Below the pieces are notes generated by a model. The model was given only the letters and a program-made list of their open reading frames with translations. It made no database searches and was not told where the DNA came from. The position numbers and the translations under genes were made by a program. Of a stretch of 64,000 bases of DNA, positions 1 to 64,000 are shown one piece after another. Every line of letters starts with the position of its first letter. Position 1 is the stretch's first letter. Origin of the DNA: Acidimicrobiaceae bacterium (GTDB lineage: Bacteria; Actinomycetota; Acidimicrobiia; Acidimicrobiales; Poriferisodalaceae); the NCBI GenBank assembly GCA_002719335.1, contig PBHE01000008.1, forward strand, positions 1 through 64,000, written 5' to 3'.

Positions 1-353
1 ATGTCTGGTGTCGCAATCGCGAGATCGAAATCGGTGAAACCTTTTTCGATTCGCTCAGCTAGATCTTCGGCCCCGACCACGTCGGCTCCTGCGTCGACGG
101 CTTCAATCGCAGCGTCGCCTTGGGCGAACACTGCGACTCGGACATCTCCACCAGTTCCCGAAGGCAACGCAACAGTGCCTCGCACCATCTGGTCGGCTTT
201 ACGGGGATCAACCCCTAAACCAACAGCGATATCTACTGCTTCATCAAATTTAGCTGCAGCCATTTCTTTAACTAAGTCAATCGCCTGTGCCGGCTCATGA
301 AGCATTTGTTGGTCGTAGCGGCCAACTGCGTCTGAATATTTTTTTCCACTCAT
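1..353 (-). CDS. rplA: Ribosomal protein L1, N-terminal part (runs off the window)
   Basis: The minus strand reads a protein beginning [16 protein letters not shown] and continuing through [20 protein letters not shown] and [12 protein letters not shown], the characteristic N-terminal half of bacterial uL1. About 117 residues are visible; the C-terminal half lies beyond the left edge. The ATG is preceded by AGGCG at a good distance. L1 binds 23S rRNA in the L1 stalk and in many bacteria represses its own L11-L1 operon. It follows rplK by 70 bp on the same strand, the normal order. Confidence 0.95.
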
Positions 354-423
354 TGGTGTCGCCTTTCAGCTACCTCTTCGTACGCGTTCACTGGGTGAGG
401 TCTTCCCAGCGGGCGTTTGTTGG

Positions 424-855
424 CTAAGCGCCTTGTACTTCAATCCCCATCGAGCGGGCCGTGCCAGCTACCTGCAACTTGGCAGCCTCAAGGTCATAAG
501 CATTGAGGTCAGGCATTTTTATGTTGGCAATTTCCGCTAATTGGGTCTGTGAGATCGAACCGGCGGTTTCTCTCCCCGGTTCATTCGCTGCTTTATCGAG
601 CCGAGCTGCTTCACGAATAAGGACTGATGTGGGAGGGGTTTTAGTGATGAAAGTGAACGAGCGATCTTCAAATATGGTGATCTCGACTGGAACAATGGTC
701 CCCCGCTGGGCTTCGGTCTGAGCGTTGTATGCCTTGCAGAAATCCATGATCTGAACTCCGTGAGGGCCAAGCGCGGTACCAACTGGCGGAGCCGGGCTGG
801 CCTGTCCAGCCGGGATCTGAATCTTGACTATTGCGGCGACTTTCTTTTTCGCCAT
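424..855 (-). CDS. rplK: Ribosomal protein L11
   Basis: This 143-residue protein matches uL11 over its full length. The N-terminal [30 protein letters not shown] segment is the proline-rich domain that interacts with factors and thiopeptides, and the C-terminal half ([17 protein letters not shown]) is the rRNA-binding domain. It forms the base of the GTPase-associated stalk of the 50S subunit. It lies between nusG and rplA, the standard bacterial order. Length and start agree with the family. Confidence 0.98.
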
Positions 856-947
856 GAGCGTTCTCCGTATGGGTGGGGCTCAAGCATCAGCGAGAGCGAG
901 ACATGACATTGTTCCGGTTGGATCTTCAGATGACAACCAGCCCGGAC

Positions 948-1706
948 TCAAATTTTCGCGACCTGTGAAAAATCGAGCTCTACAGGCGTCTCGCGACCAA
1001 AGATGTTGACCAACACTTTGACTTTGAGTTGCTCTTCGTTGATCTCAACGATTTGACCTTGAAAGTCGGCGAATGGCCCTTCTTTGATCCGCACACTCTC
1101 ATTTAGTTCATAAAGAAGACGCGGCTTGATCTTTCGCTGCGGCTCGTCGCCATCCTTCTTCAACGCGAGGAAGTTATCTACTTCTTTGCGTCGCAGCGGC
1201 GACGGTTTGCCGCCCGGTCCAGCGAACCCTGTCACCCCGGGTGTGTTCCGGATCATGTGGTGCACATCATCGCTCCTGCGACAACGGATCAAGAGGTACC
1301 CGGGGAACATCTTTTTTTGGACCACCACGCGCTGTCCATTACGAAACTCGGTTACGTCTTCCATGGGGACTACGACTTCGTAGATTTTGTCTTCCATGTC
1401 AAATGACTGAACTCGAGCCTCAAGGTTTTGTTTAACCTTTTTTTCGTAGCCGGATTGGGTGTGCACTACGAACCATTTTCCAGGTCGCTCGTAGGCAGAG
1501 ACCTCCTCCTCCGGTTCTAGGAGTTCATCTTCGTTGAGAACGTCAACGTTCTCAGAACCTAGAGGCTGTTCTAATTCGGGATCGCTGATTTGGATGTTGC
1601 TGCCGTCAACCTCAGTTGGGGCGTCGGAAGCCGCTGGTGTTTCGGCGCCCAACAAGCGGCGAGCAGCGGCCATGGGATCGGGGGTTGAGGAATCGGTATC
1701 AGTCAT
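948..1706 (-). CDS. nusG: Transcription termination/antitermination factor NusG
   Basis: The 252-residue protein has a NusG NGN domain from about residue 76 ([19 protein letters not shown], then [10 protein letters not shown]) and a C-terminal KOW domain ([18 protein letters not shown]). The first ~75 residues are an acidic, low-complexity extension rich in Glu, Asp, Ser and Pro, common in actinobacterial NusG but absent from E. coli NusG. NusG binds the RNA polymerase clamp and links it to Rho or ribosomal S10. Its ATG overlaps the secE stop by one base (TAATG), so the two are probably translationally coupled. Confidence 0.97.
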
Positions 1707-2017
1707 TAGTTCACATCGAAGAGGCGTAAAACCCCTTCGCCAGTCAGGTAGTCAAGCCCAGCGATTAGAGCAGTCAAAACAACAATGGTGAAAAACACCA
1801 CCACTGAGTAGTTCATGATCTCGTCCTTGGTGGGCCACACCACTTTGCGCAGTTCGCCCTTTACCTCTCGCACGAACTGGGTCGGACCTGCCCGTTCGGT
1901 CTCATTTGGATTGCCCGTAGCCGCTCCTCGACGGTCACGGTTGGCTATAGGAGCACCATCGGCACTCATCTCTCCCTGCTTTTGCAGGTGCCTTCGTGTC
2001 TGTCGATTCATTGCCAT
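1706..2017 (-). CDS. secE: Preprotein translocase subunit SecE
   Basis: This is a single-span SecE of about 103 residues. A variable polar N-terminus is followed by the conserved amphipathic helix [22 protein letters not shown] and one membrane helix ([20 protein letters not shown]), the minimal SecE fold that clamps SecY. The start is either this ATG or the ATG two codons downstream; no strong ribosome binding site decides. A longer reading frame exists upstream but runs into the tRNA-Trp gene and is not credible. It is placed between tRNA-Trp and nusG. Confidence 0.93.
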
Positions 2018-2086
2018 GGGTGGTTGCCGTGTGTTCGGGCCCGAATTCGGGCGGGGATAGGTGCGCCATTGAGGACAACAGCGAAG

Positions 2087-2160
2087 CAGGGCAGGAGGGA
2101 CTTGAACCCACAACCTTCGGTTTTGGAGACCGGTGCTCTACCAAATTGAGCTACTGCCCT
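2087..2160 (-). tRNA. tRNA-Trp (anticodon CCA)
   Basis: The minus strand folds as a 74-nt cloverleaf. The acceptor stem AGGGCAG pairs with CTGCCCT, the D arm contains AGCTCAATTTGGTAGAGC, the anticodon loop is CTCCAAA (CCA), and the T arm contains GGTTCAAGTCC. CCA is not encoded. tRNA-Trp immediately upstream of secE-nusG is a conserved arrangement and is probably co-transcribed with them. Confidence 0.96.
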
Positions 2161-2251
2161 CAGCGGAAGCGAACTTCCTAGTGATGAGGCAGTAAAAAAC
2201 GATAGCAGCGGGCTTCTGAGTTTCCTTTTTCTCACCGACATGGGGGGTGCC

Positions 2252-2593
2252 TTAGCTCGCTTGAACGGCACGCCGACGGCCTGATCGTGAACCAATTCCG
2301 ATAAGTAACGCGACGACCACAACACACGTTCCGGCAAGTTTGGATCGTCGACGACGGGCGACAGCAGGTCTTCTGTCCAACGTATCAACGGCGTCGAGTA
2401 TGCGATTCAGCAAACCACCTGGAACGGGCACATCACTTCTCAACGCCTGCAATTCTCTTTGCATCCGACGCTCTCGAGACATTTCAGCCTGGCATCGGAG
2501 ACAATTCCGGGCATGTTCTCGGATCTTCAGCGACCCAATAATTTCTCCGCGTGCCATGGCCCTGATCTGCCGTTTATTGCGGTCACACTGCAT
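2252..2593 (-). CDS. Zinc-type anti-sigma factor, membrane-anchored
   Basis: The protein has about 113 residues. Near its N-terminus are C3 and a H27-x3-C31-x2-C34 motif, the zinc-binding anti-sigma (ZAS) signature. A basic stretch is followed by one membrane helix at about residues 86-101, ending in an Arg-rich tail. I chose the ATG preceded by GAGGCG at good spacing, which overlaps the sigma gene by 11 bases; ATGs 12 and 18 bases upstream are alternatives. In this family the zinc domain sequesters the cognate ECF sigma factor, and redox or envelope signals release it. The adjacent upstream sigma gene is the obvious partner. Confidence 0.8.
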   Translation of the reverse strand: MQCDRNKRQIRAMARGEIIGSLKIREHARNCLRCQAEMSRERRMQRELQALRSDVPVPGGLLNRILDAVDTLDRRPAVARRRRSKLAGTCVVVVALLIGIGSRSGRRRAVQAS

Positions 2594-3182
2594 AACGCGC
2601 CTCATATGCATCGTCGGTGGTGCACTCGTCAACCCGTGTTCGGTGTATTTCAATTGCGGCGCGTAAACGCTTCCTGCCGCGATGTAGCCGTACCTTCGCT
2701 GCGGTGTCAGAGATGCCCAGTTGTTTCCCAATTTCAGAGTGCGGCAGATCAAAGATATCTCTTAGCACGACGACGGACCGAAGGTTCGGTGGAAGTCCCT
2801 CAAGGGCATTGAGAAGTTCGTTGCTGAACTCCACCTCGGCGAGACGACACTCGGGGTGATGATCACGGTTGGCGTCTACAACGTCTTCTTGAATTTGGTC
2901 GCACTGGTAACGGTTGCGCCTTGCGATCAGAGTGTGCGCGCAGTTCACCGTAATGCGATGCAGCCACGTACTAAATCGGGCTTCGCTTCGAAAATCGATC
3001 AGACCTGTATAGGCACGCAGGTACGCATCTTGCACCACATCGAAAGCGTCATGATGATTTCCCGTGAGCCGAGCCGCTAAGAGAAATATGTCGGCGTATG
3101 TTGCTTCTACCAGACGAGAAAATGCCGCTTCATCACCAGCGCGGGCAGCATCAACATCGGCACGGATCTGCTCTGTAGGCAT
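2583..3182 (-). CDS. ECF-family RNA polymerase sigma factor
   Basis: The 199-residue protein has sigma region 2 (about 29-90, with DAFDVVQDAYLRAYTGL and FSTWLHRITVNCAHTLIARR) and region 4 (about 124-177, with LPPNLRSVVVLRDIFDLPHSEIGKQLGISDTAAKVRLHRGRKRL) and no region 3, hence ECF class. It overlaps the downstream ZAS anti-sigma gene. The annotated ATG has no clear Shine-Dalgarno sequence. A strong one lies 57 bases upstream before another in-frame ATG, but a TAG codon intervenes (see the separate leader entry). The target regulon cannot be read from this window. Confidence 0.93.
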   Translation of the reverse strand: MPTEQIRADVDAARAGDEAAFSRLVEATYADIFLLAARLTGNHHDAFDVVQDAYLRAYTGLIDFRSEARFSTWLHRITVNCAHTLIARRNRYQCDQIQEDVVDANRDHHPECRLAEVEFSNELLNALEGLPPNLRSVVVLRDIFDLPHSEIGKQLGISDTAAKVRLHRGRKRLRAAIEIHRTRVDECTTDDAYEARYAV

Positions 3183-3191
3183 AGCTTGACG

Positions 3192-3239
3192 CTACTCGGC
3201 CATTTCGAGGAACGTTACTTCCGACTGCTCCTTGGACAT
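3192..3239 (-). CDS. Putative 15-codon leader ORF in frame with the sigma factor gene
   Basis: On the minus strand GGAGAG stands 7 nt before an ATG that opens a 15-codon frame, MSKEQSEVTFLEMAE, ending in TAG. The frame is the same as that of the sigma gene, whose ATG follows three sense codons after the TAG. This is either a leader peptide with translational coupling, a nonsense mutation trimming an older N-terminus, or a sequencing error. It was too short for automated calling. Only the sequence arrangement is seen; expression is not shown. Confidence 0.35.
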   Translation of the reverse strand: MSKEQSEVTFLEMAE

Positions 3240-3334
3240 GGGCTTTCTCTCCTGTAATCAGCCCAGCATTGCCTGGGATCGGGAATTAACAGCACCTTCG
3301 TGATGCTGAGCCTCGACCGGTTGACCGAGGGTTG

Positions 3335-3408
3335 TAGCGGGACCGGGGTTCGAACCCGGGACCTCACGATTATGAGCCGTGCGCTCTGACCAACTGAGCT
3401 ATCCCGCC
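3335..3408 (-). tRNA. tRNA-Met (anticodon CAT, elongator-like)
   Basis: A 74-nt cloverleaf is read on the minus strand: acceptor GGCGGGA/TCCCGCT (first pair G-U), D arm TAGCTCAGTTGGTCAGAGC, anticodon loop CTCATAA and T arm GGGTTCGAACCC. The CAT anticodon could also be a tRNA-Ile2 precursor. The paired first base pair and lack of initiator features (three G-C pairs in the anticodon stem) favour elongator Met. It lies 15 bp from tRNA-Thr. Confidence 0.9.
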
Positions 3409-3423
3409 ATGCTCTCTCGAGCG

Positions 3424-3496
3424 AGCCCCGTGCCGGAATCGAACCGGCGACACCAGCCTTACCATGGCTGTGCTCTACCGACTGAGCTAACGGGGC
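3424..3496 (-). tRNA. tRNA-Thr (anticodon GGT)
   Basis: A 73-nt cloverleaf is read on the minus strand: acceptor GCCCCGT/ACGGGGC, D arm TAGCTCAGTCGGTAGAGC, anticodon stem CAGCC/GGCTG around a loop with GGT, and T arm CCGGTTCGATTCCGG. It is transcribed ahead of tRNA-Met, probably as one unit. Confidence 0.94.
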
Positions 3497-3584
3497 AACC
3501 ATGAGCGGGCGCGCCCGCACAAACGTAAAAGCATAGGGATTATGTCTAATGTTCCACAACCCCTAGACCAGTACCTTTGTTTAC

Positions 3585-4082
3585 ATGTGGATCCGGTTGG
3601 CCAAGCTTTCTGACGCCGCGGCAATCGCGGAGATCTACAACTACGAGGTTCTCTCAGGGGTCGCAACCTTCGATTTGGTGCCGAAGTCTCTTGAGGAGCA
3701 GCGAGATTGGCTCCGTGATCGGTCGGGGGCTCTTCCTTGCATTGTCGCACTCCAAGAGAACGAGGTAGTAGTGGGATGGGCTTGTCTTTCTAAGTACAGG
3801 GATCGGCCGGCGTATGGAACAAGCGTCGAGAATTCGATTTATGTCCACCCCGATCACCAGGGGAAGGGTGTGGGTGACTTATTGATGAATGATTTACTCG
3901 CACTGGCGGACGAACACGGATTCCATGCAACGTTCGCCCGGATTGCGGGCGAGAATCCAGCGTCTGTTGCCCTCCACGTTAAACACGGCTTTGAGTTGGT
4001 GGGGACAGAAAGGGAAGTCGGTCGCAAATTTGGTCGATGGCTAGACGTCACCGTGATGCAGCGACTAACCCGAACGGCCTGA
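3585..4082 (+). CDS. GNAT-family N-acetyltransferase, phosphinothricin-acetyltransferase-like
   Basis: This is a 165-residue single-domain GNAT protein. Motif A, which binds the acetyl-CoA pyrophosphate, is SIYVHPDHQGKGVGDLLM (about residues 87-104). The N-terminus (IRLAKLSDAAAIAEIYNYEVLSGVATFD) and the C-terminal HVKHGFELVGTEREVGRKFGRWLDVTVMQ resemble the Pat/Bar branch that N-acetylates methionine sulfone, sulfoximine or phosphinothricin-like amino acids. The true substrate cannot be inferred. It is monocistronic, read out of the tRNA region and convergent with menB. Confidence 0.85.
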   Translation: MWIRLAKLSDAAAIAEIYNYEVLSGVATFDLVPKSLEEQRDWLRDRSGALPCIVALQENEVVVGWACLSKYRDRPAYGTSVENSIYVHPDHQGKGVGDLLMNDLLALADEHGFHATFARIAGENPASVALHVKHGFELVGTEREVGRKFGRWLDVTVMQRLTRTA

Positions 4083-4099
4083 TTTCAAATTTTGTTGCT

Positions 4100-5014
4100 T
4101 TAGAAGTGCCATGGAAAACGTGTGAAGTCCGGTTTTCGCTTTTCGAGGAACGCATCGCGACCCTCTACGGCCTCGTCAGTTCCATAAGCTAAACGGGTCG
4201 CTTCGCCGGCAAATACCTGTTGGCCGATGAGCCCGTCGTCGGTGAGGTTCAACGCGAACTTCGCCATTCGCTGAGCAGTCGGTGACTTTGAATTAATTTC
4301 TTGTGCCCATTCTAATGCCACCCTTTCTAAGTCTCCATGGTCGACAACGGCGTTGACATCTCCCATTAAGAATCGTTGTTCGGCGTCGTAGGTTCGTCCG
4401 AGGAAAAAGATCTCTCGTGTCTTCTTTTGTCCTATTTGTTTAGCGAGGTACGCAGATCCGAACCCGCCGTCAAAACTGGCTACGTCGGTGTCCGTTTGCT
4501 TAAACCGAGCGTGTTCACGACTCGCGATGGTTAGATCCGCCGTGACGTGGAGACTGTGCCCGCCGCCTGCGGCCCACCCGGGAACAATGCAGATCACGAC
4601 CTTTGGCATCATTCGGATCAAACGTTGGCACTCAAGAATGTGCAGTCGTCCAACTTGCGTGGGGTCGATGGTTTCGCTTGTTTCACCTTCGGCGTACTTG
4701 TAGCCATCTTTCCCACGAATTCGTTGATCACCCCCTGAGCAGAAAGACCACTCCCCGTCTTTAGTTGATGGGCCGTTACCGGTGAGAAGCACCACCCCGA
4801 CATCTGTGCTCATCCGGGCATGATCTAGAGCCTTGTACAGTTCGTCGACCGTGTTCGGTCGAAAAGCATTGCGAACATCTGGTCGGTCGAAAGCTACGCG
4901 CACGGTCCCTTGATCGACAGCCCGGTGATAGGTGATGTCTTGAAAGTCGAAACCGTCAAGTTCGTTCCATTGCGAAGGGTCAAAGATGTCAGAGACATTC
5001 GGCAAATACGACAT
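4100..5014 (-). CDS. menB: 1,4-dihydroxy-2-naphthoyl-CoA synthase (MenB)
   Basis: The 304-residue crotonase-fold enzyme has the MenB hallmarks: WSFCSGGDQRIRGKDGY in the active-site loop, GWAAGGGHSLHVTADLTIAS (oxyanion hole), TDTDVASFDGGFGSAYLAKQIGQKKTREIFFLGR and a C-terminal FLEKRKPDFTRFPW. MenB closes the second ring of the menaquinone naphthoquinone from o-succinylbenzoyl-CoA. It stands alone here, divergent from the LLM oxidoreductase with 64 bp between starts. It fits with the menaquinone-dependent respiratory genes further right. Confidence 0.95.
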   Translation of the reverse strand: MSYLPNVSDIFDPSQWNELDGFDFQDITYHRAVDQGTVRVAFDRPDVRNAFRPNTVDELYKALDHARMSTDVGVVLLTGNGPSTKDGEWSFCSGGDQRIRGKDGYKYAEGETSETIDPTQVGRLHILECQRLIRMMPKVVICIVPGWAAGGGHSLHVTADLTIASREHARFKQTDTDVASFDGGFGSAYLAKQIGQKKTREIFFLGRTYDAEQRFLMGDVNAVVDHGDLERVALEWAQEINSKSPTAQRMAKFALNLTDDGLIGQQVFAGEATRLAYGTDEAVEGRDAFLEKRKPDFTRFPWHF

Positions 5015-5078
5015 TGGACTCCTGAACCGTTACGCACCAATGGAACGTAGATTAGGGCCGGACGTTCCAGGGGGCATC

Positions 5079-5951
5079 ATGAAGTTTGGTCTTAGGTATT
5101 GCAACACAGATAAGTACGCCATTGATACGGCTCTAGCAGTGGAGTTGGTTCAAGCCGGTGAACAGGCCGGATTTGAATCTGCTTGGACTGTAGAACACAC
5201 GGTGATTCCGTCGGGGTATGAGTCGGTTTATCCCTATAGCGAATCTGGGAAAATCGCGGGAGGCGCAGAAGACCTGGTTCTACCTGATCCGCTGATTTGG
5301 ATGGCCCATATGGCCGGAGCTACGAGCACAATTAAGTTGGGCACCGCGATTCTGATTCTGCCGCAACATTCGCCCGTGGTGTGTGCCGCTCAAATAGCGA
5401 CCTTGGACTACATGTCTGGTGGACGGGTTCTTCTAGGTATTGGCGTGGGCTGGCTTAAAGAAGAATTCGATGCCATCGGGGTACCGTTCGAGCGCAGAGG
5501 GCCACGAACCGATGAATACGTTGCTGCCATGCGCGAGTTATGGGCGCATGATTGCGCCACCTTCCACGGGGAATTCGTTCATTTCACAGATACCTATTGT
5601 CTCCCGAGGCCGATAACCGGCAGCGTCCCCATCATCGTGGGGGGAGACACCGACTACGCAGCTCGTCGTGCTGGTCGCCTCGGGAACGGGTACTTCCCAG
5701 CTCGAGATACACCTCAAGAGAGGATCGACCTAGCCCGTAGAACTGCTGAGGAATGCGGGAGAGATCCGGAGGCTCTCGAGATAACAATGCCAATGCCCGC
5801 CGATCCTGACGACATCCCAAAGATGAAAGCCCGCGGCGTGGATCGCCTTGTTGTCCCAGTCACGGCTCTGGCCGGTATGCCCGCGTTGATTGATTCGCCC
5901 GAGACCGCTCTACATTTCGGTGACATCATCGCCAAATACGCTGATCTTTAG
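5079..5951 (+). CDS. LLM-class F420-dependent oxidoreductase
   Basis: This is a luciferase-like (beta/alpha)8 protein of about 290 residues. Typical blocks are FESAWTVEHTVIP near the N-terminus, KLGTAILILPQHSPVVCAAQIATLD and GGRVLLGIGVGWLKEEFDAIGVPFERRGPRTDEY, and it ends in the dimerisation region. This subgroup normally uses coenzyme F420. I chose the ATG at MKFGLRYCNTD because AGGGGG precedes it at good spacing and the family starts there; a longer frame upstream overlaps the menB promoter. Substrate unknown. It implies, but does not prove, F420 in the cell. Confidence 0.85.
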   Translation: MKFGLRYCNTDKYAIDTALAVELVQAGEQAGFESAWTVEHTVIPSGYESVYPYSESGKIAGGAEDLVLPDPLIWMAHMAGATSTIKLGTAILILPQHSPVVCAAQIATLDYMSGGRVLLGIGVGWLKEEFDAIGVPFERRGPRTDEYVAAMRELWAHDCATFHGEFVHFTDTYCLPRPITGSVPIIVGGDTDYAARRAGRLGNGYFPARDTPQERIDLARRTAEECGRDPEALEITMPMPADPDDIPKMKARGVDRLVVPVTALAGMPALIDSPETALHFGDIIAKYADL

Positions 5952-5954
5952 CCT

Positions 5955-7202
5955 TTACGCCCATCCGTCGGAAGTGAATTGAGCAAGATCATCGCGGTCG
6001 TATTGATCGACTAGTGCGACCTCCCAATCTAGATATTCCTGCATGGCTTGTCGCGCGATGTGCGCGTCGCCTGGGTCGTACGGAAGCACCACTTGTGGGC
6101 TGTTCAGCGGCAGTTCGGTGTTGCCATATTCGAACGGTCCTTGGCTGACACCTTCATCCAAGACATAGGTTTCCCATCCCATTTCTAGTAACCATGACGC
6201 GGTCATTGTTGCTCGAGTGAGATCGTCATCTGCCAGGACTAAGCGCGCTCCTCGAGTAATGGCGTATTCATCGGTGGCTTGGACTAGTTGGCCGCCTGGG
6301 GCGTTGCGAAAATCGAGAAGGTGACCTTTTTTGTACTCGTCGGGTGTGCGCACATCGAAGAGGTGAAGTGTGCGTGTCTGGTCAGCTCCCCACGAATCCA
6401 TAGTCGACCGGGTTATCTGTTCGACGTTGAAGCGTTCCGCTACCTTCGTTGCCGCAACTGATGCTTGCCGTCTGCCTATGGACGTCGGGGCGGAGGCAGT
6501 CGCAGTTTTTCCGTGATCCAAGATGAGGTCAGCGAGTTCCCACCCCATGGTTCCGTTTTCCAACGCAATCACCCGGCCTGGAACTCCGGCACGAACTAAG
6601 GACTCTGTCCCGAGGATGCTCCGAGTACGCCCAGCGCAATTAACCACGATAGTGGCGTCTTGATCTGCGAGATCGAATGCTCGATGCACCAGTTCTCCGC
6701 CTGGACATGACCTCCCGGTGGGGATGCTCATACGTTGAAATTCCCGCTCGGTACGTGAGTCAAGGATGGTTAGTGGGCGTTCTTGATCAATCCATTGGTG
6801 AAGTTCTAGGGCCGACACGTGCGGAGTTCGGTAATGTCGCTCCACTAATTCGCCGAAGAGTTTTGATGGGACATTCACTCCCGAGTAGAGCTCGTGGCCT
6901 TCTTCCGCCCACGAGTCGATGCCTCCGGCGAGCACCGAGGCCTCGGTCCACCCGTTGGACGCGAGAACGTCTCGGAGGTCTTCGGCTTCGCCTCCGCCGT
7001 TGTCTGTCACTACGACACGAGTGGAACGCCGCGGGAGCAGAATGGGTGCCGCGTGGTGCACGTCGACGGTCCTGATACTCGCGGCCCACAGAAGATGTCC
7101 TTGACTGTATGCCTCATGGTCGCGAGCGTCGACGATGGCGAGTTCATGTTCGTCGACGATGGCGTCGGCGAGTTCGCGCGTCGTAGTCGCAGTGAAGCTC
7201 AC
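5955..7202 (-). CDS. Three-domain rhodanese-like protein
   Basis: The 415-residue cytosolic protein has three rhodanese modules at about residues 1-110, 125-240 and 270-365. Only the middle one has the catalytic cysteine loop, CAGRTRS, with Cys189. The first has TDNGGGE and the third LADDDLTRA at the equivalent place, so both are probably inactive binding domains. Active rhodaneses carry persulfide and transfer sulfane sulfur. The GTG start overlaps the stop of the upstream thiol dioxygenase by one base (TAGTG), which suggests a shared thiol/persulfide substrate. It is convergent with the LLM gene. Confidence 0.88.
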   Translation of the reverse strand: MSFTATTTRELADAIVDEHELAIVDARDHEAYSQGHLLWAASIRTVDVHHAAPILLPRRSTRVVVTDNGGGEAEDLRDVLASNGWTEASVLAGGIDSWAEEGHELYSGVNVPSKLFGELVERHYRTPHVSALELHQWIDQERPLTILDSRTEREFQRMSIPTGRSCPGGELVHRAFDLADQDATIVVNCAGRTRSILGTESLVRAGVPGRVIALENGTMGWELADLILDHGKTATASAPTSIGRRQASVAATKVAERFNVEQITRSTMDSWGADQTRTLHLFDVRTPDEYKKGHLLDFRNAPGGQLVQATDEYAITRGARLVLADDDLTRATMTASWLLEMGWETYVLDEGVSQGPFEYGNTELPLNSPQVVLPYDPGDAHIARQAMQEYLDWEVALVDQYDRDDLAQFTSDGWA

Positions 7203-7771
7203 TATCTGGCGTCAACGACCGGGAATTCGACTTTCATGGTTCGCCACTCCCGCGCGGGTTCAGCCCAGTAGTTCCGGGCAGGAAGATCGAGGAGATCGTG
7301 GCCGTAGCAATGAAAGTTCAGGGCGCCACCTTTTACGTGAATCGAATGAACGTCGTCAGGGAGAAATGCGATCCCCGTGTTGCGACGAACAGTGAATTCT
7401 TCCGAGACCCGCGGTGGGCCGTCTCCAGCCACACGGTCGTATTTGCGGTTAACTTCCTCACCCTCTAGGCCAACGATGCAAGCCCAGGTGAGGTGATCGT
7501 GTGGAGGAGCTTCAGTTGTGTCCTTGACGGATTGGATGTACAGCGCGAAGCGGTGGTCCACGTCTTGGGACAGGAGGTACAGACTGCTCCCGTCTCTCGA
7601 CTCGTCCGCAGGAAAGTCACTCCATGGAAACAACTCGCTTAGTTCTGCTAACTCCAACAATCGGCAGCGGATCAGTTCGACGGCATCTCGGTCGATTCCG
7701 GCTGCGTCAATAGCTCGAATATCGGCCATGGCCTCAGCGACCGCAGTAGATCGTTCAACATTGCCACTCAT
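7202..7771 (-). CDS. Cysteine dioxygenase-family thiol dioxygenase
   Basis: The 189-residue cupin shows the CDO-type metal site: His91-Asp-His93 in the first cupin motif (PPHDHLTW) and a third histidine in DDVHSIHVKGG (His142 or His145), with HCYGHDL following. CDO-family enzymes use Fe(II) and O2 to convert thiols to sulfinates. Bacterial members may act on cysteine, 3-mercaptopropionate or mercaptosuccinate, and the sequence alone does not decide which. It sits between an enoyl-CoA hydratase (24 bp upstream) and the multi-rhodanese protein, so it probably belongs to a pathway degrading an organosulfur acid. Confidence 0.85.
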   Translation of the reverse strand: MSGNVERSTAVAEAMADIRAIDAAGIDRDAVELIRCRLLELAELSELFPWSDFPADESRDGSSLYLLSQDVDHRFALYIQSVKDTTEAPPHDHLTWACIVGLEGEEVNRKYDRVAGDGPPRVSEEFTVRRNTGIAFLPDDVHSIHVKGGALNFHCYGHDLLDLPARNYWAEPAREWRTMKVEFPVVDAR

Positions 7772-7795
7772 TGTTAGGTCACCACCGATCTCGAC

Positions 7796-8572
7796 TTAAC
7801 GACCCTTCCATTGTGGGGGTCGCTTTTCGGCGAACGCAACGGGGCCTTCGACATAGTCCTCGCTTTTTGTCATATCTATCACAGCTTCATATTTGCCTTC
7901 GTGCGCGGCACGCACGCCAGCTTGGTCGAGTCCCTGCATTGCAGCCTGCTTGGTAGCTCGGATTGACATTGGCGAACATTCCAAAATCATCTCCGCCCAG
8001 CGACGTGCCTCGCTGAGAGCTTCTCCTTCAGGCGTCACCGCGGTAACGAACCCCAACTCATAGCCCTCTTGTGCGTACACATGGCGTCCAGTGAGCATCA
8101 TGCCCATGGCGCGCTTGAGACCAATTTGGCGTGGAAGGCGGTGCACGCCAGCAGCTAGCGCAGCGAGCCCGACCGTGGGTTCGGGAAGCGCCATGCGCGC
8201 ATTTTCGCTCGCGATGATCATGTCGCAGGCCAACGCTATTTCGAAGCCTCCACCCATCGCTACGCCGTTGACTGCTGCGATTACTGGTTTGTCAAGGTCC
8301 CAGCGTGAGGTAAGACCACCAAAGCCGCTAGAAGGCATCGCGGATCGGTCTCCGCCTTCGGCCTGATAGCGCAGGTCATTGCCCGCGCTAAAAGCGCGGT
8401 CACCAGAGCCGGTAACGATCGCCACCCAGAGGTTCGGGTCGTTTTGGAACTCGTCAAAAAGTTCTGCCATTTCCGCATTGCCTGGCGGGTGGAGCGCGTT
8501 CATTCGTTCAGGTCGGTTGATGGTGACGGTAAATATTCGACCGTCACGTTCTGCATAACAGGAGTCAGCCAT
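7796..8572 (-). CDS. Enoyl-CoA hydratase/isomerase family protein
   Basis: This is a 258-residue crotonase. The oxyanion-hole segments are AFSAGNDLRYQ and AAVNGVAMGGGFEIALACDMIIAS, and the catalytic region contains LPEPTVGLAALAAGVHRLPRQIG. In ordinary hydratases two Glu residues act as acid and base. Here one Glu lies in PEPTVG and the first position is less clear, so it could be a hydratase, isomerase or another crotonase. It opens the operon with the thiol dioxygenase and rhodanese genes. Confidence 0.9.
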   Translation of the reverse strand: MADSCYAERDGRIFTVTINRPERMNALHPPGNAEMAELFDEFQNDPNLWVAIVTGSGDRAFSAGNDLRYQAEGGDRSAMPSSGFGGLTSRWDLDKPVIAAVNGVAMGGGFEIALACDMIIASENARMALPEPTVGLAALAAGVHRLPRQIGLKRAMGMMLTGRHVYAQEGYELGFVTAVTPEGEALSEARRWAEMILECSPMSIRATKQAAMQGLDQAGVRAAHEGKYEAVIDMTKSEDYVEGPVAFAEKRPPQWKGR

Positions 8573-8681
8573 AGCCAGAAGTTAGCTCGCGACTCTTCGT
8601 GGTCGCCCAAACTTCGTTCCGTAACGCTCCATTGAGTCGCCCATCGGGCGGTGGGTTCGTCAGGACTTCCTTTAGCGCGCG

Positions 8682-8715
8682 ACAAACGGCGAGCCCTTGG
8701 GGGCTCGCCGTTTGT
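8682..8715 (-). terminator. Strong hairpin downstream of tRNA-Tyr
   Basis: A perfect 15-bp inverted repeat (ACAAACGGCGAGCCC and its complement) surrounds a 4-nt loop. Read on the minus strand the stem ends in TTTGT. It begins three bases after the tRNA-Tyr 3' end, so it most likely ends that transcript. It is the clearest terminator in the window. Confidence 0.8.
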
Positions 8716-8717
8716 TG

Positions 8718-8800
8718 TGGGCCGGGGAGGATTCGAACCTCCGTAGGTGTGAACCGACGGGTTTACAGCCCGTTCCCTTTGGCCGCTCGGGCACCGACCC
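8718..8800 (-). tRNA. tRNA-Tyr (anticodon GTA)
   Basis: An 83-nt class II tRNA is read on the minus strand. Acceptor GGGTCGG pairs with CCGGCCC (one G-U), the D arm is GCCCGAGCGGCCAAAGGG, the anticodon loop is CTGTAAA, and a long variable arm precedes the T arm GGAGGTTCGAATCCTCC. The GTA anticodon and extra arm identify bacterial tRNA-Tyr. Confidence 0.95.
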
Positions 8801-8897
8801 AACGGCGGACACGTTATCGGTTCACTTTGCTTGCCCCAAAGAACGTCGCCGGTGAATGTGGTGTCAGCGAAGGTCACGGGTCGATATATTTCGCATC

Positions 8898-9386
8898 ATG
8901 TCTTCATTCGATGTGGTTTCTCAAATTGACATGCAGGAAGTTCGTAATGCCGTGGATCAGGCTGCTAGGGAGGTCAGCACCCGCTATGACTTCAAGGGCA
9001 CCGGTTCTGGCGTAACTCTGAGCGACGCTGGCATCGCTCTTGCTAGCAATAGCGAGGATCGTTTGAATGCTCTCAGACAAGTACTTGAAGAAAAACTCGT
9101 GAGGCGTAAGGTCAGCCTCAAGGCGGTCAGCTACGGCGATGTCGAGGAGGCGTCGGGTGCCACTGTTCGACAACTCGCGATACTCCAGGCAGGCATTAGT
9201 TCCGACAAAGCCAAAGAGTTAAACAAATTCATCAAGGGTTTAGGAGTTAAGGGCGTGCAGTCTCAAACTCAAGGTGATCAGTTGCGCGTGATGTCGAAGA
9301 AGCGGGATCACTTGCAGACCGTGATAGGTGAACTTAAAGACGCCGAATTTGGTATCGCACTCCAGTTCGAAAACTTTCGGGACTGA
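8898..9386 (+). CDS. YajQ-family nucleotide-binding protein
   Basis: The 162-residue protein has the two-RRM-like YajQ fold: MSSFDVVSQIDMQEVRNAVDQAAREVSTRYDFKG at the N-terminus and KELNKFIKGLGVKGVQSQTQGDQLRVMSKKRDHLQTVI in the second half. Family members bind nucleic acid or nucleotides, and some bind cyclic di-GMP. The function in actinobacteria is not established. I chose the ATG before SSFDVV because the family begins there. It is convergent with htpX, one base apart. Confidence 0.93.
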   Translation: MSSFDVVSQIDMQEVRNAVDQAAREVSTRYDFKGTGSGVTLSDAGIALASNSEDRLNALRQVLEEKLVRRKVSLKAVSYGDVEEASGATVRQLAILQAGISSDKAKELNKFIKGLGVKGVQSQTQGDQLRVMSKKRDHLQTVIGELKDAEFGIALQFENFRD

Positions 9387-9387
9387 T

Positions 9388-10242
9388 CTAGAGAGCTTCC
9401 TGCCAGCTTCCATTCCGCAGGCGGGCGATTCGTTTAGCCATGGGTGGGTGGGTCGTGAAAAGGTTCCGGAATGCCATCTTCCGCCCAGCCAATGGATTCA
9501 CTATGTACATCTGCGCCTGGTTTGCGTTGGCAAGACTGGGGATTGACTGGCTCGCCACATCCAATTTTTCAAGGGCAGCAGCAAGGGGTTCGCCGTCACC
9601 GATCATCCGGGCGGCGGTGCGGTCAGCTTGAAATTCTCGACTGCGGCTGATGGCCATTTGGATCAGCGCAGCGGCAATTGGAGCGACAATAATTAGAAGC
9701 AGGTCAACCATTAGGTTGCGATCTCGGTTGCGATTACCACCACCAAAAATCATGGCGAATTGTGCGATGTTTGCGACGAAGGTGATGGCCATTGCGATAG
9801 CTGCAGCAACCGACCCGATAAGGATGTCTCGGTTCTTTATGTGAGCCATTTCGTGGGCGAGTACGCCTCGAATTTGATCCCATGAAAGGTGTTGAGTGAG
9901 GCCCTCGGTGATGCAGACCGCCGCGTTTGCTGGGTTGCGTCCGGTAGCAAAGGCGTTCGGCTGTGGGTCAGGGCTGACATAGATACGAGGCATTGGCTGA
10001 CCGGATAGTTCGGACAGCTCACGCATGATTGACCGATATTCAGGTAATTGGCCTTCTCCGACTTCGACGGCGCGAGCCGATCGGATGGCGAGCTTGTCGC
10101 TCATCCAATAGCTGCCGCCCACCATGGCAAGCGCCAGAAACAGTCCGATCATCAACCCACCTGAACCCCAGAAGCTCGCGATGAACATGATGAGAGCCCC
10201 CATCAAGGCCAGCAACATGGTGGTTTTGAGGGTGTTTTTCAT
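9388..10242 (-). CDS. htpX: HtpX-type membrane zinc metalloprotease
   Basis: The protein has about 284 residues with two N-terminal membrane helices (about 8-25 and 29-46), the zinc motif HEMAH at 130-134 and the third ligand in REFQADRTAA. Two further hydrophobic stretches lie between. HtpX degrades damaged membrane proteins in quality control. The start at MKNTLKTTM is preferred because GGAGGG lies six bases ahead; an ATG five codons upstream falls inside that ribosome binding site. Confidence 0.93.
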   Translation of the reverse strand: MKNTLKTTMLLALMGALIMFIASFWGSGGLMIGLFLALAMVGGSYWMSDKLAIRSARAVEVGEGQLPEYRSIMRELSELSGQPMPRIYVSPDPQPNAFATGRNPANAAVCITEGLTQHLSWDQIRGVLAHEMAHIKNRDILIGSVAAAIAMAITFVANIAQFAMIFGGGNRNRDRNLMVDLLLIIVAPIAAALIQMAISRSREFQADRTAARMIGDGEPLAAALEKLDVASQSIPSLANANQAQMYIVNPLAGRKMAFRNLFTTHPPMAKRIARLRNGSWQEAL

Positions 10243-10324
10243 GGGATTTCCCTCCATGGTCGGTGCTTACCCCTAAACGTATCGGCTTCACCGAGCAAAG
10301 CTCTTGCCGCGCTGACATCGTGAT

Positions 10325-10816
10325 TTAGTGCGGGTGATAGCCGCTGTCGAGGAACACAGTCGGGACATCTTGAGTTCGATACATGCGCACATTGCGCATG
10401 TCATCGTCGATCGCGAGAACCGGATTGAACCCTCGGTGACGAAGGGTCTTCGTTTCGTCACGTTTGAACCCCGGCGATGCTTGAAAATCGCCTAACGGGC
10501 GCATGATTAGGAGGTCATATCTAATCCGGTTGTCTTGAAGCCAGTCCAACGTGGGCTTTTGAATCCAGGTGGGGCGCGAAGTCAACAGCACGATCATCAA
10601 TTCCGGAGCAAGAAGCTCGAGGAGTATTTTGTTTTCTTCGAAAACTCCATCTGCTCCGCACTCGGCGAAGAATCCATCCCAGTCGCGCCAGGGTGGGTCC
10701 AAGAAATGCTGCCGATGGCCGGCGTCGGCAAGCACACCGTCGATATCGACGATCGCACAGTCCCCTGGTTGCCCTGGGGTGTGCCTCCATTGCCAATGAT
10801 GAGGGGTGGAACTCAT
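10325..10816 (-). CDS. HAD-superfamily phosphatase, polynucleotide-kinase 3'-phosphatase-like
   Basis: The 163-residue protein has HAD motif I as DIDGVLAD (about residues 24-31), a motif II-like LLTSRPTW, and an acidic motif IV-like region LAIDDDMRNVRMY. The compact size and the layout (DWLQDNRIRYDLLIMRPLGD) resemble the phosphatase domain of T4 Pnk and related stand-alone HADs. It lies 17 bp downstream of acsA on the same strand. Substrate unknown. Confidence 0.75.
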   Translation of the reverse strand: MSSTPHHWQWRHTPGQPGDCAIVDIDGVLADAGHRQHFLDPPWRDWDGFFAECGADGVFEENKILLELLAPELMIVLLTSRPTWIQKPTLDWLQDNRIRYDLLIMRPLGDFQASPGFKRDETKTLRHRGFNPVLAIDDDMRNVRMYRTQDVPTVFLDSGYHPH

Positions 10817-10833
10817 GTAGTCGAGAGCAGAAG

Positions 10834-12825
10834 TCAGTCCTCCTGCGGTGTCTCTGCAGCGCGAACACGGATCTCGTCCACGACGCTAGCGTCGGCGAGG
10901 GTGGTCGTATCTCCAAGCTGTCGCCCCTCAGCAACATCGCGAAGAAGTCGTCGCATGATTTTTCCTGAGCGGGTTTTGGGTAAGTCGGGCACCAAAACTA
11001 CGGCTTTGGGCCGAGCAATTGCGCCGAGTTTTGTGGCGACATGCTGTCTGATTTCTTCTCGCAATTCATCGCTTGGCTCATTGCCGCCCCGCAAGATGCA
11101 GTAGCCCACGATGGCCTGTCCGGTGGTGTCGTCGGTAGCGCCCACCACTGCTGCTTCCGCTACGGAGGAGTGATCAACAAGTGCGGATTCAACTTCGGTA
11201 GTGGAAATCCGATGGCCCGACACATTCATCACGTCGTCGACTCGACCGAGAAGCCAGAGATACCCGTCGTCATCGATTTTGGCCCCGTCGCCAGCAAAAT
11301 AACGTCCGGGGTACGTGGACCAATACGTTTCCTTGTAACGATCCGGGTCGCCCCAGATCCCACGAAGCATCGACGGCCAAGGTTCGGTGATAGTCAGGTA
11401 GCCGCCTCCCTTTTCGACCTTGTCCCCGTTGTCGTCTACCACTTCTACGACCACACCAGGGATGGCGTGGGTAGCTGATCCGGGTTTGGTTGTGGTGACA
11501 CCCGGCATCGGTGTGATCATGTGGCCACCAGTTTCGGTTTGCCACCAAGTGTCAACGATGGGGCACTGTTCACCGCCAATGTGTTTGTGGTACCACATCC
11601 AAGCTTCCGGGTTGATGGGTTCGCCAACTGTTCCGAGGACTCGAAGACTTGATAAATCACTTCGTTCTACCTCTTCGTCACCCCATTTCATGAACGTCCG
11701 AATAGCGGTGGGAGCCGTGTAGAGCTGGGTCACGCCGTACCGCTGGATGATGTCCCACAGACGGTCTTTGGGCCAGTCTGCTCTGGCGCCTTCCCGGAAC
11801 TCTGGACGCGGAGTGTCAGGCGTTCCTTCGTACATCACAGAGGTGGCACCGTTAGCGAGAGGGCCGTAGACGATGTAGCTGTGTCCTGTCACCCACCCGA
11901 TATCGGCGGCACACCAGTAAATATCCGACTCGGGCTGCAGGTCGAAGATGTATTTGTGCGTGAAAGCCACTTGGGTCAAATAGCCGCCCGTCGTGTGCAT
12001 TATGCCCTTTGGTTTCGCGGTTGTACCTGAGGTGTACAGGAGGAAAAGCAGGTCTTCACTCTCAAGTTGTTCAGGAGGACAATCCGGTGACGCCGTCTCC
12101 ATTAGTTCGTGGTACCAGTGATCGACCGTCTCGTCCCATTCGACGTCTTGGCCAGTGCGGCGAACAACAACGACGTTCTCGATAGTCGAAGTGGCAGCAA
12201 CTGATGCATCTGCAGTGTCTTTGAGGGGGAAGTGGTCACCGCGTCGGTATCCGCCATCCGCGGTGATGAGGATTTTTGCGCTTGCGTCGTCAATGCGGTC
12301 TGAAAGGGAGTCTGCAGAAAAACCGCCAAAGACGATGGAGTGTGGTGCGCCGATTCGCGCGCAGGCAAGCATCGCTACGGGAAGTTCAAGGATCATGGGC
12401 ATGTAGATGCAGACGCGGTCGCCTTTCTCGACACCCAAGTCCTTTAGGACATTCGCGAATTTCGATACTTCTTCGAGAAGTTCGCTGTAGGTAATCTTTC
12501 TTGTGTCCCCGGGTTCGCCTTCCCAATGGAACGCAACCCTGTCTCCCCGACCCGCTTCAACATGTCGGTCAAGGCAGTTGTAGGAGACGTTCAGTTTGCC
12601 TCCAATGAACCATTTTGCGAAGGGTAGATCCCATTCGAGGACTGTCTCAAAGTCTTCGAACCAAGTAACTAGTTCTCGCGCTTGGCGGGCCCAGAAGCCA
12701 AGCCGGTCAGCGTCGGCTTCTTCGTACAAACTTCGATCCGCGATGACGGCGTTAGCTCGAAAATGTTCCGGGGGAGGGAAGGTACGGTCCTCGACGTAGT
12801 AGTCCTCAATTGTTGGTTTCGACAT
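10834..12825 (-). CDS. acsA: Acetyl-CoA synthetase
   Basis: The 663-residue enzyme belongs to the acetate-CoA ligase family. Evidence: [16 protein letters not shown], the A3 loop [47 protein letters not shown] and the C-terminal [15 protein letters not shown], whose Lys is the reversible acetylation site in the family. It activates acetate to acetyl-CoA via acetyl-AMP. The A3 loop has Ala where Gly is usual (TSGTTGKPKG). A GGGGGATCGAG leader precedes the ATG. It lies 90 bp behind midA and may be an independent unit. Confidence 0.96.
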
Positions 12826-12915
12826 CTCGATCCCCCTCTGTGGAAGGCGGCCCCGCTTGGGTTCGACAGGTCGCGAGCCTAGCTCCTACCCGACTTCAGT
12901 TCGGAAGTGGCCGGC

Positions 12916-13947
12916 TTAGTCCCCTACTCGCCATTCAGCGACAAGGAATGCCCCCAGTCCTTCGCTGTCGGTCAGCGCTGCTGCTTCGTCAAGCAAAGCT
13001 CGCGCCGCTAAAGCCTTCGCAGTAGGGGCCGCGGCCGAATCGTGCCACTGCTCACGTGCCCATTCAGTCATGGCGCGAAGACCTTGTGCGAGGAGCCAGT
13101 CGCGTTGAGTAACGATTTGCGGAAAACCTGGTAATTGATCGAACGCGACATCACATGTGATGTCGCGACTGCCAGCTTCTTTATAGGGGTTGCCGGCTCG
13201 ATGGTGTTGGCTATAAGTCCGTAGCCATTCGCCCATTGGCCGTTCCGAGAAATCTGCTGTCTGTTGGAGCCCGTAGTCGAAGAGAAGCACTCTGCCGCGG
13301 TCAAGAAGATTCAACGCGCGGTTCACCCACACCGCGGCTTTGAGGTGCAAAGGCAGACACGTTCCCAGCGGGGCATTTGGAACAAGAAGCGTTGCCATGT
13401 TCTGTGCGTTTTGAGGAGCGGGGTGCCACTCGTCGAGGCCACCGTTTACGTGCAGTTCTGACCACCCTGTCGCGGTTTTTTGAACGACGCGCGGCGGAAG
13501 GTTGTCAAGAAGTTCATTAGCTAGGACCACTCCAGTAAGAGGCCCTACTGGTAAATCTTTCACAGCGGTGAGTGGTGCCTCTTCTGCGTCTAAAAAACAT
13601 GTGGCGGCGACAGAGTCGAAGGCGTCTAGGCGTTGAACTTCGGAGCGCTCCACCATCACGTAGCGAAGCGCGGCGCTGCATTGGGGAACCGAAAGGAAAA
13701 TGTCTCTACATAACGTTCCGCGACCCGATCCTGCTTCAACCACGATGAACGGATCGGGGCGGTCTAGCTCCTGCCATATTCGGTCTAGATACACCGCAAT
13801 GCAACCGCCGAAGAGGGTGCTGGTTTCTGGGGAGGTAATGAAATCGCCCGCGTTTACACCGGCTTTTCCACCTTGTGTGTAGAAACCGCGGAGCCCGTAC
13901 AGGGCTTCCTCAACGAATCGATCGAATCGCATCATCGGCCCGGTCAT
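12916..13947 (-). CDS. MidA/NDUFAF7-family SAM-dependent methyltransferase
   Basis: The 343-residue protein matches the DUF185/MidA family. The N-terminus is MMRFDRFVEEALYG and GGKAGVNAGDFITSPETSTLFGGCIAVYL; the SAM-binding loop is VVEAGSGRGTLCRDI; the family-specific block is VVLANELLDNLPPRVV. The mitochondrial member NDUFAF7 symmetrically dimethylates Arg85 of NDUFS2, the NuoD homologue, during complex I assembly. Here the gene starts 25 bp after nuoN of the 11-gene complex I cluster, a context that supports a similar role (inference). GGAGAG directly abuts the first ATG, so a start four or five codons later is possible. Confidence 0.88.
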   Translation of the reverse strand: MTGPMMRFDRFVEEALYGLRGFYTQGGKAGVNAGDFITSPETSTLFGGCIAVYLDRIWQELDRPDPFIVVEAGSGRGTLCRDIFLSVPQCSAALRYVMVERSEVQRLDAFDSVAATCFLDAEEAPLTAVKDLPVGPLTGVVLANELLDNLPPRVVQKTATGWSELHVNGGLDEWHPAPQNAQNMATLLVPNAPLGTCLPLHLKAAVWVNRALNLLDRGRVLLFDYGLQQTADFSERPMGEWLRTYSQHHRAGNPYKEAGSRDITCDVAFDQLPGFPQIVTQRDWLLAQGLRAMTEWAREQWHDSAAAPTAKALAARALLDEAAALTDSEGLGAFLVAEWRVGD

Positions 13948-13972
13948 CTCTCCGGCTTTAGTCCGTGTTCCC

Positions 13973-15463
13973 TTATCCGCCTAAGGCGGATAGCACGGAG
14001 ACTTCACCAAAGTGGCCAACGAGGCCTGGTAGCACGCCGAAAGCCATCGTCGCGAGCAGCGTGACAGTGAGTGCGGCACCCAACGCGCCAGTCACAACGA
14101 TTGGCCGGTCATCGCCATCAGCTACTGGTTGGAACCACATCTGCGTCAAGACTCGCGCGTAATACGCGAACGCGATCACAGTATTGACTGCCACAACGAC
14201 AGCGAGGCCTGCCGCCCATCCCCCACCCGCATCTAAGAGCGCTCGGAACAGACCAAATTTGGCGAACCAGCCACCCGCTGGCGGGATACCTGCGAGCGCT
14301 GCAAGGAAAACGGTCATCGCCACGGCGAGGCCTGGCGCGTATCGGAACAATCCTCCATAGCTGTCGATTTCGCCGGACCGGGTTTTGCGGGCTACGGCTA
14401 ACACGACGGTGAAAGCACCCAGATTCATGAATGCATAGATGGCAAGGTAAATGACCACTGCCTCGATGGCTCGTGCCGGGGCATCAGCAGCTACGGCGAA
14501 CGGAACCAACATAAATCCACCCTGAGCGATGCCTGAGTATGCAAGGAGCCGAACAATGTTGGTCTGGCGGAGCGCTATGAGGTTGCCAACAGTCATCGTC
14601 AGCGCTGAAATCACCCAAAAGAACGGTTGGATGACATCCTCCCGACCAAGGAAGGCAACAAAGACAAGCTGGATGAGTGCGACCATTCCTGCAGTCTTTG
14701 ACGCGACGGCCAAGAACGCGGTCACTGGCGTTGGAGCGCCCTCATATGTATCGGGAGCCCATGTGTGGAAGGGGACTGCGGAAACTTTGAAGGCGAACCC
14801 AATCAACACAAACAGAATGCCAAGAACGGCAACGGGGTTAGACGGGCCTGACCCCAATTCTTGTGCGATGGCGTCAAAGCTGGTGGCACCGGCCAGGCCA
14901 TAGACGAGAGACATTCCGTAGAGCATCACCGCTGAGGCAAAAACGCCCATCAGGTAGTACTTGAGGCCCGCTTCGTTGGAACGCGGACCTCCTTTACGCC
15001 AAGCGGCCAGCATGTACGCCGGGATCGAGAGGAGTTCGAGCGCGACGAAGACGCTAATCAAGTCTCGTGAACTACTCATCATCACCATGCCGAGTAGCGA
15101 TGTGAGCATCAAGGTGTAGTACTCGTTTTCGTAATAATCGCCGTCGCGGATGTAGTCGACTGACATCAGCACGACGACATATCCAGATATGAGGAATAGG
15201 GCTTTCAGCACTAGTGAGAAGTCGTCAACGACATAGGCGCCGCCGAACATTGAGCGTTCTGTGCCATCTACCGCCAGGGTCAAAATGGGGACAAGGGTGG
15301 CTAGTAATCCCATGCCGGCCAGGGTCGGCATCGCCTGCTTGGACCGTTCATCCCAGATGATGTCGACGATGGTGATAAGTGTCCCGAACGCAAGAAGGGT
15401 TAACTCGGGTGCCAGGGCATGCCAGTCGAGTGACGGCCGAGTGAAGGCGAGCAGGACATCCAT
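13973..15463 (-). CDS. nuoN: Complex I subunit N (Nuo1)
   Basis: This 496-residue antiporter-like subunit has about 14 membrane helices. The proton-path residues are present: Glu in SVFVALELLSIPAYMLA and Lys in GFAFKVSAVPFHTWAPDTYEGAPTPV. It belongs to the 11-gene cluster without nuoEFG. It starts two bases after nuoM stops and is followed closely by the methyltransferase gene. Confidence 0.95.
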   Translation of the reverse strand: MDVLLAFTRPSLDWHALAPELTLLAFGTLITIVDIIWDERSKQAMPTLAGMGLLATLVPILTLAVDGTERSMFGGAYVVDDFSLVLKALFLISGYVVVLMSVDYIRDGDYYENEYYTLMLTSLLGMVMMSSSRDLISVFVALELLSIPAYMLAAWRKGGPRSNEAGLKYYLMGVFASAVMLYGMSLVYGLAGATSFDAIAQELGSGPSNPVAVLGILFVLIGFAFKVSAVPFHTWAPDTYEGAPTPVTAFLAVASKTAGMVALIQLVFVAFLGREDVIQPFFWVISALTMTVGNLIALRQTNIVRLLAYSGIAQGGFMLVPFAVAADAPARAIEAVVIYLAIYAFMNLGAFTVVLAVARKTRSGEIDSYGGLFRYAPGLAVAMTVFLAALAGIPPAGGWFAKFGLFRALLDAGGGWAAGLAVVVAVNTVIAFAYYARVLTQMWFQPVADGDDRPIVVTGALGAALTVTLLATMAFGVLPGLVGHFGEVSVLSALGG

Positions 15464-15465
15464 GA

Positions 15466-17028
15466 TCAGCCGCCGGCCACAATCGCCTCAACACTGGCGG
15501 TTATCCCGCTGACGACGTCGTCGGTCACATTGAATATCAGGTTGGGCCAGATACCAAACAGAACGATGCCTACCAGGAATGGTGTCCAGGCGATCCATTC
15601 GAGTCGGTTGACGTCCTCTATTTCATGGCCGGCGAATTCTTCTGGGGGCTCACCGAAGGCTGTGCGCTGATACAGCCATAGCAAATATCCTGCGGCGAGC
15701 ACGGTACCGACCGCGGCAATGACCATGTAGGTTCGGAAGGTTTCTTCGGGCAGGCCCGCCCCGGGGTTATACGCGGACAGAATCGCGGGGAATTCGCCCC
15801 AGAAACCAGCAAGGCCGGGTAGGCCCAGGGAAGCCATGGTCGCGAATCCGAGGATCCAACCCATCCGCGGCACTGATTTGAGGAGACCACCGAGCCGAGA
15901 AATTTCCAAGGTGTGAAATCGCTCTTTCACTGAGCCAGCGAGGAAGAAGAGCATCCCTGTGATCAAACCGTGTGCGACCATTCCAAAGACCGCTGCGTTT
16001 ATTCCGAAGTCAGTCAATGTTGCTATGCCAAGCATCACGAAGCCCATGTGCGCTACAGAAGAGAACGCTATGAGACGTTTCATGTCGGTCTGCGCGAGAC
16101 AAGCCAGTGCTCCGTAGATGATGCCGATCACTGCGAGTAGCCCTATCCAGGGAGCCCATGAGACGGCGCCTTCGGGCAGGAACGGGATAGCTATCCGAAC
16201 GAATCCGTAGGTGCCCAACTTGAGGAGCACCGCAGCAAGGATGACAGATCCAACGGTCGGAGCTTGAGTATGAGCATCCGGCAGCCATGTATGGAACGGG
16301 AACATTGGAACTTTGATACCGAAGCCCATGAAAAGACCTGCGAAGATCCATACCTGTGTGTTCTTTATGATTCCTACGCCCGCGACATCGCTCAGGACCC
16401 TCATATCGAAGGTGTGTAGCAACTCACCTGACGAGTCTTTCGAGAGGAAGAACAGCGCCAGGAAGCTGATGATCATGAGAGCTGAACCGAACAATGTATA
16501 GAGGAAGAATTTGAGTGATGCGTAGCGACGCTCCTCTCCGCCCCAGACGCCGATTAGGAAGTACATCGGGAGCAGAACGACTTCAAAGAAGACGAAGAAG
16601 AGAATCATGTCTTGTGCAACGAACGTGCCGTTCATTCCGGTCGACAGAATCAGCAACAGTATGAAGAATGCTTTAGTGTTGCCCGGTTCAGGAACGTGAT
16701 TCCAGCTGTAGATGAGACACAATGGCACTACTACCAATGACAGGAGCAGCAACGGCAATGAAAGCCCGTCCAGTCCGACGATGTACCTGCTGTTGATGAC
16801 GTCGATCCAACCCTTGTCGACAACAAATTGAAGATCGCCTGCGGCGCCGTAATCGAATTGGAACGCCGAGTAGACCCCGACGATGAGCGCTACTAGCGAC
16901 GAGCCGAGCGCGACCAGTTTCAGCTCCGCTTCGTAGGCTTTGGGGATCATCATGATGACTAGTGCGCCTACCAAGGGCAGGAACACGGCCAGGCTCAAGA
17001 CCCAAGTATCAAATCCTGTGGCTTCCAC
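15466..17028 (-). CDS. nuoM: Complex I subunit M (Nuo1)
   Basis: This 520-residue antiporter-like membrane subunit carries Glu in ILFFVFFEVVLLPMYFLIGVWGG and Lys in GFGIKVPMFPFHTWLPDAHTQAPT, the conserved proton-translocation residues. TDMKRLIAFSSVAHMGFVMLG is another family block. It lies between nuoL and nuoN with spacings of 10 and 2 bp, consistent with one transcript. Confidence 0.96.
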   Translation of the reverse strand: MEATGFDTWVLSLAVFLPLVGALVIMMIPKAYEAELKLVALGSSLVALIVGVYSAFQFDYGAAGDLQFVVDKGWIDVINSRYIVGLDGLSLPLLLLSLVVVPLCLIYSWNHVPEPGNTKAFFILLLILSTGMNGTFVAQDMILFFVFFEVVLLPMYFLIGVWGGEERRYASLKFFLYTLFGSALMIISFLALFFLSKDSSGELLHTFDMRVLSDVAGVGIIKNTQVWIFAGLFMGFGIKVPMFPFHTWLPDAHTQAPTVGSVILAAVLLKLGTYGFVRIAIPFLPEGAVSWAPWIGLLAVIGIIYGALACLAQTDMKRLIAFSSVAHMGFVMLGIATLTDFGINAAVFGMVAHGLITGMLFFLAGSVKERFHTLEISRLGGLLKSVPRMGWILGFATMASLGLPGLAGFWGEFPAILSAYNPGAGLPEETFRTYMVIAAVGTVLAAGYLLWLYQRTAFGEPPEEFAGHEIEDVNRLEWIAWTPFLVGIVLFGIWPNLIFNVTDDVVSGITASVEAIVAGG

Positions 17029-17038
17029 TCTGCTGCTC

Positions 17039-19240
17039 CTATACGACGATCACGAAGACTATGGCCAGCACCGCTGCTGATCCGAAAAGCAGCTGGCCGT
17101 AGTTCTGGATTTTTCCGGACTGGATAGCGCGCAGACCCTCGCCAGAGGAATCAGCGCCGCGCGCGGCAGCATTGACGGATCCGTCAATGGCGCCTTGGTC
17201 AATCCACTTGTAGATCCAACGTCCGGTATCTCGAGCAGTCTCACCTGCTCTGTCAACTACTCGGTCTAGGACATTTTGATTGACGCGGTTCGCCCAATTA
17301 GCGATGGGGCGTTTAACTGTTTCGACGATCACGTCGTTGTAGAGATGATCGAGGTAATACTTGTTTTCTAAGAAGGTGTAACCATTTTTGGCATACCGGT
17401 TGCGTTCGGTCATGCCGTGGAGACCGACACGACGCCAGTAATAGAGGTATGTGACGACAATGCCTGACACTGCTAGCGCTAAACCGACCAGAGCCATGGT
17501 GAGCGAGGGATCCGGATGCGAGAGTCCTAATCCACTCAGATAAACCGAGGGTTCCACGTAAGTTTGGATTCGATGAGCAAGCCCTTCCAATCCGAAGGGT
17601 TCTAGTACTGGGCCCGGCAGGTTGAATACTCCGGCGATAACTGCCATGCCTGCAAGAATCCACAACGGCGTGGTCATCATTTTCGGCGACTCGTGGGGGT
17701 GACCCTCGCCTCTAAATTCGCCGTGGAATGTGTACCAAATGACTCGGGTCATGTACGCCGCCGTCATAACGGCAACTACGCACCCAAATATAAGCATCAG
17801 GGGGTAGCTATTTTTTTGGCCGACGAGTGATCCAAGCAGAATTTCGTCTTTCGACCAGAACCCTGCGAACGGGAAAATCCCCGCTAAGGCCAGCGACGAG
17901 ATAACAAACGTTCGATAGGTGTGGGGCATGTCTTTCTTCAGCCCGCCCATCTTTCGCATATCGAACGTGTGGTGGGCTGCGTGGCTGACTGATCCTGCCC
18001 CTAAGAACAAGCACGCTTTAAAGAAAGCGTGGGTGAATAAATGAAATATTGCTGCGGTCCAAGCACCGACGCCGAGAGCCATGACCATGTAGCCAAGTTG
18101 AGAAACTGTCGAGTAGGCCAACACTTTTTTGATATCCCATTGCGCGAACGCGAGAGCCGCACCAATGAGTGCAGTGAACCCTCCGATGAAAGCCATGAGG
18201 TTGATTGAGCTAGTGCCGACGGACAAGCCTTCGTAAAAAACGGGGTAGAGCCGGGCAATCATGTAGACACCCGCTACGACCATCGTGGCGGCGTGAATGA
18301 GCGCAGATACTGGGGTGGGACCTGCCATCGCATCCGGTAGCCATGTGTGGAGCGGGAACTGACCAGATTTCGAGGCAACCGCGGCCATTAGGCAACATGC
18401 GGCGACGAGAAGCGCTAGGTGATGCGCTCCTGGGTCCGCCGCTATGAGGGTGTTGATGGCATCGATATCGAAGGTTTGGAAGGTGCCCCATAGGACGATA
18501 ATTCCAACGAGAAGTCCTATATCTCCGACGCGATTAGTTAGAAATGCTTTTAAGGCCGCGTCCGTGTTCGGTTTTTCCTCCCACCAGTGCCCAATGAGGA
18601 CAAACGAACACACGCCGACGAGTTCCCATCCAACGATTAGTTGAACGATGTTCTGCGCCATCACAAAGAACAACATGGCTGCGGTGAAGAGGCTTAAGAA
18701 GGCGTAGTAATGAACGTATCGGCGGTCGTCCTTTACATATTCAGTTGAGTAGATGTGGACGAGAAGGGAGATAGAGGCCACGACTATAAGCAGCAAAACA
18801 GTTAGGCCATCGACAAGGGTGCCAACCGAAAATTCGATTCCTCCGTTGGACCACCATTGAGAAAAAGTTGAAATAACCGGGCGAATCAGAGGGCTGGAAT
18901 GACCTCCTCCATGCGCGTCACCTGAATTGTTTTCGGATACCACCACATGATCATCAGCATGATCATCAGCATGATCATCAGCATGATCATCAGCATGATC
19001 ATCAGCATGATCATCAGCATGAGATGCCATCTGAACAACTGCGTCAGGTGGTGGATGCTCCACACGCTGTGTCCATTGAAAAGCCGCTAACGCTGATAGG
19101 ACCCACACAAGGCCAAGGGCCGTGATTCCCACAACGTGAACGCGATCCGGTCCAATGAATCGCTTGCCAAACAAGAGGATCACGACAAAGGAGATAGCCG
19201 GTATGAGGGGAATTATGAAAGCGTTCTCTAGCATCCACAT
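17039..19240 (-). CDS. nuoL: Complex I subunit L (Nuo1), with His/Asp repeat insert
   Basis: The 733-residue distal antiporter-like subunit is longer than its Nuo2 paralogue (625). Family blocks include QLIVGWELVGVCSFVLIGHWWEEK (Glu) and KSGQFPLHTWLPDAMAGPTPVSALIHAATMV (Lys), and a long C-terminal lateral helix region ends in one more membrane span. Between the second membrane helix and the conserved FSVGTLVDGLTVL segment is an insert with six HADD units (residues 74-97), followed by Gly/His-rich sequence. The loop is probably on the outer face of the membrane. The insert could bind metal or protons, or simply be a slippage product. Confidence 0.95.
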   Translation of the reverse strand: MWMLENAFIIPLIPAISFVVILLFGKRFIGPDRVHVVGITALGLVWVLSALAAFQWTQRVEHPPPDAVVQMASHADDHADDHADDHADDHADDHADDHVVVSENNSGDAHGGGHSSPLIRPVISTFSQWWSNGGIEFSVGTLVDGLTVLLLIVVASISLLVHIYSTEYVKDDRRYVHYYAFLSLFTAAMLFFVMAQNIVQLIVGWELVGVCSFVLIGHWWEEKPNTDAALKAFLTNRVGDIGLLVGIIVLWGTFQTFDIDAINTLIAADPGAHHLALLVAACCLMAAVASKSGQFPLHTWLPDAMAGPTPVSALIHAATMVVAGVYMIARLYPVFYEGLSVGTSSINLMAFIGGFTALIGAALAFAQWDIKKVLAYSTVSQLGYMVMALGVGAWTAAIFHLFTHAFFKACLFLGAGSVSHAAHHTFDMRKMGGLKKDMPHTYRTFVISSLALAGIFPFAGFWSKDEILLGSLVGQKNSYPLMLIFGCVVAVMTAAYMTRVIWYTFHGEFRGEGHPHESPKMMTTPLWILAGMAVIAGVFNLPGPVLEPFGLEGLAHRIQTYVEPSVYLSGLGLSHPDPSLTMALVGLALAVSGIVVTYLYYWRRVGLHGMTERNRYAKNGYTFLENKYYLDHLYNDVIVETVKRPIANWANRVNQNVLDRVVDRAGETARDTGRWIYKWIDQGAIDGSVNAAARGADSSGEGLRAIQSGKIQNYGQLLFGSAAVLAIVFVIVV
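18946..19017 (-). repeat. Six perfect 12-bp tandem repeats inside nuoL of Nuo1
   Basis: The plus-strand unit catgatcatcag occurs six times without a mismatch, followed by a partial seventh copy. It encodes HADD on the minus strand. Being a multiple of three, gain or loss of a unit keeps the reading frame. Each unit also contains the palindrome atgatcat. This is a coding minisatellite, not a CRISPR array. Confidence 0.97.
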
Positions 19241-19249
19241 AGCGCTGCC

Positions 19250-19549
19250 CTATCCCCGCATCAAATCGAAGTCTTCGACATTGATGCTGCGGCGGTTGCG
19301 ATAGAGGAGCAGAACGATGGCAAGACCCACGCCAACTTCTGCAGCCGCAACCGCTATGACGAACACCGCAAAAACTTGACCAGACACAACGCCGTGCTGC
19401 ACTCCGAAGGCCACCAAATTGATGTTGACGGCGTTAAGCATCAACTCGATAGACATCAGCACCATCACGCCATTGCGTCGCGCAAGTACGCCATAGACAC
19501 CTATCGCAAACAACACAGCGCCCAGAATCAAGAACTGGTTTAGCAGCAC
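19250..19549 (-). CDS. nuoK: Complex I subunit K (Nuo1)
   Basis: The 99-residue protein has three membrane helices. Conserved blocks are [33 protein letters not shown], with the two buried glutamates (SIELMLN and [13 protein letters not shown]) used in proton transfer. Size and topology are those of the family. It starts one base after the nuoJ stop and is followed nine bases later by nuoL. Confidence 0.96.
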
Positions 19550-19550
19550 G

Positions 19551-20045
19551 TCAGTCCTTCCTCGCTAGGACGATAGCCCCAATGAGAGCGGCTAATAAGA
19601 GCACTGATACCGCCTCGAAAGGGACGATATAAGTGGAAAAAACTTCATCCGAAACGTCCGCTGTCCGAAAGATCGGGCCATCACTTGTGAGACGATCAGA
19701 TCCAAAACGAGCCATCAGTGAATAGACAGTGACACCTCCTATGAGAAGAGACACAACGGCCGCTATCGGCCATTGAGCTCCCGTCATTTCCATCACACCG
19801 CCCAAGGGCGCCTTAGTAAGCATGATGCCGAACAAGAAGAGAACCATCACTGCCCCGATGTAAACCAGGACTTGAGTCGTCGCCACAAACTCGGCCGTTA
19901 AAAGGATATAGAGGGCCCCAAGTCCGGCAAGTACTGCTACTAAGTACAGGGCTGCATGAACAATGTTGCGCGTCGTCACCATCCGCAATGCGGAAACGAC
20001 AACTATGGCCGCGATGACCCCAAAGAAAATGTTCTGCGCAACCAT
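19551..20045 (-). CDS. nuoJ: Complex I subunit J (Nuo1)
   Basis: The 164-residue subunit has five predicted membrane helices. The segment [25 protein letters not shown] holds the pi-bulge helix TM3 of NuoJ with its conserved Tyr-Ile-Gly-Ala-Val core. It lies between nuoI and nuoK at 6 and 1 bp. Assignment rests on this motif, size and position. Confidence 0.94.
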
Positions 20046-20051
20046 GCAGCC

Positions 20052-20591
20052 CTACCTTGGAACCTTTCTGACTTTTTGTTCCGAACCTGCCTCATAATCA
20101 AGGAAGTCAGGGACCGTGTCCATCCATTCACCCAAGCGATCCTTGTCGTGAAGCAAGTCCGCTATCCGAGGCTCGCTGTATTCGTACTCAGGTGTCCAGA
20201 ACAACGCATCGAACGGACACACGTCCACGCATATCCCGCAATACATGCACAGGGCATAGTCAATGTCGAAACGGTCGATCATATTCACCGTTCGCGGTTT
20301 GCCTCCAGCGCGTCTGGGCGGGGCTTTGACTTTGTGACCTTCGATGTAAATGCACCAGTCCGGGCAGGATCGTGAGCAGAGCATGCAAGCCGTGCAGTTC
20401 TCCTCGTGAAGCGCTATAACGCCACGCGCACGATCGGGAGGTGCTTCTTTTTCGTGCGGGTATTGAACAGTAACGGCACCTTTCTGAGGGGCTGGAATTA
20501 TTGTTTTCCACCCGCGTTTGGGAAAGAGGGTCCGGCCTGCAGTTCGGGCAGTCACACCCAAACCCTTTATAAGACCCGGAAGCTGCGGCAT
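20052..20591 (-). CDS. nuoI: Complex I subunit I, two 4Fe-4S clusters (Nuo1)
   Basis: The 179-residue peripheral-arm ferredoxin subunit carries two canonical [4Fe-4S] motifs: C66, C69, C72, C76 ([12 protein letters not shown]) and C115, C118, C121, C125 ([12 protein letters not shown]). These hold clusters N6a and N6b, which pass electrons to N2 in NuoB. As nuoEFG are missing from this cluster, NuoI would be the electron entry point of Nuo1, as proposed for ferredoxin-fed NDH-1 and Fpo-type complexes (family knowledge, not shown here). Confidence 0.95.
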
Positions 20592-21616
20592 TAGAACACC
20601 ACCTTAAATATTCCGGTAAGCACAATGTTCCCGAGAGCCAAAGGAATGAGTACTTTCCAAGCGAATTTTTGGAGTTGGTCCTCGCGAAGCCTTGGATAGG
20701 TGAAGCGAACCCAGAAGATGAAAAATGCGATTAAGAGAATCTTGGCAAGCATCACGCCGGGACCGAGAATATTTAAGACGTTGTCGTCAACATCAAATCC
20801 GGGGATCCACCATCCCCCGAGGAACATGACAGCGGCAAGAGCCGAAAAGGCGAAGGCTGTTCCAAACTCCGCCATGAAGAACAACAGAAATCTGAACCCG
20901 GTGTATTCGACATGAAATCCACCGACAAGCTCCGTTTCGGCAACAGGCATGTCAAACGGAGTTTGGGTGAGTTCCGCCTGCGCTGAGATCATAAAAATGA
21001 GAAAGGCCAGAAATTGAGTGAGGATAAATGGGTTGCCAATGGCGCCAAACCCAAAAATTTCCCCTGTCGCTTGTGCCTCAACAATCCCCTGCAGGTTGAG
21101 GGTTTCTGCCTGAATGACGACACCCATTACTGCAAGAATTAGTGGCAGTTCGTATGCGATTAGCTGTCCCGCAGCGCGCAACCCACCCAGAAGGGCGTAC
21201 TTGTTTGCCGACGCCCAACCTGCCATCAAAATGCCGAGTACCGACAGCGAAGAGACTGCCATTGCATAAAAAACGCCAGTATCGAGATTTTGGACGACGG
21301 CGTCGGGACCGGCGGGAAGGACCACGTAGAGCAAGAAGGTCGAGGCAAGCACTACAACCGGCGCCATTCGGAAAACACGCCGATCGGCTTGGGCGGGGTG
21401 AATGTCCTCTTTCTGAAGAAACTTGATCGCCTCGGCTACGAGCTGAAGCGACCCATAGGGGCCTGTGTCGTTCGGCCCAAGACGGCTTTGCATGAAGGCC
21501 ATCATCTTGAAAAGGAAGAGGTAAACGAGAATAAGCGAAGCCGTCGGAATTACCACTAGGGCTAAACCGAGTTTTATGGCGGTCTCTTGCCAATACGGGA
21601 GGGCGAGAAGCGACAT
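20591..21616 (-). CDS. nuoH: Complex I subunit H (Nuo1)
   Basis: The 341-residue membrane subunit forms the base of the quinone chamber. Conserved blocks are [59 protein letters not shown] and [30 protein letters not shown], including the acidic loop residues. I chose the ATG that overlaps the nuoD stop (tgATG type). A frame extending 28 codons further upstream lies inside nuoD and has no support. A one-base overlap links it to nuoI. Confidence 0.95.
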
Positions 21617-22788
21617 CACCGGTCGATGTCCCCCAAAATGAAGTACAGGGAACCCAAAATGGTGATGACGTCGGGTACGTACACGCCCTTCATCACCCAC
21701 GGTACGACAGAGATGTTGTTGAAGCTAGGGGTACGTATCTTGACTCGGAATGGTCCTAGATCGCCTTTGCTGACTACGTAATACCCCATCTCTCCGAGCG
21801 GGTTTTCCGTAGAGATATAGGCTTCGCCTGCGGGCACTTTGATGATCCGCGGCACCTTAGCCATGATCGGCCCACTCGGAATTCCGTCGAGCAGTTGGTC
21901 AACCATTCGTGTCGCTTCGCGTGTTTCTTGTAAACGAACCCAATAACGGGCGAAGGAATCTCCATCAGGATGAGTCCATACCCGCCAATCGATCTGATCC
22001 CATGCCAAACCTGGGTTCGCGTCTCGTCGGAGATCCCAGTCGATTCCGCTCGCGCGAAGGTTTGCGCCGGAGAGTCCGTAGCCAAGAGCCATATCCGCGG
22101 GGATCACACCAACGCCCCGGCATCGAGCTTGGAAGATTTCGTTGCCAACCAATAGGTCTTCCATCTCGTCGCAGAAGGTGCGCATTTTCACCATCACGGA
22201 ACGGGTCTCATCAACCCAACCCTTTGGAATGTCGTCCTTAAGCCCCCCGATTCGGTCGAAATTCGGATGGAAGCGCCCGCCAGTTACTTCCTCGATTTGG
22301 TTCAGAACGCGCTCGCGGTCTCGGAACGCGAAGAAAACGGGGGTTAGTGCCCCAACTTGGACTCCCATGTCGCCCAAAAAGAGCGACAGATTGGCGATTC
22401 GGCTCAGTTCGAACAGGATGGTACGAATCCATTGGGCTCGAGGCGGAGCCTCTACTCCCATTAGACGTTCCGCGGCAAGAATGAAGGGAACTTCGTTTGC
22501 GAAACTCCCGAGCCAGTCAATCCGATTAATGAGGGTGGTGCATTGGGGGTACGTGCGTACTTCGCACAACTTTTCGTAGCCGCGGTGCATGTAGCCCATG
22601 ATCGGTTCAGCCGCGATTACCTGTTCCCCATCCAACCGGGCGGCAATGCGGAGCGTTCCGTGAGTAGCGGGATGCTGAGGCCCAATGTTCAGGGTCATGT
22701 CTCCGGTATCGAGCTCAACGTTTATTCGAGCATCAGCGGCCTGAGCAGACACGTAGGCCATCTGTTCTCGATCGGAGGTAGCTGTCAT
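21616..22788 (-). CDS. nuoD: Complex I subunit D (Nuo1), with Trp at the quinone tyrosine position
   Basis: The 390-residue 49-kDa-type subunit lines the quinone cavity together with NuoB and NuoH. MTLNIGPQHPATHG keeps the catalytic-site His (His43). Two positions stand out. The loop reads HRGYEK, with Arg69 at the place dimethylated by NDUFAF7 in mammals. The following block reads NRIDWLGS, with Trp92 where Thermus Nqo4 Tyr87 and mammalian Tyr108 hydrogen-bond the quinone head. The DNA codon is an unambiguous TGG. It overlaps nuoC by four bases (ATGA). Otherwise the protein is full length and looks intact. Confidence 0.96.
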   Translation of the reverse strand: MTATSDREQMAYVSAQAADARINVELDTGDMTLNIGPQHPATHGTLRIAARLDGEQVIAAEPIMGYMHRGYEKLCEVRTYPQCTTLINRIDWLGSFANEVPFILAAERLMGVEAPPRAQWIRTILFELSRIANLSLFLGDMGVQVGALTPVFFAFRDRERVLNQIEEVTGGRFHPNFDRIGGLKDDIPKGWVDETRSVMVKMRTFCDEMEDLLVGNEIFQARCRGVGVIPADMALGYGLSGANLRASGIDWDLRRDANPGLAWDQIDWRVWTHPDGDSFARYWVRLQETREATRMVDQLLDGIPSGPIMAKVPRIIKVPAGEAYISTENPLGEMGYYVVSKGDLGPFRVKIRTPSFNNISVVPWVMKGVYVPDVITILGSLYFILGDIDR

Positions 22789-23486
22789 GCTTCACCTCCT
22801 TCGGCTTCGAAGGCAGCCATGACTTCAGCTTCCAGTTGAGCTTCTAGGTGCTCGGGGATTTCTTCGATGTCGACAACCCCTGGCCACGGTTTAACCTGTC
22901 GGGCCAGCAATGGAAAATCTTTTCTTAGAGGATGACCTTCAAACTCGGTTGGCAGATACAACGGTTGCAGTGTTGGGTGGCCTTGAAACACGATGCCAAA
23001 CATTTCGTGGGTCTCGCGTTCATGCCAGTCGGCGCCGGGGAACAAGTCACGAATGGTGTCGACGGTCAAGTCTTCACCGAGGTCCGCTTTTAGAATTACG
23101 CCGAGTTGCCGGTCAAGCGAGTGCAGCTGCATCAACAGTTGGAATCGGGTATCTCCACCCGCGTAGCCGGTGGAAGCGTCAAGTTCGACGGGCTCTTCAT
23201 CTTCTTCGATGAGCCCCGCGTCAAACTCAGTGTTCTCATATCGACCTTCTGGTGCGATGTTCCAGTCGATCGCTGAAAGAAAGCCAAAGTATGCGAAGCC
23301 AGCGTCCTTGGCTGTTCTCACTGCGTCATGCCAGTTGTCGACTCGAACTCTCAACCAAAGATCTTCGTGGGGACGCAGATACGAGTCGACAAGTATTTCG
23401 CCCAGACTTTCAGAAAGCTCGGTTAATAGGTTCTCTCTATCTTCATCGGCAGGCAGCGTTTCCTCTGGGGTCGGTTGGTCACCCAT
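22785..23486 (-). CDS. nuoC: Complex I subunit C (Nuo1)
   Basis: The 233-residue 30-kDa-type subunit has a poorly conserved acidic N-terminus of about 35 residues. The family signature is [46 protein letters not shown] near the C-terminus. Its internal acidic insert (LIEEDEEPVELDAS) is unlike the Nuo2 paralogue. NuoC packs on NuoD and NuoI in the connecting module. It ends in a four-base overlap with nuoD. Confidence 0.95.
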   Translation of the reverse strand: MGDQPTPEETLPADEDRENLLTELSESLGEILVDSYLRPHEDLWLRVRVDNWHDAVRTAKDAGFAYFGFLSAIDWNIAPEGRYENTEFDAGLIEEDEEPVELDASTGYAGGDTRFQLLMQLHSLDRQLGVILKADLGEDLTVDTIRDLFPGADWHERETHEMFGIVFQGHPTLQPLYLPTEFEGHPLRKDFPLLARQVKPWPGVVDIEEIPEHLEAQLEAEVMAAFEAEGGEA

Positions 23487-23490
23487 TGAG

Positions 23491-23994
23491 TCAGCCCTCC
23501 ACCACGATGGGCTGGCCCCGCCATTTTTCAGTTATGTCTTCCTTCTGGATTCGTTCTTGTAGCAGCACTATTCCTTCAAGAAGCGCTTCAGGCCGGGGAG
23601 GGCAGCCGGGAACATACACATCAACGGGGATGACCTGATCAACACCTTTGGTCACCGAGTAACTATCCCAATAAGGTCCACCGCAGTTCGCGCACGAACC
23701 CATAGAAATCACGTATTTCGGTTCAGGCATCTGCTCGTACAGACGGCGGATCACCGGAGCCATCTTGTCGGTGACGGTTCCAGAAATTACAACTAGGTCG
23801 GCTTGTCGAGGACTAGCGGGGAATGGGATTACCCCAAGGCGCATCACGTCATAGCGCGGTGATGCAAAAGCCGCCCCCATTTCGATGGCACAGCAGGCCA
23901 AGCCCCACTGGTAAACCCATAACGACCGAGCGCGTCCAAAGTTGAGTAACCAACTGAGGGGCTTTGGCATCTTGCCTTGTTCGATGAGTCCCAT
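23491..23994 (-). CDS. nuoB: Complex I subunit B, N2 cluster (Nuo1)
   Basis: The 167-residue PSST-type subunit has the N2 [4Fe-4S] ligands at the expected places: C34 and C35 ([10 protein letters not shown]), C101 ([11 protein letters not shown]) and C131 (VPGCPPRPE). The blocks [24 protein letters not shown] are typical. N2 is the last cluster before quinone. The N-terminus is about 40 residues shorter than in the Nuo2 copy. Confidence 0.97.
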
Positions 23995-24008
23995 TTAGAC
24001 AGCCTTCC

Positions 24009-24374
24009 TCACACCCACCGCAGAACATCCTTGCGCCAGGCGTAAAACAAGCCGAGCACAAGAATGAAAATGAAGATGGCCATTTCGACAAGTCCGAACG
24101 TGCCGTAGATCTCTAGTCGCGTCGCCCATGGGAAGATAAAGACTGCCTCAACGTCAAAAAGGACGAACAAAACAGCGAAGACGTAATACCGAATCTGACT
24201 CTGGGCCCAGTCTCCCCCTACGGGATCGACACCACTTTCGTAAGCCATCAGTTTCTGTGCGGTGGGCCGTTGCGGACGAAGAATGCGCGCAATAGTCAGC
24301 ATGGTTCCAGCCATAGCTACAGCTGCAACACCGAAGATGCCGACGGTCAGGTAACTCCGCAGTAATTCCGACAC
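24009..24374 (-). CDS. nuoA: Complex I subunit A (Nuo1)
   Basis: The 121-residue protein has three membrane helices, with YESGVDPVGGDWAQSQIRYYVFAVLFVLFDVEAVFIFPWA as the family core. The start is a GTG. It heads the 11-gene cluster A-B-C-D-H-I-J-K-L-M-N, which lacks E, F and G. It lies 181 bp behind nuoN of the 14-gene cluster, the largest gap between the two, so a separate promoter is possible here. Confidence 0.95.
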   Translation of the reverse strand: MSELLRSYLTVGIFGVAAVAMAGTMLTIARILRPQRPTAQKLMAYESGVDPVGGDWAQSQIRYYVFAVLFVLFDVEAVFIFPWATRLEIYGTFGLVEMAIFIFILVLGLFYAWRKDVLRWV

Positions 24375-24385
24375 GATTACCGAGG

Positions 24386-24514
24386 CTAGCTAGGGGCTTC
24401 CGGGCTTTCCAAAACCCAGCGCGGTGCCTCTTTCCGCGGGTTCCGGACGTAGAGAAAGCTACCCCGCCGCAGAGGCAAAAGACGTGATTCTTCGACACGA
24501 TCTTTGATTCTCAT
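24386..24514 (-). CDS. Possible 42-residue basic microprotein between the two nuo clusters
   Basis: An ATG-initiated frame of 42 codons fills most of the gap between nuoN (Nuo2) and nuoA (Nuo1). It starts MRIKDRVEESRLLPLRRG and is Arg-rich, without a membrane helix or Cys. No convincing Shine-Dalgarno sequence precedes it, and no family is recognised. It may be a chance frame in a region that also has to hold any nuo1 promoter. I saw no terminator hairpin with a T tract in this gap. Confidence 0.22.
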   Translation of the reverse strand: MRIKDRVEESRLLPLRRGSFLYVRNPRKEAPRWVLESPEAPS

Positions 24515-24555
24515 GGCAGAGGGTTTAGGGGCTTGGCCTCGAAGGGTGAACAATG

Positions 24556-26046
24556 TCATCCCCTAATCAGCACTGGCACTGCATCCTCAGCGAATTCGAT
24601 GAGGAATTGGGGCACAATCCCGATGAGGAGAGTGAAGCCGACGACGCCGATTAAGACGATGGACACGGTCCAGTGCACCGTCGGGGACGGCCCTTCAACA
24701 CCGTCGTCCACTACATACATAGCCATCACGATTCGCAGATACATAAAAGCGCCGATCACGGCGCTGAGCATCGCAACTGACGCTAACAAATAGCCCCTAC
24801 CTTCAACGGCCGCCGCGATGACTTGAAACTTCCCCACGAAACCCGAAGTAAGCGGTACACCGGCCTGAGCCAATAACAGGATTGTGAAAGCCATGGCCAG
24901 GACCGGCCGGCTGCGCCCCAGACCCGCATATCGGTCGAGAGGGTGTTCGCCGTCTACCCCCATTGCTCCAATGATGGCGAAACTACCTAGAACCATGAAC
25001 GTGTAGGTAAAGAGGTAGAAGAGCGCCGCTGAGGTGCCGTTAGCGCTGGCTGACTGCACAGCCACTAGGACGTATCCGGCATGACTAATTGACGAAAACG
25101 CCAACATGCGCTTCACGTCAGTTTGCAGGATCGCCATCACTGCACCGACGAGCAGCGTAAGAAATGCGAGAACGGCAACGACGGGTGCCCAATCAGCGTC
25201 ATGACTTGCAAATGCCGCAAAGAAGACCCGCAGCAGAGCCGCAAAGCCGGCTGCTTTAGCGATCGACGCCATCCATCCGGTTACCGGACTCGGAGCTCCT
25301 TGGTAGACATCTGGTGCCCAGAAGTGGAATGGAGCCGCGGCAACTTTGAATGAGAAACCAACAAGAAGTAAGGCCATCGCCGCCATGAGCAAGTGTTGGT
25401 CTCGAAATACCACTGCGTCCAGGTAGTCCCGCACATGTACCAAGTTGGTGGACCCGGTACTGCCGTAAGTCAGAGCTATCCCATAAAGCAGAAAAGCTGA
25501 GCTGAACGCTCCGAGTACGAAGTATTTCATCGCGGACTCGCGAGCTTCTGGGCGACGAGCGTGCATCGCGATCATGACGTAAAGCGCGATCGATAACGCT
25601 TCCAACCCGAGGAACATAACGATGAGGTCGTTTGCGGAAGCCATGACGATGGCACCCGCAGCCGAGCAAAGAAGAAGGGCGTGGAATTCTGGAGGATCAA
25701 TGTCTTCACGGTCGAGGTAGTTATGGGCAAGCAAAGCCGTTGCTGCCAATGCCACCAAAATCAATATTGTGAAAAAGATGCTGAAACCGTCTACTCCCAA
25801 GGCTGACGCAACAGTGGCCGAAGGGCCTTCGGTCTTAACGTCGCTCCACAAACCAAGAGCGACGATGTAGGCAGTTACCGCCGCGAAAAGCGTTATTACC
25901 GTGGCGAGGCCACTGGACGTTCGTTGGGGAGCTAGAGCACTGAGGAGCAAAATCAGGAGTGCGGCTCCTAGAAGGATCATCTGGGGTAACAGGGCCCACC
26001 AGTCAATTGATGGTCCAGCGAACGCCAAGTGAGGAAGGCCACTCAT
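24556..26046 (-). CDS. nuoN: Complex I subunit N (Nuo2)
   Basis: This 496-residue antiporter-like subunit has Glu in IVMFLGLEALSIALYVMIA and Lys in GFSFKVAAAPFHFWAPDVYQGAPSPVTGW. It is the last gene of the complete 14-gene complex I cluster and overlaps nuoM by one base. It resembles the Nuo1 NuoN over its full length but differs throughout, so the pair is an old duplication or of separate origin, not a recent copy. Confidence 0.95.
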   Translation of the reverse strand: MSGLPHLAFAGPSIDWWALLPQMILLGAALLILLLSALAPQRTSSGLATVITLFAAVTAYIVALGLWSDVKTEGPSATVASALGVDGFSIFFTILILVALAATALLAHNYLDREDIDPPEFHALLLCSAAGAIVMASANDLIVMFLGLEALSIALYVMIAMHARRPEARESAMKYFVLGAFSSAFLLYGIALTYGSTGSTNLVHVRDYLDAVVFRDQHLLMAAMALLLVGFSFKVAAAPFHFWAPDVYQGAPSPVTGWMASIAKAAGFAALLRVFFAAFASHDADWAPVVAVLAFLTLLVGAVMAILQTDVKRMLAFSSISHAGYVLVAVQSASANGTSAALFYLFTYTFMVLGSFAIIGAMGVDGEHPLDRYAGLGRSRPVLAMAFTILLLAQAGVPLTSGFVGKFQVIAAAVEGRGYLLASVAMLSAVIGAFMYLRIVMAMYVVDDGVEGPSPTVHWTVSIVLIGVVGFTLLIGIVPQFLIEFAEDAVPVLIRG

Positions 26047-27623
26047 CAGTGGCCATCCTCGCCGAGTTGATCGAGATCCACGACGACTGGAGCCGCCGGG
26101 CTGGGGCGCTCATAGTCCGAATGGTCCTCGATGTGGGCGATTAGCACGTCTACTGCGGGTTCTATTCGGTCGAGCAATGGCTTGGGGTATATCCCTAGAA
26201 ACAGAATTCCCGCGACAAATGGAGCGAGGATCAGACCTTCCCTCAGTGTCAAGTCGCGGGTTGCCTCATCGGTTGGTGTCGGTTCACCGTGGAAGACCCG
26301 CTGATACGCCCAAAGAAGATACAGAGCTGCAAGGATGACGCCGGCGGCCGCAATAATCGTCCACCAGCGACGCGTTTCGTAAGAACCAATCAAAATCAGG
26401 AACTCGCCAACGAACCCATTCAAGCCAGGAACACCGATGGATGAGAGCATCACGATGGTGAAGAACCCCGCGAAAATTGGGGCGGCGGATTGGATGCCGC
26501 TGAGTTCTTCGATAGCACGCGTTTTGCGTCGCTCATAAAGCATTCCGACGAGTAGGAACAGGGCCCCGGTCGATAGACCGTGGTTAACCATCTGCAGTAC
26601 TCCGCCTTCCAAGCTTTGTGTTGTGAAGGCGAAGATACCCAGAACAATGAAACCCATATGGGCTACCGAGGAATACGCCACGAGCCGCTTCAGGTCTTTT
26701 TGCATCGCAGCGACGATGGCGCCGTAAATGACTCCAATTACCCCCAAGGTGGCCAACGTCGGTGCCGACCAGACTGATGCTTCGGGAAAAAGGTAAAGAC
26801 CGAAACGCAGCAGCCCGTAGGTGCCTAGTTTCAACATCACCGCAGCTAGTACCACCGACCCCGCGGTGGGTGCCTGAGTGTGTGCGTCAGGAAGCCACGT
26901 ATGCATCGGGAAGATCGGCACTTTGATAATGAAAGCGAGAGCGAAGGCCAAGAAACACAAGCGCGCTGTGTTGGTTGACAGGGCTTGGCGTTCCGCGAGC
27001 TCAATCACGCTAAATGTGATGCCTTGGTCACCGGCGCTTAAGGTCGCGACGCTGACAATAGCCACAAGCATCAGGGCTGAACCGGCCATGGTATAGAGGA
27101 AGAATTTCGTGGCCGCGTAGCGGCGATCGTCATAGCCCCAACCGCCGATCAACATGTACATCGGGACTAAGACAATCTCGAACATGACAAAGAACAAGAA
27201 GAGGTCGAGTGCCAAGAATGCACCGAATGAACCCGCCTGCAACAGCAACAGCCAAGCCGTGTATGGCTTTGGATCGTGATGTGGGTCTACCCCTAAAAGC
27301 ACGATCGGGGTGATGAGACCGGTTAGAACGACTAACCACAGCGAAATACCGTCTACGCCCACGTGCCAGTTGATACCTAGGGCTGGAATCCAAGATTGGA
27401 TCGACTCGAACTGGAATGCCGCGTCGTGGCTCGAGAACTGTGTCATCACATAGAGCGACATAGCCGCGGCAATGGAGGCGAAGATTGCGCCGATTGGCCG
27501 CATCATTTCGGGTCTGCTGTTAGGCAAAAGCACGACGACAAGCGCACCCATCGCCGGAACGATGATTATGGCGTTCAGGACGGGAAACGACGATGCATTT
27601 TGGGAGGCGAAGAGTTCAATCAC
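26046..27623 (-). CDS. nuoM: Complex I subunit M (Nuo2)
   Basis: The 525-residue membrane subunit has conserved Glu in LFLFFVMFEIVLVPMYMLIGGWG and Lys in IIKVPIFPMHTWLPDAHTQAPTAGS. The first ~60 residues differ from the Nuo1 copy, and the C-terminal cytosolic tail is longer and Pro/Val-rich. It overlaps nuoL by four bases and nuoN by one. Confidence 0.96.
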   Translation of the reverse strand: MIELFASQNASSFPVLNAIIIVPAMGALVVVLLPNSRPEMMRPIGAIFASIAAAMSLYVMTQFSSHDAAFQFESIQSWIPALGINWHVGVDGISLWLVVLTGLITPIVLLGVDPHHDPKPYTAWLLLLQAGSFGAFLALDLFLFFVMFEIVLVPMYMLIGGWGYDDRRYAATKFFLYTMAGSALMLVAIVSVATLSAGDQGITFSVIELAERQALSTNTARLCFLAFALAFIIKVPIFPMHTWLPDAHTQAPTAGSVVLAAVMLKLGTYGLLRFGLYLFPEASVWSAPTLATLGVIGVIYGAIVAAMQKDLKRLVAYSSVAHMGFIVLGIFAFTTQSLEGGVLQMVNHGLSTGALFLLVGMLYERRKTRAIEELSGIQSAAPIFAGFFTIVMLSSIGVPGLNGFVGEFLILIGSYETRRWWTIIAAAGVILAALYLLWAYQRVFHGEPTPTDEATRDLTLREGLILAPFVAGILFLGIYPKPLLDRIEPAVDVLIAHIEDHSDYERPSPAAPVVVDLDQLGEDGH

Positions 27624-29497
27624 AACAACAGCCCCCAGGTCAGGAGAACCACTATCGCAAGGGCGCCTACTGCTACTCCGATGGCATAGTTCCGGATATA
27701 TCCAGATTGCGCGGGTCGGATGAACTGCGCCATTCTCATTGTTAGTTTGCCGACGCCGTTAACAGCTCCATCCACGATTTGTTTGTCGATGTCGGCCGCT
27801 GCTTGGAAGCCGGTGGTTCCGATCCCAGCAACGACACGCGCATATGTCGAATCGACATGCATAGCGTTCTCAAGAAACTCAGGTTCGAGACGGTCCGTTG
27901 GGATCCGTCTGGTCAACCAGCTAAGAATTGCAATCGAGATTCCTGCGAGGCCTGCGCAGACAGAGATCACTGCCAACACAACCTTGGTGGTGGTGCCGGA
28001 CGAGAACTGATGTGGGTGGTTGAAGACCGGTTCTAGGAAGTGTTCAAGGACGAGCCAATCTTTCACCAGTGGGAGGTTTATGGCGCCGCCGATTATCGCT
28101 GCTCCCGCGAGAATGCAAAGTGGGGTCGTCATAGTCCACGAGGATTCATGCGGATGTGCCTCCTCATCCCAGCGTTGATCTCCGAAGAACACAAGGAAGA
28201 CCTGTCTGCTCATGTAATACGCGGTGAGGAGTGCTGTGATGAGCCCCACAAACCAGAGAAGGGGGCCAATATTTTTCTGTTCCCAGGCTGCTAGCAAAAT
28301 TTCGTCCTTCGACCAGAAACCTGCGAATGGCGGAACACCTGCAATAGCAAGCCATCCCACAATGAATGTCGCGGCGGTGATTGGCATGGCTAAACGCAAT
28401 GCACCCATCTTCCGCATGTCTTGTTCATCACCCATTCCGTGGATTACTGAACCGGAGCCAAGAAACAAAAGCGCCTTGAAGAACGAGTGTGTTATCACGT
28501 GAAAGATTGCTGCTACGTACGCTCCTGAACCGATTGCCAGGAACATGTAGCCGAGTTGGCTGATAGTCGAATAAGCGAGCACCTTTTTGATGTCGTGTTG
28601 TGCTACAGCACATAAGGCGGCAAAAAGGGCTGTTGCCGCGCCAACGACCGCAATCACAATTAGGGCGTCGTCCGTGAGGACATTGTTCATCCGGACTAGG
28701 AGATAAACACCAGAGGTGACCATCGTCGCGGCGTGAACCATGGCCGAAACCGGAGTCGGACCTTCCATTGCGTCGGGCAGCCAGACGGACAAGGGCAACT
28801 GGGCGGACTTACCTGCAGCAGCAACAAGTAAGAGGAGGGAGACGGCTGTTCCTGTGGTCGCTGCCATGGCTGGTGACTTCGCGATTTCGGTGTAGGTGAC
28901 GGTGCCTAATGCGGACCAGATGGCGAAGGTTGCGACCATGAAGCCCCAATCGCCAACGCGGTTAGTGACGAACGCTTTTTTCCCTGCGGTAGCTGCGCTC
29001 TCTCGGTGATGCCAGAACGAAATCAGGAAATATGAGCAAGCTCCAACGCCTTCCCATCCAAGGAAGGTGACTACCAAATTGTTGCCGAGCACAAGCATCA
29101 GCATCGAGAAAAGGAACAGGTTTAGGTACAGGAAGAATTTTGAATATTTCGGATCTCCGTGCATGTAGCCAATGGAGTAAAGGTGGATGAGGGCTCCGAC
29201 ACCAGTGACAAAGAGCGCCATTGTCACCGATAGTGGGTCGACCAGAAATCCGGCTTCTACCTGAAGGGAACCAGCGGGAAGCCATTCGAAAAGAACGAGT
29301 TCGTAGGAGCGTTCGCCGCCGTGGCTGTCTTGACCGAGCAGTCCGACGAACACCGTTAAGGTGACCAAGAAAGAGGCGCCAGCGGCTATGGTCGCAATCC
29401 ACCCAGCGCGGGGCTCTCCCAGCAAATTCCCCGTTACGAGCAGTAGAACGAACCCGATCAGTGGCAGGGCGGGAATAAGCCAAACTAATTCGACCAC
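27620..29497 (-). CDS. nuoL: Complex I subunit L (Nuo2)
   Basis: The 625-residue subunit has Glu in VTFLGWEGVGACSYFLISFW and Lys in GKSAQLPLSVWLPDAMEGPTPVSAMVHAATMV, and it ends in the lateral helix and a final membrane span. It has no HADD insert: the loop after the second helix is short (about 20 residues). It is preceded by nuoK at four bp and overlaps nuoM by four bases. Confidence 0.96.
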   Translation of the reverse strand: MVELVWLIPALPLIGFVLLLVTGNLLGEPRAGWIATIAAGASFLVTLTVFVGLLGQDSHGGERSYELVLFEWLPAGSLQVEAGFLVDPLSVTMALFVTGVGALIHLYSIGYMHGDPKYSKFFLYLNLFLFSMLMLVLGNNLVVTFLGWEGVGACSYFLISFWHHRESAATAGKKAFVTNRVGDWGFMVATFAIWSALGTVTYTEIAKSPAMAATTGTAVSLLLLVAAAGKSAQLPLSVWLPDAMEGPTPVSAMVHAATMVTSGVYLLVRMNNVLTDDALIVIAVVGAATALFAALCAVAQHDIKKVLAYSTISQLGYMFLAIGSGAYVAAIFHVITHSFFKALLFLGSGSVIHGMGDEQDMRKMGALRLAMPITAATFIVGWLAIAGVPPFAGFWSKDEILLAAWEQKNIGPLLWFVGLITALLTAYYMSRQVFLVFFGDQRWDEEAHPHESSWTMTTPLCILAGAAIIGGAINLPLVKDWLVLEHFLEPVFNHPHQFSSGTTTKVVLAVISVCAGLAGISIAILSWLTRRIPTDRLEPEFLENAMHVDSTYARVVAGIGTTGFQAAADIDKQIVDGAVNGVGKLTMRMAQFIRPAQSGYIRNYAIGVAVGALAIVVLLTWGLLL

Positions 29498-29501
29498 CCC
29501 A

Positions 29502-29807
29502 TCAGCCCTTTAACGCCGAAAGATCGTCGGCCGTCGAACCAGGTTGACGGCGAAGAATGGCTACGACTAGTCCTAAGCCAACTACTACTTCGGCAGCAGC
29601 GACTACCAATACGAAGAACACGACTGTTTGCCCGCCGATGTCACCAAGCGTTCGGGAGAAGGCAACAAAGCTCAGATTGACTCCGTTGAGCATTAACTCG
29701 ACACACATGAGCATTACAAGTGGATTTCGACGGATCAGCAATCCAGTACCGCCGATCACGAAAAGTAAAGCCCCTAAAACCAGATACCAGCCAGTGGTGA
29801 TTTCCAT
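29502..29807 (-). CDS. nuoK: Complex I subunit K (Nuo2)
   Basis: The 101-residue protein has three membrane helices and the family core GTGLLIRRNPLVMLMCVELMLNGVNLSFVAFSR, with the second buried Glu in VAAAEVVVGLGLVVAI. Its ATG overlaps the nuoJ stop by one base. Confidence 0.96.
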   Translation of the reverse strand: MEITTGWYLVLGALLFVIGGTGLLIRRNPLVMLMCVELMLNGVNLSFVAFSRTLGDIGGQTVVFFVLVVAAAEVVVGLGLVVAILRRQPGSTADDLSALKG

Positions 29808-30361
29808 CAGGTACCACCCCCGTCTTCGGCAGCTACGGGGTTTGTCTGTTTCGGTTTGCGAACTAGAACTACTGCTCCAATTACGGCAATCACAAGCAAA
29901 AGGGAGGTCAGTTCGAAGGCATACACATAGTCAGAAAACAGTGACCGGGCTAAAAGCCGCACGTCGTCGGTACCTCCGAGGGTGCCGCCCATCGCGTGGA
30001 CCCCCGTGACGGGCTCTCCGACGACGACGATTAGTGCCACAACGACGGCTAGTGAACCCGAAGCGAATAACAGGGCTGCCCATTTTTGGACAGGCAAGAA
30101 AGACATTTCGAGATTCTGGGCTCTATCAACTCCTAACAACATGATGACGAAAAGGAAGAGGACAACGATCGCGCCTGCGTAGACAATCACTTGGACCGCG
30201 GCGAGGAAATGCGCTTCTTGGGCTACAAATTGAACTGCTATGCCAAACAGAGTCATCACTAGCATGAGCGCTGAGTGGACAGGGTTGCGGGCGAGAACCA
30301 CGCCTAAAGCTCCGACGAGGCAGATAACAGCGGCGGCGACGAAAACGAGCGTGTCAACCAT
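29807..30361 (-). CDS. nuoJ: Complex I subunit J (Nuo2)
   Basis: The 184-residue subunit has five membrane helices. The conserved core is HFLAAVQVIVYAGAIVVLFLFVIMLLGV. It has a hydrophilic C-terminal tail of about 15 residues absent in the Nuo1 copy. It overlaps both neighbours by one base. Confidence 0.95.
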   Translation of the reverse strand: MVDTLVFVAAAVICLVGALGVVLARNPVHSALMLVMTLFGIAVQFVAQEAHFLAAVQVIVYAGAIVVLFLFVIMLLGVDRAQNLEMSFLPVQKWAALLFASGSLAVVVALIVVVGEPVTGVHAMGGTLGGTDDVRLLARSLFSDYVYAFELTSLLLVIAVIGAVVLVRKPKQTNPVAAEDGGGT

Positions 30362-31017
30362 TAATGTTGACCTCTCGCATCTGCGCTTCGATGTTGCTCC
30401 TCAGGTCCTTCAGCTTCGTCTTCAACGTTTGAGGTGCGCTGACCTATTTCTGGGGCTCGCACGCCATAGCCAAGTTCGCCGCTCCAGGCAATTCGGTTTT
30501 GATAATCAGGGTTTCCAGATGAAGCCGTCGCTCGCATCCAACCAGAGGTGTCCGAGTCATCCCCATCATGCCAAAGCTCCCAGGGTTGACGTTGTGGGAG
30601 ACCATCATCGTCGACGACCAATTCTGCTTTCGTGTAGATGGCGTCCTCTCTATTGTCGAAGCTGAATTCAAACAACTTGGATTCGGTGATTGCTTCGGTG
30701 GGGCAAGCTTCGACACACAGGTCGCAGTGGATGCAGCGAAGGTAGTTGATTTCGTAGACGTATCCGTAACGCTCCCCTGGTGATACGGGAGATGTCTCGG
30801 GGTTATCAGCACCTCTGACGTATATGCATTTCGCCGGGCACACACCCGCGCATAGTTCACAGCCGATACATTTTTCCATGCCGTCTTCGTAGCGGTTGAG
30901 GACGTGCCGGCCATGGAATCGCGGCGGCTTCGGACGCTTTTCTTTGGGGTACTCAGTGGTGACCCTTTCTTCGAATAGCTTCAGAAAGGTGACCTTGAAA
31001 CCGTCGAGGTAGCCCAT
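30361..31017 (-). CDS. nuoI: Complex I subunit I, two 4Fe-4S clusters (Nuo2)
   Basis: The 218-residue ferredoxin-type subunit has ligands C50, C53, C56, C60 ([12 protein letters not shown]) and C95, C98, C101, C105 ([12 protein letters not shown]) for clusters N6a and N6b. A long C-terminal acidic, Ser/Glu-rich tail of about 75 residues extends beyond the fold, a common feature of actinobacterial NuoI. It overlaps nuoH by one base. Confidence 0.96.
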
Positions 31018-32210
31018 TACACCTCCTCTAGTTCTTCCTGGTATGCGCGGTCACCGGCTCGCAACGCCATGGTGAGAAGGGAAGCTCCTATCGCTAATGC
31101 GACGACGGCTGCTCCATAGGTCACTACCCAATTCCAGTTATAGGTAGCGCGCAGTTCTTTTAAGCTGATGAACATCAGCCAGAAAAGAATGAGTGGGATT
31201 AGCAGCTTCCAACCCAGATTCATTAATTGGTCGTAGCGAAGTCTTGGAAGAGTCGCCCGGAACCAGACAAACACGAAGAGGAACGCGAGGACTTTAAGTA
31301 GGAACCAAATTGTGGGCCAGAACCAGGTCATACCGAAGAAAATCGGGCCGGCAGGGCCGCCAAAGAAAAGGGTGACCATGATTGCCGACATGGTGATGAC
31401 GTTCATGAATTCGGCAAGAAAGAATAAAGCGAAACGAATCGATGAGTACTCGGTGTGAAATCCGCCGACGAGTTCTTGTTCGGCTTCTACCAGGTCAAAT
31501 GGTGGCCGATTTAGTTCAGCGGTCGCCGCGATCAGGAAGACGATAAATGGGACGATTCCCGATGAGACGAGGAACCAGCGCGTAAAGCCGCCGGATTGAG
31601 CGGCGACGATACCGTGAGTTGACAACGTTCCGGCGAGCACCACAACAACAACGGTGGCCATGCCCAGCGCGGCCTCGTAAGAAATAGCTTGTGCTGAGGC
31701 GCGAACGGAACCAATGAGCGGATACTTAGAGCCCGAAGCCCAGCCGGCAAGCATCACCCCGTAAACAGCTATGGAGGACATAGCCAGCAAAAAAAGAATG
31801 CCGATCGGAGGGTCGGCTACTTGAAGGTAGGTTTCCCGCCCGAAAATAGTGACAGTTCCGGAGGACCCACCGCCGAATGAGCCGCCGATGGGGACAACGG
31901 CGAAGGACAAAAAGGCGGTCACGGCCGAGATGTACGGTGCTAGCCGAAACACTAGCGGGTCGGCGTTTTCAGGTCGGAGGTCCTCTTTGAAAAAGAATTT
32001 CACACCGTCAGCAAACGTCTGGAGTAAACCCCAGGGTCCGGCCACATTGGGGCCGATCCGATTTTGCATGTCCGAGATCAGCTTCCGTTCGAACCAAACC
32101 ATGAACATGGTGGCGACAAGCAGAAAGGTAAACGCCACGACAACTTTGGCGATCGTGATGCCGATATCGACGAGGTCGACGCCGTCGAGGTATAGGGGAT
32201 CGCCGGTCAC
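31017..32210 (-). CDS. nuoH: Complex I subunit H (Nuo2)
   Basis: The 397-residue membrane subunit has [56 protein letters not shown] and [32 protein letters not shown]. The start is a GTG that overlaps the nuoG stop (GTGA). The C-terminal extra helix ([20 protein letters not shown]) is lacking in the Nuo1 paralogue and seen in other actinobacterial NuoH. Confidence 0.96.
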
Positions 32211-34642
32211 AGAGTTTCAATCCGAATGTCGTTGACAAGTGCGGTGGCATCTATAAATCGGTTGGCTCTACTTCCGGGTTGATTAAACGGGAGCACCGCT
32301 GTTCCTCGCAAGATGGTGTCATCCGCAACGGCTAAGAGTGTTTCGGTTGTTCGGGTTGAGATAACTCGGACAGCAGCCCCGCTCGACACCCCCAAACGGT
32401 GGAGGTCACTGGGATGAACTCTTAACATCGACTCTTCAGCCAGGTGCTGCAGCGACGGGCTATGGCTAACACCGGTTCCGGCGTCCCATAATTTGCGTCC
32501 ACTTACAAGTCGTAGTCCGTAGCCATCGACAACAGGTGGTTCTTGCGGTGTTGGTAACGAAAGCTCTATCGAACTTCCTTGAACGAGGATGCCTTCGTGG
32601 GTTTCGGGTGCGCAGATTCGGTCAATAGTCACACCCGCGTGGCTTGGTGCAACTTGTTCAATTTCGCGCCAAATTTCTTCTCGCGAGCTAAGGCCTATGT
32701 CACCACCCAAACGCCAAGCCAGCTCGGCGGCGATCATCCAGTCATCGCGTGTTGAGCTTGGTGGCGTGATTTTTTGGGTTAAGCGACTGATTCGGCCCTC
32801 AATGTTCGTAGTGGTGCCACCTTGCTCCCCGTAGGCGGTGCTTGGCATGACCACGTCAGCTTGTCCAACAGATTCAGTTACGAAGTTGTCGATGGCTATG
32901 ACTGTTTGGGCATGTTGAAAAGCTTCGGCGGCGAGAGTTCGGTCAGGGAAATCATGCAGAGGGTCGGCCCCAAGCAAAATAAGTGTGTCAAGTTGACCAG
33001 CTACTACTGCTTGAAGCATCGCTGTGGTATCGAGACCAGCTTTTTTGGGGAAAGTCTGCCATCGGCTGGTCAGAGATTCGCTTGGGTGATCAATCGTTGT
33101 TCGACCGGGAAGGATTCCTGGTGCGAGACCCATGTCCAGGGCGCCGCGCACGTTCCCTCGTCTTAACGCAGGCAGGAAGGTGGCATGGGGAAGCCGATCG
33201 CGGATGACCGATGCGACGTCCAAGGCGGGAGTCGCTGATTCTGCCATTGATGCGCGTCCTAAGACCACCACTACCGATCCGTCTCGGAGTTGGTTCCCTA
33301 GCGGATCGTCGCCCTCCAAAAGGGCAGTCAAAGTTTTGGCTGCTTCACCAGACCGACAGCGGATTGAGCGTTGGGCGTAGGGTTCAGCACCTGTAGCAAT
33401 TGGCCCTATTTCTATGACCTTGGTTTGGCCTTTAGTGGCGGCTACGCGAAGACGAAGATGCAGGATCGGGAGTTCCTCTTTGAGGTCCGGGCCAACGATA
33501 AGGACTGTGTCCGCGTCACAGGCATCTGCAATGGTTGCCGGTGGGAGACTCAATACGACTTCGGCCGGCAAGCCGTCCCCTAGCTGGGCATCGACGTTGT
33601 CAGTTCCAATGACGACACGAGCAAGTTTTGCCCATGCATAGGCATCTTCGTTAGTCAGTCTCGATCCGCCGATTATTCCGACGCGTTGTGGGCCAGCCTG
33701 CTGTATGGCTTCCGCGGCCCGAGCTAACGCCGAACCCCAGTCAGTGCCAAGTAACTGGTGTCGGTCTTGATTATCTCGAACCAGTGGGCTTATTAGTCGC
33801 TCGTCGCTGTTAATGGCCTCATAGTCGAACCGGCCTTTATCACAAAGCCATCCGTGGTTCACCGACTCAACGTCGACTCCTAGATATCGAACAAGTTCGT
33901 TCCGTGAAGATTCCACGGCCACGCGACATCCGACGGAGCATGTGGTGCAGGTCGATTCAACTTGTTCCAGATCCCAGGGGCGGGCCTTGAATCGGTACGG
34001 CGCGGCGGTAAGCGCACCTACAGGGCAAATTTGGACCGTGTTGCCTGAGAAATAGGAATTGAAAGGTTCGTCCGGAAAAGTCAATACCTGCATCGAGTTG
34101 CCGCGTTCAGTGAACTGGATTAGTGGGTCTCCGGCGATCTCGTCCGCAAATCGTGTGCAGCGGTCACAAAGGATGCAGCGTTCTCTATCGAGATGAACAA
34201 GATCGGAGATTGGAATGGGTTTTTCGAAATGCCGCTTCTCTTCGACAAATCGGGACTCGCCGGGGCCATAGGCCATGGTCTGATCTTGGAGGGGACATTC
34301 GCCACCCTTATCGCACACTGGGCAGTCGAGAGGATGGTTCACAAGAAGGAATTCAAGAATGCCCTCCTGGGCTCGCTTAGTGTCCTCGGATTCGGTGTCT
34401 ACAACCATCCCCTCAGAAACAGGGGCCATGCACGATGGCTGCAGCATTGGGCCGCGACCGGTATCGATATCGACGAGACACATCCTGCACATGCCCACCG
34501 ATGACATACGTTCGTGGTAACAGAATCGGGGGATATGAACGCCGGCTCGGTCTGCTGCCGCGATGAGCATTTCGCCAGGGCGAGCTTCGACTTCAACGCC
34601 ATTGATGGTAACGGTGACTTCGCTTGGTGGCTTATCGGACAT
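32207..34642 (-). CDS. nuoG: Complex I subunit G, NADH-module (Nuo2)
   Basis: The 811-residue 75-kDa-type subunit holds all expected cluster ligands. These are [2Fe-2S] N1b C41, C52, C55, C71; N5 H103, C107, C110, C116; N4 C156, C159, C162, C206; and the additional N7 set C232, C235, C239, C267 (CTTCSVGC then LCDKG). The rest is a molybdopterin-oxidoreductase-like domain without an obvious catalytic Cys/Ser ligand. N7 is found only in some bacteria. It overlaps nuoF by 11 bases. Confidence 0.96.
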   Translation of the reverse strand: MSDKPPSEVTVTINGVEVEARPGEMLIAAADRAGVHIPRFCYHERMSSVGMCRMCLVDIDTGRGPMLQPSCMAPVSEGMVVDTESEDTKRAQEGILEFLLVNHPLDCPVCDKGGECPLQDQTMAYGPGESRFVEEKRHFEKPIPISDLVHLDRERCILCDRCTRFADEIAGDPLIQFTERGNSMQVLTFPDEPFNSYFSGNTVQICPVGALTAAPYRFKARPWDLEQVESTCTTCSVGCRVAVESSRNELVRYLGVDVESVNHGWLCDKGRFDYEAINSDERLISPLVRDNQDRHQLLGTDWGSALARAAEAIQQAGPQRVGIIGGSRLTNEDAYAWAKLARVVIGTDNVDAQLGDGLPAEVVLSLPPATIADACDADTVLIVGPDLKEELPILHLRLRVAATKGQTKVIEIGPIATGAEPYAQRSIRCRSGEAAKTLTALLEGDDPLGNQLRDGSVVVVLGRASMAESATPALDVASVIRDRLPHATFLPALRRGNVRGALDMGLAPGILPGRTTIDHPSESLTSRWQTFPKKAGLDTTAMLQAVVAGQLDTLILLGADPLHDFPDRTLAAEAFQHAQTVIAIDNFVTESVGQADVVMPSTAYGEQGGTTTNIEGRISRLTQKITPPSSTRDDWMIAAELAWRLGGDIGLSSREEIWREIEQVAPSHAGVTIDRICAPETHEGILVQGSSIELSLPTPQEPPVVDGYGLRLVSGRKLWDAGTGVSHSPSLQHLAEESMLRVHPSDLHRLGVSSGAAVRVISTRTTETLLAVADDTILRGTAVLPFNQPGSRANRFIDATALVNDIRIETL

Positions 34643-36047
34643 CGACTGCCACCTCGATCATGGTTCGATTTTCATTACCCGCGACTTTCGCTTCGAACTC
34701 TTCTCGGAACAGGGTGAGGGCTGAGTGGATGGGAGCGAAAGCTGATGGCCCGACGAAGCAGATTGTGGTCATGCGATATGGGAAGGGGACTGCTTCGATT
34801 CCCTTGGATGGAATTGCCGCGTGGGGAAAGTCACCGGGGCATATTGTTTCACCGACCTCGATAAGCAATTCGAGGTCGCGTGGTGTTCCGCGACCATCGA
34901 CTACGCGTCGGAGTATCTGCTCAAGCCAGGTACCACCTTCACGGCATGGCACACACTTTCCGCATGACTCATGCGCGTAGAACTTGGTAAGGGTGAGCGC
35001 TGCTGCAGGGATATCGGTGGTTTCATCCATCACCATGATGGCGCCTGACCCAAGCATGGATCCTTGGGGTCCTACTTGGCTGGCCTCAAAAGGCAAGTCA
35101 AGTTGGTCGGCGGTAAACCACGGCGCGGAGCCTCCGCCCGGTACAAAAGCTTTGAGTTGATTATCGTCGCGAATCCCGCCGCACATTTCTTTGCTGTATA
35201 AAAGGTCTCGAAATGTGGTGGTCCCGTTAACGATTTCATAGACCCCAGGTCGTTGTACGTGACCGCTGACGGCAACCATGCGAGTTCCTGGGGAGCTCTC
35301 GGTGCCAATACCTGTGAAGGCCTCCACTCCGTGTTCCAGAATCCAGGGGAGATTTGACAAGGTTTCAACGTTATTGACGATGGTGGGTTGACCGTATAGG
35401 CCGATCGATGCGGGGAAGTACGGTGGCTTCAGTCGAGGCATTCCCCGATTTCCCTCGAGGCTTTCAATAAGCGCCGTTTCCTCTCCCACCACGTAGGCGC
35501 CTGCGCCCCAATGCAAAATAATGTCTACCGAAAATTCCGTGTCCAGAATGTTCTTGCCGATGTAACCAGCGGAGTAGGCGTCGTTGAGGGCTCTCGCCAC
35601 CCGTTCTTGGGCAACGGCCATCTCCCCGCGAATGTACAAGAAGCACTGACTCAGGCCTACGGCGTAGCAAGCAATGAGACAACCTTCAATAAGTTGATGC
35701 GGGTCGAGCTCCATCAAGAGTCTGTCTTTATAGGTCCCCGGTTCTGATTCGTCTCCGTTTACGACCAGGTATCGAGGCCAGACTCCGGGAGGGCAAAATC
35801 CCCACTTCACCCCGGCGGGGAAGCCAGCGCCTCCGCGTCCAAGCAAAGTTGCATCGCGTACTTGGGTTTGGACTTCTTCAGGAGTTCGTTCGAGCGCCTT
35901 GCGAAGACCTCGATATCCGCCTGTGGCCTCATACCTTTCCAAGGTGTGTGAGTCTTCGTAGTCAAATCGTGCAGTGACAATCCGAGGGGTGTCGTTTGCC
36001 ACGAATCCGGGGGCGTGAGGAATAGGGGTTCCACCCATTTCGGTCAC
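34632..36047 (-). CDS. nuoF: Complex I subunit F, NADH/FMN binding (Nuo2)
   Basis: The 471-residue subunit binds NADH and FMN. LLGRGGAGFPAGVKWGF lies at about residues 69-83, followed by NGDESEPGTYKDRLLM. The N3 cluster ligands are C362, C365, C368 (ESCGKCVPCREGG) and C403. After the usual end there are about 50 extra residues (ALTLFREEFEAKV) as in other actinobacterial NuoF. It is the entry point of electrons from NADH and has no counterpart in the Nuo1 cluster. Confidence 0.96.
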   Translation of the reverse strand: MTEMGGTPIPHAPGFVANDTPRIVTARFDYEDSHTLERYEATGGYRGLRKALERTPEEVQTQVRDATLLGRGGAGFPAGVKWGFCPPGVWPRYLVVNGDESEPGTYKDRLLMELDPHQLIEGCLIACYAVGLSQCFLYIRGEMAVAQERVARALNDAYSAGYIGKNILDTEFSVDIILHWGAGAYVVGEETALIESLEGNRGMPRLKPPYFPASIGLYGQPTIVNNVETLSNLPWILEHGVEAFTGIGTESSPGTRMVAVSGHVQRPGVYEIVNGTTTFRDLLYSKEMCGGIRDDNQLKAFVPGGGSAPWFTADQLDLPFEASQVGPQGSMLGSGAIMVMDETTDIPAAALTLTKFYAHESCGKCVPCREGGTWLEQILRRVVDGRGTPRDLELLIEVGETICPGDFPHAAIPSKGIEAVPFPYRMTTICFVGPSAFAPIHSALTLFREEFEAKVAGNENRTMIEVAVDVR

Positions 36048-36655
36048 TAGTCAACCCCCTCGTCGTGCATCCAAACTGGAGCCGATGCGACATCCCCTGG
36101 AGGGACCGCTCCCACAAATCGATCTTCGGGTATGTGTTGTCGTATCTGCGACAGCACGCCGTGATCAGGCACGTTGTGGTCCGTTGAGGAAAGCTCATCA
36201 ATGATCGAGTCGAATTCGTCTGGGGTAACTCGATATCGGTGCCGGTAGTTGACCTGGAGGCAGGGGGCTTCTGTGCATGCGGCCTGGCACTCTGCCCCTT
36301 CGATCGTGAACATGCCGTCGGCTGTAGTACCGCCCGCTTTCACACCTAGACGCCGCTCCGCGTGTTCCATGAGTTCTTCTGCCCCCATTAGGGCGCACGA
36401 CATCGTGGCGCAGATATTGATCACGTACGTACCTACCTGATGTCGTTTGAACATTTCGTAGAACGAGCATGTGCCGAGCACTTCAGCGCTTGTCGTGCCC
36501 ACTAGTTCTGCTATCTCCGCCATGGCATCGTCGGTAACCCAGCCAACTTGCTCCTGGGCTAGGTGCAATAAAGGGATCATGGCTGACCGCGGTTTGGGGT
36601 AGCGACTGATGATTACATCTGCAAGTTCCAAGTTTTCTTCACTGAAAAATTTCAT
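36047..36655 (-). CDS. nuoE: Complex I subunit E, 2Fe-2S (Nuo2)
   Basis: The 202-residue thioredoxin-like subunit has [2Fe-2S] N1a ligands C82, C87, C123 and C127 (NICATMSC and ECQAAC). The sequence around TCSFYEMFKRHQVGTYVINIC is typical. A C-terminal tail of about 50 residues is less conserved. It overlaps nuoD by four bases and nuoF by one. Confidence 0.95.
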   Translation of the reverse strand: MKFFSEENLELADVIISRYPKPRSAMIPLLHLAQEQVGWVTDDAMAEIAELVGTTSAEVLGTCSFYEMFKRHQVGTYVINICATMSCALMGAEELMEHAERRLGVKAGGTTADGMFTIEGAECQAACTEAPCLQVNYRHRYRVTPDEFDSIIDELSSTDHNVPDHGVLSQIRQHIPEDRFVGAVPPGDVASAPVWMHDEGVD

Positions 36656-37908
36656 CGGTCGACCTCTCCCATAATGGGGTCGATCGATGAGATAACGGCG
36701 ATGGCATCGGCGAGGAGGCCACCGTGCATCATGTGCGGGAGGGTTTGGAGATTCGCGAAAGACGGGGCCCGAATGTGCATTCGTTGAGGCTTGGCTCCGC
36801 CGTCTGAAACCAAATAGCAGCCAAGTTCGCCTCGCGGCGATTCAACGGCCGTGTACACCTCGCCTGGCGGCGCCTTAAAGCCTTCAGTGAAAATTTTGAA
36901 ATGGTGGATGAGTGCTTCCATCGACTCGTTGATACGCGCTCGTGGTGGTGGAGTGACTTTGCGATCCTCCGAGCGATACGCGCCTTCGGGCATGAGTTCT
37001 AAACACTGTTCGACGATGCGCATTGACTCGCGTATTTCGTTAAGTCGTATTGCGTAGCGATCGAAGGTATCCCCATAGGTCCCCACCACGATGTCGAAAT
37101 CGACCTGGTCGTAGGCCAAGTACGGCATGGCTCGGCGGAGGTCCCAGGCGTAGCCGGTGGAACGCAGGATTGGTCCGGTGGCGCCTAAGGCAAGGGCTTC
37201 GTCAGTGGTGATGACGCCGATGCCTTGAGTACGTTCACGCCAGATTGGTTGGCCGGTCATGAGCACATCGAACTGTTCGAGACGTTGAGGGAGAATTTCG
37301 AGAATGTTCTGAATATCTTCTCGCCAGCCGTCGGGGAGATCTGCTGCAACTCCTCCGGGTCGGATGTAGTTGTGATTCATGCGAAGGCCGGTCACCTTCT
37401 CGAAGAAGCGAAGTATTTCTTCTCGTTCCCGCCAGCCGTAGATCATCATTCCGACAGCTCCTAGATCCATGCCGTTAGTGGCCAAGAAAAGAAGGTGGGA
37501 TGACATGCGGTTTAGTTCACACATCATCATGCGGATCCATGTGGATCGGTCGGGAAGTTCGATTTCGAGCAAGGCTTCTACTGCTAAAGAAAAGGTCAGT
37601 TCGGTGAATAGGGGGGCCGCGTAGTCCATCCGCGTGACGTTCGTAGGGCCTTGCAGAAATGTGAGATCTTCGGCGGTCTTTTCCATCCCGGTATGTAAGT
37701 AACCAATGACTGGCTTAGAACGTAAAACCGTCTCCCCTTGTAACTCCATGGTCACTCGGAGCACTCCGTGGGTTGACGGGTGTTGGGGACCCATATTGAT
37801 GATCATTCGTTCGTCGTCGGGGTCGACGACCGCAGCTCGTTCTTCTGCTTCAGTTTCAGACATTCTGAGGACAGCATCTCGATTTCGGAGGTGGCCCAGG
37901 TTGGTCAT
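36652..37908 (-). CDS. nuoD: Complex I subunit D (Nuo2)
   Basis: The 418-residue 49-kDa-type subunit has INMGPQHPSTHG with His47 and TRMDYAAP with Tyr96, the two canonical quinone-headgroup residues. The methylation-loop position reads HTGMEK, with Thr73 instead of Arg, as in Mycobacterium and Thermus. I placed the start at the ATG overlapping the nuoC stop (ATGA) with AGAGGG ahead; a frame extending further upstream overlaps nuoC deeply. Confidence 0.96.
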   Translation of the reverse strand: MTNLGHLRNRDAVLRMSETEAEERAAVVDPDDERMIINMGPQHPSTHGVLRVTMELQGETVLRSKPVIGYLHTGMEKTAEDLTFLQGPTNVTRMDYAAPLFTELTFSLAVEALLEIELPDRSTWIRMMMCELNRMSSHLLFLATNGMDLGAVGMMIYGWREREEILRFFEKVTGLRMNHNYIRPGGVAADLPDGWREDIQNILEILPQRLEQFDVLMTGQPIWRERTQGIGVITTDEALALGATGPILRSTGYAWDLRRAMPYLAYDQVDFDIVVGTYGDTFDRYAIRLNEIRESMRIVEQCLELMPEGAYRSEDRKVTPPPRARINESMEALIHHFKIFTEGFKAPPGEVYTAVESPRGELGCYLVSDGGAKPQRMHIRAPSFANLQTLPHMMHGGLLADAIAVISSIDPIMGEVDR

Positions 37909-38450
37909 CGGCCCTCTACCGCCTTGAACTGGACGGGGATCGTCCCCATCGCGAAGTCTTTGCGTAGTGGGTGGCCTTCCCATCCGTCGGGAAGCAAGAT
38001 CGGGGTTGGATCAGGGTGGCCTTCGAAACAAACACCAAACATGTCGTTTGTTTCTCGCTCCATCGCTTCGGCACCTGGGTGGATGTCAGAGATAGTTGGG
38101 ATCGAAGGATCAGATTCCGCTATTTGCACTCTGACCCGGAGCCGTCGTGGCGTGCGGACATCAAGCAGATTGACCACTAACTCGAAGCGCTCAGGCTCAA
38201 TTGCCGCGGGCAACACCCGAGTTGCGTTTCCCAGATGGTCCGCCCCACACAGATCTACACAGACGGCGTAGCCCTCTTCCACCAAGAGCTGGATGAGGTC
38301 GTGATAACCCTCCGCAGCGGGGTGTAGGACGATTTGACCTTTACTGTCAGTAACGGCAACGCCATGAAGTTTTTTTACCGTGTCCCTTGGATCTTCGTCT
38401 GATTCAGCTAGCTCAGTCGTCTCATCGAGCGAGGATGTCGACTCACTCAT
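37905..38450 (-). CDS. nuoC: Complex I subunit C (Nuo2)
   Basis: The 181-residue 30-kDa-type subunit has an acidic N-terminus of about 25 residues. The family motif is [46 protein letters not shown]. It overlaps nuoB by eight bases and nuoD by four. NuoC bridges NuoD, NuoG and NuoI in the connecting module. Confidence 0.95.
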
Positions 38451-39063
38451 AGAGACCTCCAGTGCGGATGATGATCGGTGCTGGTTGCGCGTCTGGTGCG
38501 TGTTCGTGTCCGAGTGCTATTTCCGCTCCGCGTCCAGTTGCGTCGCGTCGTTGAGTGAGTTCACCGGTACGAATTTTTTCGTGCAGAGCGAGAATCGCGT
38601 GGAGCAACGTCTCTGGGCCCGGGGGGCAGCCCGGTGCGTATACGTCGACTGGGACCACTTGGTCAACGCCTTGAACAATCGCGTAATTGTTGAACATGCC
38701 TCCGCTTGACGCGCATACACCCATACTGATCACCCATTTGGGTTCCATCATTTGGTCGTAGATTTGGCGCAGTACGGGAGCCATTTTTTGGCTAACTCGA
38801 CCCGCTACGATCATAAGATCAGCTTGACGTGGTGATGCACGGAAGGTTTCCATTCCGTACCGCGCCATGTCGTAATGGGCAGTTCCGGTAGCCATCATCT
38901 CGATCGCGCAACATGCGAGACCAAAAGTGGCTGGCATGAGGCTTCGACGACGGGCCCATTTCACTAGTTCTTCAATAGGCGCCGTGATGATGTTGTGTCC
39001 GAGCCCGGCGAGGCCGTCGTCGCCGAGGCCGAGTTTGTGTTTGATACCGGATAGGTCTGCCAT
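38443..39063 (-). CDS. nuoB: Complex I subunit B, N2 cluster (Nuo2)
   Basis: The 206-residue PSST-type subunit has N2 ligands C51 and C52 ([10 protein letters not shown]), C117 ([11 protein letters not shown]) and C146 (APGCPPGPE). The C-terminal ~40 residues after [10 protein letters not shown] form a polar tail absent from the Nuo1 paralogue. It overlaps the nuoA stop by one base. Confidence 0.97.
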
Positions 39064-39539
39064 TACGCCGCCTCTGAGTCGTTGGCCCCAGCCTGAAGGT
39101 CGAGTCGACCCTCGAGGCCAACTTTGCGAATCGTCGAGGTGGTCGTCCGCTCAGGGCTGGTGGCTGGCGTTAACAATCGACGTCTCGGACCCCAGTTCAG
39201 GCCACCCTTTGCAACCTCGTACACGAAGGAGAGAAAGAAAATACCGGCAAAGATCGTCATCGCTATAAGACCGAACAGTCCTAGCTCGTCGTTAGCCACT
39301 GCCCAGGGGTAGAGGAAAACGATCTCAATGTCGAACATAATAAAGAGCATCGCGACAAGGTAGAACTTGACGGGAAACCGCTCAGGTATCGGGCTCTGGT
39401 CAGTGATGCCGCATTCGTAAGCAGATCTCTTTGCGAGAGTACTGCGTTCGGGGGCGAGCAGTCGAGACGCAATGATGCTGAGTAAAACGAATAGGACCCC
39501 GAGTATGCCAAGGCTTAAAACCGGGAGATACTGCTCCAT
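39063..39539 (-). CDS. nuoA: Complex I subunit A (Nuo2)
   Basis: The 158-residue protein has three membrane helices; the core is [42 protein letters not shown]. About 45 residues of polar C-terminal tail follow the last helix, making it longer than most NuoA. It heads the 14-gene cluster, only 24 bp behind the membrane-protein gene of the b6-type cluster, so both groups are probably on one transcript. Confidence 0.95.
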
Positions 39540-39563
39540 CTCAATTCTCCCCTTCTCCCTGAT

Positions 39564-40382
39564 TCAGCTTCCTGCCGCTTCCCGGACGGCCCATACAGCT
39601 TGATCCCGTCGGTGCAGGTGGTAACACCCTAGAGCGAACACCAACCCGGAGAAGATTGCGAAAAGAGCCGGTCGAAGCCTTAGATTGCCCAAGTCGCGAA
39701 CCATAACGACGGTATAGGTAGGAGCGGCTTGGTCGAGTTCAGCGACGGGCAGCACGACTTTTCCGTCACCTCCGAGCTTGTTGGGATCAACGTCGAGTGA
39801 GGGCTTGTAGGGCTGCAGTTGCACCGCCGCGTAGTGCGGGCGACCTCGGCTTGGGATGAAGTACTGGGTGACAGCGTTGTCGGGAATGCCTAGGGGACGG
39901 TAGCGTTCTCCGCCTACGCGCATCACTCGGTGGATTTGGTAGTCAGTCGCGGCGCTGAAGAGACAGGTATTGACCGCCTCTAACCGGCGGGGATCAGTGC
40001 CGTTACAGACGACGGCGGAGTCAGCAGTTGCTTGGGCATCAGCCTCAATTACAACCTCCCAGCCGCCCCCAGGGGAGTTCGTAATGTCGTTATCTAATTC
40101 TTGGACTAACTCAATTGGTACAGCTTCTGGGTTGGTGCTGACGTGGGTGACTTCCCAGGTGGGACCGTGGCCCACCCAGCCGATTCCGAAGAACCACCAG
40201 ATGATTCCCATTATTAGAGTCCAGGCCCAAAATCCAGTCCACGCGACCAGGAATCCAAGTCTGACTCCAAGGTTGGTTGCTAACAGCAGGTATACCGAGC
40301 CGCAGAGGGTGAGAACAGCAAGGAGAACTGCTAAGTACCCAGTGAGGACTGGGTCCCAACTGACAATGGCCATCAGACTCAT
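39564..40382 (-). CDS. Unassigned three-span membrane protein between the b6-type and nuo clusters
   Basis: I do not recognise a family. The 272-residue protein has two N-terminal membrane helices (about 12-33 and 38-66), an extracytoplasmic-looking domain of about 165 residues and one C-terminal helix (about 238-256) ending in a positive tail. The middle domain has two Cys about 15 residues apart (VVCNGTDP and NTCLFSA), which could form a disulfide, and no heme motif. It overlaps the diheme cytochrome c gene by four bases (ATGA). Its position makes it a candidate accessory subunit or assembly factor of the quinol oxidoreductase. Confidence 0.75.
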   Translation of the reverse strand: MSLMAIVSWDPVLTGYLAVLLAVLTLCGSVYLLLATNLGVRLGFLVAWTGFWAWTLIMGIIWWFFGIGWVGHGPTWEVTHVSTNPEAVPIELVQELDNDITNSPGGGWEVVIEADAQATADSAVVCNGTDPRRLEAVNTCLFSAATDYQIHRVMRVGGERYRPLGIPDNAVTQYFIPSRGRPHYAAVQLQPYKPSLDVDPNKLGGDGKVVLPVAELDQAAPTYTVVMVRDLGNLRLRPALFAIFSGLVFALGCYHLHRRDQAVWAVREAAGS

Positions 40383-41491
40383 TTGTCGTCCTCCGTTTTA
40401 TGCAGTTCTGTGAACTGAACCGTGGATTGTTCAGCGGGGTCGAGGCTGCGTTCGTATTGTGAGATAGCACGGATTTCTTCTTCGGAAAGTACCCGTCCGA
40501 AGCCTGGCATCCCATAGTTTCCGAGCCTCGCGAACTCACCAAATGCCACGTTGTCAGCGGCTCCGAGGGTAATGAATGAAATTTGATCTTCGATGTCGGG
40601 GAACAGTCGCTCCAGACTGACTACGTTCAGTGCTGGCCCGTAACGGCCCGATCCGGCTGGACCCGGTACTACTTGGACGTGGCCGCCATTGTTGGGTAAC
40701 TGGGCGAGTCCTCGAGCCGGCCAGCGTGGTGTGTGGCATCGGGCGCAATGAAGTTCGAAAAGTACTTGCCCTTCAGTTTTTTCCGGATCGGCAGCCATTG
40801 CAGTCTGTTTGGCAGAAAGAGCTCTCTCGCTGGCTTCTTCGTCAGAGATGCGTTCTTGCCAGAGCCAGGCAATAATGTTGTCGACTTCTTGGGCGGTCAA
40901 TGGTCCGCCGCCGGGGAGGCCCCATGCGGGCATCACTCCTCGCCCATAATTCAGAATTTGTCGTACCTCATCAACTTCATTAAGCGTTTCCGCCTCGGTG
41001 TCGAAACGCGTGAATATGGTGTCTAGTGCGGGTGCGCGCCACGTTGTCTTTACGATGTATGAGTCTTGGTCGCTGAACTGGTTCCCAATATCGAGCACTA
41101 CCGGCGCGTAATTGGCTCCACCCAAATCCGCTCCGTGGCAGACCACACATTCCAGTTCTTCTGTAAGCCGTTGTCCGGCCGCTGCTGCTCGTTCACCGAA
41201 GCCCTGTTCGGCACCGGAGCGCCGTCCTCCTTCGCGCAGCCAATAGATCGGCAGCGCCAATGCGATGATTAAAAGCATCAGGACGCCGAAAGCTTGTACT
41301 CGTTCTAGACGGTTTCCTTCGAGGGCCTCGTCGTCTAGTAGGGACCCGCGGTTGGCGGCGAGTTCGATTTCGCTGCCAATCTCAGATTTGCTTCGACGAA
41401 TGTTAACGAACACATAGATCGCCCAACCAAGGACCACAATGGCCAAAAGAACCATGGCAATGGAACGTTCGGTGGTGGCAGCGTAAATCAC
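40379..41491 (-). CDS. Membrane-anchored diheme cytochrome c
   Basis: The 370-residue protein has two membrane helices (about 8-29 and 67-85), then two cytochrome c domains with CVVCH at 115-119 and CARCH at 249-253. Candidate Met ligands lie in GVMPAW (Met188) and YGMPGFG. It probably replaces cytochrome f or c1 as electron acceptor of the Rieske protein and passes electrons to an oxidase (inference from order). Actinobacterial QcrC is also diheme, but this protein has a different layout with two N-terminal spans. The start is a GTG with AGGAG about ten bases ahead. Confidence 0.88.
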   Translation of the reverse strand: MIYAATTERSIAMVLLAIVVLGWAIYVFVNIRRSKSEIGSEIELAANRGSLLDDEALEGNRLERVQAFGVLMLLIIALALPIYWLREGGRRSGAEQGFGERAAAAGQRLTEELECVVCHGADLGGANYAPVVLDIGNQFSDQDSYIVKTTWRAPALDTIFTRFDTEAETLNEVDEVRQILNYGRGVMPAWGLPGGGPLTAQEVDNIIAWLWQERISDEEASERALSAKQTAMAADPEKTEGQVLFELHCARCHTPRWPARGLAQLPNNGGHVQVVPGPAGSGRYGPALNVVSLERLFPDIEDQISFITLGAADNVAFGEFARLGNYGMPGFGRVLSEEEIRAISQYERSLDPAEQSTVQFTELHKTEDDK

Positions 41492-41546
41492 GGGTTATTC
41501 ACTCCTGCCACATTCAACGCGGATTGGGGAGCAAGGACAGTAATCA

Positions 41547-42398
41547 TCAGGCGCAGTGGGGCCCTTCTAGGCCTTGGCCCGTGGTATCGGTGCCGATAGG
41601 TGGGCCTTGGGAAGGGCTGCCGGTGTCGATGATGACTTTGTCTCCGTCGATGATCACTGGGAAACGGTCCATCCCTCTTGGAGCGGGGCCTGCCTTTTTT
41701 TCTCCCACACGGTTGTATTGGGAGCCGTGGCACGGGCACTCAAACCACTGCGAGGTGGCACATGACGGGACTTTGCAACCAAGATGTGGGCATTTTTGCC
41801 AGAGCGCTACGTACCCCATCTGGATGCCCTGCAGCACTGATCCCGAATAAACCGCTTCTGCCGCTTGCTGAGTTGCGGTGTCCATCGGATAGGGCTGGAG
41901 GTAGGTCTGTGCTTCCGAGAAATAAGAGAAGCTGACAGCAGGGGATGATGATGCGATGACGCCATTTACTGAGGAGATGGTTCCGATCTTCACCTTGGAG
42001 CCAAATCCCCCTGTCGGGCGGGGCCAAAGGAAAGCAATGTTGGCGGCACCAAATGTCGACAAGCCCATCGTCATCAGGGTGACTGAGGCGCGATTCAGGA
42101 ACTGGCGTCGGGTGACTCCGATTTCTTCGGGATCGGGCGGGGTCCAAACGTCTGGGATTGTCGGTTCGGGAACGGCTACTTCGGTACTCAACCTTGCAAG
42201 AGCTACTGATTGTTCAAGTTCACGAGCTTCATCACTGACTGGTGCAGCGGCCATGGTCCCTGCGTCTCGTTTGCGGGTCTCGCGCGACAGATGCCCTAAG
42301 CCTTGGGCGTCGCGTCGACGCAGGGATGTGAATCCGACAACTGTCGCGAGGATGACGAGCGCAGGAATGGCTATGGCGATGACCGTACCGCTTGACAC
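41547..42398 (-). CDS. Rieske [2Fe-2S] iron-sulfur protein with Tat-type motif
   Basis: With the preferred GTG start the protein has about 283 residues. Rieske ligands are in CPHLGC (203-208) and CPCHGS (221-226). A first membrane helix is at residues 4-23. A twin-arginine motif TRRQFLNRA (about 96-104) precedes a second hydrophobic helix, so the C-terminal domain is probably exported by Tat. The GTG is favoured because GAGGAG stands seven bases ahead, overlapping the stop of the preceding gene; the frame stays open 16 codons further upstream. Actinobacterial QcrA has a comparable multi-span N-terminus. Confidence 0.93.
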   Translation of the reverse strand: MSSGTVIAIAIPALVILATVVGFTSLRRRDAQGLGHLSRETRKRDAGTMAAAPVSDEARELEQSVALARLSTEVAVPEPTIPDVWTPPDPEEIGVTRRQFLNRASVTLMTMGLSTFGAANIAFLWPRPTGGFGSKVKIGTISSVNGVIASSSPAVSFSYFSEAQTYLQPYPMDTATQQAAEAVYSGSVLQGIQMGYVALWQKCPHLGCKVPSCATSQWFECPCHGSQYNRVGEKKAGPAPRGMDRFPVIIDGDKVIIDTGSPSQGPPIGTDTTGQGLEGPHCA

Positions 42399-42409
42399 TG
42401 CGCTGCTCC

Positions 42410-43129
42410 TCAGAGGTGGAAGATCCCGTGGAGGCCGGTGTCCCACGGATAGGTGAAGTTGAAACCCTGGCCCCTAAAGAACGAGCCGATTATGACAAGC
42501 ACTGACCAAAACATGAGATGGATGGTCTGGATGGAGATTGCGAACTTACGATCTTCAGGTGCCTGCGACGGATTGCGATCGATGTAGGGGGCGAACGCCA
42601 ATAACACCAACACAATGCCTGGGATGGTGACCCCAGCGATCATCGGATCAAACATCGTTAATAGTTCTTGGAGTCCTAGGAAATACCAGGGTGCTTTGGA
42701 CGGGTTAGGGGTTGCGTTGTGGTTTGCTAACTCGAGCAACGGGGCGTTGATGAAGATCGAGAACACTATTGAAAAGGCGGTTATAAACAGAGCGGCGGTG
42801 AACTCTGCTGCAAGGAGATGCGGCCACACGTGTACTTTGTCGCCTGGGTTGGCTTTGACGTCTTGAATTGAACCTGATTTCACAACCGTCAATAGGCGAT
42901 GCGTATTACCGCTTGGACCGGCCATAGCTGGGGGTGCAATGGTTGCGACACCTCCGCTTGCTGGCGCTGTTACTCCACCTTGTTGACTTTGCTCGAGCAG
43001 CGATCGAGGGATGGTTTCGCCATCGTCGTCTGAAGCTCCGCTGCTCTCGGGCACCGGCCCGGTTCCGCCTTCGGCTTTCGCTTTGGCTTCTTGACTTCTT
43101 TTCAATAGATGTTCGGGGATTTCGGTCAT
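42410..43129 (-). CDS. Cytochrome b C-terminal half (subunit IV/PetD-like)
   Basis: The 239-residue protein holds three membrane helices and the subunit IV signature NPSKAPWYFLGLQELLTMFDP before the second. About 85 polar residues precede the first helix. That extension contains two copies of a short motif, IPEHLLKRSQ at 4-13 and IPRSLLEQSQ at 40-49, the first also present at the start of the divergent cytochrome c. The protein forms part of the Qo site with the N-terminal cytochrome b half. It lies 22 bp after that gene. Confidence 0.92.
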   Translation of the reverse strand: MTEIPEHLLKRSQEAKAKAEGGTGPVPESSGASDDDGETIPRSLLEQSQQGGVTAPASGGVATIAPPAMAGPSGNTHRLLTVVKSGSIQDVKANPGDKVHVWPHLLAAEFTAALFITAFSIVFSIFINAPLLELANHNATPNPSKAPWYFLGLQELLTMFDPMIAGVTIPGIVLVLLAFAPYIDRNPSQAPEDRKFAISIQTIHLMFWSVLVIIGSFFRGQGFNFTYPWDTGLHGIFHL

Positions 43130-43151
43130 GGAACGGTTCTTACTCCTCGAC

Positions 43152-43946
43152 CTAAAGCGGACCGGAGATGCCGCCGTCTTTGCGGACTCTCCAAAAGTGG
43201 ATCGCCAGGAATATGACGAGGACGAAGGGAAGCATCAAGACGTGCAGTACGTACCAGCGCAGCAATGTTTCCGCGCTGATTTGTTTGCCTCCCAAGAGAA
43301 CAAACCGGACCTGGTCCCCAAATACGGGTGTGAAGCCCATCATGTTGGTGCCTACGGTCACCGCCCAGAGGGATAACTGATCCCATGGGAGGAGGTACCC
43401 GGTGAATGACAATAAGAGGGTGAGTTTGAGAAGCATGACTCCGACAACCCAGTTGAATTCACGAGGTGCTTTGTAGGCCCCGTGGTAGAAAACGCGAGCC
43501 ATATGTAGGAAAACCGTTAACACCATTAAGTGCGCTGTCCATCTGTGCATGTTTCGCACAAGCAGCCCGAAACTGACCTGTGTATGCAATGACTCGATGT
43601 CGCTCCATGCTGCGGCAGCGGTTGGCCGGTAGAAGAACATGAGAAAAATGCCGGTAACGGTCAACAAGATGAATAGAAAGAAACTCAATCCGCCTAGACA
43701 GAGTGTGTAGCTGACCTTGACGGCATGGCGTTTTACCTTCACGGGGTGGAGGTGGTAGAGCACGCTATTCATGACCACGTAGGAACGATTTCTGGGGCTG
43801 TCGGTATAGCCCTTCCTGAAGATGGACCCGGGACGAAAGATTGAGGTCCAGAACTGGCTGTCTTGCATCCAATCGCTGGCAGCTGTGGCGCCTTGGCGCA
43901 GTTTGTCGGGTAGCGACTGTTTCGACTTTTCTATTGAGTTGGCCAT
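43152..43946 (-). CDS. Cytochrome b N-terminal half, b6-type
   Basis: The protein is about 264 residues with four membrane helices. Heme bH/bL ligand pairs are H134/H148 (13 residues between) and H235/H250 (14 between), the spacing of cytochrome b6 and not of bc1 cytochrome b. TLCLGGLSFF aligns with the FYCLGG segment of plastid b6, placing C83 where b6 Cys35 binds heme ci. It ends in ISGPL like b6. A TTG start four codons upstream is an alternative; I chose the ATG although its GAGG is rather far. This is a menaquinol-oxidising subunit. Confidence 0.92.
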   Translation of the reverse strand: MANSIEKSKQSLPDKLRQGATAASDWMQDSQFWTSIFRPGSIFRKGYTDSPRNRSYVVMNSVLYHLHPVKVKRHAVKVSYTLCLGGLSFFLFILLTVTGIFLMFFYRPTAAAAWSDIESLHTQVSFGLLVRNMHRWTAHLMVLTVFLHMARVFYHGAYKAPREFNWVVGVMLLKLTLLLSFTGYLLPWDQLSLWAVTVGTNMMGFTPVFGDQVRFVLLGGKQISAETLLRWYVLHVLMLPFVLVIFLAIHFWRVRKDGGISGPL

Positions 43947-43961
43947 GGGGTCCGTCAATCC

Positions 43962-44378
43962 TCAGAGTCGCATGCCGTAGGCGTAGCCGTGGGTGTGAGT
44001 ACGTTCGTGGAGGTCCCCTTCAGCCGGTGGGTTGTCGACCACTTTGCCGAGCGTGATGACACCTGTGGGGCACCGGTCAACGCATAGGGCGCAACGAGTA
44101 CACACGTCGTCATCAATGATGAAGATCGCGTTGTCAGCTGGGTCAAGTCCTGGGAGGTCAGCGTCGATCGCTTCATCGATTGCCTCGACGGCGATGTAAT
44201 GGATGCATTTCCATGGACAAATATCGACGCATCCCTCACATTGGATACATTCGGACTGGTCGATGTTGATGAATTGCTTGGGTTTCACCGCTGCTGCCAA
44301 GTAGTCAGCGTCGACTGTTTGCAACACGTAATCGTCGACGAATCGTGGCATCGGCGGGTTTGCGTCAATCTTGGCCAT
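43962..44378 (-). CDS. Two-cluster 4Fe-4S ferredoxin in the b6-type operon
   Basis: The 138-residue soluble protein has two [4Fe-4S] motifs, CIQCEGCVDICP (with an extra Cys in WKC) and CTRCALCVDRCP, separated by about 40 acidic residues. A C-terminal tail is His/Thr-rich (HERTHTHGYAYG). There is no membrane helix or signal. It is two bp after the first gene of the operon and 15 bp before the cytochrome b gene, so it is made together with the complex. It could deliver low-potential electrons to the complex or to NuoEFG-less complex I (inference). Confidence 0.88.
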   Translation of the reverse strand: MAKIDANPPMPRFVDDYVLQTVDADYLAAAVKPKQFINIDQSECIQCEGCVDICPWKCIHYIAVEAIDEAIDADLPGLDPADNAIFIIDDDVCTRCALCVDRCPTGVITLGKVVDNPPAEGDLHERTHTHGYAYGMRL

Positions 44379-44379
44379 A

Positions 44380-44817
44380 TCAGCTGCCCTTCATCAGTGG
44401 GCGACCGAAATCAGAGATAGGTTCGGCGACGACTTTTTTCTGGTCTCGTTTCTGCCACCACATCCATAGAAACGGAAGGGCCGCAAGAGCGACCAGGTGT
44501 TCAATTACTACAACAATGTCGGAAACCTTTTTGAGATCCATGCGCATTGGCGGAAAAGTGATTGGGCTACCGTCAATGAATTGACCTTCGGTGAAGAGCA
44601 TGCGCTCGACCGACCAACCCCATTCGTTGTCGGTCAAACGCACCCATCGGTCTGGGATGACGCCGAAAACCATAAGAAATAGCATGAATACGAATGCTGC
44701 TCCGAGCATTGCTTCACCCCACGAAGTAGGGCGATCCATAGGCCTACGCTGCCCGTACGCGATGATGCCGGAGACCATGAGACCTGCGATCAGGATTGAT
44801 GTCACAAGTGCGACCAC
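44380..44817 (-). CDS. Unassigned three-span membrane protein, first gene of the respiratory run
   Basis: I do not recognise a family. The 145-residue protein has hydrophobic helices at about 2-20, 37-55 and 105-124, and a short loop with PDRWVRLTDNEWGWSVERM between the second and third. It has no Cys or heme motif. It starts with GTG behind AGGAGG at short spacing, is two bp ahead of the ferredoxin gene and directly follows the large divergent promoter region. A small structural subunit or assembly factor of the b6-type complex is plausible. Confidence 0.75.
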   Translation of the reverse strand: MVALVTSILIAGLMVSGIIAYGQRRPMDRPTSWGEAMLGAAFVFMLFLMVFGVIPDRWVRLTDNEWGWSVERMLFTEGQFIDGSPITFPPMRMDLKKVSDIVVVIEHLVALAALPFLWMWWQKRDQKKVVAEPISDFGRPLMKGS

Positions 44818-45207
44818 TAGCCCTCCTGTCTGGTACGTGCTGTCAGTGCGTGTTTACCGGATGAGGCGAGACCTTTACAAGGCTCACCCTATGTAGACCC
44901 ACGGTATGAATCTAGGGTCAAATCTACCCGAGCAACGCCCGGATCGTTCGACGTTCTACCACGCTTCGACGACGGATTCGTAACTCAAGAACGCCTTATA
45001 TGGTGGCATCCGCGTGTCCACAATGCCGAACCTAAGCGAGGATTTTTTTTCAGAACTGCAATCTGTACGTAACTTGAGTAAAAACTGTCTGCCAAACTTG
45101 GTCCGCTGACCTCACAACGGCCTATCTTTGGTGAGCGCACCTATCTTGTTTTTTAACAGCACAACCTGCGATGCGGGGCACCATGTTGGTACCTCGCGGA
45201 GGACCCA
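44818..45207 (+). promoter_or_regulatory. Divergent promoter region between the respiratory run and the cytochrome c gene
   Basis: These 390 bases separate two divergently read units and hold no credible gene. I see an 8-bp direct repeat cctatctt at 45121 and 45140 (19-bp period, about two helical turns) and an inverted repeat accctа-type pair, 44886-44891 and 44913-44918, with a 21-bp spacer. A weak minus-strand TTGTAA / TAAACA pair lies near 44860-44885. It must contain promoters for both sides, but none can be assigned with certainty. Confidence 0.5.
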
Positions 45208-45978
45208 GTGACCGAAGTTCCCGAATACCTGCTTGAGCGATCACGCCAAAGACGTATCGACCTCGGCCTGCTCGAAGATGACGGCAGTGGTGGTGCCGCC
45301 GCCGCTACCGGAACTCCGGACAGCGCGACGCTAGCTAGTTCGGGACCGAGCACCGCTGACGTGATCGCGGCCGCGAAAGCCGACGCGAAACTCGAGCTCC
45401 AGGCGGAGCCGGGAATTGAACCGCTTTGGGTTTCTGCGGCTCGAAGCCGGACGAGGATCCCCATGTGGGCTCTCCCCGTCATGTTTTTCTTACCTTTGTG
45501 GGCCTTCGTATATGTAAAGCTCACCGAACCACCTCCAGAGCCAGTTACCGCCATCACTGAGGGGGCGGCAACTTATGCCGCGCGCTGCGCGAGTTGCCAT
45601 GGCGGCGCCGGGGCCGGGAGCGAAGGCGGCGGAGTAGGTCGTCCTCTGTACAACGGAGAAGTCTTACTGACGTTCCCTAGGCTCGAGACTGACATGCTCC
45701 ACTGGCTTGAGGTCGGATCTGAGGGCATTGGAATCGGCAACTCCTACGGGGCTACTGACCGGCCCGAAGGGGCTCACATTTCCGGCGAGACCGGTGCCAA
45801 TATGCCTGGATTTGGCGGAACATTGAGTGAGTACAAGATCTATTCAGTCGCTCGATATATCCGTGAAATGTTGAGCGGAGAGCAAGTCAGCGACGAGGAA
45901 GTCGCCGCACGCGAGGCTGAGTGGGAAGCTCTTGGAGGCGGCAAGGACGCGGGTGGCGGGGGCCATGGCGGTCACTAA
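45208..45978 (+). CDS. Membrane-anchored monoheme cytochrome c
   Basis: The 256-residue protein starts with GTG behind GGAGG. It begins MTEVPEYLLERSRQRR, a motif shared with the subunit IV-like protein. After a low-complexity stretch there is one membrane helix (84-105), then a class I cytochrome c domain with CASCH at 127-131 and a Met in NMPGFGGTLSEY. The tail is Gly/His-rich (GGGGHGGH). It is likely to shuttle electrons between the b6-type complex and an oxidase. It is divergent from the respiratory operon and followed by the MenJ-like gene. Confidence 0.9.
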   Translation: MTEVPEYLLERSRQRRIDLGLLEDDGSGGAAAATGTPDSATLASSGPSTADVIAAAKADAKLELQAEPGIEPLWVSAARSRTRIPMWALPVMFFLPLWAFVYVKLTEPPPEPVTAITEGAATYAARCASCHGGAGAGSEGGGVGRPLYNGEVLLTFPRLETDMLHWLEVGSEGIGIGNSYGATDRPEGAHISGETGANMPGFGGTLSEYKIYSVARYIREMLSGEQVSDEEVAAREAEWEALGGGKDAGGGGHGGH

Positions 45979-46049
45979 TCCGACTTTTTTTATGACATCC
46001 TGAAAAAATATTCTCGACGGCAGCGTGTCGAGTGGGAGGGCAAGCGCTG

Positions 46050-47315
46050 ATGTCAATGCGTCTCTCTACTGAAATCCTAGTTATTGGCGCCGGCCCGGCG
46101 GGTAGCGCAGCAGCCCATTGGGCGGCTCGCTCAGGGCACATGGTCGTAGTACTTGAGAAGGAGACGATGCCCCGCGAGCGGGTGTGTGGTGATGCGCTCA
46201 CACCAAAGGCGGTCGGTCACTTAGATGACATGGGGCTCAGTGTCACCAGCAATGAGTTTCACCGTCACCATGGGTTGCGTATGACGGCCCATGGTCGAAG
46301 CATCGAGCTCAGGTGGCCAACCGACCATGACCACCCCAGTCACGGTTTAGTCGTTCGGCGCCGCATGCTTGATCAGTTGTTAATCGAGCACAGCGCAAAT
46401 ACAGGGGCTCAGGTCTGGACGGGCGTTGAAGTGCTCGAACCCATTATTGAACACGGACACCTACGTGGTTGCCGGGCCTTGGGCTCGGGTGAGGGCACCG
46501 GACCTGGAGGTGAAATCGAAGTTCGAGCGCGCTTTGTTGTAATCGCCGACGGACCCCTGTCGCCATTTGGGCGCGCACTTGGAACTGCCCGCACTAGAAC
46601 CTACGCACAGGGCATAGCGATGCGGGGCTATTTCCCAAGCGTTCATCATGACGACGATGTCATCGAATCGGTCTTTGACTTGCGTGACAACACCGGGGAA
46701 CAACTCCCGGGCTACGGCTGGGTATTTCCAGTAGGTGATGGAACGGTGAATGCAGGAGTTGGATTGTTGAGCCACCACCATGCAAATGACCCTCGATCCA
46801 TGCGAGAGCTATTCGATCAGTGGATCTGTCAGATACCAGAATATTGGCAAATCTCACCAGGGGATATCGAGAGTGAACCTGAAGGCGGGCGTCTGCCGAT
46901 GGGGGCTTCGGTGCGTCCTAGGTCGGGTCCCAACTGGGTTGTAGTTGGGGACGCGGCTGGCAGCATAAACCCGTTTAACGGCGATGGAATCGAACCGGCG
47001 TTGAGTAATGGGCGTCTCGCTGCAACCGTTATCGGCGACGCCATCAGTAGCGGAGATGGTTTGGAGTTACGGCAGTACGAAAAGCAATTGGTCTCAAATT
47101 ACGACCACTATTATCGGCTTGGTCGATTAGCCACAAAGGCACTCGGCAGACCAGGGCTGATGCGGCGGTTGACACTGCTCGGGATTCAGTCACGGGTGCT
47201 TACGGAACTGGTGATGCGAATCTCTACGAATCTCGTAAACAACGACGCCGGTGGCACCGAATCGGTGTATGAAATTGGGAAGGTGATAGCGCGGCTTGTC
47301 CCAGACCGTGACTAA
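46050..47315 (+). CDS. Geranylgeranyl reductase-family flavoprotein (MenJ-like)
   Basis: The 421-residue FAD enzyme has the Rossmann motif VIGAGPAGSAAAHWAA at the N-terminus, the GGR-family MPRERVCGDALTPKAVGHL block and the FAD-binding VVGDAAGSINPFNGDGIEPAL. Family members reduce isoprenoid double bonds; in mycobacteria MenJ saturates one bond in the menaquinone side chain. The respiratory context supports a menaquinone role, although archaeal-type lipids or chlorophyll-like substrates belong to the same family. I favour the ATG with GGGAGG ten bases ahead. A 6-bp hairpin (ctcgac/gtcgag) at 46013-46032 lies just upstream. Confidence 0.85.
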   Translation: MSMRLSTEILVIGAGPAGSAAAHWAARSGHMVVVLEKETMPRERVCGDALTPKAVGHLDDMGLSVTSNEFHRHHGLRMTAHGRSIELRWPTDHDHPSHGLVVRRRMLDQLLIEHSANTGAQVWTGVEVLEPIIEHGHLRGCRALGSGEGTGPGGEIEVRARFVVIADGPLSPFGRALGTARTRTYAQGIAMRGYFPSVHHDDDVIESVFDLRDNTGEQLPGYGWVFPVGDGTVNAGVGLLSHHHANDPRSMRELFDQWICQIPEYWQISPGDIESEPEGGRLPMGASVRPRSGPNWVVVGDAAGSINPFNGDGIEPALSNGRLAATVIGDAISSGDGLELRQYEKQLVSNYDHYYRLGRLATKALGRPGLMRRLTLLGIQSRVLTELVMRISTNLVNNDAGGTESVYEIGKVIARLVPDRD

Positions 47316-47351
47316 CGGGCTGTTGAGGGTGACACGCCGAGAATTCGGACG

Positions 47352-48614
47352 TCAAATAGAAGCTGCGCTTTCTGCTGCAGCGTCAATGATGGTGTCGACG
47401 AGATCTTCTGTGTGAGCTAGTCCGATGAATAGCGCTTCATATGCTCCAGGCGCCATTGCTACGCCGCGGGTGAGCATCTCGTGGAAGAAGCGGGCGTAGG
47501 CTTTTTCGTCGGTTGTCCGCGCTTCGTCATAATGGGTAGGAGATTTATCTCCAAGGAAAAGGCCTAGCAGAGACCCAACTCGCGGAACTGTTGCAGGCAG
47601 ACCAGCATCGTTTAAGACTTTTTCAAGGCCACGGCCAAGTCGTTCAGTTGAGGTATAGATCTGCTGATATGCCCTGGAATCCAAAAGTTGTAAAGCCGCG
47701 CAGCCTGCCGCTGTCGCGAGTGGATTACCAGACAGCGTTCCTGCTTGGTAGACGGGCCCAGTTGGCGCAAGCGAGCGCATTATCTCTTCAGATCCTCCGA
47801 AAGCGCCAATTGGGAGCCCACCTCCGATGACTTTACCGAAGCAAGCGAGGTCTGGAGTAACTCCAAACCATTCCGACGCCCCGCCCGCTGCCAGGCGGAA
47901 TCCAGTAATAACTTCATCGAAAATCAGCAAAGTGCCGGCAGCGTCACATGCTGCGCGCAATTGGGGAAGGAACCCCTCGAGCGGTGCGATTAAGCCCATG
48001 TTTGCTGCAACTGGCTCCACGATTACACACGCATCTTCCTGCGTGATTTCAGGTACCGAGTTGTAGGGGACAACGATGGTGTCAGCAACAGCCGAGGGAG
48101 GTACCCCTGCTGAACCCGACAAACCTAAGGTGGCGACACCGCTGCCACCTGCTGCGAGCAGGGCATCGGCATGGCCGTGATAGCAGCCAGAGAACTTGAT
48201 TATGCGGTTTCTGCCGGTGTAACCACGGGCGAGACGGATGGCGCTCATGGTGGCTTCAGTGCCACTATTTACCAGTCGTACCTGTTCGACGCCGGTCACA
48301 CGGTTTACGATTTCCTCCGCTAGAGATATCTCTCCGGGGGTGGGCGCTCCAAAAGAAGTTCCCAGAGCGGCGGCTTCTTGAATCGCTTCTGTGATTTGGG
48401 GATGGGCATGGCCCGCGATTACCGCTCCGTAGGATTGAACTAGGTCGATGTACTTGTGTCCTTCAGCGTCGTAGACGTAAGCCCCTTCTCCTCGAACCAC
48501 AAAGTAAGGGTCGCCACCTACGGCTTGAAATGCCCTGACGGGGGAATTCACTCCCCCAGGGATGAGTGACTGCGCATTACGAAAAAGCTGACGGTTGGTT
48601 TGTGAACCCGACAT
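47352..48614 (-). CDS. hemL: Glutamate-1-semialdehyde 2,1-aminomutase
   Basis: The 420-residue PLP enzyme starts QLFRNAQSLIPGGVNSPVRAFQAVGG, a GSAM hallmark. NSGTEATMSAIRLARG binds the cofactor phosphate, DEVITGFR is the conserved Asp block and Lys261 in CFGKVIGGGLP forms the Schiff base. It converts glutamate-1-semialdehyde to 5-aminolevulinate. It lies 78 bp behind the HAD gene, in the same direction as hemA, hemC and hemD, and is convergent with the MenJ-like gene. Confidence 0.97.
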   Translation of the reverse strand: MSGSQTNRQLFRNAQSLIPGGVNSPVRAFQAVGGDPYFVVRGEGAYVYDAEGHKYIDLVQSYGAVIAGHAHPQITEAIQEAAALGTSFGAPTPGEISLAEEIVNRVTGVEQVRLVNSGTEATMSAIRLARGYTGRNRIIKFSGCYHGHADALLAAGGSGVATLGLSGSAGVPPSAVADTIVVPYNSVPEITQEDACVIVEPVAANMGLIAPLEGFLPQLRAACDAAGTLLIFDEVITGFRLAAGGASEWFGVTPDLACFGKVIGGGLPIGAFGGSEEIMRSLAPTGPVYQAGTLSGNPLATAAGCAALQLLDSRAYQQIYTSTERLGRGLEKVLNDAGLPATVPRVGSLLGLFLGDKSPTHYDEARTTDEKAYARFFHEMLTRGVAMAPGAYEALFIGLAHTEDLVDTIIDAAAESAASI

Positions 48615-48692
48615 ATTCTCCGATCACCCCAGATTCGCTTGGTGTGGTTGCATCCTACGACTAGTCCTAGCTACGCGATGCTGGAGTTATGA

Positions 48693-49355
48693 CTAGCTAA
48701 AAAGTAGGTCGAGCAACGTATCGGGCGGAATCTCGTCAAGCGCTTTGAATCGAGCATAAGCACCAGAAAAATCTAGGGACGTAACTAAGGGATTGGGCAC
48801 CACCACAGTCCGCAAACCTGCAGCTATAGCGGCTTTCAGCCCATTGGGGCTGTCCTCTACTACAGCGGCCGCTCCCGCATCGACTCCCAACAATTTGAGG
48901 GCATGAAGGAAGACATCAGGAGCTGGTTTGGCAACCCCACCGACGTCGTCGCGGCACACGACGTAGGAGAATTTCTCGTACAACCCAACCCGTTTGAGAT
49001 GCCGATCCACCCACTCATGAGGCGAGCTCGATCCTATTGCCGTGCTAATCCCTCGGCTCTTGGCGGCTTCCAAAAGCTCCGTCACACCCGGAAGGATTGG
49101 CTGCTCCTCGGTCATTTCGTCTTTTATGCGTTGACGCGCTTGCATGACCAGATCCTGGTCCAGAACTTGCCCTAACCGACTTTCAAGTTCTTGTACCCAA
49201 CTTGATTTGCGGTTAGTCCCCATACCCTCAAGCCACCAGTCCATCGGGAGCTCGACACCGTGATCTGCCCAAATTTGCGCTGTTGATTCACATGCGGGGC
49301 TCTCTGTGTCCAAGATGGTTCCGTCAAAATCAAGAATTAGCGCTTGGGAACTCAT
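48693..49355 (-). CDS. HAD-superfamily hydrolase, beta-phosphoglucomutase-like
   Basis: The 220-residue protein has motif I LDFDGTILDTES, an alpha-helical cap, motif II AIGSSSPHEW, Lys in AKPAPDVF and motif IV VVEDSPNGLKAA. This is subfamily I with a C1 cap, typically phosphatases or mutases acting on small phosphorylated metabolites. The substrate cannot be read from sequence. It overlaps hemD by four bases, in the place where hemB is common in other actinobacteria. Confidence 0.9.
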   Translation of the reverse strand: MSSQALILDFDGTILDTESPACESTAQIWADHGVELPMDWWLEGMGTNRKSSWVQELESRLGQVLDQDLVMQARQRIKDEMTEEQPILPGVTELLEAAKSRGISTAIGSSSPHEWVDRHLKRVGLYEKFSYVVCRDDVGGVAKPAPDVFLHALKLLGVDAGAAAVVEDSPNGLKAAIAAGLRTVVVPNPLVTSLDFSGAYARFKALDEIPPDTLLDLLFS

Positions 49356-50110
49356 TGTTGGCCCACCGCTAACGCCACTGCTTGGACAAGTCCCTCTGCT
49401 GACGGTTCTTCGGCGACAAATGCCACTTCGATACCCAAGAGCTCACATTGCTGAGCTGTTGTCTTTCCAATAACGACTACCTTTGCGGCGCTCTTTCCGC
49501 CGGTTTGTTCAAGGTGCCCTTTAACCGCTGAAGGCGACGCAAAGGTGACTACATCTGCGTCAATGACTGCGGAAACTAAGTCATGGTTAAGAGACGGGAA
49601 TACGGTTCGATAAGCAGCTACGCCATCAACTTGCCATCCTTTGGCTCGAAGTCCGTCAATTAGATCTGTGCGCCCGTCCGAGGCGATGGGGACTAAGGCA
49701 CGATCACCGGGTTTGGGTAGCGGGAAAGCATTTGCTAAGGAAACCCCATCGTGACTCGCGGGAACCAAATCGGGTTCTCGCCCCATCTCTGAAACGACCT
49801 TCGCTGCGGTCGCTGGTCCAACCGCGGCGATCTGGAGGTGAGAAAACCTTTTGAGAACCCCTCTACGTGCACCTCGCGCCATTAAGGCCGACACCGAGTT
49901 GGTTGAGGTAAAAGCAATCCAGGAGAACCGTTCAAGGCGGATCAAAGCGTCGTCTAACGGTTGCCCTCCGTCTAAGGGGGGTACCACTGCGATCGCGGGC
50001 GCCACGATGACCTCGGCGCCAGCACTAGTTAAGGCTTGGATTAACCTCAAGTTTTGGTGCGAGGCACGGGTTACAACAACGGACTTTCCTTCAAGTTGCT
50101 TGGAGCTCAA
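49352..50110 (-). CDS. hemD: Uroporphyrinogen-III synthase
   Basis: The 252-residue two-domain protein begins GKSVVVTRASHQN, followed by FSWIAFTSTNSVSALMAR, AAVGPATAAKVV and DVVTFASPSAVKGHL, the weakly conserved but recognisable HemD blocks. It closes hydroxymethylbilane with ring D inversion. Its ATG overlaps the hemC stop by four bases, which supports the assignment despite the low conservation of the family. Confidence 0.93.
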   Translation of the reverse strand: MSSKQLEGKSVVVTRASHQNLRLIQALTSAGAEVIVAPAIAVVPPLDGGQPLDDALIRLERFSWIAFTSTNSVSALMARGARRGVLKRFSHLQIAAVGPATAAKVVSEMGREPDLVPASHDGVSLANAFPLPKPGDRALVPIASDGRTDLIDGLRAKGWQVDGVAAYRTVFPSLNHDLVSAVIDADVVTFASPSAVKGHLEQTGGKSAAKVVVIGKTTAQQCELLGIEVAFVAEEPSAEGLVQAVALAVGQQ

Positions 50111-51003
50111 GGGCTGGCTCCGTTTGTCGCCAGGAGGGCGCGTCCACCGTCAGCGAGAAGCTCTTCGGCGACAGCTTCCCCCAAAGCAACGCTGTCATGA
50201 CCTTGTTGCTGGATGCGCAGCAGGGTGGTGCCGTCTGTTGAGGCGAGCACAGCGTCGAGTCGGATGACTCCTTCATCCAGGTACGCGTGAGCCCCAACGG
50301 GCAGTTCGCAGCCGCCGCCAAGTTTGGCTAAGTAAGCGCGCTCAGCTTCAACGCAGCACCTTGTGGAGTCATCGATGATTTCGACAACCTGTTCGTTGCT
50401 GATGAGGTCGTCATAACGGCACTCGATAGCAATGGCCCCTTGACCTACTTGTGGAACCATTTTTTCGACACTCAAGATCTCCGCTACGACGTCTGTAAGT
50501 CCAAGGCGCTGCAGGGCAGCCATTGCAACAACTACGGCGTCAACATCGTCTCGTTCTGCAGCCGCGATTCGTGTTTCCATATTGCCTCGCAAACCCGTGA
50601 AGTTCAGGTCCGGCCGAAGGTGCGCGAGTTGTGCCCGCCGCCGAGCCGAACCTGTGGCAATTGTCGCGCCGTGATGCAGTTGTTGGAGGCGCATCCCAAT
50701 CAGTGCATCGCGGGGATCACCTCTTTCCAAGAAACCGACGAGGTTGAGACCAGCGGTCGGAGTTGACATCAAATCTTTCGCGCTGTGCACTGCCAGGTCC
50801 GCTTTGCCTTCAAGGACTGCCATCTGCACTTCTTTAACGAAGACTCCGCGCCCAGCCATTTCTTGGATTTGTCGCGTCTGATCTTGATCACCTTCAGTAG
50901 TAACGATCAGAAATTCGACCTGAATGGCACTTGACGTCAGACGCCTAGCAACAGCCTCAGCTTGCCATCGCGCCAAGGGGCTGGATCGCGTCGCGATGAT
51001 CAC
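50107..51003 (-). CDS. hemC: Hydroxymethylbilane synthase (porphobilinogen deaminase)
   Basis: The 298-residue enzyme has ATRSSPLARWQAEAV, FVKEVQMAVLEGKADLAVHSAKDLMST, GSARRRAQLAHLRPDL and the dipyrromethane-cofactor cysteine C232 in KLGGGCELPVGAHA. It polymerises four porphobilinogens. It follows hemA at 12 bp and overlaps hemD. Confidence 0.97.
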   Translation of the reverse strand: MIIATRSSPLARWQAEAVARRLTSSAIQVEFLIVTTEGDQDQTRQIQEMAGRGVFVKEVQMAVLEGKADLAVHSAKDLMSTPTAGLNLVGFLERGDPRDALIGMRLQQLHHGATIATGSARRRAQLAHLRPDLNFTGLRGNMETRIAAAERDDVDAVVVAMAALQRLGLTDVVAEILSVEKMVPQVGQGAIAIECRYDDLISNEQVVEIIDDSTRCCVEAERAYLAKLGGGCELPVGAHAYLDEGVIRLDAVLASTDGTTLLRIQQQGHDSVALGEAVAEELLADGGRALLATNGASP

Positions 51004-51015
51004 GCAGATCCCTGC

Positions 51016-52272
51016 TCAAAGGTCGAAGAGGTCGCGAACCGAGTCTGCAAGACGGTCACCCTTTGCTGTTCCTGCGGCTTCTTTCAGGGCAGCAGTGGGT
51101 TCGTGAAGAAGCTTGGCGACGAGACTCCGGGTGAATTGGTCGAGCGACGCGCGCTCCAGATCCGAATAACCGGCCTTTCGCGCAAACTTGTCTACTTCTT
51201 CGGTTCGCATTGCTTCAATTGCGCCGCGCATTGATGCAATTAGAGGAGCTACTTCTCGGGCGGATCGGACGTCGGCGAAACGTTTTGCCTCAGATTCAAC
51301 TATGAACTCAACTGCCTCCACCTCATTCGCTCGCTCCATGCGACCGTTAGCGGCGAAGCTAGACAAATCGTCCATATCGAGAAGGGTGACGCCGTCAATT
51401 TGGGCTACCTCGGGGTCAATATCTCGAGGCATCGCTATATCGACGATAAGCAAGGGCTCACCTGCTCGTCGCGCAATCACCTCAGCGATCGACGTGTTGT
51501 CGAGAATTACTTCTGTGGCTCCGGTAGATGTCATCAAAACATCGACGTCGCCCAAAGTTTCTCCCAGGTGTTCGAGCGGTATTGAAGACCCGTCGATTCG
51601 CGCGGCTAAGGCATTGGCCTTAGAGGTGGTGCGGTTGGCCACGTAAACATGATCAGGTCCTGCGGCGGCCAAGGCAACGATCATTCCTTCAGCCATTTCA
51701 CCTGCTCCCACGACAAGTACTGTCCGACCGGTCAAACTTCCAAAATGCTCTGTCGCCATCAAAACGGCCGCGTGAGAGACCGACGATGTATGCCGGCCTA
51801 TCGAACTTTCGTTGCGCGCCCGCTTGCCTGTTTCGACCGCGTGTCGGAAGAGAAGATTTAGGACTGGCCCGGAAGTGCTCTCAAGGCGAGCCGCTTCCCA
51901 CGAGGTTTTTATTTGGCCTTGGATCTCTGATTCACCCAATACCGCCGAATCAAGGCCTGATGCCACGGAAAAAAGGTGTTTCACGGCATCATCGTCATAG
52001 TGCACATACAAGCAATCAGAGAGGTCTTCCGGCGCTACAAAAGCGGACTCTGCAAGAAAGTCACGTACTTCGGCATAAGCGGCATGGAACTTTTCTGCGA
52101 CAACGTAGGCCTCAGTGCGATTACACGTCGACACAATGACAGCTTCGCTTATGTGATCGCGTTGGCTGAGCCCGGCAAGACTTTTCGAGAGATCGTCCGC
52201 GCTAATGGCGGACTTCTCTAACAGGTCCAGCGGAGCACTGCGGTGATTCAAACCAATAACGACGATGGACAA
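51016..52272 (-). CDS. hemA: Glutamyl-tRNA reductase
   Basis: The 418-residue enzyme has GLNHRSAPLDLLEKSAIS at the N-terminus, the catalytic Cys50 in IVSTCNRTEAYVV, an NADPH-binding VLVVGAGEMAEGMI and the C-terminal dimerisation helices. It makes glutamate-1-semialdehyde from Glu-tRNA, the committed step of C5 heme synthesis. It heads the hemA-hemC-hemD run. About 110 bp without a gene separate it from the upstream microprotein. Confidence 0.97.
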   Translation of the reverse strand: MSIVVIGLNHRSAPLDLLEKSAISADDLSKSLAGLSQRDHISEAVIVSTCNRTEAYVVAEKFHAAYAEVRDFLAESAFVAPEDLSDCLYVHYDDDAVKHLFSVASGLDSAVLGESEIQGQIKTSWEAARLESTSGPVLNLLFRHAVETGKRARNESSIGRHTSSVSHAAVLMATEHFGSLTGRTVLVVGAGEMAEGMIVALAAAGPDHVYVANRTTSKANALAARIDGSSIPLEHLGETLGDVDVLMTSTGATEVILDNTSIAEVIARRAGEPLLIVDIAMPRDIDPEVAQIDGVTLLDMDDLSSFAANGRMERANEVEAVEFIVESEAKRFADVRSAREVAPLIASMRGAIEAMRTEEVDKFARKAGYSDLERASLDQFTRSLVAKLLHEPTAALKEAAGTAKGDRLADSVRDLFDL

Positions 52273-52383
52273 GGGAGGACCAAATCGATCGAGAAAGCGG
52301 GCTCCTGCAGTCTCTCAGCAAGAGGGCCGCGTTGCCACTTTCGGGGCCGCTTGTCCTCAATTTTTATCTCACCATCAAATTAA

Positions 52384-52473
52384 TTAGAAGGAGATGAAAA
52401 GTAGTTGGATCGTGGCAGCTACAAATATCAGCATTAGTAAGGCCACGAGAACCAGTGTGGTGCCTGGCCTCAA
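52384..52473 (-). CDS. 29-residue single-span membrane microprotein
   Basis: A frame of 29 codons starts at a TTG that overlaps the stop of the SAM-hydroxide adenosyltransferase gene (TTGA), with AGGGA six bases ahead. The peptide is (M)RPGTTLVLVALLMLIFV followed by AATIQLLFISF: a short positive N-terminus and one hydrophobic helix, typical of small inner-membrane proteins. It was too short for automatic calling. The coupling and ribosome binding site make it credible; expression and family are unproven. Confidence 0.5.
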   Translation of the reverse strand: MRPGTTLVLVALLMLIFVAATIQLLFISF

Positions 52474-53270
52474 GTTGCTTCCCTAATTGTGACTTCAGCG
52501 CCAATGTCTAGTCCTGTTGGCACCAGACCCTCGTCTCGTCCCGTGGCGACAGAAAGCAACCCGTACTCATCATCGACGAGCGCTAACTGACCCGGGCTGA
52601 CTTCGGTCGGATGTTGTAGGTGAACTACTCGTTTCTCTTCACCAAATTCAAGAATTAAGACATCACCCAAACTGGAAAGAGTGTCGCGGTCGAGATTGAG
52701 TTGTACTGCGCCCCGTCGGTTTTTACCGATTACTTCGGCCGATATCGAACCGTCCTCTTCGAGGCGTGACATCGGGACTAGCGACGGAAGCAACAGGCTG
52801 GGGTCGATTTCGGCACCAAGCTGTTCGATGGATTGACCCGATGCTAGGTGGCCAGAGACTGGAGCAATTACGTCACGCGCGGGGTGTTGAACACCCGGCG
52901 ACACGAAGTGGAACTCGGTATTCGTAAGCTGCACAGCGCGGTCCGCGCCTCCGACGACGGCAACAGCAGCCCCTAATAGTCCGTTGTCGGGACCGACTAG
53001 CACAGCTTGACCATCGCCCACCTCGACGGCGATCGCCGGACGATCCAGGACTGAACCCACAGATGCAAGGACTAGGCCTGACGCAAGATACGGCACGCTG
53101 CGGGCAAGCATCAGCGAACCTGCGCGGACATCACCGGGGTGGATGTCATGGCAGAGATCTACAACTCGTGATGTGGGAGCCAAATCACGCAGAATGGAGT
53201 GCAGCAAGCCCACGGATTCGTCGGAGGTACCTAGGTCAGTGAGGCAGGTAATCGTGTCGAACTCTGTCAT
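52470..53270 (-). CDS. SAM hydroxide adenosyltransferase (DUF62 family)
   Basis: The 266-residue protein belongs to the SAM hydrolase/halogenase fold. It starts ITCLTDLGTSDESVGLLHSIL with VVDLCHDIHPGDVRAGSLML, and VGPDNGLL follows in the second block; the C-terminal domain is a beta barrel. Characterised non-halogenating members split SAM into adenosine and methionine. The usual second-position Phe in LTDFGT is Leu here. It is three bp behind proC and appears in one run with hemA. Confidence 0.88.
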   Translation of the reverse strand: MTEFDTITCLTDLGTSDESVGLLHSILRDLAPTSRVVDLCHDIHPGDVRAGSLMLARSVPYLASGLVLASVGSVLDRPAIAVEVGDGQAVLVGPDNGLLGAAVAVVGGADRAVQLTNTEFHFVSPGVQHPARDVIAPVSGHLASGQSIEQLGAEIDPSLLLPSLVPMSRLEEDGSISAEVIGKNRRGAVQLNLDRDTLSSLGDVLILEFGEEKRVVHLQHPTEVSPGQLALVDDEYGLLSVATGRDEGLVPTGLDIGAEVTIREAT

Positions 53271-53273
53271 GGG

Positions 53274-54056
53274 TCAGGTTTGGCCTAATTCTTGAGAGCG
53301 GCGCGTGGCTGCTTCAATTGCAGCCGCAAAGGCTGCCCTCACTCCATGGTGCTCAAGTTCTCGGAGTCCCGCTGCTGTGGTACCTCCGGGTGACGTGACA
53401 TCAGCCCGCAGTTCCGCTGCGGGTCTTCCTTCCGAGAGCAAAGTAGCCGCCCCTAAAAGGGTTTGTACTGCCAATTCCGTTGCCACGGTTCGACTCAACC
53501 CTGTTAACACACCCGCGTCGATCATGGCTTCCGCTACGAGAAAGATGTAAGCGGGTCCCGAACCAGATAAGCCCGTCACGGCATCAAGCAGCTTTTCGTC
53601 GGTGCGGACAACTGTGCCTACGGCACTAAGGATTGCTTCGGCCCATGCCAGATCTTCGGGGGTTGCAGCGTCATTACCGCAGATGGCGGCTGCTCCCTGT
53701 CCGACCAACGCAGGTGTGTTTGGCATAGCTCGCACAACGGGAAGTGAACCTCCTGTTGCCTCGTCAAGGGTCGCAAGGGTTACCCCAGCAGCGATGGACA
53801 ACAGACGTTCAGTACCTATTTCGGCGGCTTGTCGAGCCACTTTGGGGACTATGTCTGGCTTGGTAGCAAGAATCGTCGCACTGGCGGGCTCAATTTTGGC
53901 GGTGACGCGCACCCCATAGATCTCAGCTAGTTCTTTCCTGCGGGGCTCCAACGGTTCTACAACCACGATGCTCTGGGCGTCGCGACCATGTCGGAGCAGT
54001 CCACCAAGCAAAGCTGCACCCATTTTCCCACCGCCGATAATCAGCAGTTCAGCCAT
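53274..54056 (-). CDS. proC: Pyrroline-5-carboxylate reductase
   Basis: The 260-residue enzyme has the N-terminal Rossmann motif LLIIGGGKMGAALLGGLL, ILATKPDIVPKV, VVRAMPNTPALVGQGAAA, and the C-terminal GSGPAYIFLVAEAMIDAGV and DVTSPGGTTAAGLRELE. It reduces pyrroline-5-carboxylate to proline. The ATG at MAELLIIGGG is chosen because the family begins there; a 45-codon upstream extension overlaps the ybjN gene and lacks family similarity. Linkage of proC to mshA and hemA resembles the mycobacterial map. Confidence 0.96.
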   Translation of the reverse strand: MAELLIIGGGKMGAALLGGLLRHGRDAQSIVVVEPLEPRRKELAEIYGVRVTAKIEPASATILATKPDIVPKVARQAAEIGTERLLSIAAGVTLATLDEATGGSLPVVRAMPNTPALVGQGAAAICGNDAATPEDLAWAEAILSAVGTVVRTDEKLLDAVTGLSGSGPAYIFLVAEAMIDAGVLTGLSRTVATELAVQTLLGAATLLSEGRPAAELRADVTSPGGTTAAGLRELEHHGVRAAFAAAIEAATRRSQELGQT

Positions 54057-54106
54057 GGGGTCCACGGTACCGGTCGACTTGGTCCAGACCTTGGCTCTAT
54101 TTGACG

Positions 54107-54586
54107 TCAGTCCTCTTTGAGACTTTTCTTCAGGCGATTCGCGAATCCGATTCGCAAAGCTGTTGACCAGTAACGTTCCACGAACTCCCATATCGACCCG
54201 AGGATTCGATCAAGTTCATGTTCGTCTACCGCATGGAAAGGGAGTTCGCCTGTGAGAAAAATCGCTTCTTCTGGTCCTACGCCGAACTGGGCCCCAACCA
54301 GTTCATAGTTGCGTCGAAGCAGCAACTCAAAAAACTGTTCTTTGTTGTTTTCGGGCGCGGGGAGGAAGTAGGTCTCGTATTTCAGAGTTCGTTGTCCGAG
54401 CGTGAACCAGACTGTGGTGACGTCGCGAGTCTCTCCTTCGAGGCGGACATACCAGCGGCGCGGTACTTCGTCATCGCGGAGTACGTCACGCAGAATCGGT
54501 AGTTCTTGGCGCTGTGCCTCGAGCCACTTGTCGATCAGTTGTTCAAGCGTGTCCAACTCGTACTGAGTCGCAGCGTCACGAGTCAC
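54107..54586 (-). CDS. YbjN-domain protein
   Basis: The 159-residue protein is of the YbjN/type III secretion chaperone-like fold, with WYVRLEGETRDVTTVWFTLGQRTLKYETYFLPAPENN and LLLRRNYELVGAQFGVGPEEAIFLTGELP. In mycobacteria a homologue is encoded right behind mshA, as here (four-base overlap). The function is not established. The conserved coupling with mshA suggests a role linked to mycothiol metabolism or envelope homeostasis. Confidence 0.85.
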   Translation of the reverse strand: MTRDAATQYELDTLEQLIDKWLEAQRQELPILRDVLRDDEVPRRWYVRLEGETRDVTTVWFTLGQRTLKYETYFLPAPENNKEQFFELLLRRNYELVGAQFGVGPEEAIFLTGELPFHAVDEHELDRILGSIWEFVERYWSTALRIGFANRLKKSLKED

Positions 54587-55830
54587 ACGCAGGAGACCAG
54601 TTCACGTGACATCAAGCGAATAAAAACTTCGACCGCTTTGCTCGCGCCGGTGTCCCAACTGTGAAGGGAGGCTCGTTGAACTCCACGACTGCCCATCTCG
54701 CTTCGCATTTCTGGGTCATTGAGCAATTTGTCGACGGCATCGGCGAACAATCTGTGGTCCCGCTCGTTCACAAGCAGCCCGGTCACACCGTCAACCACAT
54801 TGTCTCTAAGCCCTCCCACATCGCTGGCTACAACGGGGATGCCGCAGGCAGCCGCTTCTAAAGCTACGAGGCCGAAAGATTCTGAACGGCTGGGGACAAG
54901 GCATACGTCAGCTGCCCGGTAGTAGCTCGGTAAAAGATGGTGTGGCTGAGGATCGATGAAGATAATTCTCTGGGTGAGGTTGTGGCGTTTTATACGGGCC
55001 ATTAGATCTTGGTGAGTTTCGAGACCTTGATGTCCGGAGAGCCCTCCGACGACGACGAGCCGGGCGGCGGTGTTTCGACTGGCCGCTAGAGCATCAATGG
55101 CTAGATCCAACCCCTTAAGAGCTTGGATCCGGCCGACGAACAGCAGAATTGGATAGTCCCCCAGACCGATGGCTTTTCGAGCGGAGCGAGAAGAGCCGGG
55201 GCTAAAGACTGAGCGGTCAACTCCGGGCGTCAGTATTTCAATACGATCACGCGAAACCCCATAGAAGAAATCAAGTTGATCGGCTTCGACCTTTCCCGAC
55301 GCGAAGACGGCATCTGCGCATCCTATGACAGCGTCTTCGGCACGAATTCGATCCTCCGGTTCGGCATCACCGTTGAAACTCTTTATTCGGCCGAGGGTGT
55401 GGAAGGTCACCGCAAGCGGTATGTCGAACCGGTGTTTGAGATGGTGTCCGGCTACGCCCGACAACCAATAATGCGCATGGATGGCATCAACTGGCCGCCG
55501 TTCAAGGCAATTCGCCACACCTTGGGTCCATAGATGCACGACGGCCGGAAGATCAGCTTTGAGAAGGCCAAATGGCCCAGCTTCAATCTGGATGACGTTG
55601 ACGCCGGGTTCAATTTGGACGATGTCGGGGTGGTCCGGGTTGGTTCGACGCACATAAACGTCGCAGTCGATTCCTCGATTGGCCATAGCAGTGGCTAGTT
55701 CCCGGACATAAACGTTTAGCCCTCCACTATCTCCGACGCCAGCCTGGTCTAGCGGTGAGGTGTGCATAGACAACAGACCTATTCTTCGGATGCCCCCGTT
55801 AGTCAGGTGGGTGTCGTCGGTGCTGGTCAC
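54583..55830 (-). CDS. mshA: D-inositol-3-phosphate glycosyltransferase (mycothiol biosynthesis)
   Basis: The 415-residue GT4 glycosyltransferase has the N-terminal loop LLSMHTSPLDQAGVGDSGGLNVYVRELATAMANRG, HAHYWLSG, PLAVTFHTLGRIK, VGRIQALKGLDLAIDAL and ESFGLVALEAAACGIPVVASDVGG. The N-terminal block with GGLNVYV is characteristic of MshA, which joins GlcNAc to inositol-3-phosphate. A generic GT4 enzyme cannot be excluded, but the overlap with ybjN supports mshA. The start is a GTG. Confidence 0.88.
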   Translation of the reverse strand: MTSTDDTHLTNGGIRRIGLLSMHTSPLDQAGVGDSGGLNVYVRELATAMANRGIDCDVYVRRTNPDHPDIVQIEPGVNVIQIEAGPFGLLKADLPAVVHLWTQGVANCLERRPVDAIHAHYWLSGVAGHHLKHRFDIPLAVTFHTLGRIKSFNGDAEPEDRIRAEDAVIGCADAVFASGKVEADQLDFFYGVSRDRIEILTPGVDRSVFSPGSSRSARKAIGLGDYPILLFVGRIQALKGLDLAIDALAASRNTAARLVVVGGLSGHQGLETHQDLMARIKRHNLTQRIIFIDPQPHHLLPSYYRAADVCLVPSRSESFGLVALEAAACGIPVVASDVGGLRDNVVDGVTGLLVNERDHRLFADAVDKLLNDPEMRSEMGSRGVQRASLHSWDTGASKAVEVFIRLMSRELVSCV

Positions 55831-55891
55831 GAAAGACCAAGGTATGTCAATGACTCTCGTTACTCCACTCAGTTCTTACTTTGGTAACGAT

Positions 55892-56638
55892 TCAGGCGAA
55901 TAAAAAGTTGATGGCTGAGACCCAAAGGGGCGTTACCAAGAAATAAGAAGAGAATTTTTGCAGATCTTGACCGGCTTCTGGGGAAACGAGTCGCGTGATG
56001 ATCCGACCGAGAGGTATTGCTGCGGCAACTAGTAGGGCGAACGGCCAAAACCATGCGGGTGAGATTGGCGATGCTGAAATTTGGATAGATGTCCAAAGAA
56101 GCGCCAAGGCCCCACTTATCCCGAGGAATGGCGCCCAGTGCCGACGCGAGTGATCTCTCATCCCCAATCCAAGACCCAAATCGTGTATGTAGACCACGCT
56201 GAGGAGTAGGCCGACGGAGTTCGATTCACGGAACGCCAAAATAGTGAGACTCGCAGCCGTCAGACTTGCTGGCAACCAAGCAACCATCACCCGTAGCGCC
56301 TGTTGAAATAATCGGGGTGAGTTCTTATTGCCTATGGCCGTTATTAGCGGCGTTGCGACAACAGCGGCCGCCGCAACAAACCCGACGAGTCGGAAGTCGT
56401 TAAGAACGCCGCTTAGCGCGACCAGCGTCAGTAGGGCGACTGCTGGTGTCCGTTCGGAAGTCGAGGTTCCTGAGGCTCGCCACGAGACAGCTAGCGCGGC
56501 AAGAGTTACAAGGACACCAAAAACTGATGGGTTGGCTCGTAATCCAATCATGAGAGTGCAGTAGCCGATGGATCCCACCAGCAATGATCGATGTGGGGTT
56601 CCGTAGAACGTTACGAATTCTTCGAACGAACCTCTCAT
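55892..56638 (-). CDS. Unassigned polytopic membrane protein
   Basis: I do not recognise the family. The 248-residue protein has about seven or eight hydrophobic helices, short loops, and a central VVYIHDLGLGLGMRDHSRRHWAPFLG segment that may be a conserved loop. There is no signature of a transporter class that I can name. It overlaps the MoaD-like gene by one base and precedes mshA by 61 bp. Confidence 0.7.
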   Translation of the reverse strand: MRGSFEEFVTFYGTPHRSLLVGSIGYCTLMIGLRANPSVFGVLVTLAALAVSWRASGTSTSERTPAVALLTLVALSGVLNDFRLVGFVAAAAVVATPLITAIGNKNSPRLFQQALRVMVAWLPASLTAASLTILAFRESNSVGLLLSVVYIHDLGLGLGMRDHSRRHWAPFLGISGALALLWTSIQISASPISPAWFWPFALLVAAAIPLGRIITRLVSPEAGQDLQKFSSYFLVTPLWVSAINFLFA

Positions 56639-56880
56639 TAACCGCCCGAAACCGGAGGAAGTACCGCTACCTCGTCACCATTCGAGATTTGGGAGTCTCC
56701 TTCGACAGGGTCTCCGTTGAGCCACACCCGACTTATGGTCAAAACCTGCGAGAACTCGTTACCGAACTCGTTCTCGGCTATCGAAAGTAATTCGCTGACG
56801 GTGGAAGCATCGTAAAGGGCTGTGCTAGTGCCCGCGGCCTCGCGCGCACTAGCGAACAACCGAAGGGTCACCACTGCCAT
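56638..56880 (-). CDS. MoaD/ThiS-family ubiquitin-like sulfur carrier
   Basis: The 80-residue protein is of the beta-grasp type: VTLRLFASAREAAGTSTALYDASTVSELLSIAENEFG at the start, VWLNGDPV in the middle and VAVLPPVSGG at the end. The C-terminal Gly-Gly is the site of adenylation and thiocarboxylation. The sequence fits MoaD of molybdopterin synthase best, but ThiS or a cysteine-synthesis carrier cannot be excluded. No moaE or moeB is adjacent. Confidence 0.85.
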   Translation of the reverse strand: MAVVTLRLFASAREAAGTSTALYDASTVSELLSIAENEFGNEFSQVLTISRVWLNGDPVEGDSQISNGDEVAVLPPVSGG

Positions 56881-56967
56881 TCCTTGATTCTATCTGTGGT
56901 TGCTGCGGTGCTTCGGCGTCGACCAGCTACGTTTTTCGAAGTAGCAACGAGGGAAGATGGGTCTTGC

Positions 56968-57552
56968 GTGGAAGTACTTGCTCTTCGACATGGCCAGTCA
57001 GAGTGGAATGCTGAAGGACGCTGGCAAGGCCAAGCTGACTCTCCGCTCACTTCTTTAGGAGAGCAGCAAGCGTTGTTTGCAGCTCAGCAGTTACTAGATA
57101 GTGGCGAATTTTTTGACACGATCGCTTCGAGTGATCTCCAACGGGCTCGGCGGACCGCGGAAATCATTGCTGAGATTGTCGGCAATGGAATTGTGAAACT
57201 CCGGACTGAATTTCGGGAACGTTCGGCTGGGCCTTGGCAGGGCCTTACGCGTGCGGAAATTGAAATGAGATGGCCAGACGCGATCGCTCAAAAGCGGTGG
57301 CCGGACGGGTATGAGTCCGACGAATCTGTCATCAGCCGGGTGGTCCCTGCAATTTATGAGTTAGCAACAACTAGCGATTGTCTTTTAGTCATTGCTCATG
57401 CTGGGCTGATTCGCGCATTGGACAGAGCTTCAAATGCTCCTCCGACATCAGTCCCGAACCTCTCAGGCCGGTGGTACCGACTCGAGGAAAGGTTAGTGCC
57501 GGGCAACATCGTCAACTTTTCTGCCGAGGCTACGAGCCACGGAATCGAGTAA
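56968..57552 (+). CDS. Histidine phosphatase-family protein (phosphoglycerate mutase-like)
   Basis: The protein is about 194 residues long, beginning MEVLALRHGQSEWNAEGRWQG, with the phospho-accepting His in RHGQS. IASSDLQRARRTAEII, REFERSAGPWQGLTRAEIE-type sequence and VIAHAGLIRAL with the second His complete the set. I chose the GTG that places RHGQ near the N-terminus as in the family; a TTG 28 codons upstream is only three bases from the divergent moaD start. Substrate unknown: phosphoglycerate, alpha-ribazole phosphate or others. Confidence 0.85.
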   Translation: MEVLALRHGQSEWNAEGRWQGQADSPLTSLGEQQALFAAQQLLDSGEFFDTIASSDLQRARRTAEIIAEIVGNGIVKLRTEFRERSAGPWQGLTRAEIEMRWPDAIAQKRWPDGYESDESVISRVVPAIYELATTSDCLLVIAHAGLIRALDRASNAPPTSVPNLSGRWYRLEERLVPGNIVNFSAEATSHGIE

Positions 57553-57568
57553 GAAACCTGGACAGGGG

Positions 57569-57736
57569 CTATAGCTCTGCCTGGCCTATCCATGCCGTGG
57601 CTACGCCGGGGTCGGTGTCGTCAGCTAACGCCCGCAAGGTTGACTCAACTTTCGCGAACTCAACTTCTAGATCATCTAGCTGAGCTTCGGTCAACGAAGT
57701 TTGGGGTTGTATGACTCTTTCATCTTCGCTACTCAC
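57569..57736 (-). CDS. Small coiled-coil-like protein, unassigned
   Basis: The frame gives about 55 residues from a GTG start: SSEDERVIQPQTSLTEAQLDDLEVEFAKVESTLRALADDTDPGV and a short end. The helical LDDLEVEFAKVESTLRAL stretch recalls the coiled coil of DksA/TraR-like proteins without their zinc finger. There is no clear ribosome binding site. It follows the CobW gene on the same strand by 96 bp and is convergent with the histidine phosphatase. Confidence 0.4.
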   Translation of the reverse strand: MSSEDERVIQPQTSLTEAQLDDLEVEFAKVESTLRALADDTDPGVATAWIGQAEL

Positions 57737-57832
57737 GCGAGTGAGTCTAGGTTCAGATCTAACTGCTGTAGGTGAACAAGGAAACGATCTGTGCGCAGGG
57801 TCCAAGCATTTTGGGTCTTGGGTCGTACAAAT

Positions 57833-58840
57833 TCATCTCTTAGTGATTGCACGCAGCGTGACCGCGGCCGCATCCACATCGGCCTGGTTAACGCCAATCA
57901 GAACCAGCGCCTGAAAAGGCCCGCCGTTTGATTGTTCAATTGACCACCGACGACCCACGACTTCTAAGTGATACCGACTTCCATGTTCATCATCAAACCA
58001 GCCTTTGGCTCGCAGGAGTTGATGTTTTGAATGTTCAAGCACTTTCCCGAGCTCGCGAGGATCCCACGGACCGGCAGGGCTTATAACGGTGGAGACAACT
58101 TCAAAATTACTGAAGTTGTCAGAGTTCGTTAAGGAGACACCTCGGTCAGCAGCGCCACACAGCACGGTCACATCAATCTGACCGTTTTCCAGTGAAAGGA
58201 TTCTGCTGCCTGGAGCAGCTTCAGCTATGAGATCGCTCGCTGACTGCCGAGCGTGCTCGTTGACAAGATCGGCTTTCGACACGAGAACAAGGTGGGCTGC
58301 TTGCAGTTGCCGGCGGAGCAACAAGGCGGTGTGCTGATTCCCAAATTGCTCTTCCAGCGAAATTGGGTCAGCAACCGCGACGATGCCATCAAGATGGCAT
58401 CCATTTGTTTCGTGGATCGTGTGGGCGATACTGATCGGGTCTGCAACGCCGCTGGCTTCAATAATGACGACATCACAATCACCAATTCGCGCGAGTGTTT
58501 CCAACTGGTGCGATAAGTCGTCGGCTAACGCGCAGCACACACAACCGTTAGCTAACGAAATTCGGCCCGATGTTTTTTCGCCAACAAGGTGGGCGTCAAC
58601 CTCTATTCCCCCAACATCGTTCACAACAACGGCAATTTTCAGACCGTTGGGATGTTCAAGTATGTGACGGAGAATAGTGGTTTTCCCGCTCCCCAGGAAT
58701 CCAGTTAGAAGCGTGACGTCCAGGTCAGCTCGGTCATTACTTTTTGCTTTGTCGCGCTGCCGTGATGCGCTCAGAGTCGCTATGACTCGACTCCAAGCGG
58801 AGTCCAGTTCTTCGAACCGCAGTTCAGTTGGTCGGCTCAC
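57833..58840 (-). CDS. CobW/COG0523-family GTPase (putative metallochaperone)
   Basis: The protein is about 335 residues from the preferred GTG. The P-loop GFLGSGKTT lies at 47-55, the metal-binding CxCC at C100, C102, C103 (NGCVCCAL), then VVIIEASGVADP (switch region) and SKADLV for guanine. A C-terminal CobW_C domain (LLRAKGWFDDEHGSRYHLEVVGRRW) follows. Such proteins deliver zinc, cobalt or other metals with GTP hydrolysis. The start overlaps the amidohydrolase stop; longer frames run deep into that gene. The partner metalloenzyme may be the amidohydrolase (inference). Confidence 0.88.
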   Translation of the reverse strand: MSRPTELRFEELDSAWSRVIATLSASRQRDKAKSNDRADLDVTLLTGFLGSGKTTILRHILEHPNGLKIAVVVNDVGGIEVDAHLVGEKTSGRISLANGCVCCALADDLSHQLETLARIGDCDVVIIEASGVADPISIAHTIHETNGCHLDGIVAVADPISLEEQFGNQHTALLLRRQLQAAHLVLVSKADLVNEHARQSASDLIAEAAPGSRILSLENGQIDVTVLCGAADRGVSLTNSDNFSNFEVVSTVISPAGPWDPRELGKVLEHSKHQLLRAKGWFDDEHGSRYHLEVVGRRWSIEQSNGGPFQALVLIGVNQADVDAAAVTLRAITKR

Positions 58841-60485
58841 CGGCAAGCACAGTGTCGTGGACTTCGATATCTCTAAGGTGTTGGGGGTCCACCTGGTACG
58901 GGTCGTCATTCAAAATGGTGAAATCTGCGTATTTCCCGACTTCGATGGATCCAAGGCGATCGTCTCGATTCAAGATGTACGCAGCGTCGATAGTGATCGC
59001 GCGAAGAGCCCTGTCGACGGAGATTCTTTCCCCAGGCGCGAGGACAGTTTCTCCATCGGCACCTATTCGGTTTACCGCGCACCAAGCAGCCAACAGCGGT
59101 GAAAGCGGGGTGACGACGAGGTTGAAGTCGCTATGCAGAGCGAAGGGGACGCCCGCGCGTTCCAAGGAGCCGAGCCGTGCTGTTGCTTCACTACGATCGG
59201 GACCAAAGCCGTGGTCACTGTGAAGCTGGGCGCGGAAATGAACAAAGTAAATATTGACCGATGCCTGCCCGCCCAGCGCAGCGAGTCGTTTAGCCTGCGC
59301 CGGCGAAGAGATGCAGTAATGCTCGATCGTGAAGCGGTGATCGAATCTTGGATGTATGCGCTGCAGAGCTTCCAGGGTGTCCAAGGTCATATCTAATGTG
59401 CGGTCCCCGTTCGCATGCGAGTGGATTTGCACGCCTGCTTTCCAAAACGGAAGCATCCGTTCCACCATGTTTTCCCAGGGGACCTCGCCGGTATGTGCGG
59501 TGTCCTCGTCCAAATAACCGGGTTCGTTCATCACCAAGGTCATGGACGGGTAGGAACCATCGTTCACGTACTTGATGCCGTGAGTGTTGAGGCGGTCGTC
59601 TCCTTGTCCCCGTTTAGCGGCAAGAAACTCCAGCATGTCGTCGCCGAATTCCCTAACTAGCTTCGGTTCGAAAGGAATCATGAACATTCGAAGCGGCAAG
59701 GTGCCTTCTGCCATTGCTCTCTCGTGATCTTCCCATTCTGGTTCGAAACCATCAGCCATCCCCCAGACCAGGTCCGCTGTGGTTGTGACACCTGCAGCTT
59801 TGGCGACTGCTCCCATGCGATCGATTGCCGCGCGACCTGAACCTGGCCCATACACCACGTCTGCGACTGGTCTGGTAGCTCGTGCTGTTGCTTCAGTCTC
59901 TACGAACCACCCGTTGAGGCGCCCATCTGGATACCGGCCGATCCCATGACCTACAGAGTCATCGTCGACGCCGATGAGGTCCAACATTGGCGAGTTGGCG
60001 TAGATGATGTGAGGTGCATATGCAATAACCCATATAGGAACGGTGTCACTAATTTGATCAAGCATGTCTCGGTCTAGATGCCCTGATTGACTAGCTGGAT
60101 CGTACCCCCACGCGGTAATAGGTATTTCGGGGTCCGACCGTTCCGCAGCCAACGCGCGAAGTTGGTTGAGTACTGCATCTCGAGTGGGAAGGCCTTTTCT
60201 TAAACCGTCCGGAGCTGCAGACTCGATAGGGCCAACATATTCCAACCCCATGTAGGTGCCGCTTAGCCGGAGATGCGTATGCGGGTCGATGAATCCGGGC
60301 ATCAGGATCTTGTCGCTATAACGATCATCGATTGAGTGGGGGTGGCGACGCAACCACGGCTCGATTGATTCAACTGATCCAACGGACACAATTCGACCGT
60401 CCGCAACCGCCACTGCGGACGCGTCAGGGCGTCCTTGATCCATTGTGTGAATGTGCGCAGCTGTGTAGACGGTGATGTGTTCCAA
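58824..60485 (-). CDS. Amidohydrolase family protein (YtcJ-like)
   Basis: The 553-residue protein has the metal site DPHTHLRLSG near residue 70, HSHANGDRTLDM and TIEHYCISSP (further His ligands), and a late Asp in FALHSDFNLVVTPLSPL. The C-terminal GSIEVGKYADFTILNDDPY is standard for amidohydrolase_3. It is probably a cytosolic, zinc-dependent hydrolase of an amide or ester. It overlaps the CobW-type GTPase gene by 17 bases, so metal supply and enzyme may be linked. Confidence 0.9.
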   Translation of the reverse strand: MEHITVYTAAHIHTMDQGRPDASAVAVADGRIVSVGSVESIEPWLRRHPHSIDDRYSDKILMPGFIDPHTHLRLSGTYMGLEYVGPIESAAPDGLRKGLPTRDAVLNQLRALAAERSDPEIPITAWGYDPASQSGHLDRDMLDQISDTVPIWVIAYAPHIIYANSPMLDLIGVDDDSVGHGIGRYPDGRLNGWFVETEATARATRPVADVVYGPGSGRAAIDRMGAVAKAAGVTTTADLVWGMADGFEPEWEDHERAMAEGTLPLRMFMIPFEPKLVREFGDDMLEFLAAKRGQGDDRLNTHGIKYVNDGSYPSMTLVMNEPGYLDEDTAHTGEVPWENMVERMLPFWKAGVQIHSHANGDRTLDMTLDTLEALQRIHPRFDHRFTIEHYCISSPAQAKRLAALGGQASVNIYFVHFRAQLHSDHGFGPDRSEATARLGSLERAGVPFALHSDFNLVVTPLSPLLAAWCAVNRIGADGETVLAPGERISVDRALRAITIDAAYILNRDDRLGSIEVGKYADFTILNDDPYQVDPQHLRDIEVHDTVLAGEPTN

Positions 60486-60668
60486 AGGAGCCCCCGATCA
60501 CCTTTCGTACCGTATCCTCCCCAGCTCTCGGGTTCACGAAACTCCGTGCGGCAAGCTGAGTCGTGTAGCGGCGGTCTTGTCGTGAAGATTCGAGTCCAGG
60601 CGAGCGAAACGCGACAGTCAAGCTCTGATCGGAACTTGACGCCATTGGTCGTCGTAGAATCGTTTTCC

Positions 60669-60875
60669 GTGGAAGACGTTAAGTGCACTGCTCTTGAGAA
60701 TGACTGGGATTCGCCCCCTAATCCATTGATGCACCCACCTTGCCTTTGCCCCAAGTGCAAGGTCGAGCCCCTCGATATTGAGGTCGAGTCCAGCCGTTTG
60801 CGAGCCAGCGGCATGCGCCAGCGTCCCTTAGTGGAGGCAGTAGAACTGGGCAGCGAAGGACAAGACGTTTTGTGA
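60669..60875 (+). CDS. Possible 68-residue protein with Cys-x-Cys-x2-Cys
   Basis: A GTG-initiated frame encodes VEDVKCTALENDWDSPPNPL followed by HPPCLCPKCKVEPLDIEVES. The three-Cys knot with an earlier Cys could be a zinc ribbon half. No family is recognised and no ribosome binding site is clear; the frame is open for about 78 codons further upstream. The stretch 60486-60668 to its left appears to hold only the divergent amidohydrolase promoter. It may be a chance frame. Confidence 0.3.
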   Translation: MEDVKCTALENDWDSPPNPLMHPPCLCPKCKVEPLDIEVESSRLRASGMRQRPLVEAVELGSEGQDVL

Positions 60876-60878
60876 CTG

Positions 60879-61508
60879 CTAGCGCCACTCAGCCACTATC
60901 GCTCGATACTCCACTTGGCCTAGGTTCGAAATGGTGAAGTTTGAGCGGGGGGATTGCCAAATTGCATCTCCGGCAGAACACGAGATCAGAGTTTCGTTGT
61001 GCAGTTCATCTTCCACCGAGATGACGGCAGCTCCTAACACAACAGTGAGGCCATAGAAGTCGTAGCTGATCCGGCCGGTTGTTTGATCGGGTTGAATACC
61101 TAGTCGATATACGCGCAGTCGATCATGTTCCTTCTGGATGGAGTGGCAGGGATCCCCGAGCGGAGACGAACTCGATACCGGTGGCGCGGCCTTTAGCTCG
61201 GCCCCGATCATTCGGGCGTCACCTAACCCAACATTACAGACACGATGGATGAGCGGCTCAGAGAGATGGCCACGTAAGAAAGCTCCACCAGCTGTTATCT
61301 CCGCTGTCGAGCTTGTGGCCGCGCCGTAGGTCCGGTCTTGTACAGAACTATTGACAATCATTACGTAAAAGGTGTCAACGCCATGGCGGTGATACAACGT
61401 TTCATCACCTTTGGGGATTAAGACGTCGTACAACCGTATGTAGTCGTTTTCGAAGCGGTGTCTGTGTCGAGGTTCGTCTCGAACCTCGACATATTCGTCA
61501 TTTCCCAC
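60879..61508 (-). CDS. Cupin-like protein of unknown function
   Basis: The 209-residue protein looks like a two-cupin fold. The first half has ETLYHRHGVDTFYVMIVN, with two His and a hydrophobic strand in cupin motif 1 order; the second half has ISVEDELHNETLISCSAGDAIWQSPRSNFTISNLG. The metal site in the second half is not obvious. Substrate unknown. Codon use and start (ATG) look normal. It is convergent with the small gene to its left. Confidence 0.65.
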   Translation of the reverse strand: MGNDEYVEVRDEPRHRHRFENDYIRLYDVLIPKGDETLYHRHGVDTFYVMIVNSSVQDRTYGAATSSTAEITAGGAFLRGHLSEPLIHRVCNVGLGDARMIGAELKAAPPVSSSSPLGDPCHSIQKEHDRLRVYRLGIQPDQTTGRISYDFYGLTVVLGAAVISVEDELHNETLISCSAGDAIWQSPRSNFTISNLGQVEYRAIVAEWR

Positions 61509-61698
61509 GCGTTCTGCACCTCAATTAAAGGTCTCTCTTTTTCATGTTCATTTCAACTTACGCTTAACGGACGCGGCTGCACTTGTTACTTCGTCCATGT
61601 CGCGATGTCGAACGCGTTTGCTGGGCGAGATGACAATGATCGCCAGTGCCGCAAGTTGTCCGGAGGACCTAGTGCGGGCACACCGATACGATGATGGT

Positions 61699-61771
61699 GG
61701 GCCGCTAGCTCATCGGGTAGAGCAGGGGACTTTTAATCCCAAGGTGCCGGGTTCGAGCCCCGGGCGGCCTA
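61699..61771 (+). tRNA. tRNA-Lys (anticodon TTT)
   Basis: A 73-nt cloverleaf is read on the plus strand: acceptor GGGCCGC/GCGGCCT (first pair G-U), D arm TAGCTCATCGGGTAGAGC, anticodon loop ACTTTTAA (TTT) and T arm CCGGGTTCGAGCCCCGG. It ends three bases before the convergent ybaK stop, so there is no room for a separate terminator. The 190 bp to its left hold no gene; a tacgat box at 61687 is a weak -10 candidate. Confidence 0.93.
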
Positions 61772-61774
61772 CGT

Positions 61775-62251
61775 TTATTGAGCAATCGACGCCAATGTGG
61801 CATTAGTTAAGAACACGAAGTCTTCCCACCCGATCGAGATATCAAGTCCTCGTTTTCCTCCACTGCAATAGATGTGGTCGAGGCCACGCGCCGAAGTGTC
61901 GATCACTGTTGGAAGCTGCGCACGGGTACCTAAAGGGCTAATCCCGCCAAGTACATATCCCGTGACGCGTTCCGCGCTATGAGGAATTGCCATCACTGCT
62001 TTCTTTCGACCCAACGCCGCGGCCGCGGCCTTCAGTTTGAGGTTTCGTGGGACTGGCAAGACGGCCAGTGCATATCGAGAGTCCACCGCGACTCCAATAT
62101 CGATCACGAGCGTCTTGAACACATGACCCGGCGGAACGCCCAGAGCTCCCGCCGCTTCTAATCCGTACTGTTGATTGTCCGGATCGTGGAGATAAGGGTG
62201 AATCCCAATCTCAATTCCTGCTGCGATCGCGGCCTCGATTGCCGGTGTCAT
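61775..62251 (-). CDS. ybaK: YbaK/EbsC-family Cys-tRNA(Pro) deacylase
   Basis: The 158-residue protein has HPYLHDPDNQQYGLEAAGALGVPPGHVFKTLVID, AVLPVPRNLKLKAAAAALGRKKAVMA and YVLGGISPLGTRAQLPTVID, the YbaK hallmarks with the conserved GGISP loop. It hydrolyses Cys mischarged on tRNA-Pro. It lies 28 bp behind the small basic protein gene. Confidence 0.95.
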   Translation of the reverse strand: MTPAIEAAIAAGIEIGIHPYLHDPDNQQYGLEAAGALGVPPGHVFKTLVIDIGVAVDSRYALAVLPVPRNLKLKAAAAALGRKKAVMAIPHSAERVTGYVLGGISPLGTRAQLPTVIDTSARGLDHIYCSGGKRGLDISIGWEDFVFLTNATLASIAQ

Positions 62252-62279
62252 AGTGGTTCAACTTCCTGGTGATATTTGT

Positions 62280-62528
62280 TCAATCCAAGAGTCGAAGATT
62301 ATTTCGGCGACGCACCCAATACTCGTGATCGACTTCGTCTGCCTCGTGGCGACGGCGACGTAGCCTCGCAATCGCGGCATATCGGCGGGCTTGCGTCTCA
62401 TTTTGACTTTGTCGGCTCATTCGTTCGTTATTCATTTCGCGGATACAAGTTTGAATCTTGAGACGACCGAAATCACTTTCGTTCTTTTCAGCCAGCGGAT
62501 TTAGCTCAAAAAGGGTAGGTGTCTCCAT
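62280..62528 (-). CDS. Small Arg-rich protein, unassigned
   Basis: The 82-residue frame ends in the charged helix ARRYAAIARLRRRRHEADEVDHEYWVRRRNNLRLLD. The first 30 residues are less convincing, and a start at MNNERMSRQSQ (51 codons) is an alternative. It has no membrane helix or Cys. No clear ribosome binding site is visible. It is co-directional between dut and ybaK. Confidence 0.4.
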   Translation of the reverse strand: METPTLFELNPLAEKNESDFGRLKIQTCIREMNNERMSRQSQNETQARRYAAIARLRRRRHEADEVDHEYWVRRRNNLRLLD

Positions 62529-62570
62529 GCATGCAACAATCGCAATGGGGTGGGACAGTGGATTTGCGTA

Positions 62571-63008
62571 TCAGCGCCCAGAATGTCCGAATCCGCCTTG
62601 GCCCCTTTCAGTTTCATCAAGTTGTTCTGCTTCTTCCCAAATGACTTCTTCAACGCTCTGAATAACTAACTGCGCGATGCGGTCGCCGCGCTGAACTTCA
62701 TAGGGCTCACTCGGGTCGGTGTTGATCAAAAGCACCTTGAGTTCGTCGCGATAACCGCTATCGATGAGACCGGGGGTGTTCAAACAAGTCACCCCGTGAC
62801 GAAGAGCCAGACCACTGCGAGGCTGCACAAAACCTGCATACCCCCGGGGGATGGCAATAGCGATGCCAGTCCCAATCAAGGCTCGTCCTCCGCCGGGGGC
62901 GAGAGTCACATCTTCGTTAGCAACTAAATCTGCTCCTGCGTCACCAGGCTTTGCATAACTAGGTAAGGCGAGCTCGGAATCGAGACGTTGGACTGGGATG
63001 GCAACCAC
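62571..63008 (-). CDS. dut: dUTP diphosphatase
   Basis: The 145-residue trimeric dUTPase shows all five motifs: PGDAGADL, PRSGLALRHG, LIDSGYRDELKVLLIN, RGDRIAQLVIQ and the C-terminal Gly-rich RGQGGFGHSGR that closes over the nucleotide. It hydrolyses dUTP to dUMP. The start is a GTG. It is divergent from orn with 75 bp between starts. Confidence 0.97.
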   Translation of the reverse strand: MVAIPVQRLDSELALPSYAKPGDAGADLVANEDVTLAPGGGRALIGTGIAIAIPRGYAGFVQPRSGLALRHGVTCLNTPGLIDSGYRDELKVLLINTDPSEPYEVQRGDRIAQLVIQSVEEVIWEEAEQLDETERGQGGFGHSGR

Positions 63009-63083
63009 ACCGCGACTTTAGGCACAGTTAGTCCCTACTGCATGCACCCCGTTTGTAAGCCTTTGTCGGCCTACCATGATCCC

Positions 63084-63632
63084 ATGCTTGTTTGGATGGA
63101 TCTTGAGATGACAGGGCTCGAACCTGATCGCCACGTCATCGTCGAGATCGCCACGATCGTTACCGACGACGACCTTACAATCGTCGCTGAAGGTCCAGAC
63201 CTGGTTGTTCATGCTAACGATGCACAACTCGCTGAAATGGACGACTTTGTCGTCGATATGCACACTCGTTCTGGACTCCTTGAACTGATCCAGGGCTCCT
63301 CGATAACCCTGGAAGAAGCCTCCGAACAAACCCTTGATTTCATAAAGCGACACATTAAGAAAGCTCGGTCTGTCCCTCTTTGTGGCAATTCGATTGGCAC
63401 TGATCGTCGGTTTCTTAACGTCTATATGCCTGAGATCGAGAACTACCTTCACTACAGGTCAGTTGATGTTTCAACGATTAAAGAACTAGCGCGGCGGTGG
63501 AATCTCGAGGTCATGAAGGGCGTGCCCCAAAAACAAACCAGCCATAGAGCGCTTGACGATATTCGCGAGAGCATCGCGGAGCTAAAGCATTACCGGGATC
63601 ATCTTTTTAAGATGCCCCAAGAATCGAATTAA
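63084..63632 (+). CDS. orn: Oligoribonuclease
   Basis: The 182-residue DEDDh exonuclease has VWMDLEMTGLEPDRHVIVEIATIVTDDDL (motif I), CGNSIGTDRRFLNVYMP (motif II) and HRALDDIRESIAEL (motif III). It degrades di- to pentaribonucleotides and is typical of actinobacteria and gammaproteobacteria. I chose the ATG at MLVWMDLEMTG, the family start; upstream codons overlap the dut promoter. Confidence 0.97.
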   Translation: MLVWMDLEMTGLEPDRHVIVEIATIVTDDDLTIVAEGPDLVVHANDAQLAEMDDFVVDMHTRSGLLELIQGSSITLEEASEQTLDFIKRHIKKARSVPLCGNSIGTDRRFLNVYMPEIENYLHYRSVDVSTIKELARRWNLEVMKGVPQKQTSHRALDDIRESIAELKHYRDHLFKMPQESN

Positions 63633-63660
63633 GATTAGATAACCCGGTAGGATCATCTGA

Positions 63661-64000
63661 ATGAATCGCCCACTACGTGAGGAGCAGCGACCTCCTGACG
63701 ACGGGATCGTAGAGGTAGCCCCAAACGTGCGCCGGCTTCAATTGCCAATGTCGATGCCGGGTCTGGGACATGTCAACTGCTACATCCTCGATGACGAACG
63801 GGGCGCTGCTCTGGTCGACCCCGGCTTACCGGGGCCTGCAAACTGGAGAGCTCTCATGAAGGGCTTGAGGCAAGCAGATGTCCCCCCTGAACGTGTCCAT
63901 TCGATAGTGGTTACCCATAGTCACCCTGACCATTTCGGCGCAGCGGGACATTTCCATGACAAATACGGGTGCGAAATCATTACTCATCAGAACTTCCGAA
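63661..64000 (+). CDS. Metallo-beta-lactamase-fold hydrolase, N-terminal part (runs off the window)
   Basis: About 113 residues are visible. The motif H86-x-H88-x-D90-H91 (THSHPDHFGAAG) is the zinc-binding signature, preceded by VNCYILDDERGAALVDPGLP. Family members include glyoxalase II-type and other hydrolases; the substrate is unknown. GGTAGGA precedes the ATG. It lies 28 bp behind orn. Confidence 0.88.
   Translation, partial: MNRPLREEQRPPDDGIVEVAPNVRRLQLPMSMPGLGHVNCYILDDERGAALVDPGLPGPANWRALMKGLRQADVPPERVHSIVVTHSHPDHFGAAGHFHDKYGCEIITHQNFR

Follow-up and report, generated by a model that had tools for sequence, protein, structure and literature searches.

The window analysed here, a 64,000-nucleotide stretch of DNA from an Acidimicrobiaceae bacterium, carries two complex I gene clusters, both on the minus strand and arranged head to tail. 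Nuo1 (13973..24374) runs from nuoA to nuoN without nuoE, nuoF and nuoG; Nuo2 (24556..39539) includes these three genes. Most genes are named by eye from the open reading frames (ORFs) and their order (nuoK of Nuo2 falls below the ORF-listing cut), and nuoF of Nuo2 is assigned by PF01512. This domain has no match inside Nuo1; in the genome (81.6% complete) it is found only in Nuo2 (C10:35346-35861) and at C16:14122-14628. The absence of nuoE and nuoG from Nuo1 is read by eye from the ORFs. Outside the complex I cluster, most genomes of the family have an additional gene with PF01512, whose frame is usually about 580-680 amino acids long; in this genome (G000) it is the C16 match.

Complex I-like enzymes of 11 subunits that do without the NADH module, for example in Desulfitobacterium, are described in the available sections of PMC11238625. 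Nuo1 resembles them in lacking the nuoF domain and, by eye, nuoE and nuoG; unlike the Desulfitobacterium type, it is paired in tandem with Nuo2, which carries nuoE, nuoF and nuoG. A tandem pair is not mentioned in the accessible part of PMC12361115, which deals with the distribution of complex I. In many genomes of the family one contig holds both NuoL types, separated by about 10-22 kb. The nearest public contigs carry the labels Acidimicrobiaceae, Acidimicrobiia or Acidimicrobiales, and include the marine actinobacterium MedAcidi-G3.

The nuoL gene of Nuo1 (P0001; 17039..19240, minus strand) encodes a protein of 733 amino acids. It is identified as NuoL by NF005141 (599 bits, cut-off 556) and TIGR01974 (578 bits, cut-off 407.5), and it contains the Pfam domains PF00361 and PF00662 (Proton_antipo_M and Proton_antipo_N). 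Fold and sequence are shared with NuoL, Nqo12, ND5 and NdhF (PDB 8e9g_L, 6hum_F, 3rko, 4he8). Solved NuoL/ND5/NdhF chains align with VIA-align Z scores of 40-44 among the 50 matches listed, up to 44.4 with 8e9g_L; phmmer against solved chains gives E values down to 8e-114.

Near the start of this gene lies a 12-bp tandem array (18946..19022, minus strand; Tandem Repeats Finder (TRF): period 12, 6.4 copies, 100% matches, score 154). The unit CATGCTGATGAT occurs six times and encodes (HADD)6-H at residues 74-98; the peptide H(ADDH)6 holds seven His and twelve Asp in 25 residues. AHGGGH follows shortly after, with HGGGH at residues 110-114 (18899..18913, minus strand), 3' of the array. A sequence-only reading had reported six perfect 12-bp units with this His and Asp content, followed by a Gly/His stretch, and TRF and the translation agree with it. 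Its limits of 18900-19030 need correction: the feature is there, the array occupies 18946-19022 and the whole extra loop spans about 18878-19057.

The array is real, and neither chance nor an artefact accounts for it. The longest lag-12 identity run in the window is 65 bases (no more than 11 in any of 60 base shuffles), and the longest lag-4 run in the protein is 21 (at most 5 in 2000 shuffles); since both are far above the shuffles, the array is not a product of chance. A 24-mer of two units has no second site in this genome (81.6% complete), and no other site in the window reaches five His and six acidic residues per 30 residues in stop-to-stop frames of at least 100 amino acids. The looser pattern H-x-D-x-H-x-D-x-H has one further match in the genome (C37:21490); its reversed control likewise has one.

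Two other uses of this DNA were considered and rejected. An antisense gene is excluded by the lack of a plus-strand ORF across the array among ORFs of at least 80 amino acids. An RNA element was rejected after three arrays were folded (z of -0.21, -2.53 and -1.27), as just one was clearly better than its shuffles. A weaker tandem repeat is present elsewhere in the window (7127-7176; period 24, 2.1 copies, 76% matches by TRF).

The AlphaFold2 model of Nuo1 NuoL (mean pLDDT 75, pTM 0.78) places transmembrane helix 2 (TM2) at residues 31-61 and two strands at 122-132 and 135-143, which together form a predicted beta-hairpin (residues 122-143; 18812..18877, minus strand); pLDDT is below 50 at residues 73-114. 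By this model and a comparison of 52 NuoL, the extra outer loop from TM2 to the hairpin comprises residues 62-121 (18878..19057, minus strand). Judged from the alignment starts in four solved chains, Nuo1 NuoL is longer by about 54-71 residues ahead of the hairpin; unlike the solved chains, this stretch is predicted to be disordered and is rich in His and acidic residues. Three of ten residues in the TM1-TM2 link are basic, as expected for a segment on the inside, and the TM2-TM3 loop would therefore lie outside; for both Mrp and complex I, the accessible text of PMC7419157 places the beta-hairpin elements in the periplasm. Topology and the structure model thus suggest a disordered repeat loop on the outer face, after membrane helix 2, in line with what had been proposed from the letters alone. 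The loop contains ten His and sixteen Asp/Glu, and its calculated charge is about -3 at pH 5 and about -14 at pH 8.

The NuoL of Nuo2 (27620-29497, minus strand; NCBIfam) has no long loop, as had also been noted. In all 21 Nuo2-type NuoL compared (that of the window and those of 20 relatives), the segment at this position is 15-24 residues long and His-poor, with His at most 0.07 and Lys/Arg in each.

A strict array, defined as two H-[A/G]-D-D units plus a third His, is found in 12 of 39 genomes of the family (reversed control, 0 matches), so the repeat is not peculiar to this assembly. It sits in nuoL in 11 of the 12; the sole match in G031 is in a gene that resembles CtaD by eye. The loop was compared codon by codon in 18 genomes of close relatives, and both the repeat unit and the copy number vary from species to species. 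Six species of genus g6 have five to seven copies of CATGGCGATGAC. G035 has a 24-bp HADD-HGDD unit and G034 an HDDG-HGDG unit; G038 has ten copies of CATGGTGACGAT, and its congener G037 has just HGDDHADD, which amounts to two units. Degenerate arrays such as HVDEHGDQRADEHGDDHANDH also occur. Genus g7 of the same family and some other family genomes have acidic loops with no array and few His.

The G029 bin contains two nuoL variants (L090, L151), one with six copies of CATGCTGACGAT (six perfect HADD units) and the other with the degenerate HADDHEADPADDH. They are 96.5% identical across the first 198 nt and may represent two strains in one bin. In line with the expectation that copy number may vary, the length differs between species and between these two variants. 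The 12-bp unit was also expected to keep the frame, and the reading frame is intact through the loop in ungapped relatives. Perfect units here and other perfect units in relatives support recent expansion by slippage, as first suggested from the identity of the units; the content of His and acidic residues is kept in the relatives.

In six of the 18 relatives the contig is interrupted inside the loop; it ends there in G009, G011, G031 and G034, and an N-run is present in G027 and G036. In these genomes, a given 160 bp would contain a contig junction with a probability of about 0.1-1%. The breaks are compatible with long or polymorphic arrays. They could also be taken as a sign that the array is an assembly or chimera artefact. 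The probability of this is negligible, and the explanation is rejected: at 77 bp the array is shorter than short reads ordinarily are, its frame is intact, and 10 further genomes of the family have similar arrays at the same place of nuoL.

Complex I subunits are usually regarded as strongly conserved. NuoL varies most in length between TM2 and the hairpin, from 3 to 104 residues, among 52 aligned sequences (alignment A1: the window and 51 hand-picked from 80 loci, mostly Acidimicrobiia, Acidimicrobiales and Acidimicrobiaceae; fragments, gapped or frameshifted loci and others, some usable, were left out for size). The loop is practically absent in three of the 52. Compared with the remainder of the protein, all 49 loops of at least 20 residues are more acidic and lower in Lys/Arg; 47 of them are His-enriched by the same comparison and two are not. 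Many of the distant loops are rich in Glu/Ala and contain few His, and the loop of L066, outside the A1 set, spans 22 residues with a single His. His pairs at distance 4 number 47 in nine near loops (11.5 expected) and 39 in 40 distant loops (24.7 expected; P 0.001, which is only indicative because the distant loops are mutually related). At distances 1 to 3, such pairs are depleted. Across the phylum, a match with an E value of 1e-100 or better was obtained in 77 of 149 genomes; in 29 loci read by eye and unscored, long acidic loops are prominent in few, mainly of the same order, and many have a short TM2-hairpin segment.

This variation could mean that the TM2-TM3 loop is tolerated filler, which accepts almost any soluble non-basic sequence and in which His has no role. 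An inherited seed rich in His, Asp and Gly would then be copied and degraded by slippage, and Lys/Arg would be rare through the positive-inside rule. The wide range of lengths, the three NuoL without a loop, the single His of L066 and degenerate arrays of the HVDEHGDQRADEHGDDHANDH kind are all consistent with this, and much of what is seen in the near clade could stem from an inherited His/Asp seed. It explains less well why 47 of 49 long loops are His-enriched, why distant loops have an excess of His at lag 4, and why genera differ in unit type yet use the same residues. We consider it somewhat improbable.

A codon test for selection bears on the same question. It used 17 array pieces from 16 genomes. 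Those of G027 and G036 and one from G031, gapped or outside the four-residue register, were excluded, and this exclusion favours the H and D slots. When every genome counts once at each codon, the H slot (3/8, P 7e-4), the D3 slot (4/13, P 1e-6) and the D4 slot (4/11, P 5e-5) have too few non-synonymous changes; the x slot has no deficit (13/18, P 0.77). After collapsing to genera, no slot is significant alone at a transition bias of 4 (pooled P 0.02), and the pooled P is 0.06 at a bias of 8; this weakening counts in favour of tolerated filler. The composition is likely, though not proven, to be under constraint.

The explanation that we favour, tentatively, is a disordered and composition-constrained brush of His and acidic residues on the proton-exit subunit, renewed by slippage and possibly buffering protons locally or serving as an antenna for them. 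The repeat would be the present form of a disordered outer loop, from TM2 to the beta-hairpin, in the NuoL of a complex I without nuoF. Slippage would create and erase arrays, and selection would maintain composition (His and Asp/Glu, no Lys/Arg) and not sequence. The least certain step is that such a brush near the exit might buffer or collect protons. This role is proposed because NuoL has itself been proposed as the proton-releasing subunit: the available portion of PMC10212512 puts forward that protons leave complex I only via NuoL/ND5, and states that others disagree. In Mrp, a negative periplasmic surface has been suggested to gather protons (PMC7419157, in the sections available).

Several observations argue for the brush: the predicted outer position and disorder, a composition that is kept across the class-level set and absent from the Nuo2 paralogue, unit types that vary by genus while H and D stay, the distance-4 His excess, and the charge calculation. 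Against it stand the NuoL without a loop, the two long loops that are not His-enriched, the few His of genus g7, the weaker codon test by genus and the dispute over the proton-exit model. H/D-rich segments in inferred cytoplasm-facing sites also count against it; L051 and L082 have H-A-D-D units in the TM13-14 loop of NuoL. The cyanobacterial NdhF (6hum_F) is a further NuoL-type protein with a His-rich low-complexity insert. Its His cluster is likewise in the TM13-14 loop, a different loop from that of Nuo1 NuoL and probably facing the cytoplasm.

Metal binding is another candidate role. His residues at i and i+4 with adjacent Asp might bind Zn, Cu, Ni or Fe outside the cell, for storage, sensing or regulation of the pump. 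The H-x-D-D-H spacing would suit this, and disordered His-rich loops contribute to zinc binding in the periplasmic protein PA4063, as reported in the accessible part of PMC8561739. As far as these sources extend, the zinc proteins PA4063, ZnT and AdcA share with Nuo1 NuoL a disordered loop rich in His and acidic residues; unlike theirs, the Nuo1 loop is on a proton pump, has regular H-x-D-D spacing and has metal binding as a candidate property. The depletion of His pairs at distances 1 to 3, unlike dense His clusters, and the numerous distant loops that are Glu/Ala-rich with few His speak against a metal site, which we regard as unlikely. Tolerated filler and metal binding are nevertheless serious rivals that rank behind the buffer or antenna, in that order. 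For both protons and metals, the step from composition to handling is one that we infer. The loop itself looks real and fast-changing, a variant of the known protein NuoL with a candidate role. A keyword search, with matching papers covered in part, found no earlier description of a His-rich NuoL loop.

In one paralogue of a tandem pair, then, the sequence of an outer loop appears to be repeatedly rebuilt and its His/acid composition mostly retained. If the loop affects proton release, the relatives are natural length variants with which to ask whether NuoL is the proton exit, and the same variants could show whether surface buffers matter to a pump. A bolder and quite improbable extension is that 12-bp slippage acts as an evolutionary rheostat, each unit adding one His/Asp-Asp cell to the proton-exit subunit of one paralogue. 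Were this true, the outer face would have its proton buffering (or metal loading) tuned from strain to strain with the frame unbroken.

H/D-rich segments are also seen in other respiratory proteins of relatives, and these too count against the brush. The CtaD-like product of L152 (62-1570) has an H/D-rich tail, inferred to face the cytoplasm, and the NuoM proteins of L039 (5194-6879) and L041 (5194-6903) have H/D-rich tails.

In seven species (nuoL loops L088, L146, L092, L147, L093, L094 and L091), CATGGCGATGAC is identical including its synonymous sites. Outside the loop, codons of invariant residues in nuoL of the same species are identical at 6/18 H, 4/16 D and 7/52 G positions; this comparison is post hoc and concerns four sites. 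Gene exchange or a constraint at the DNA level is a possible explanation for the shared codons.
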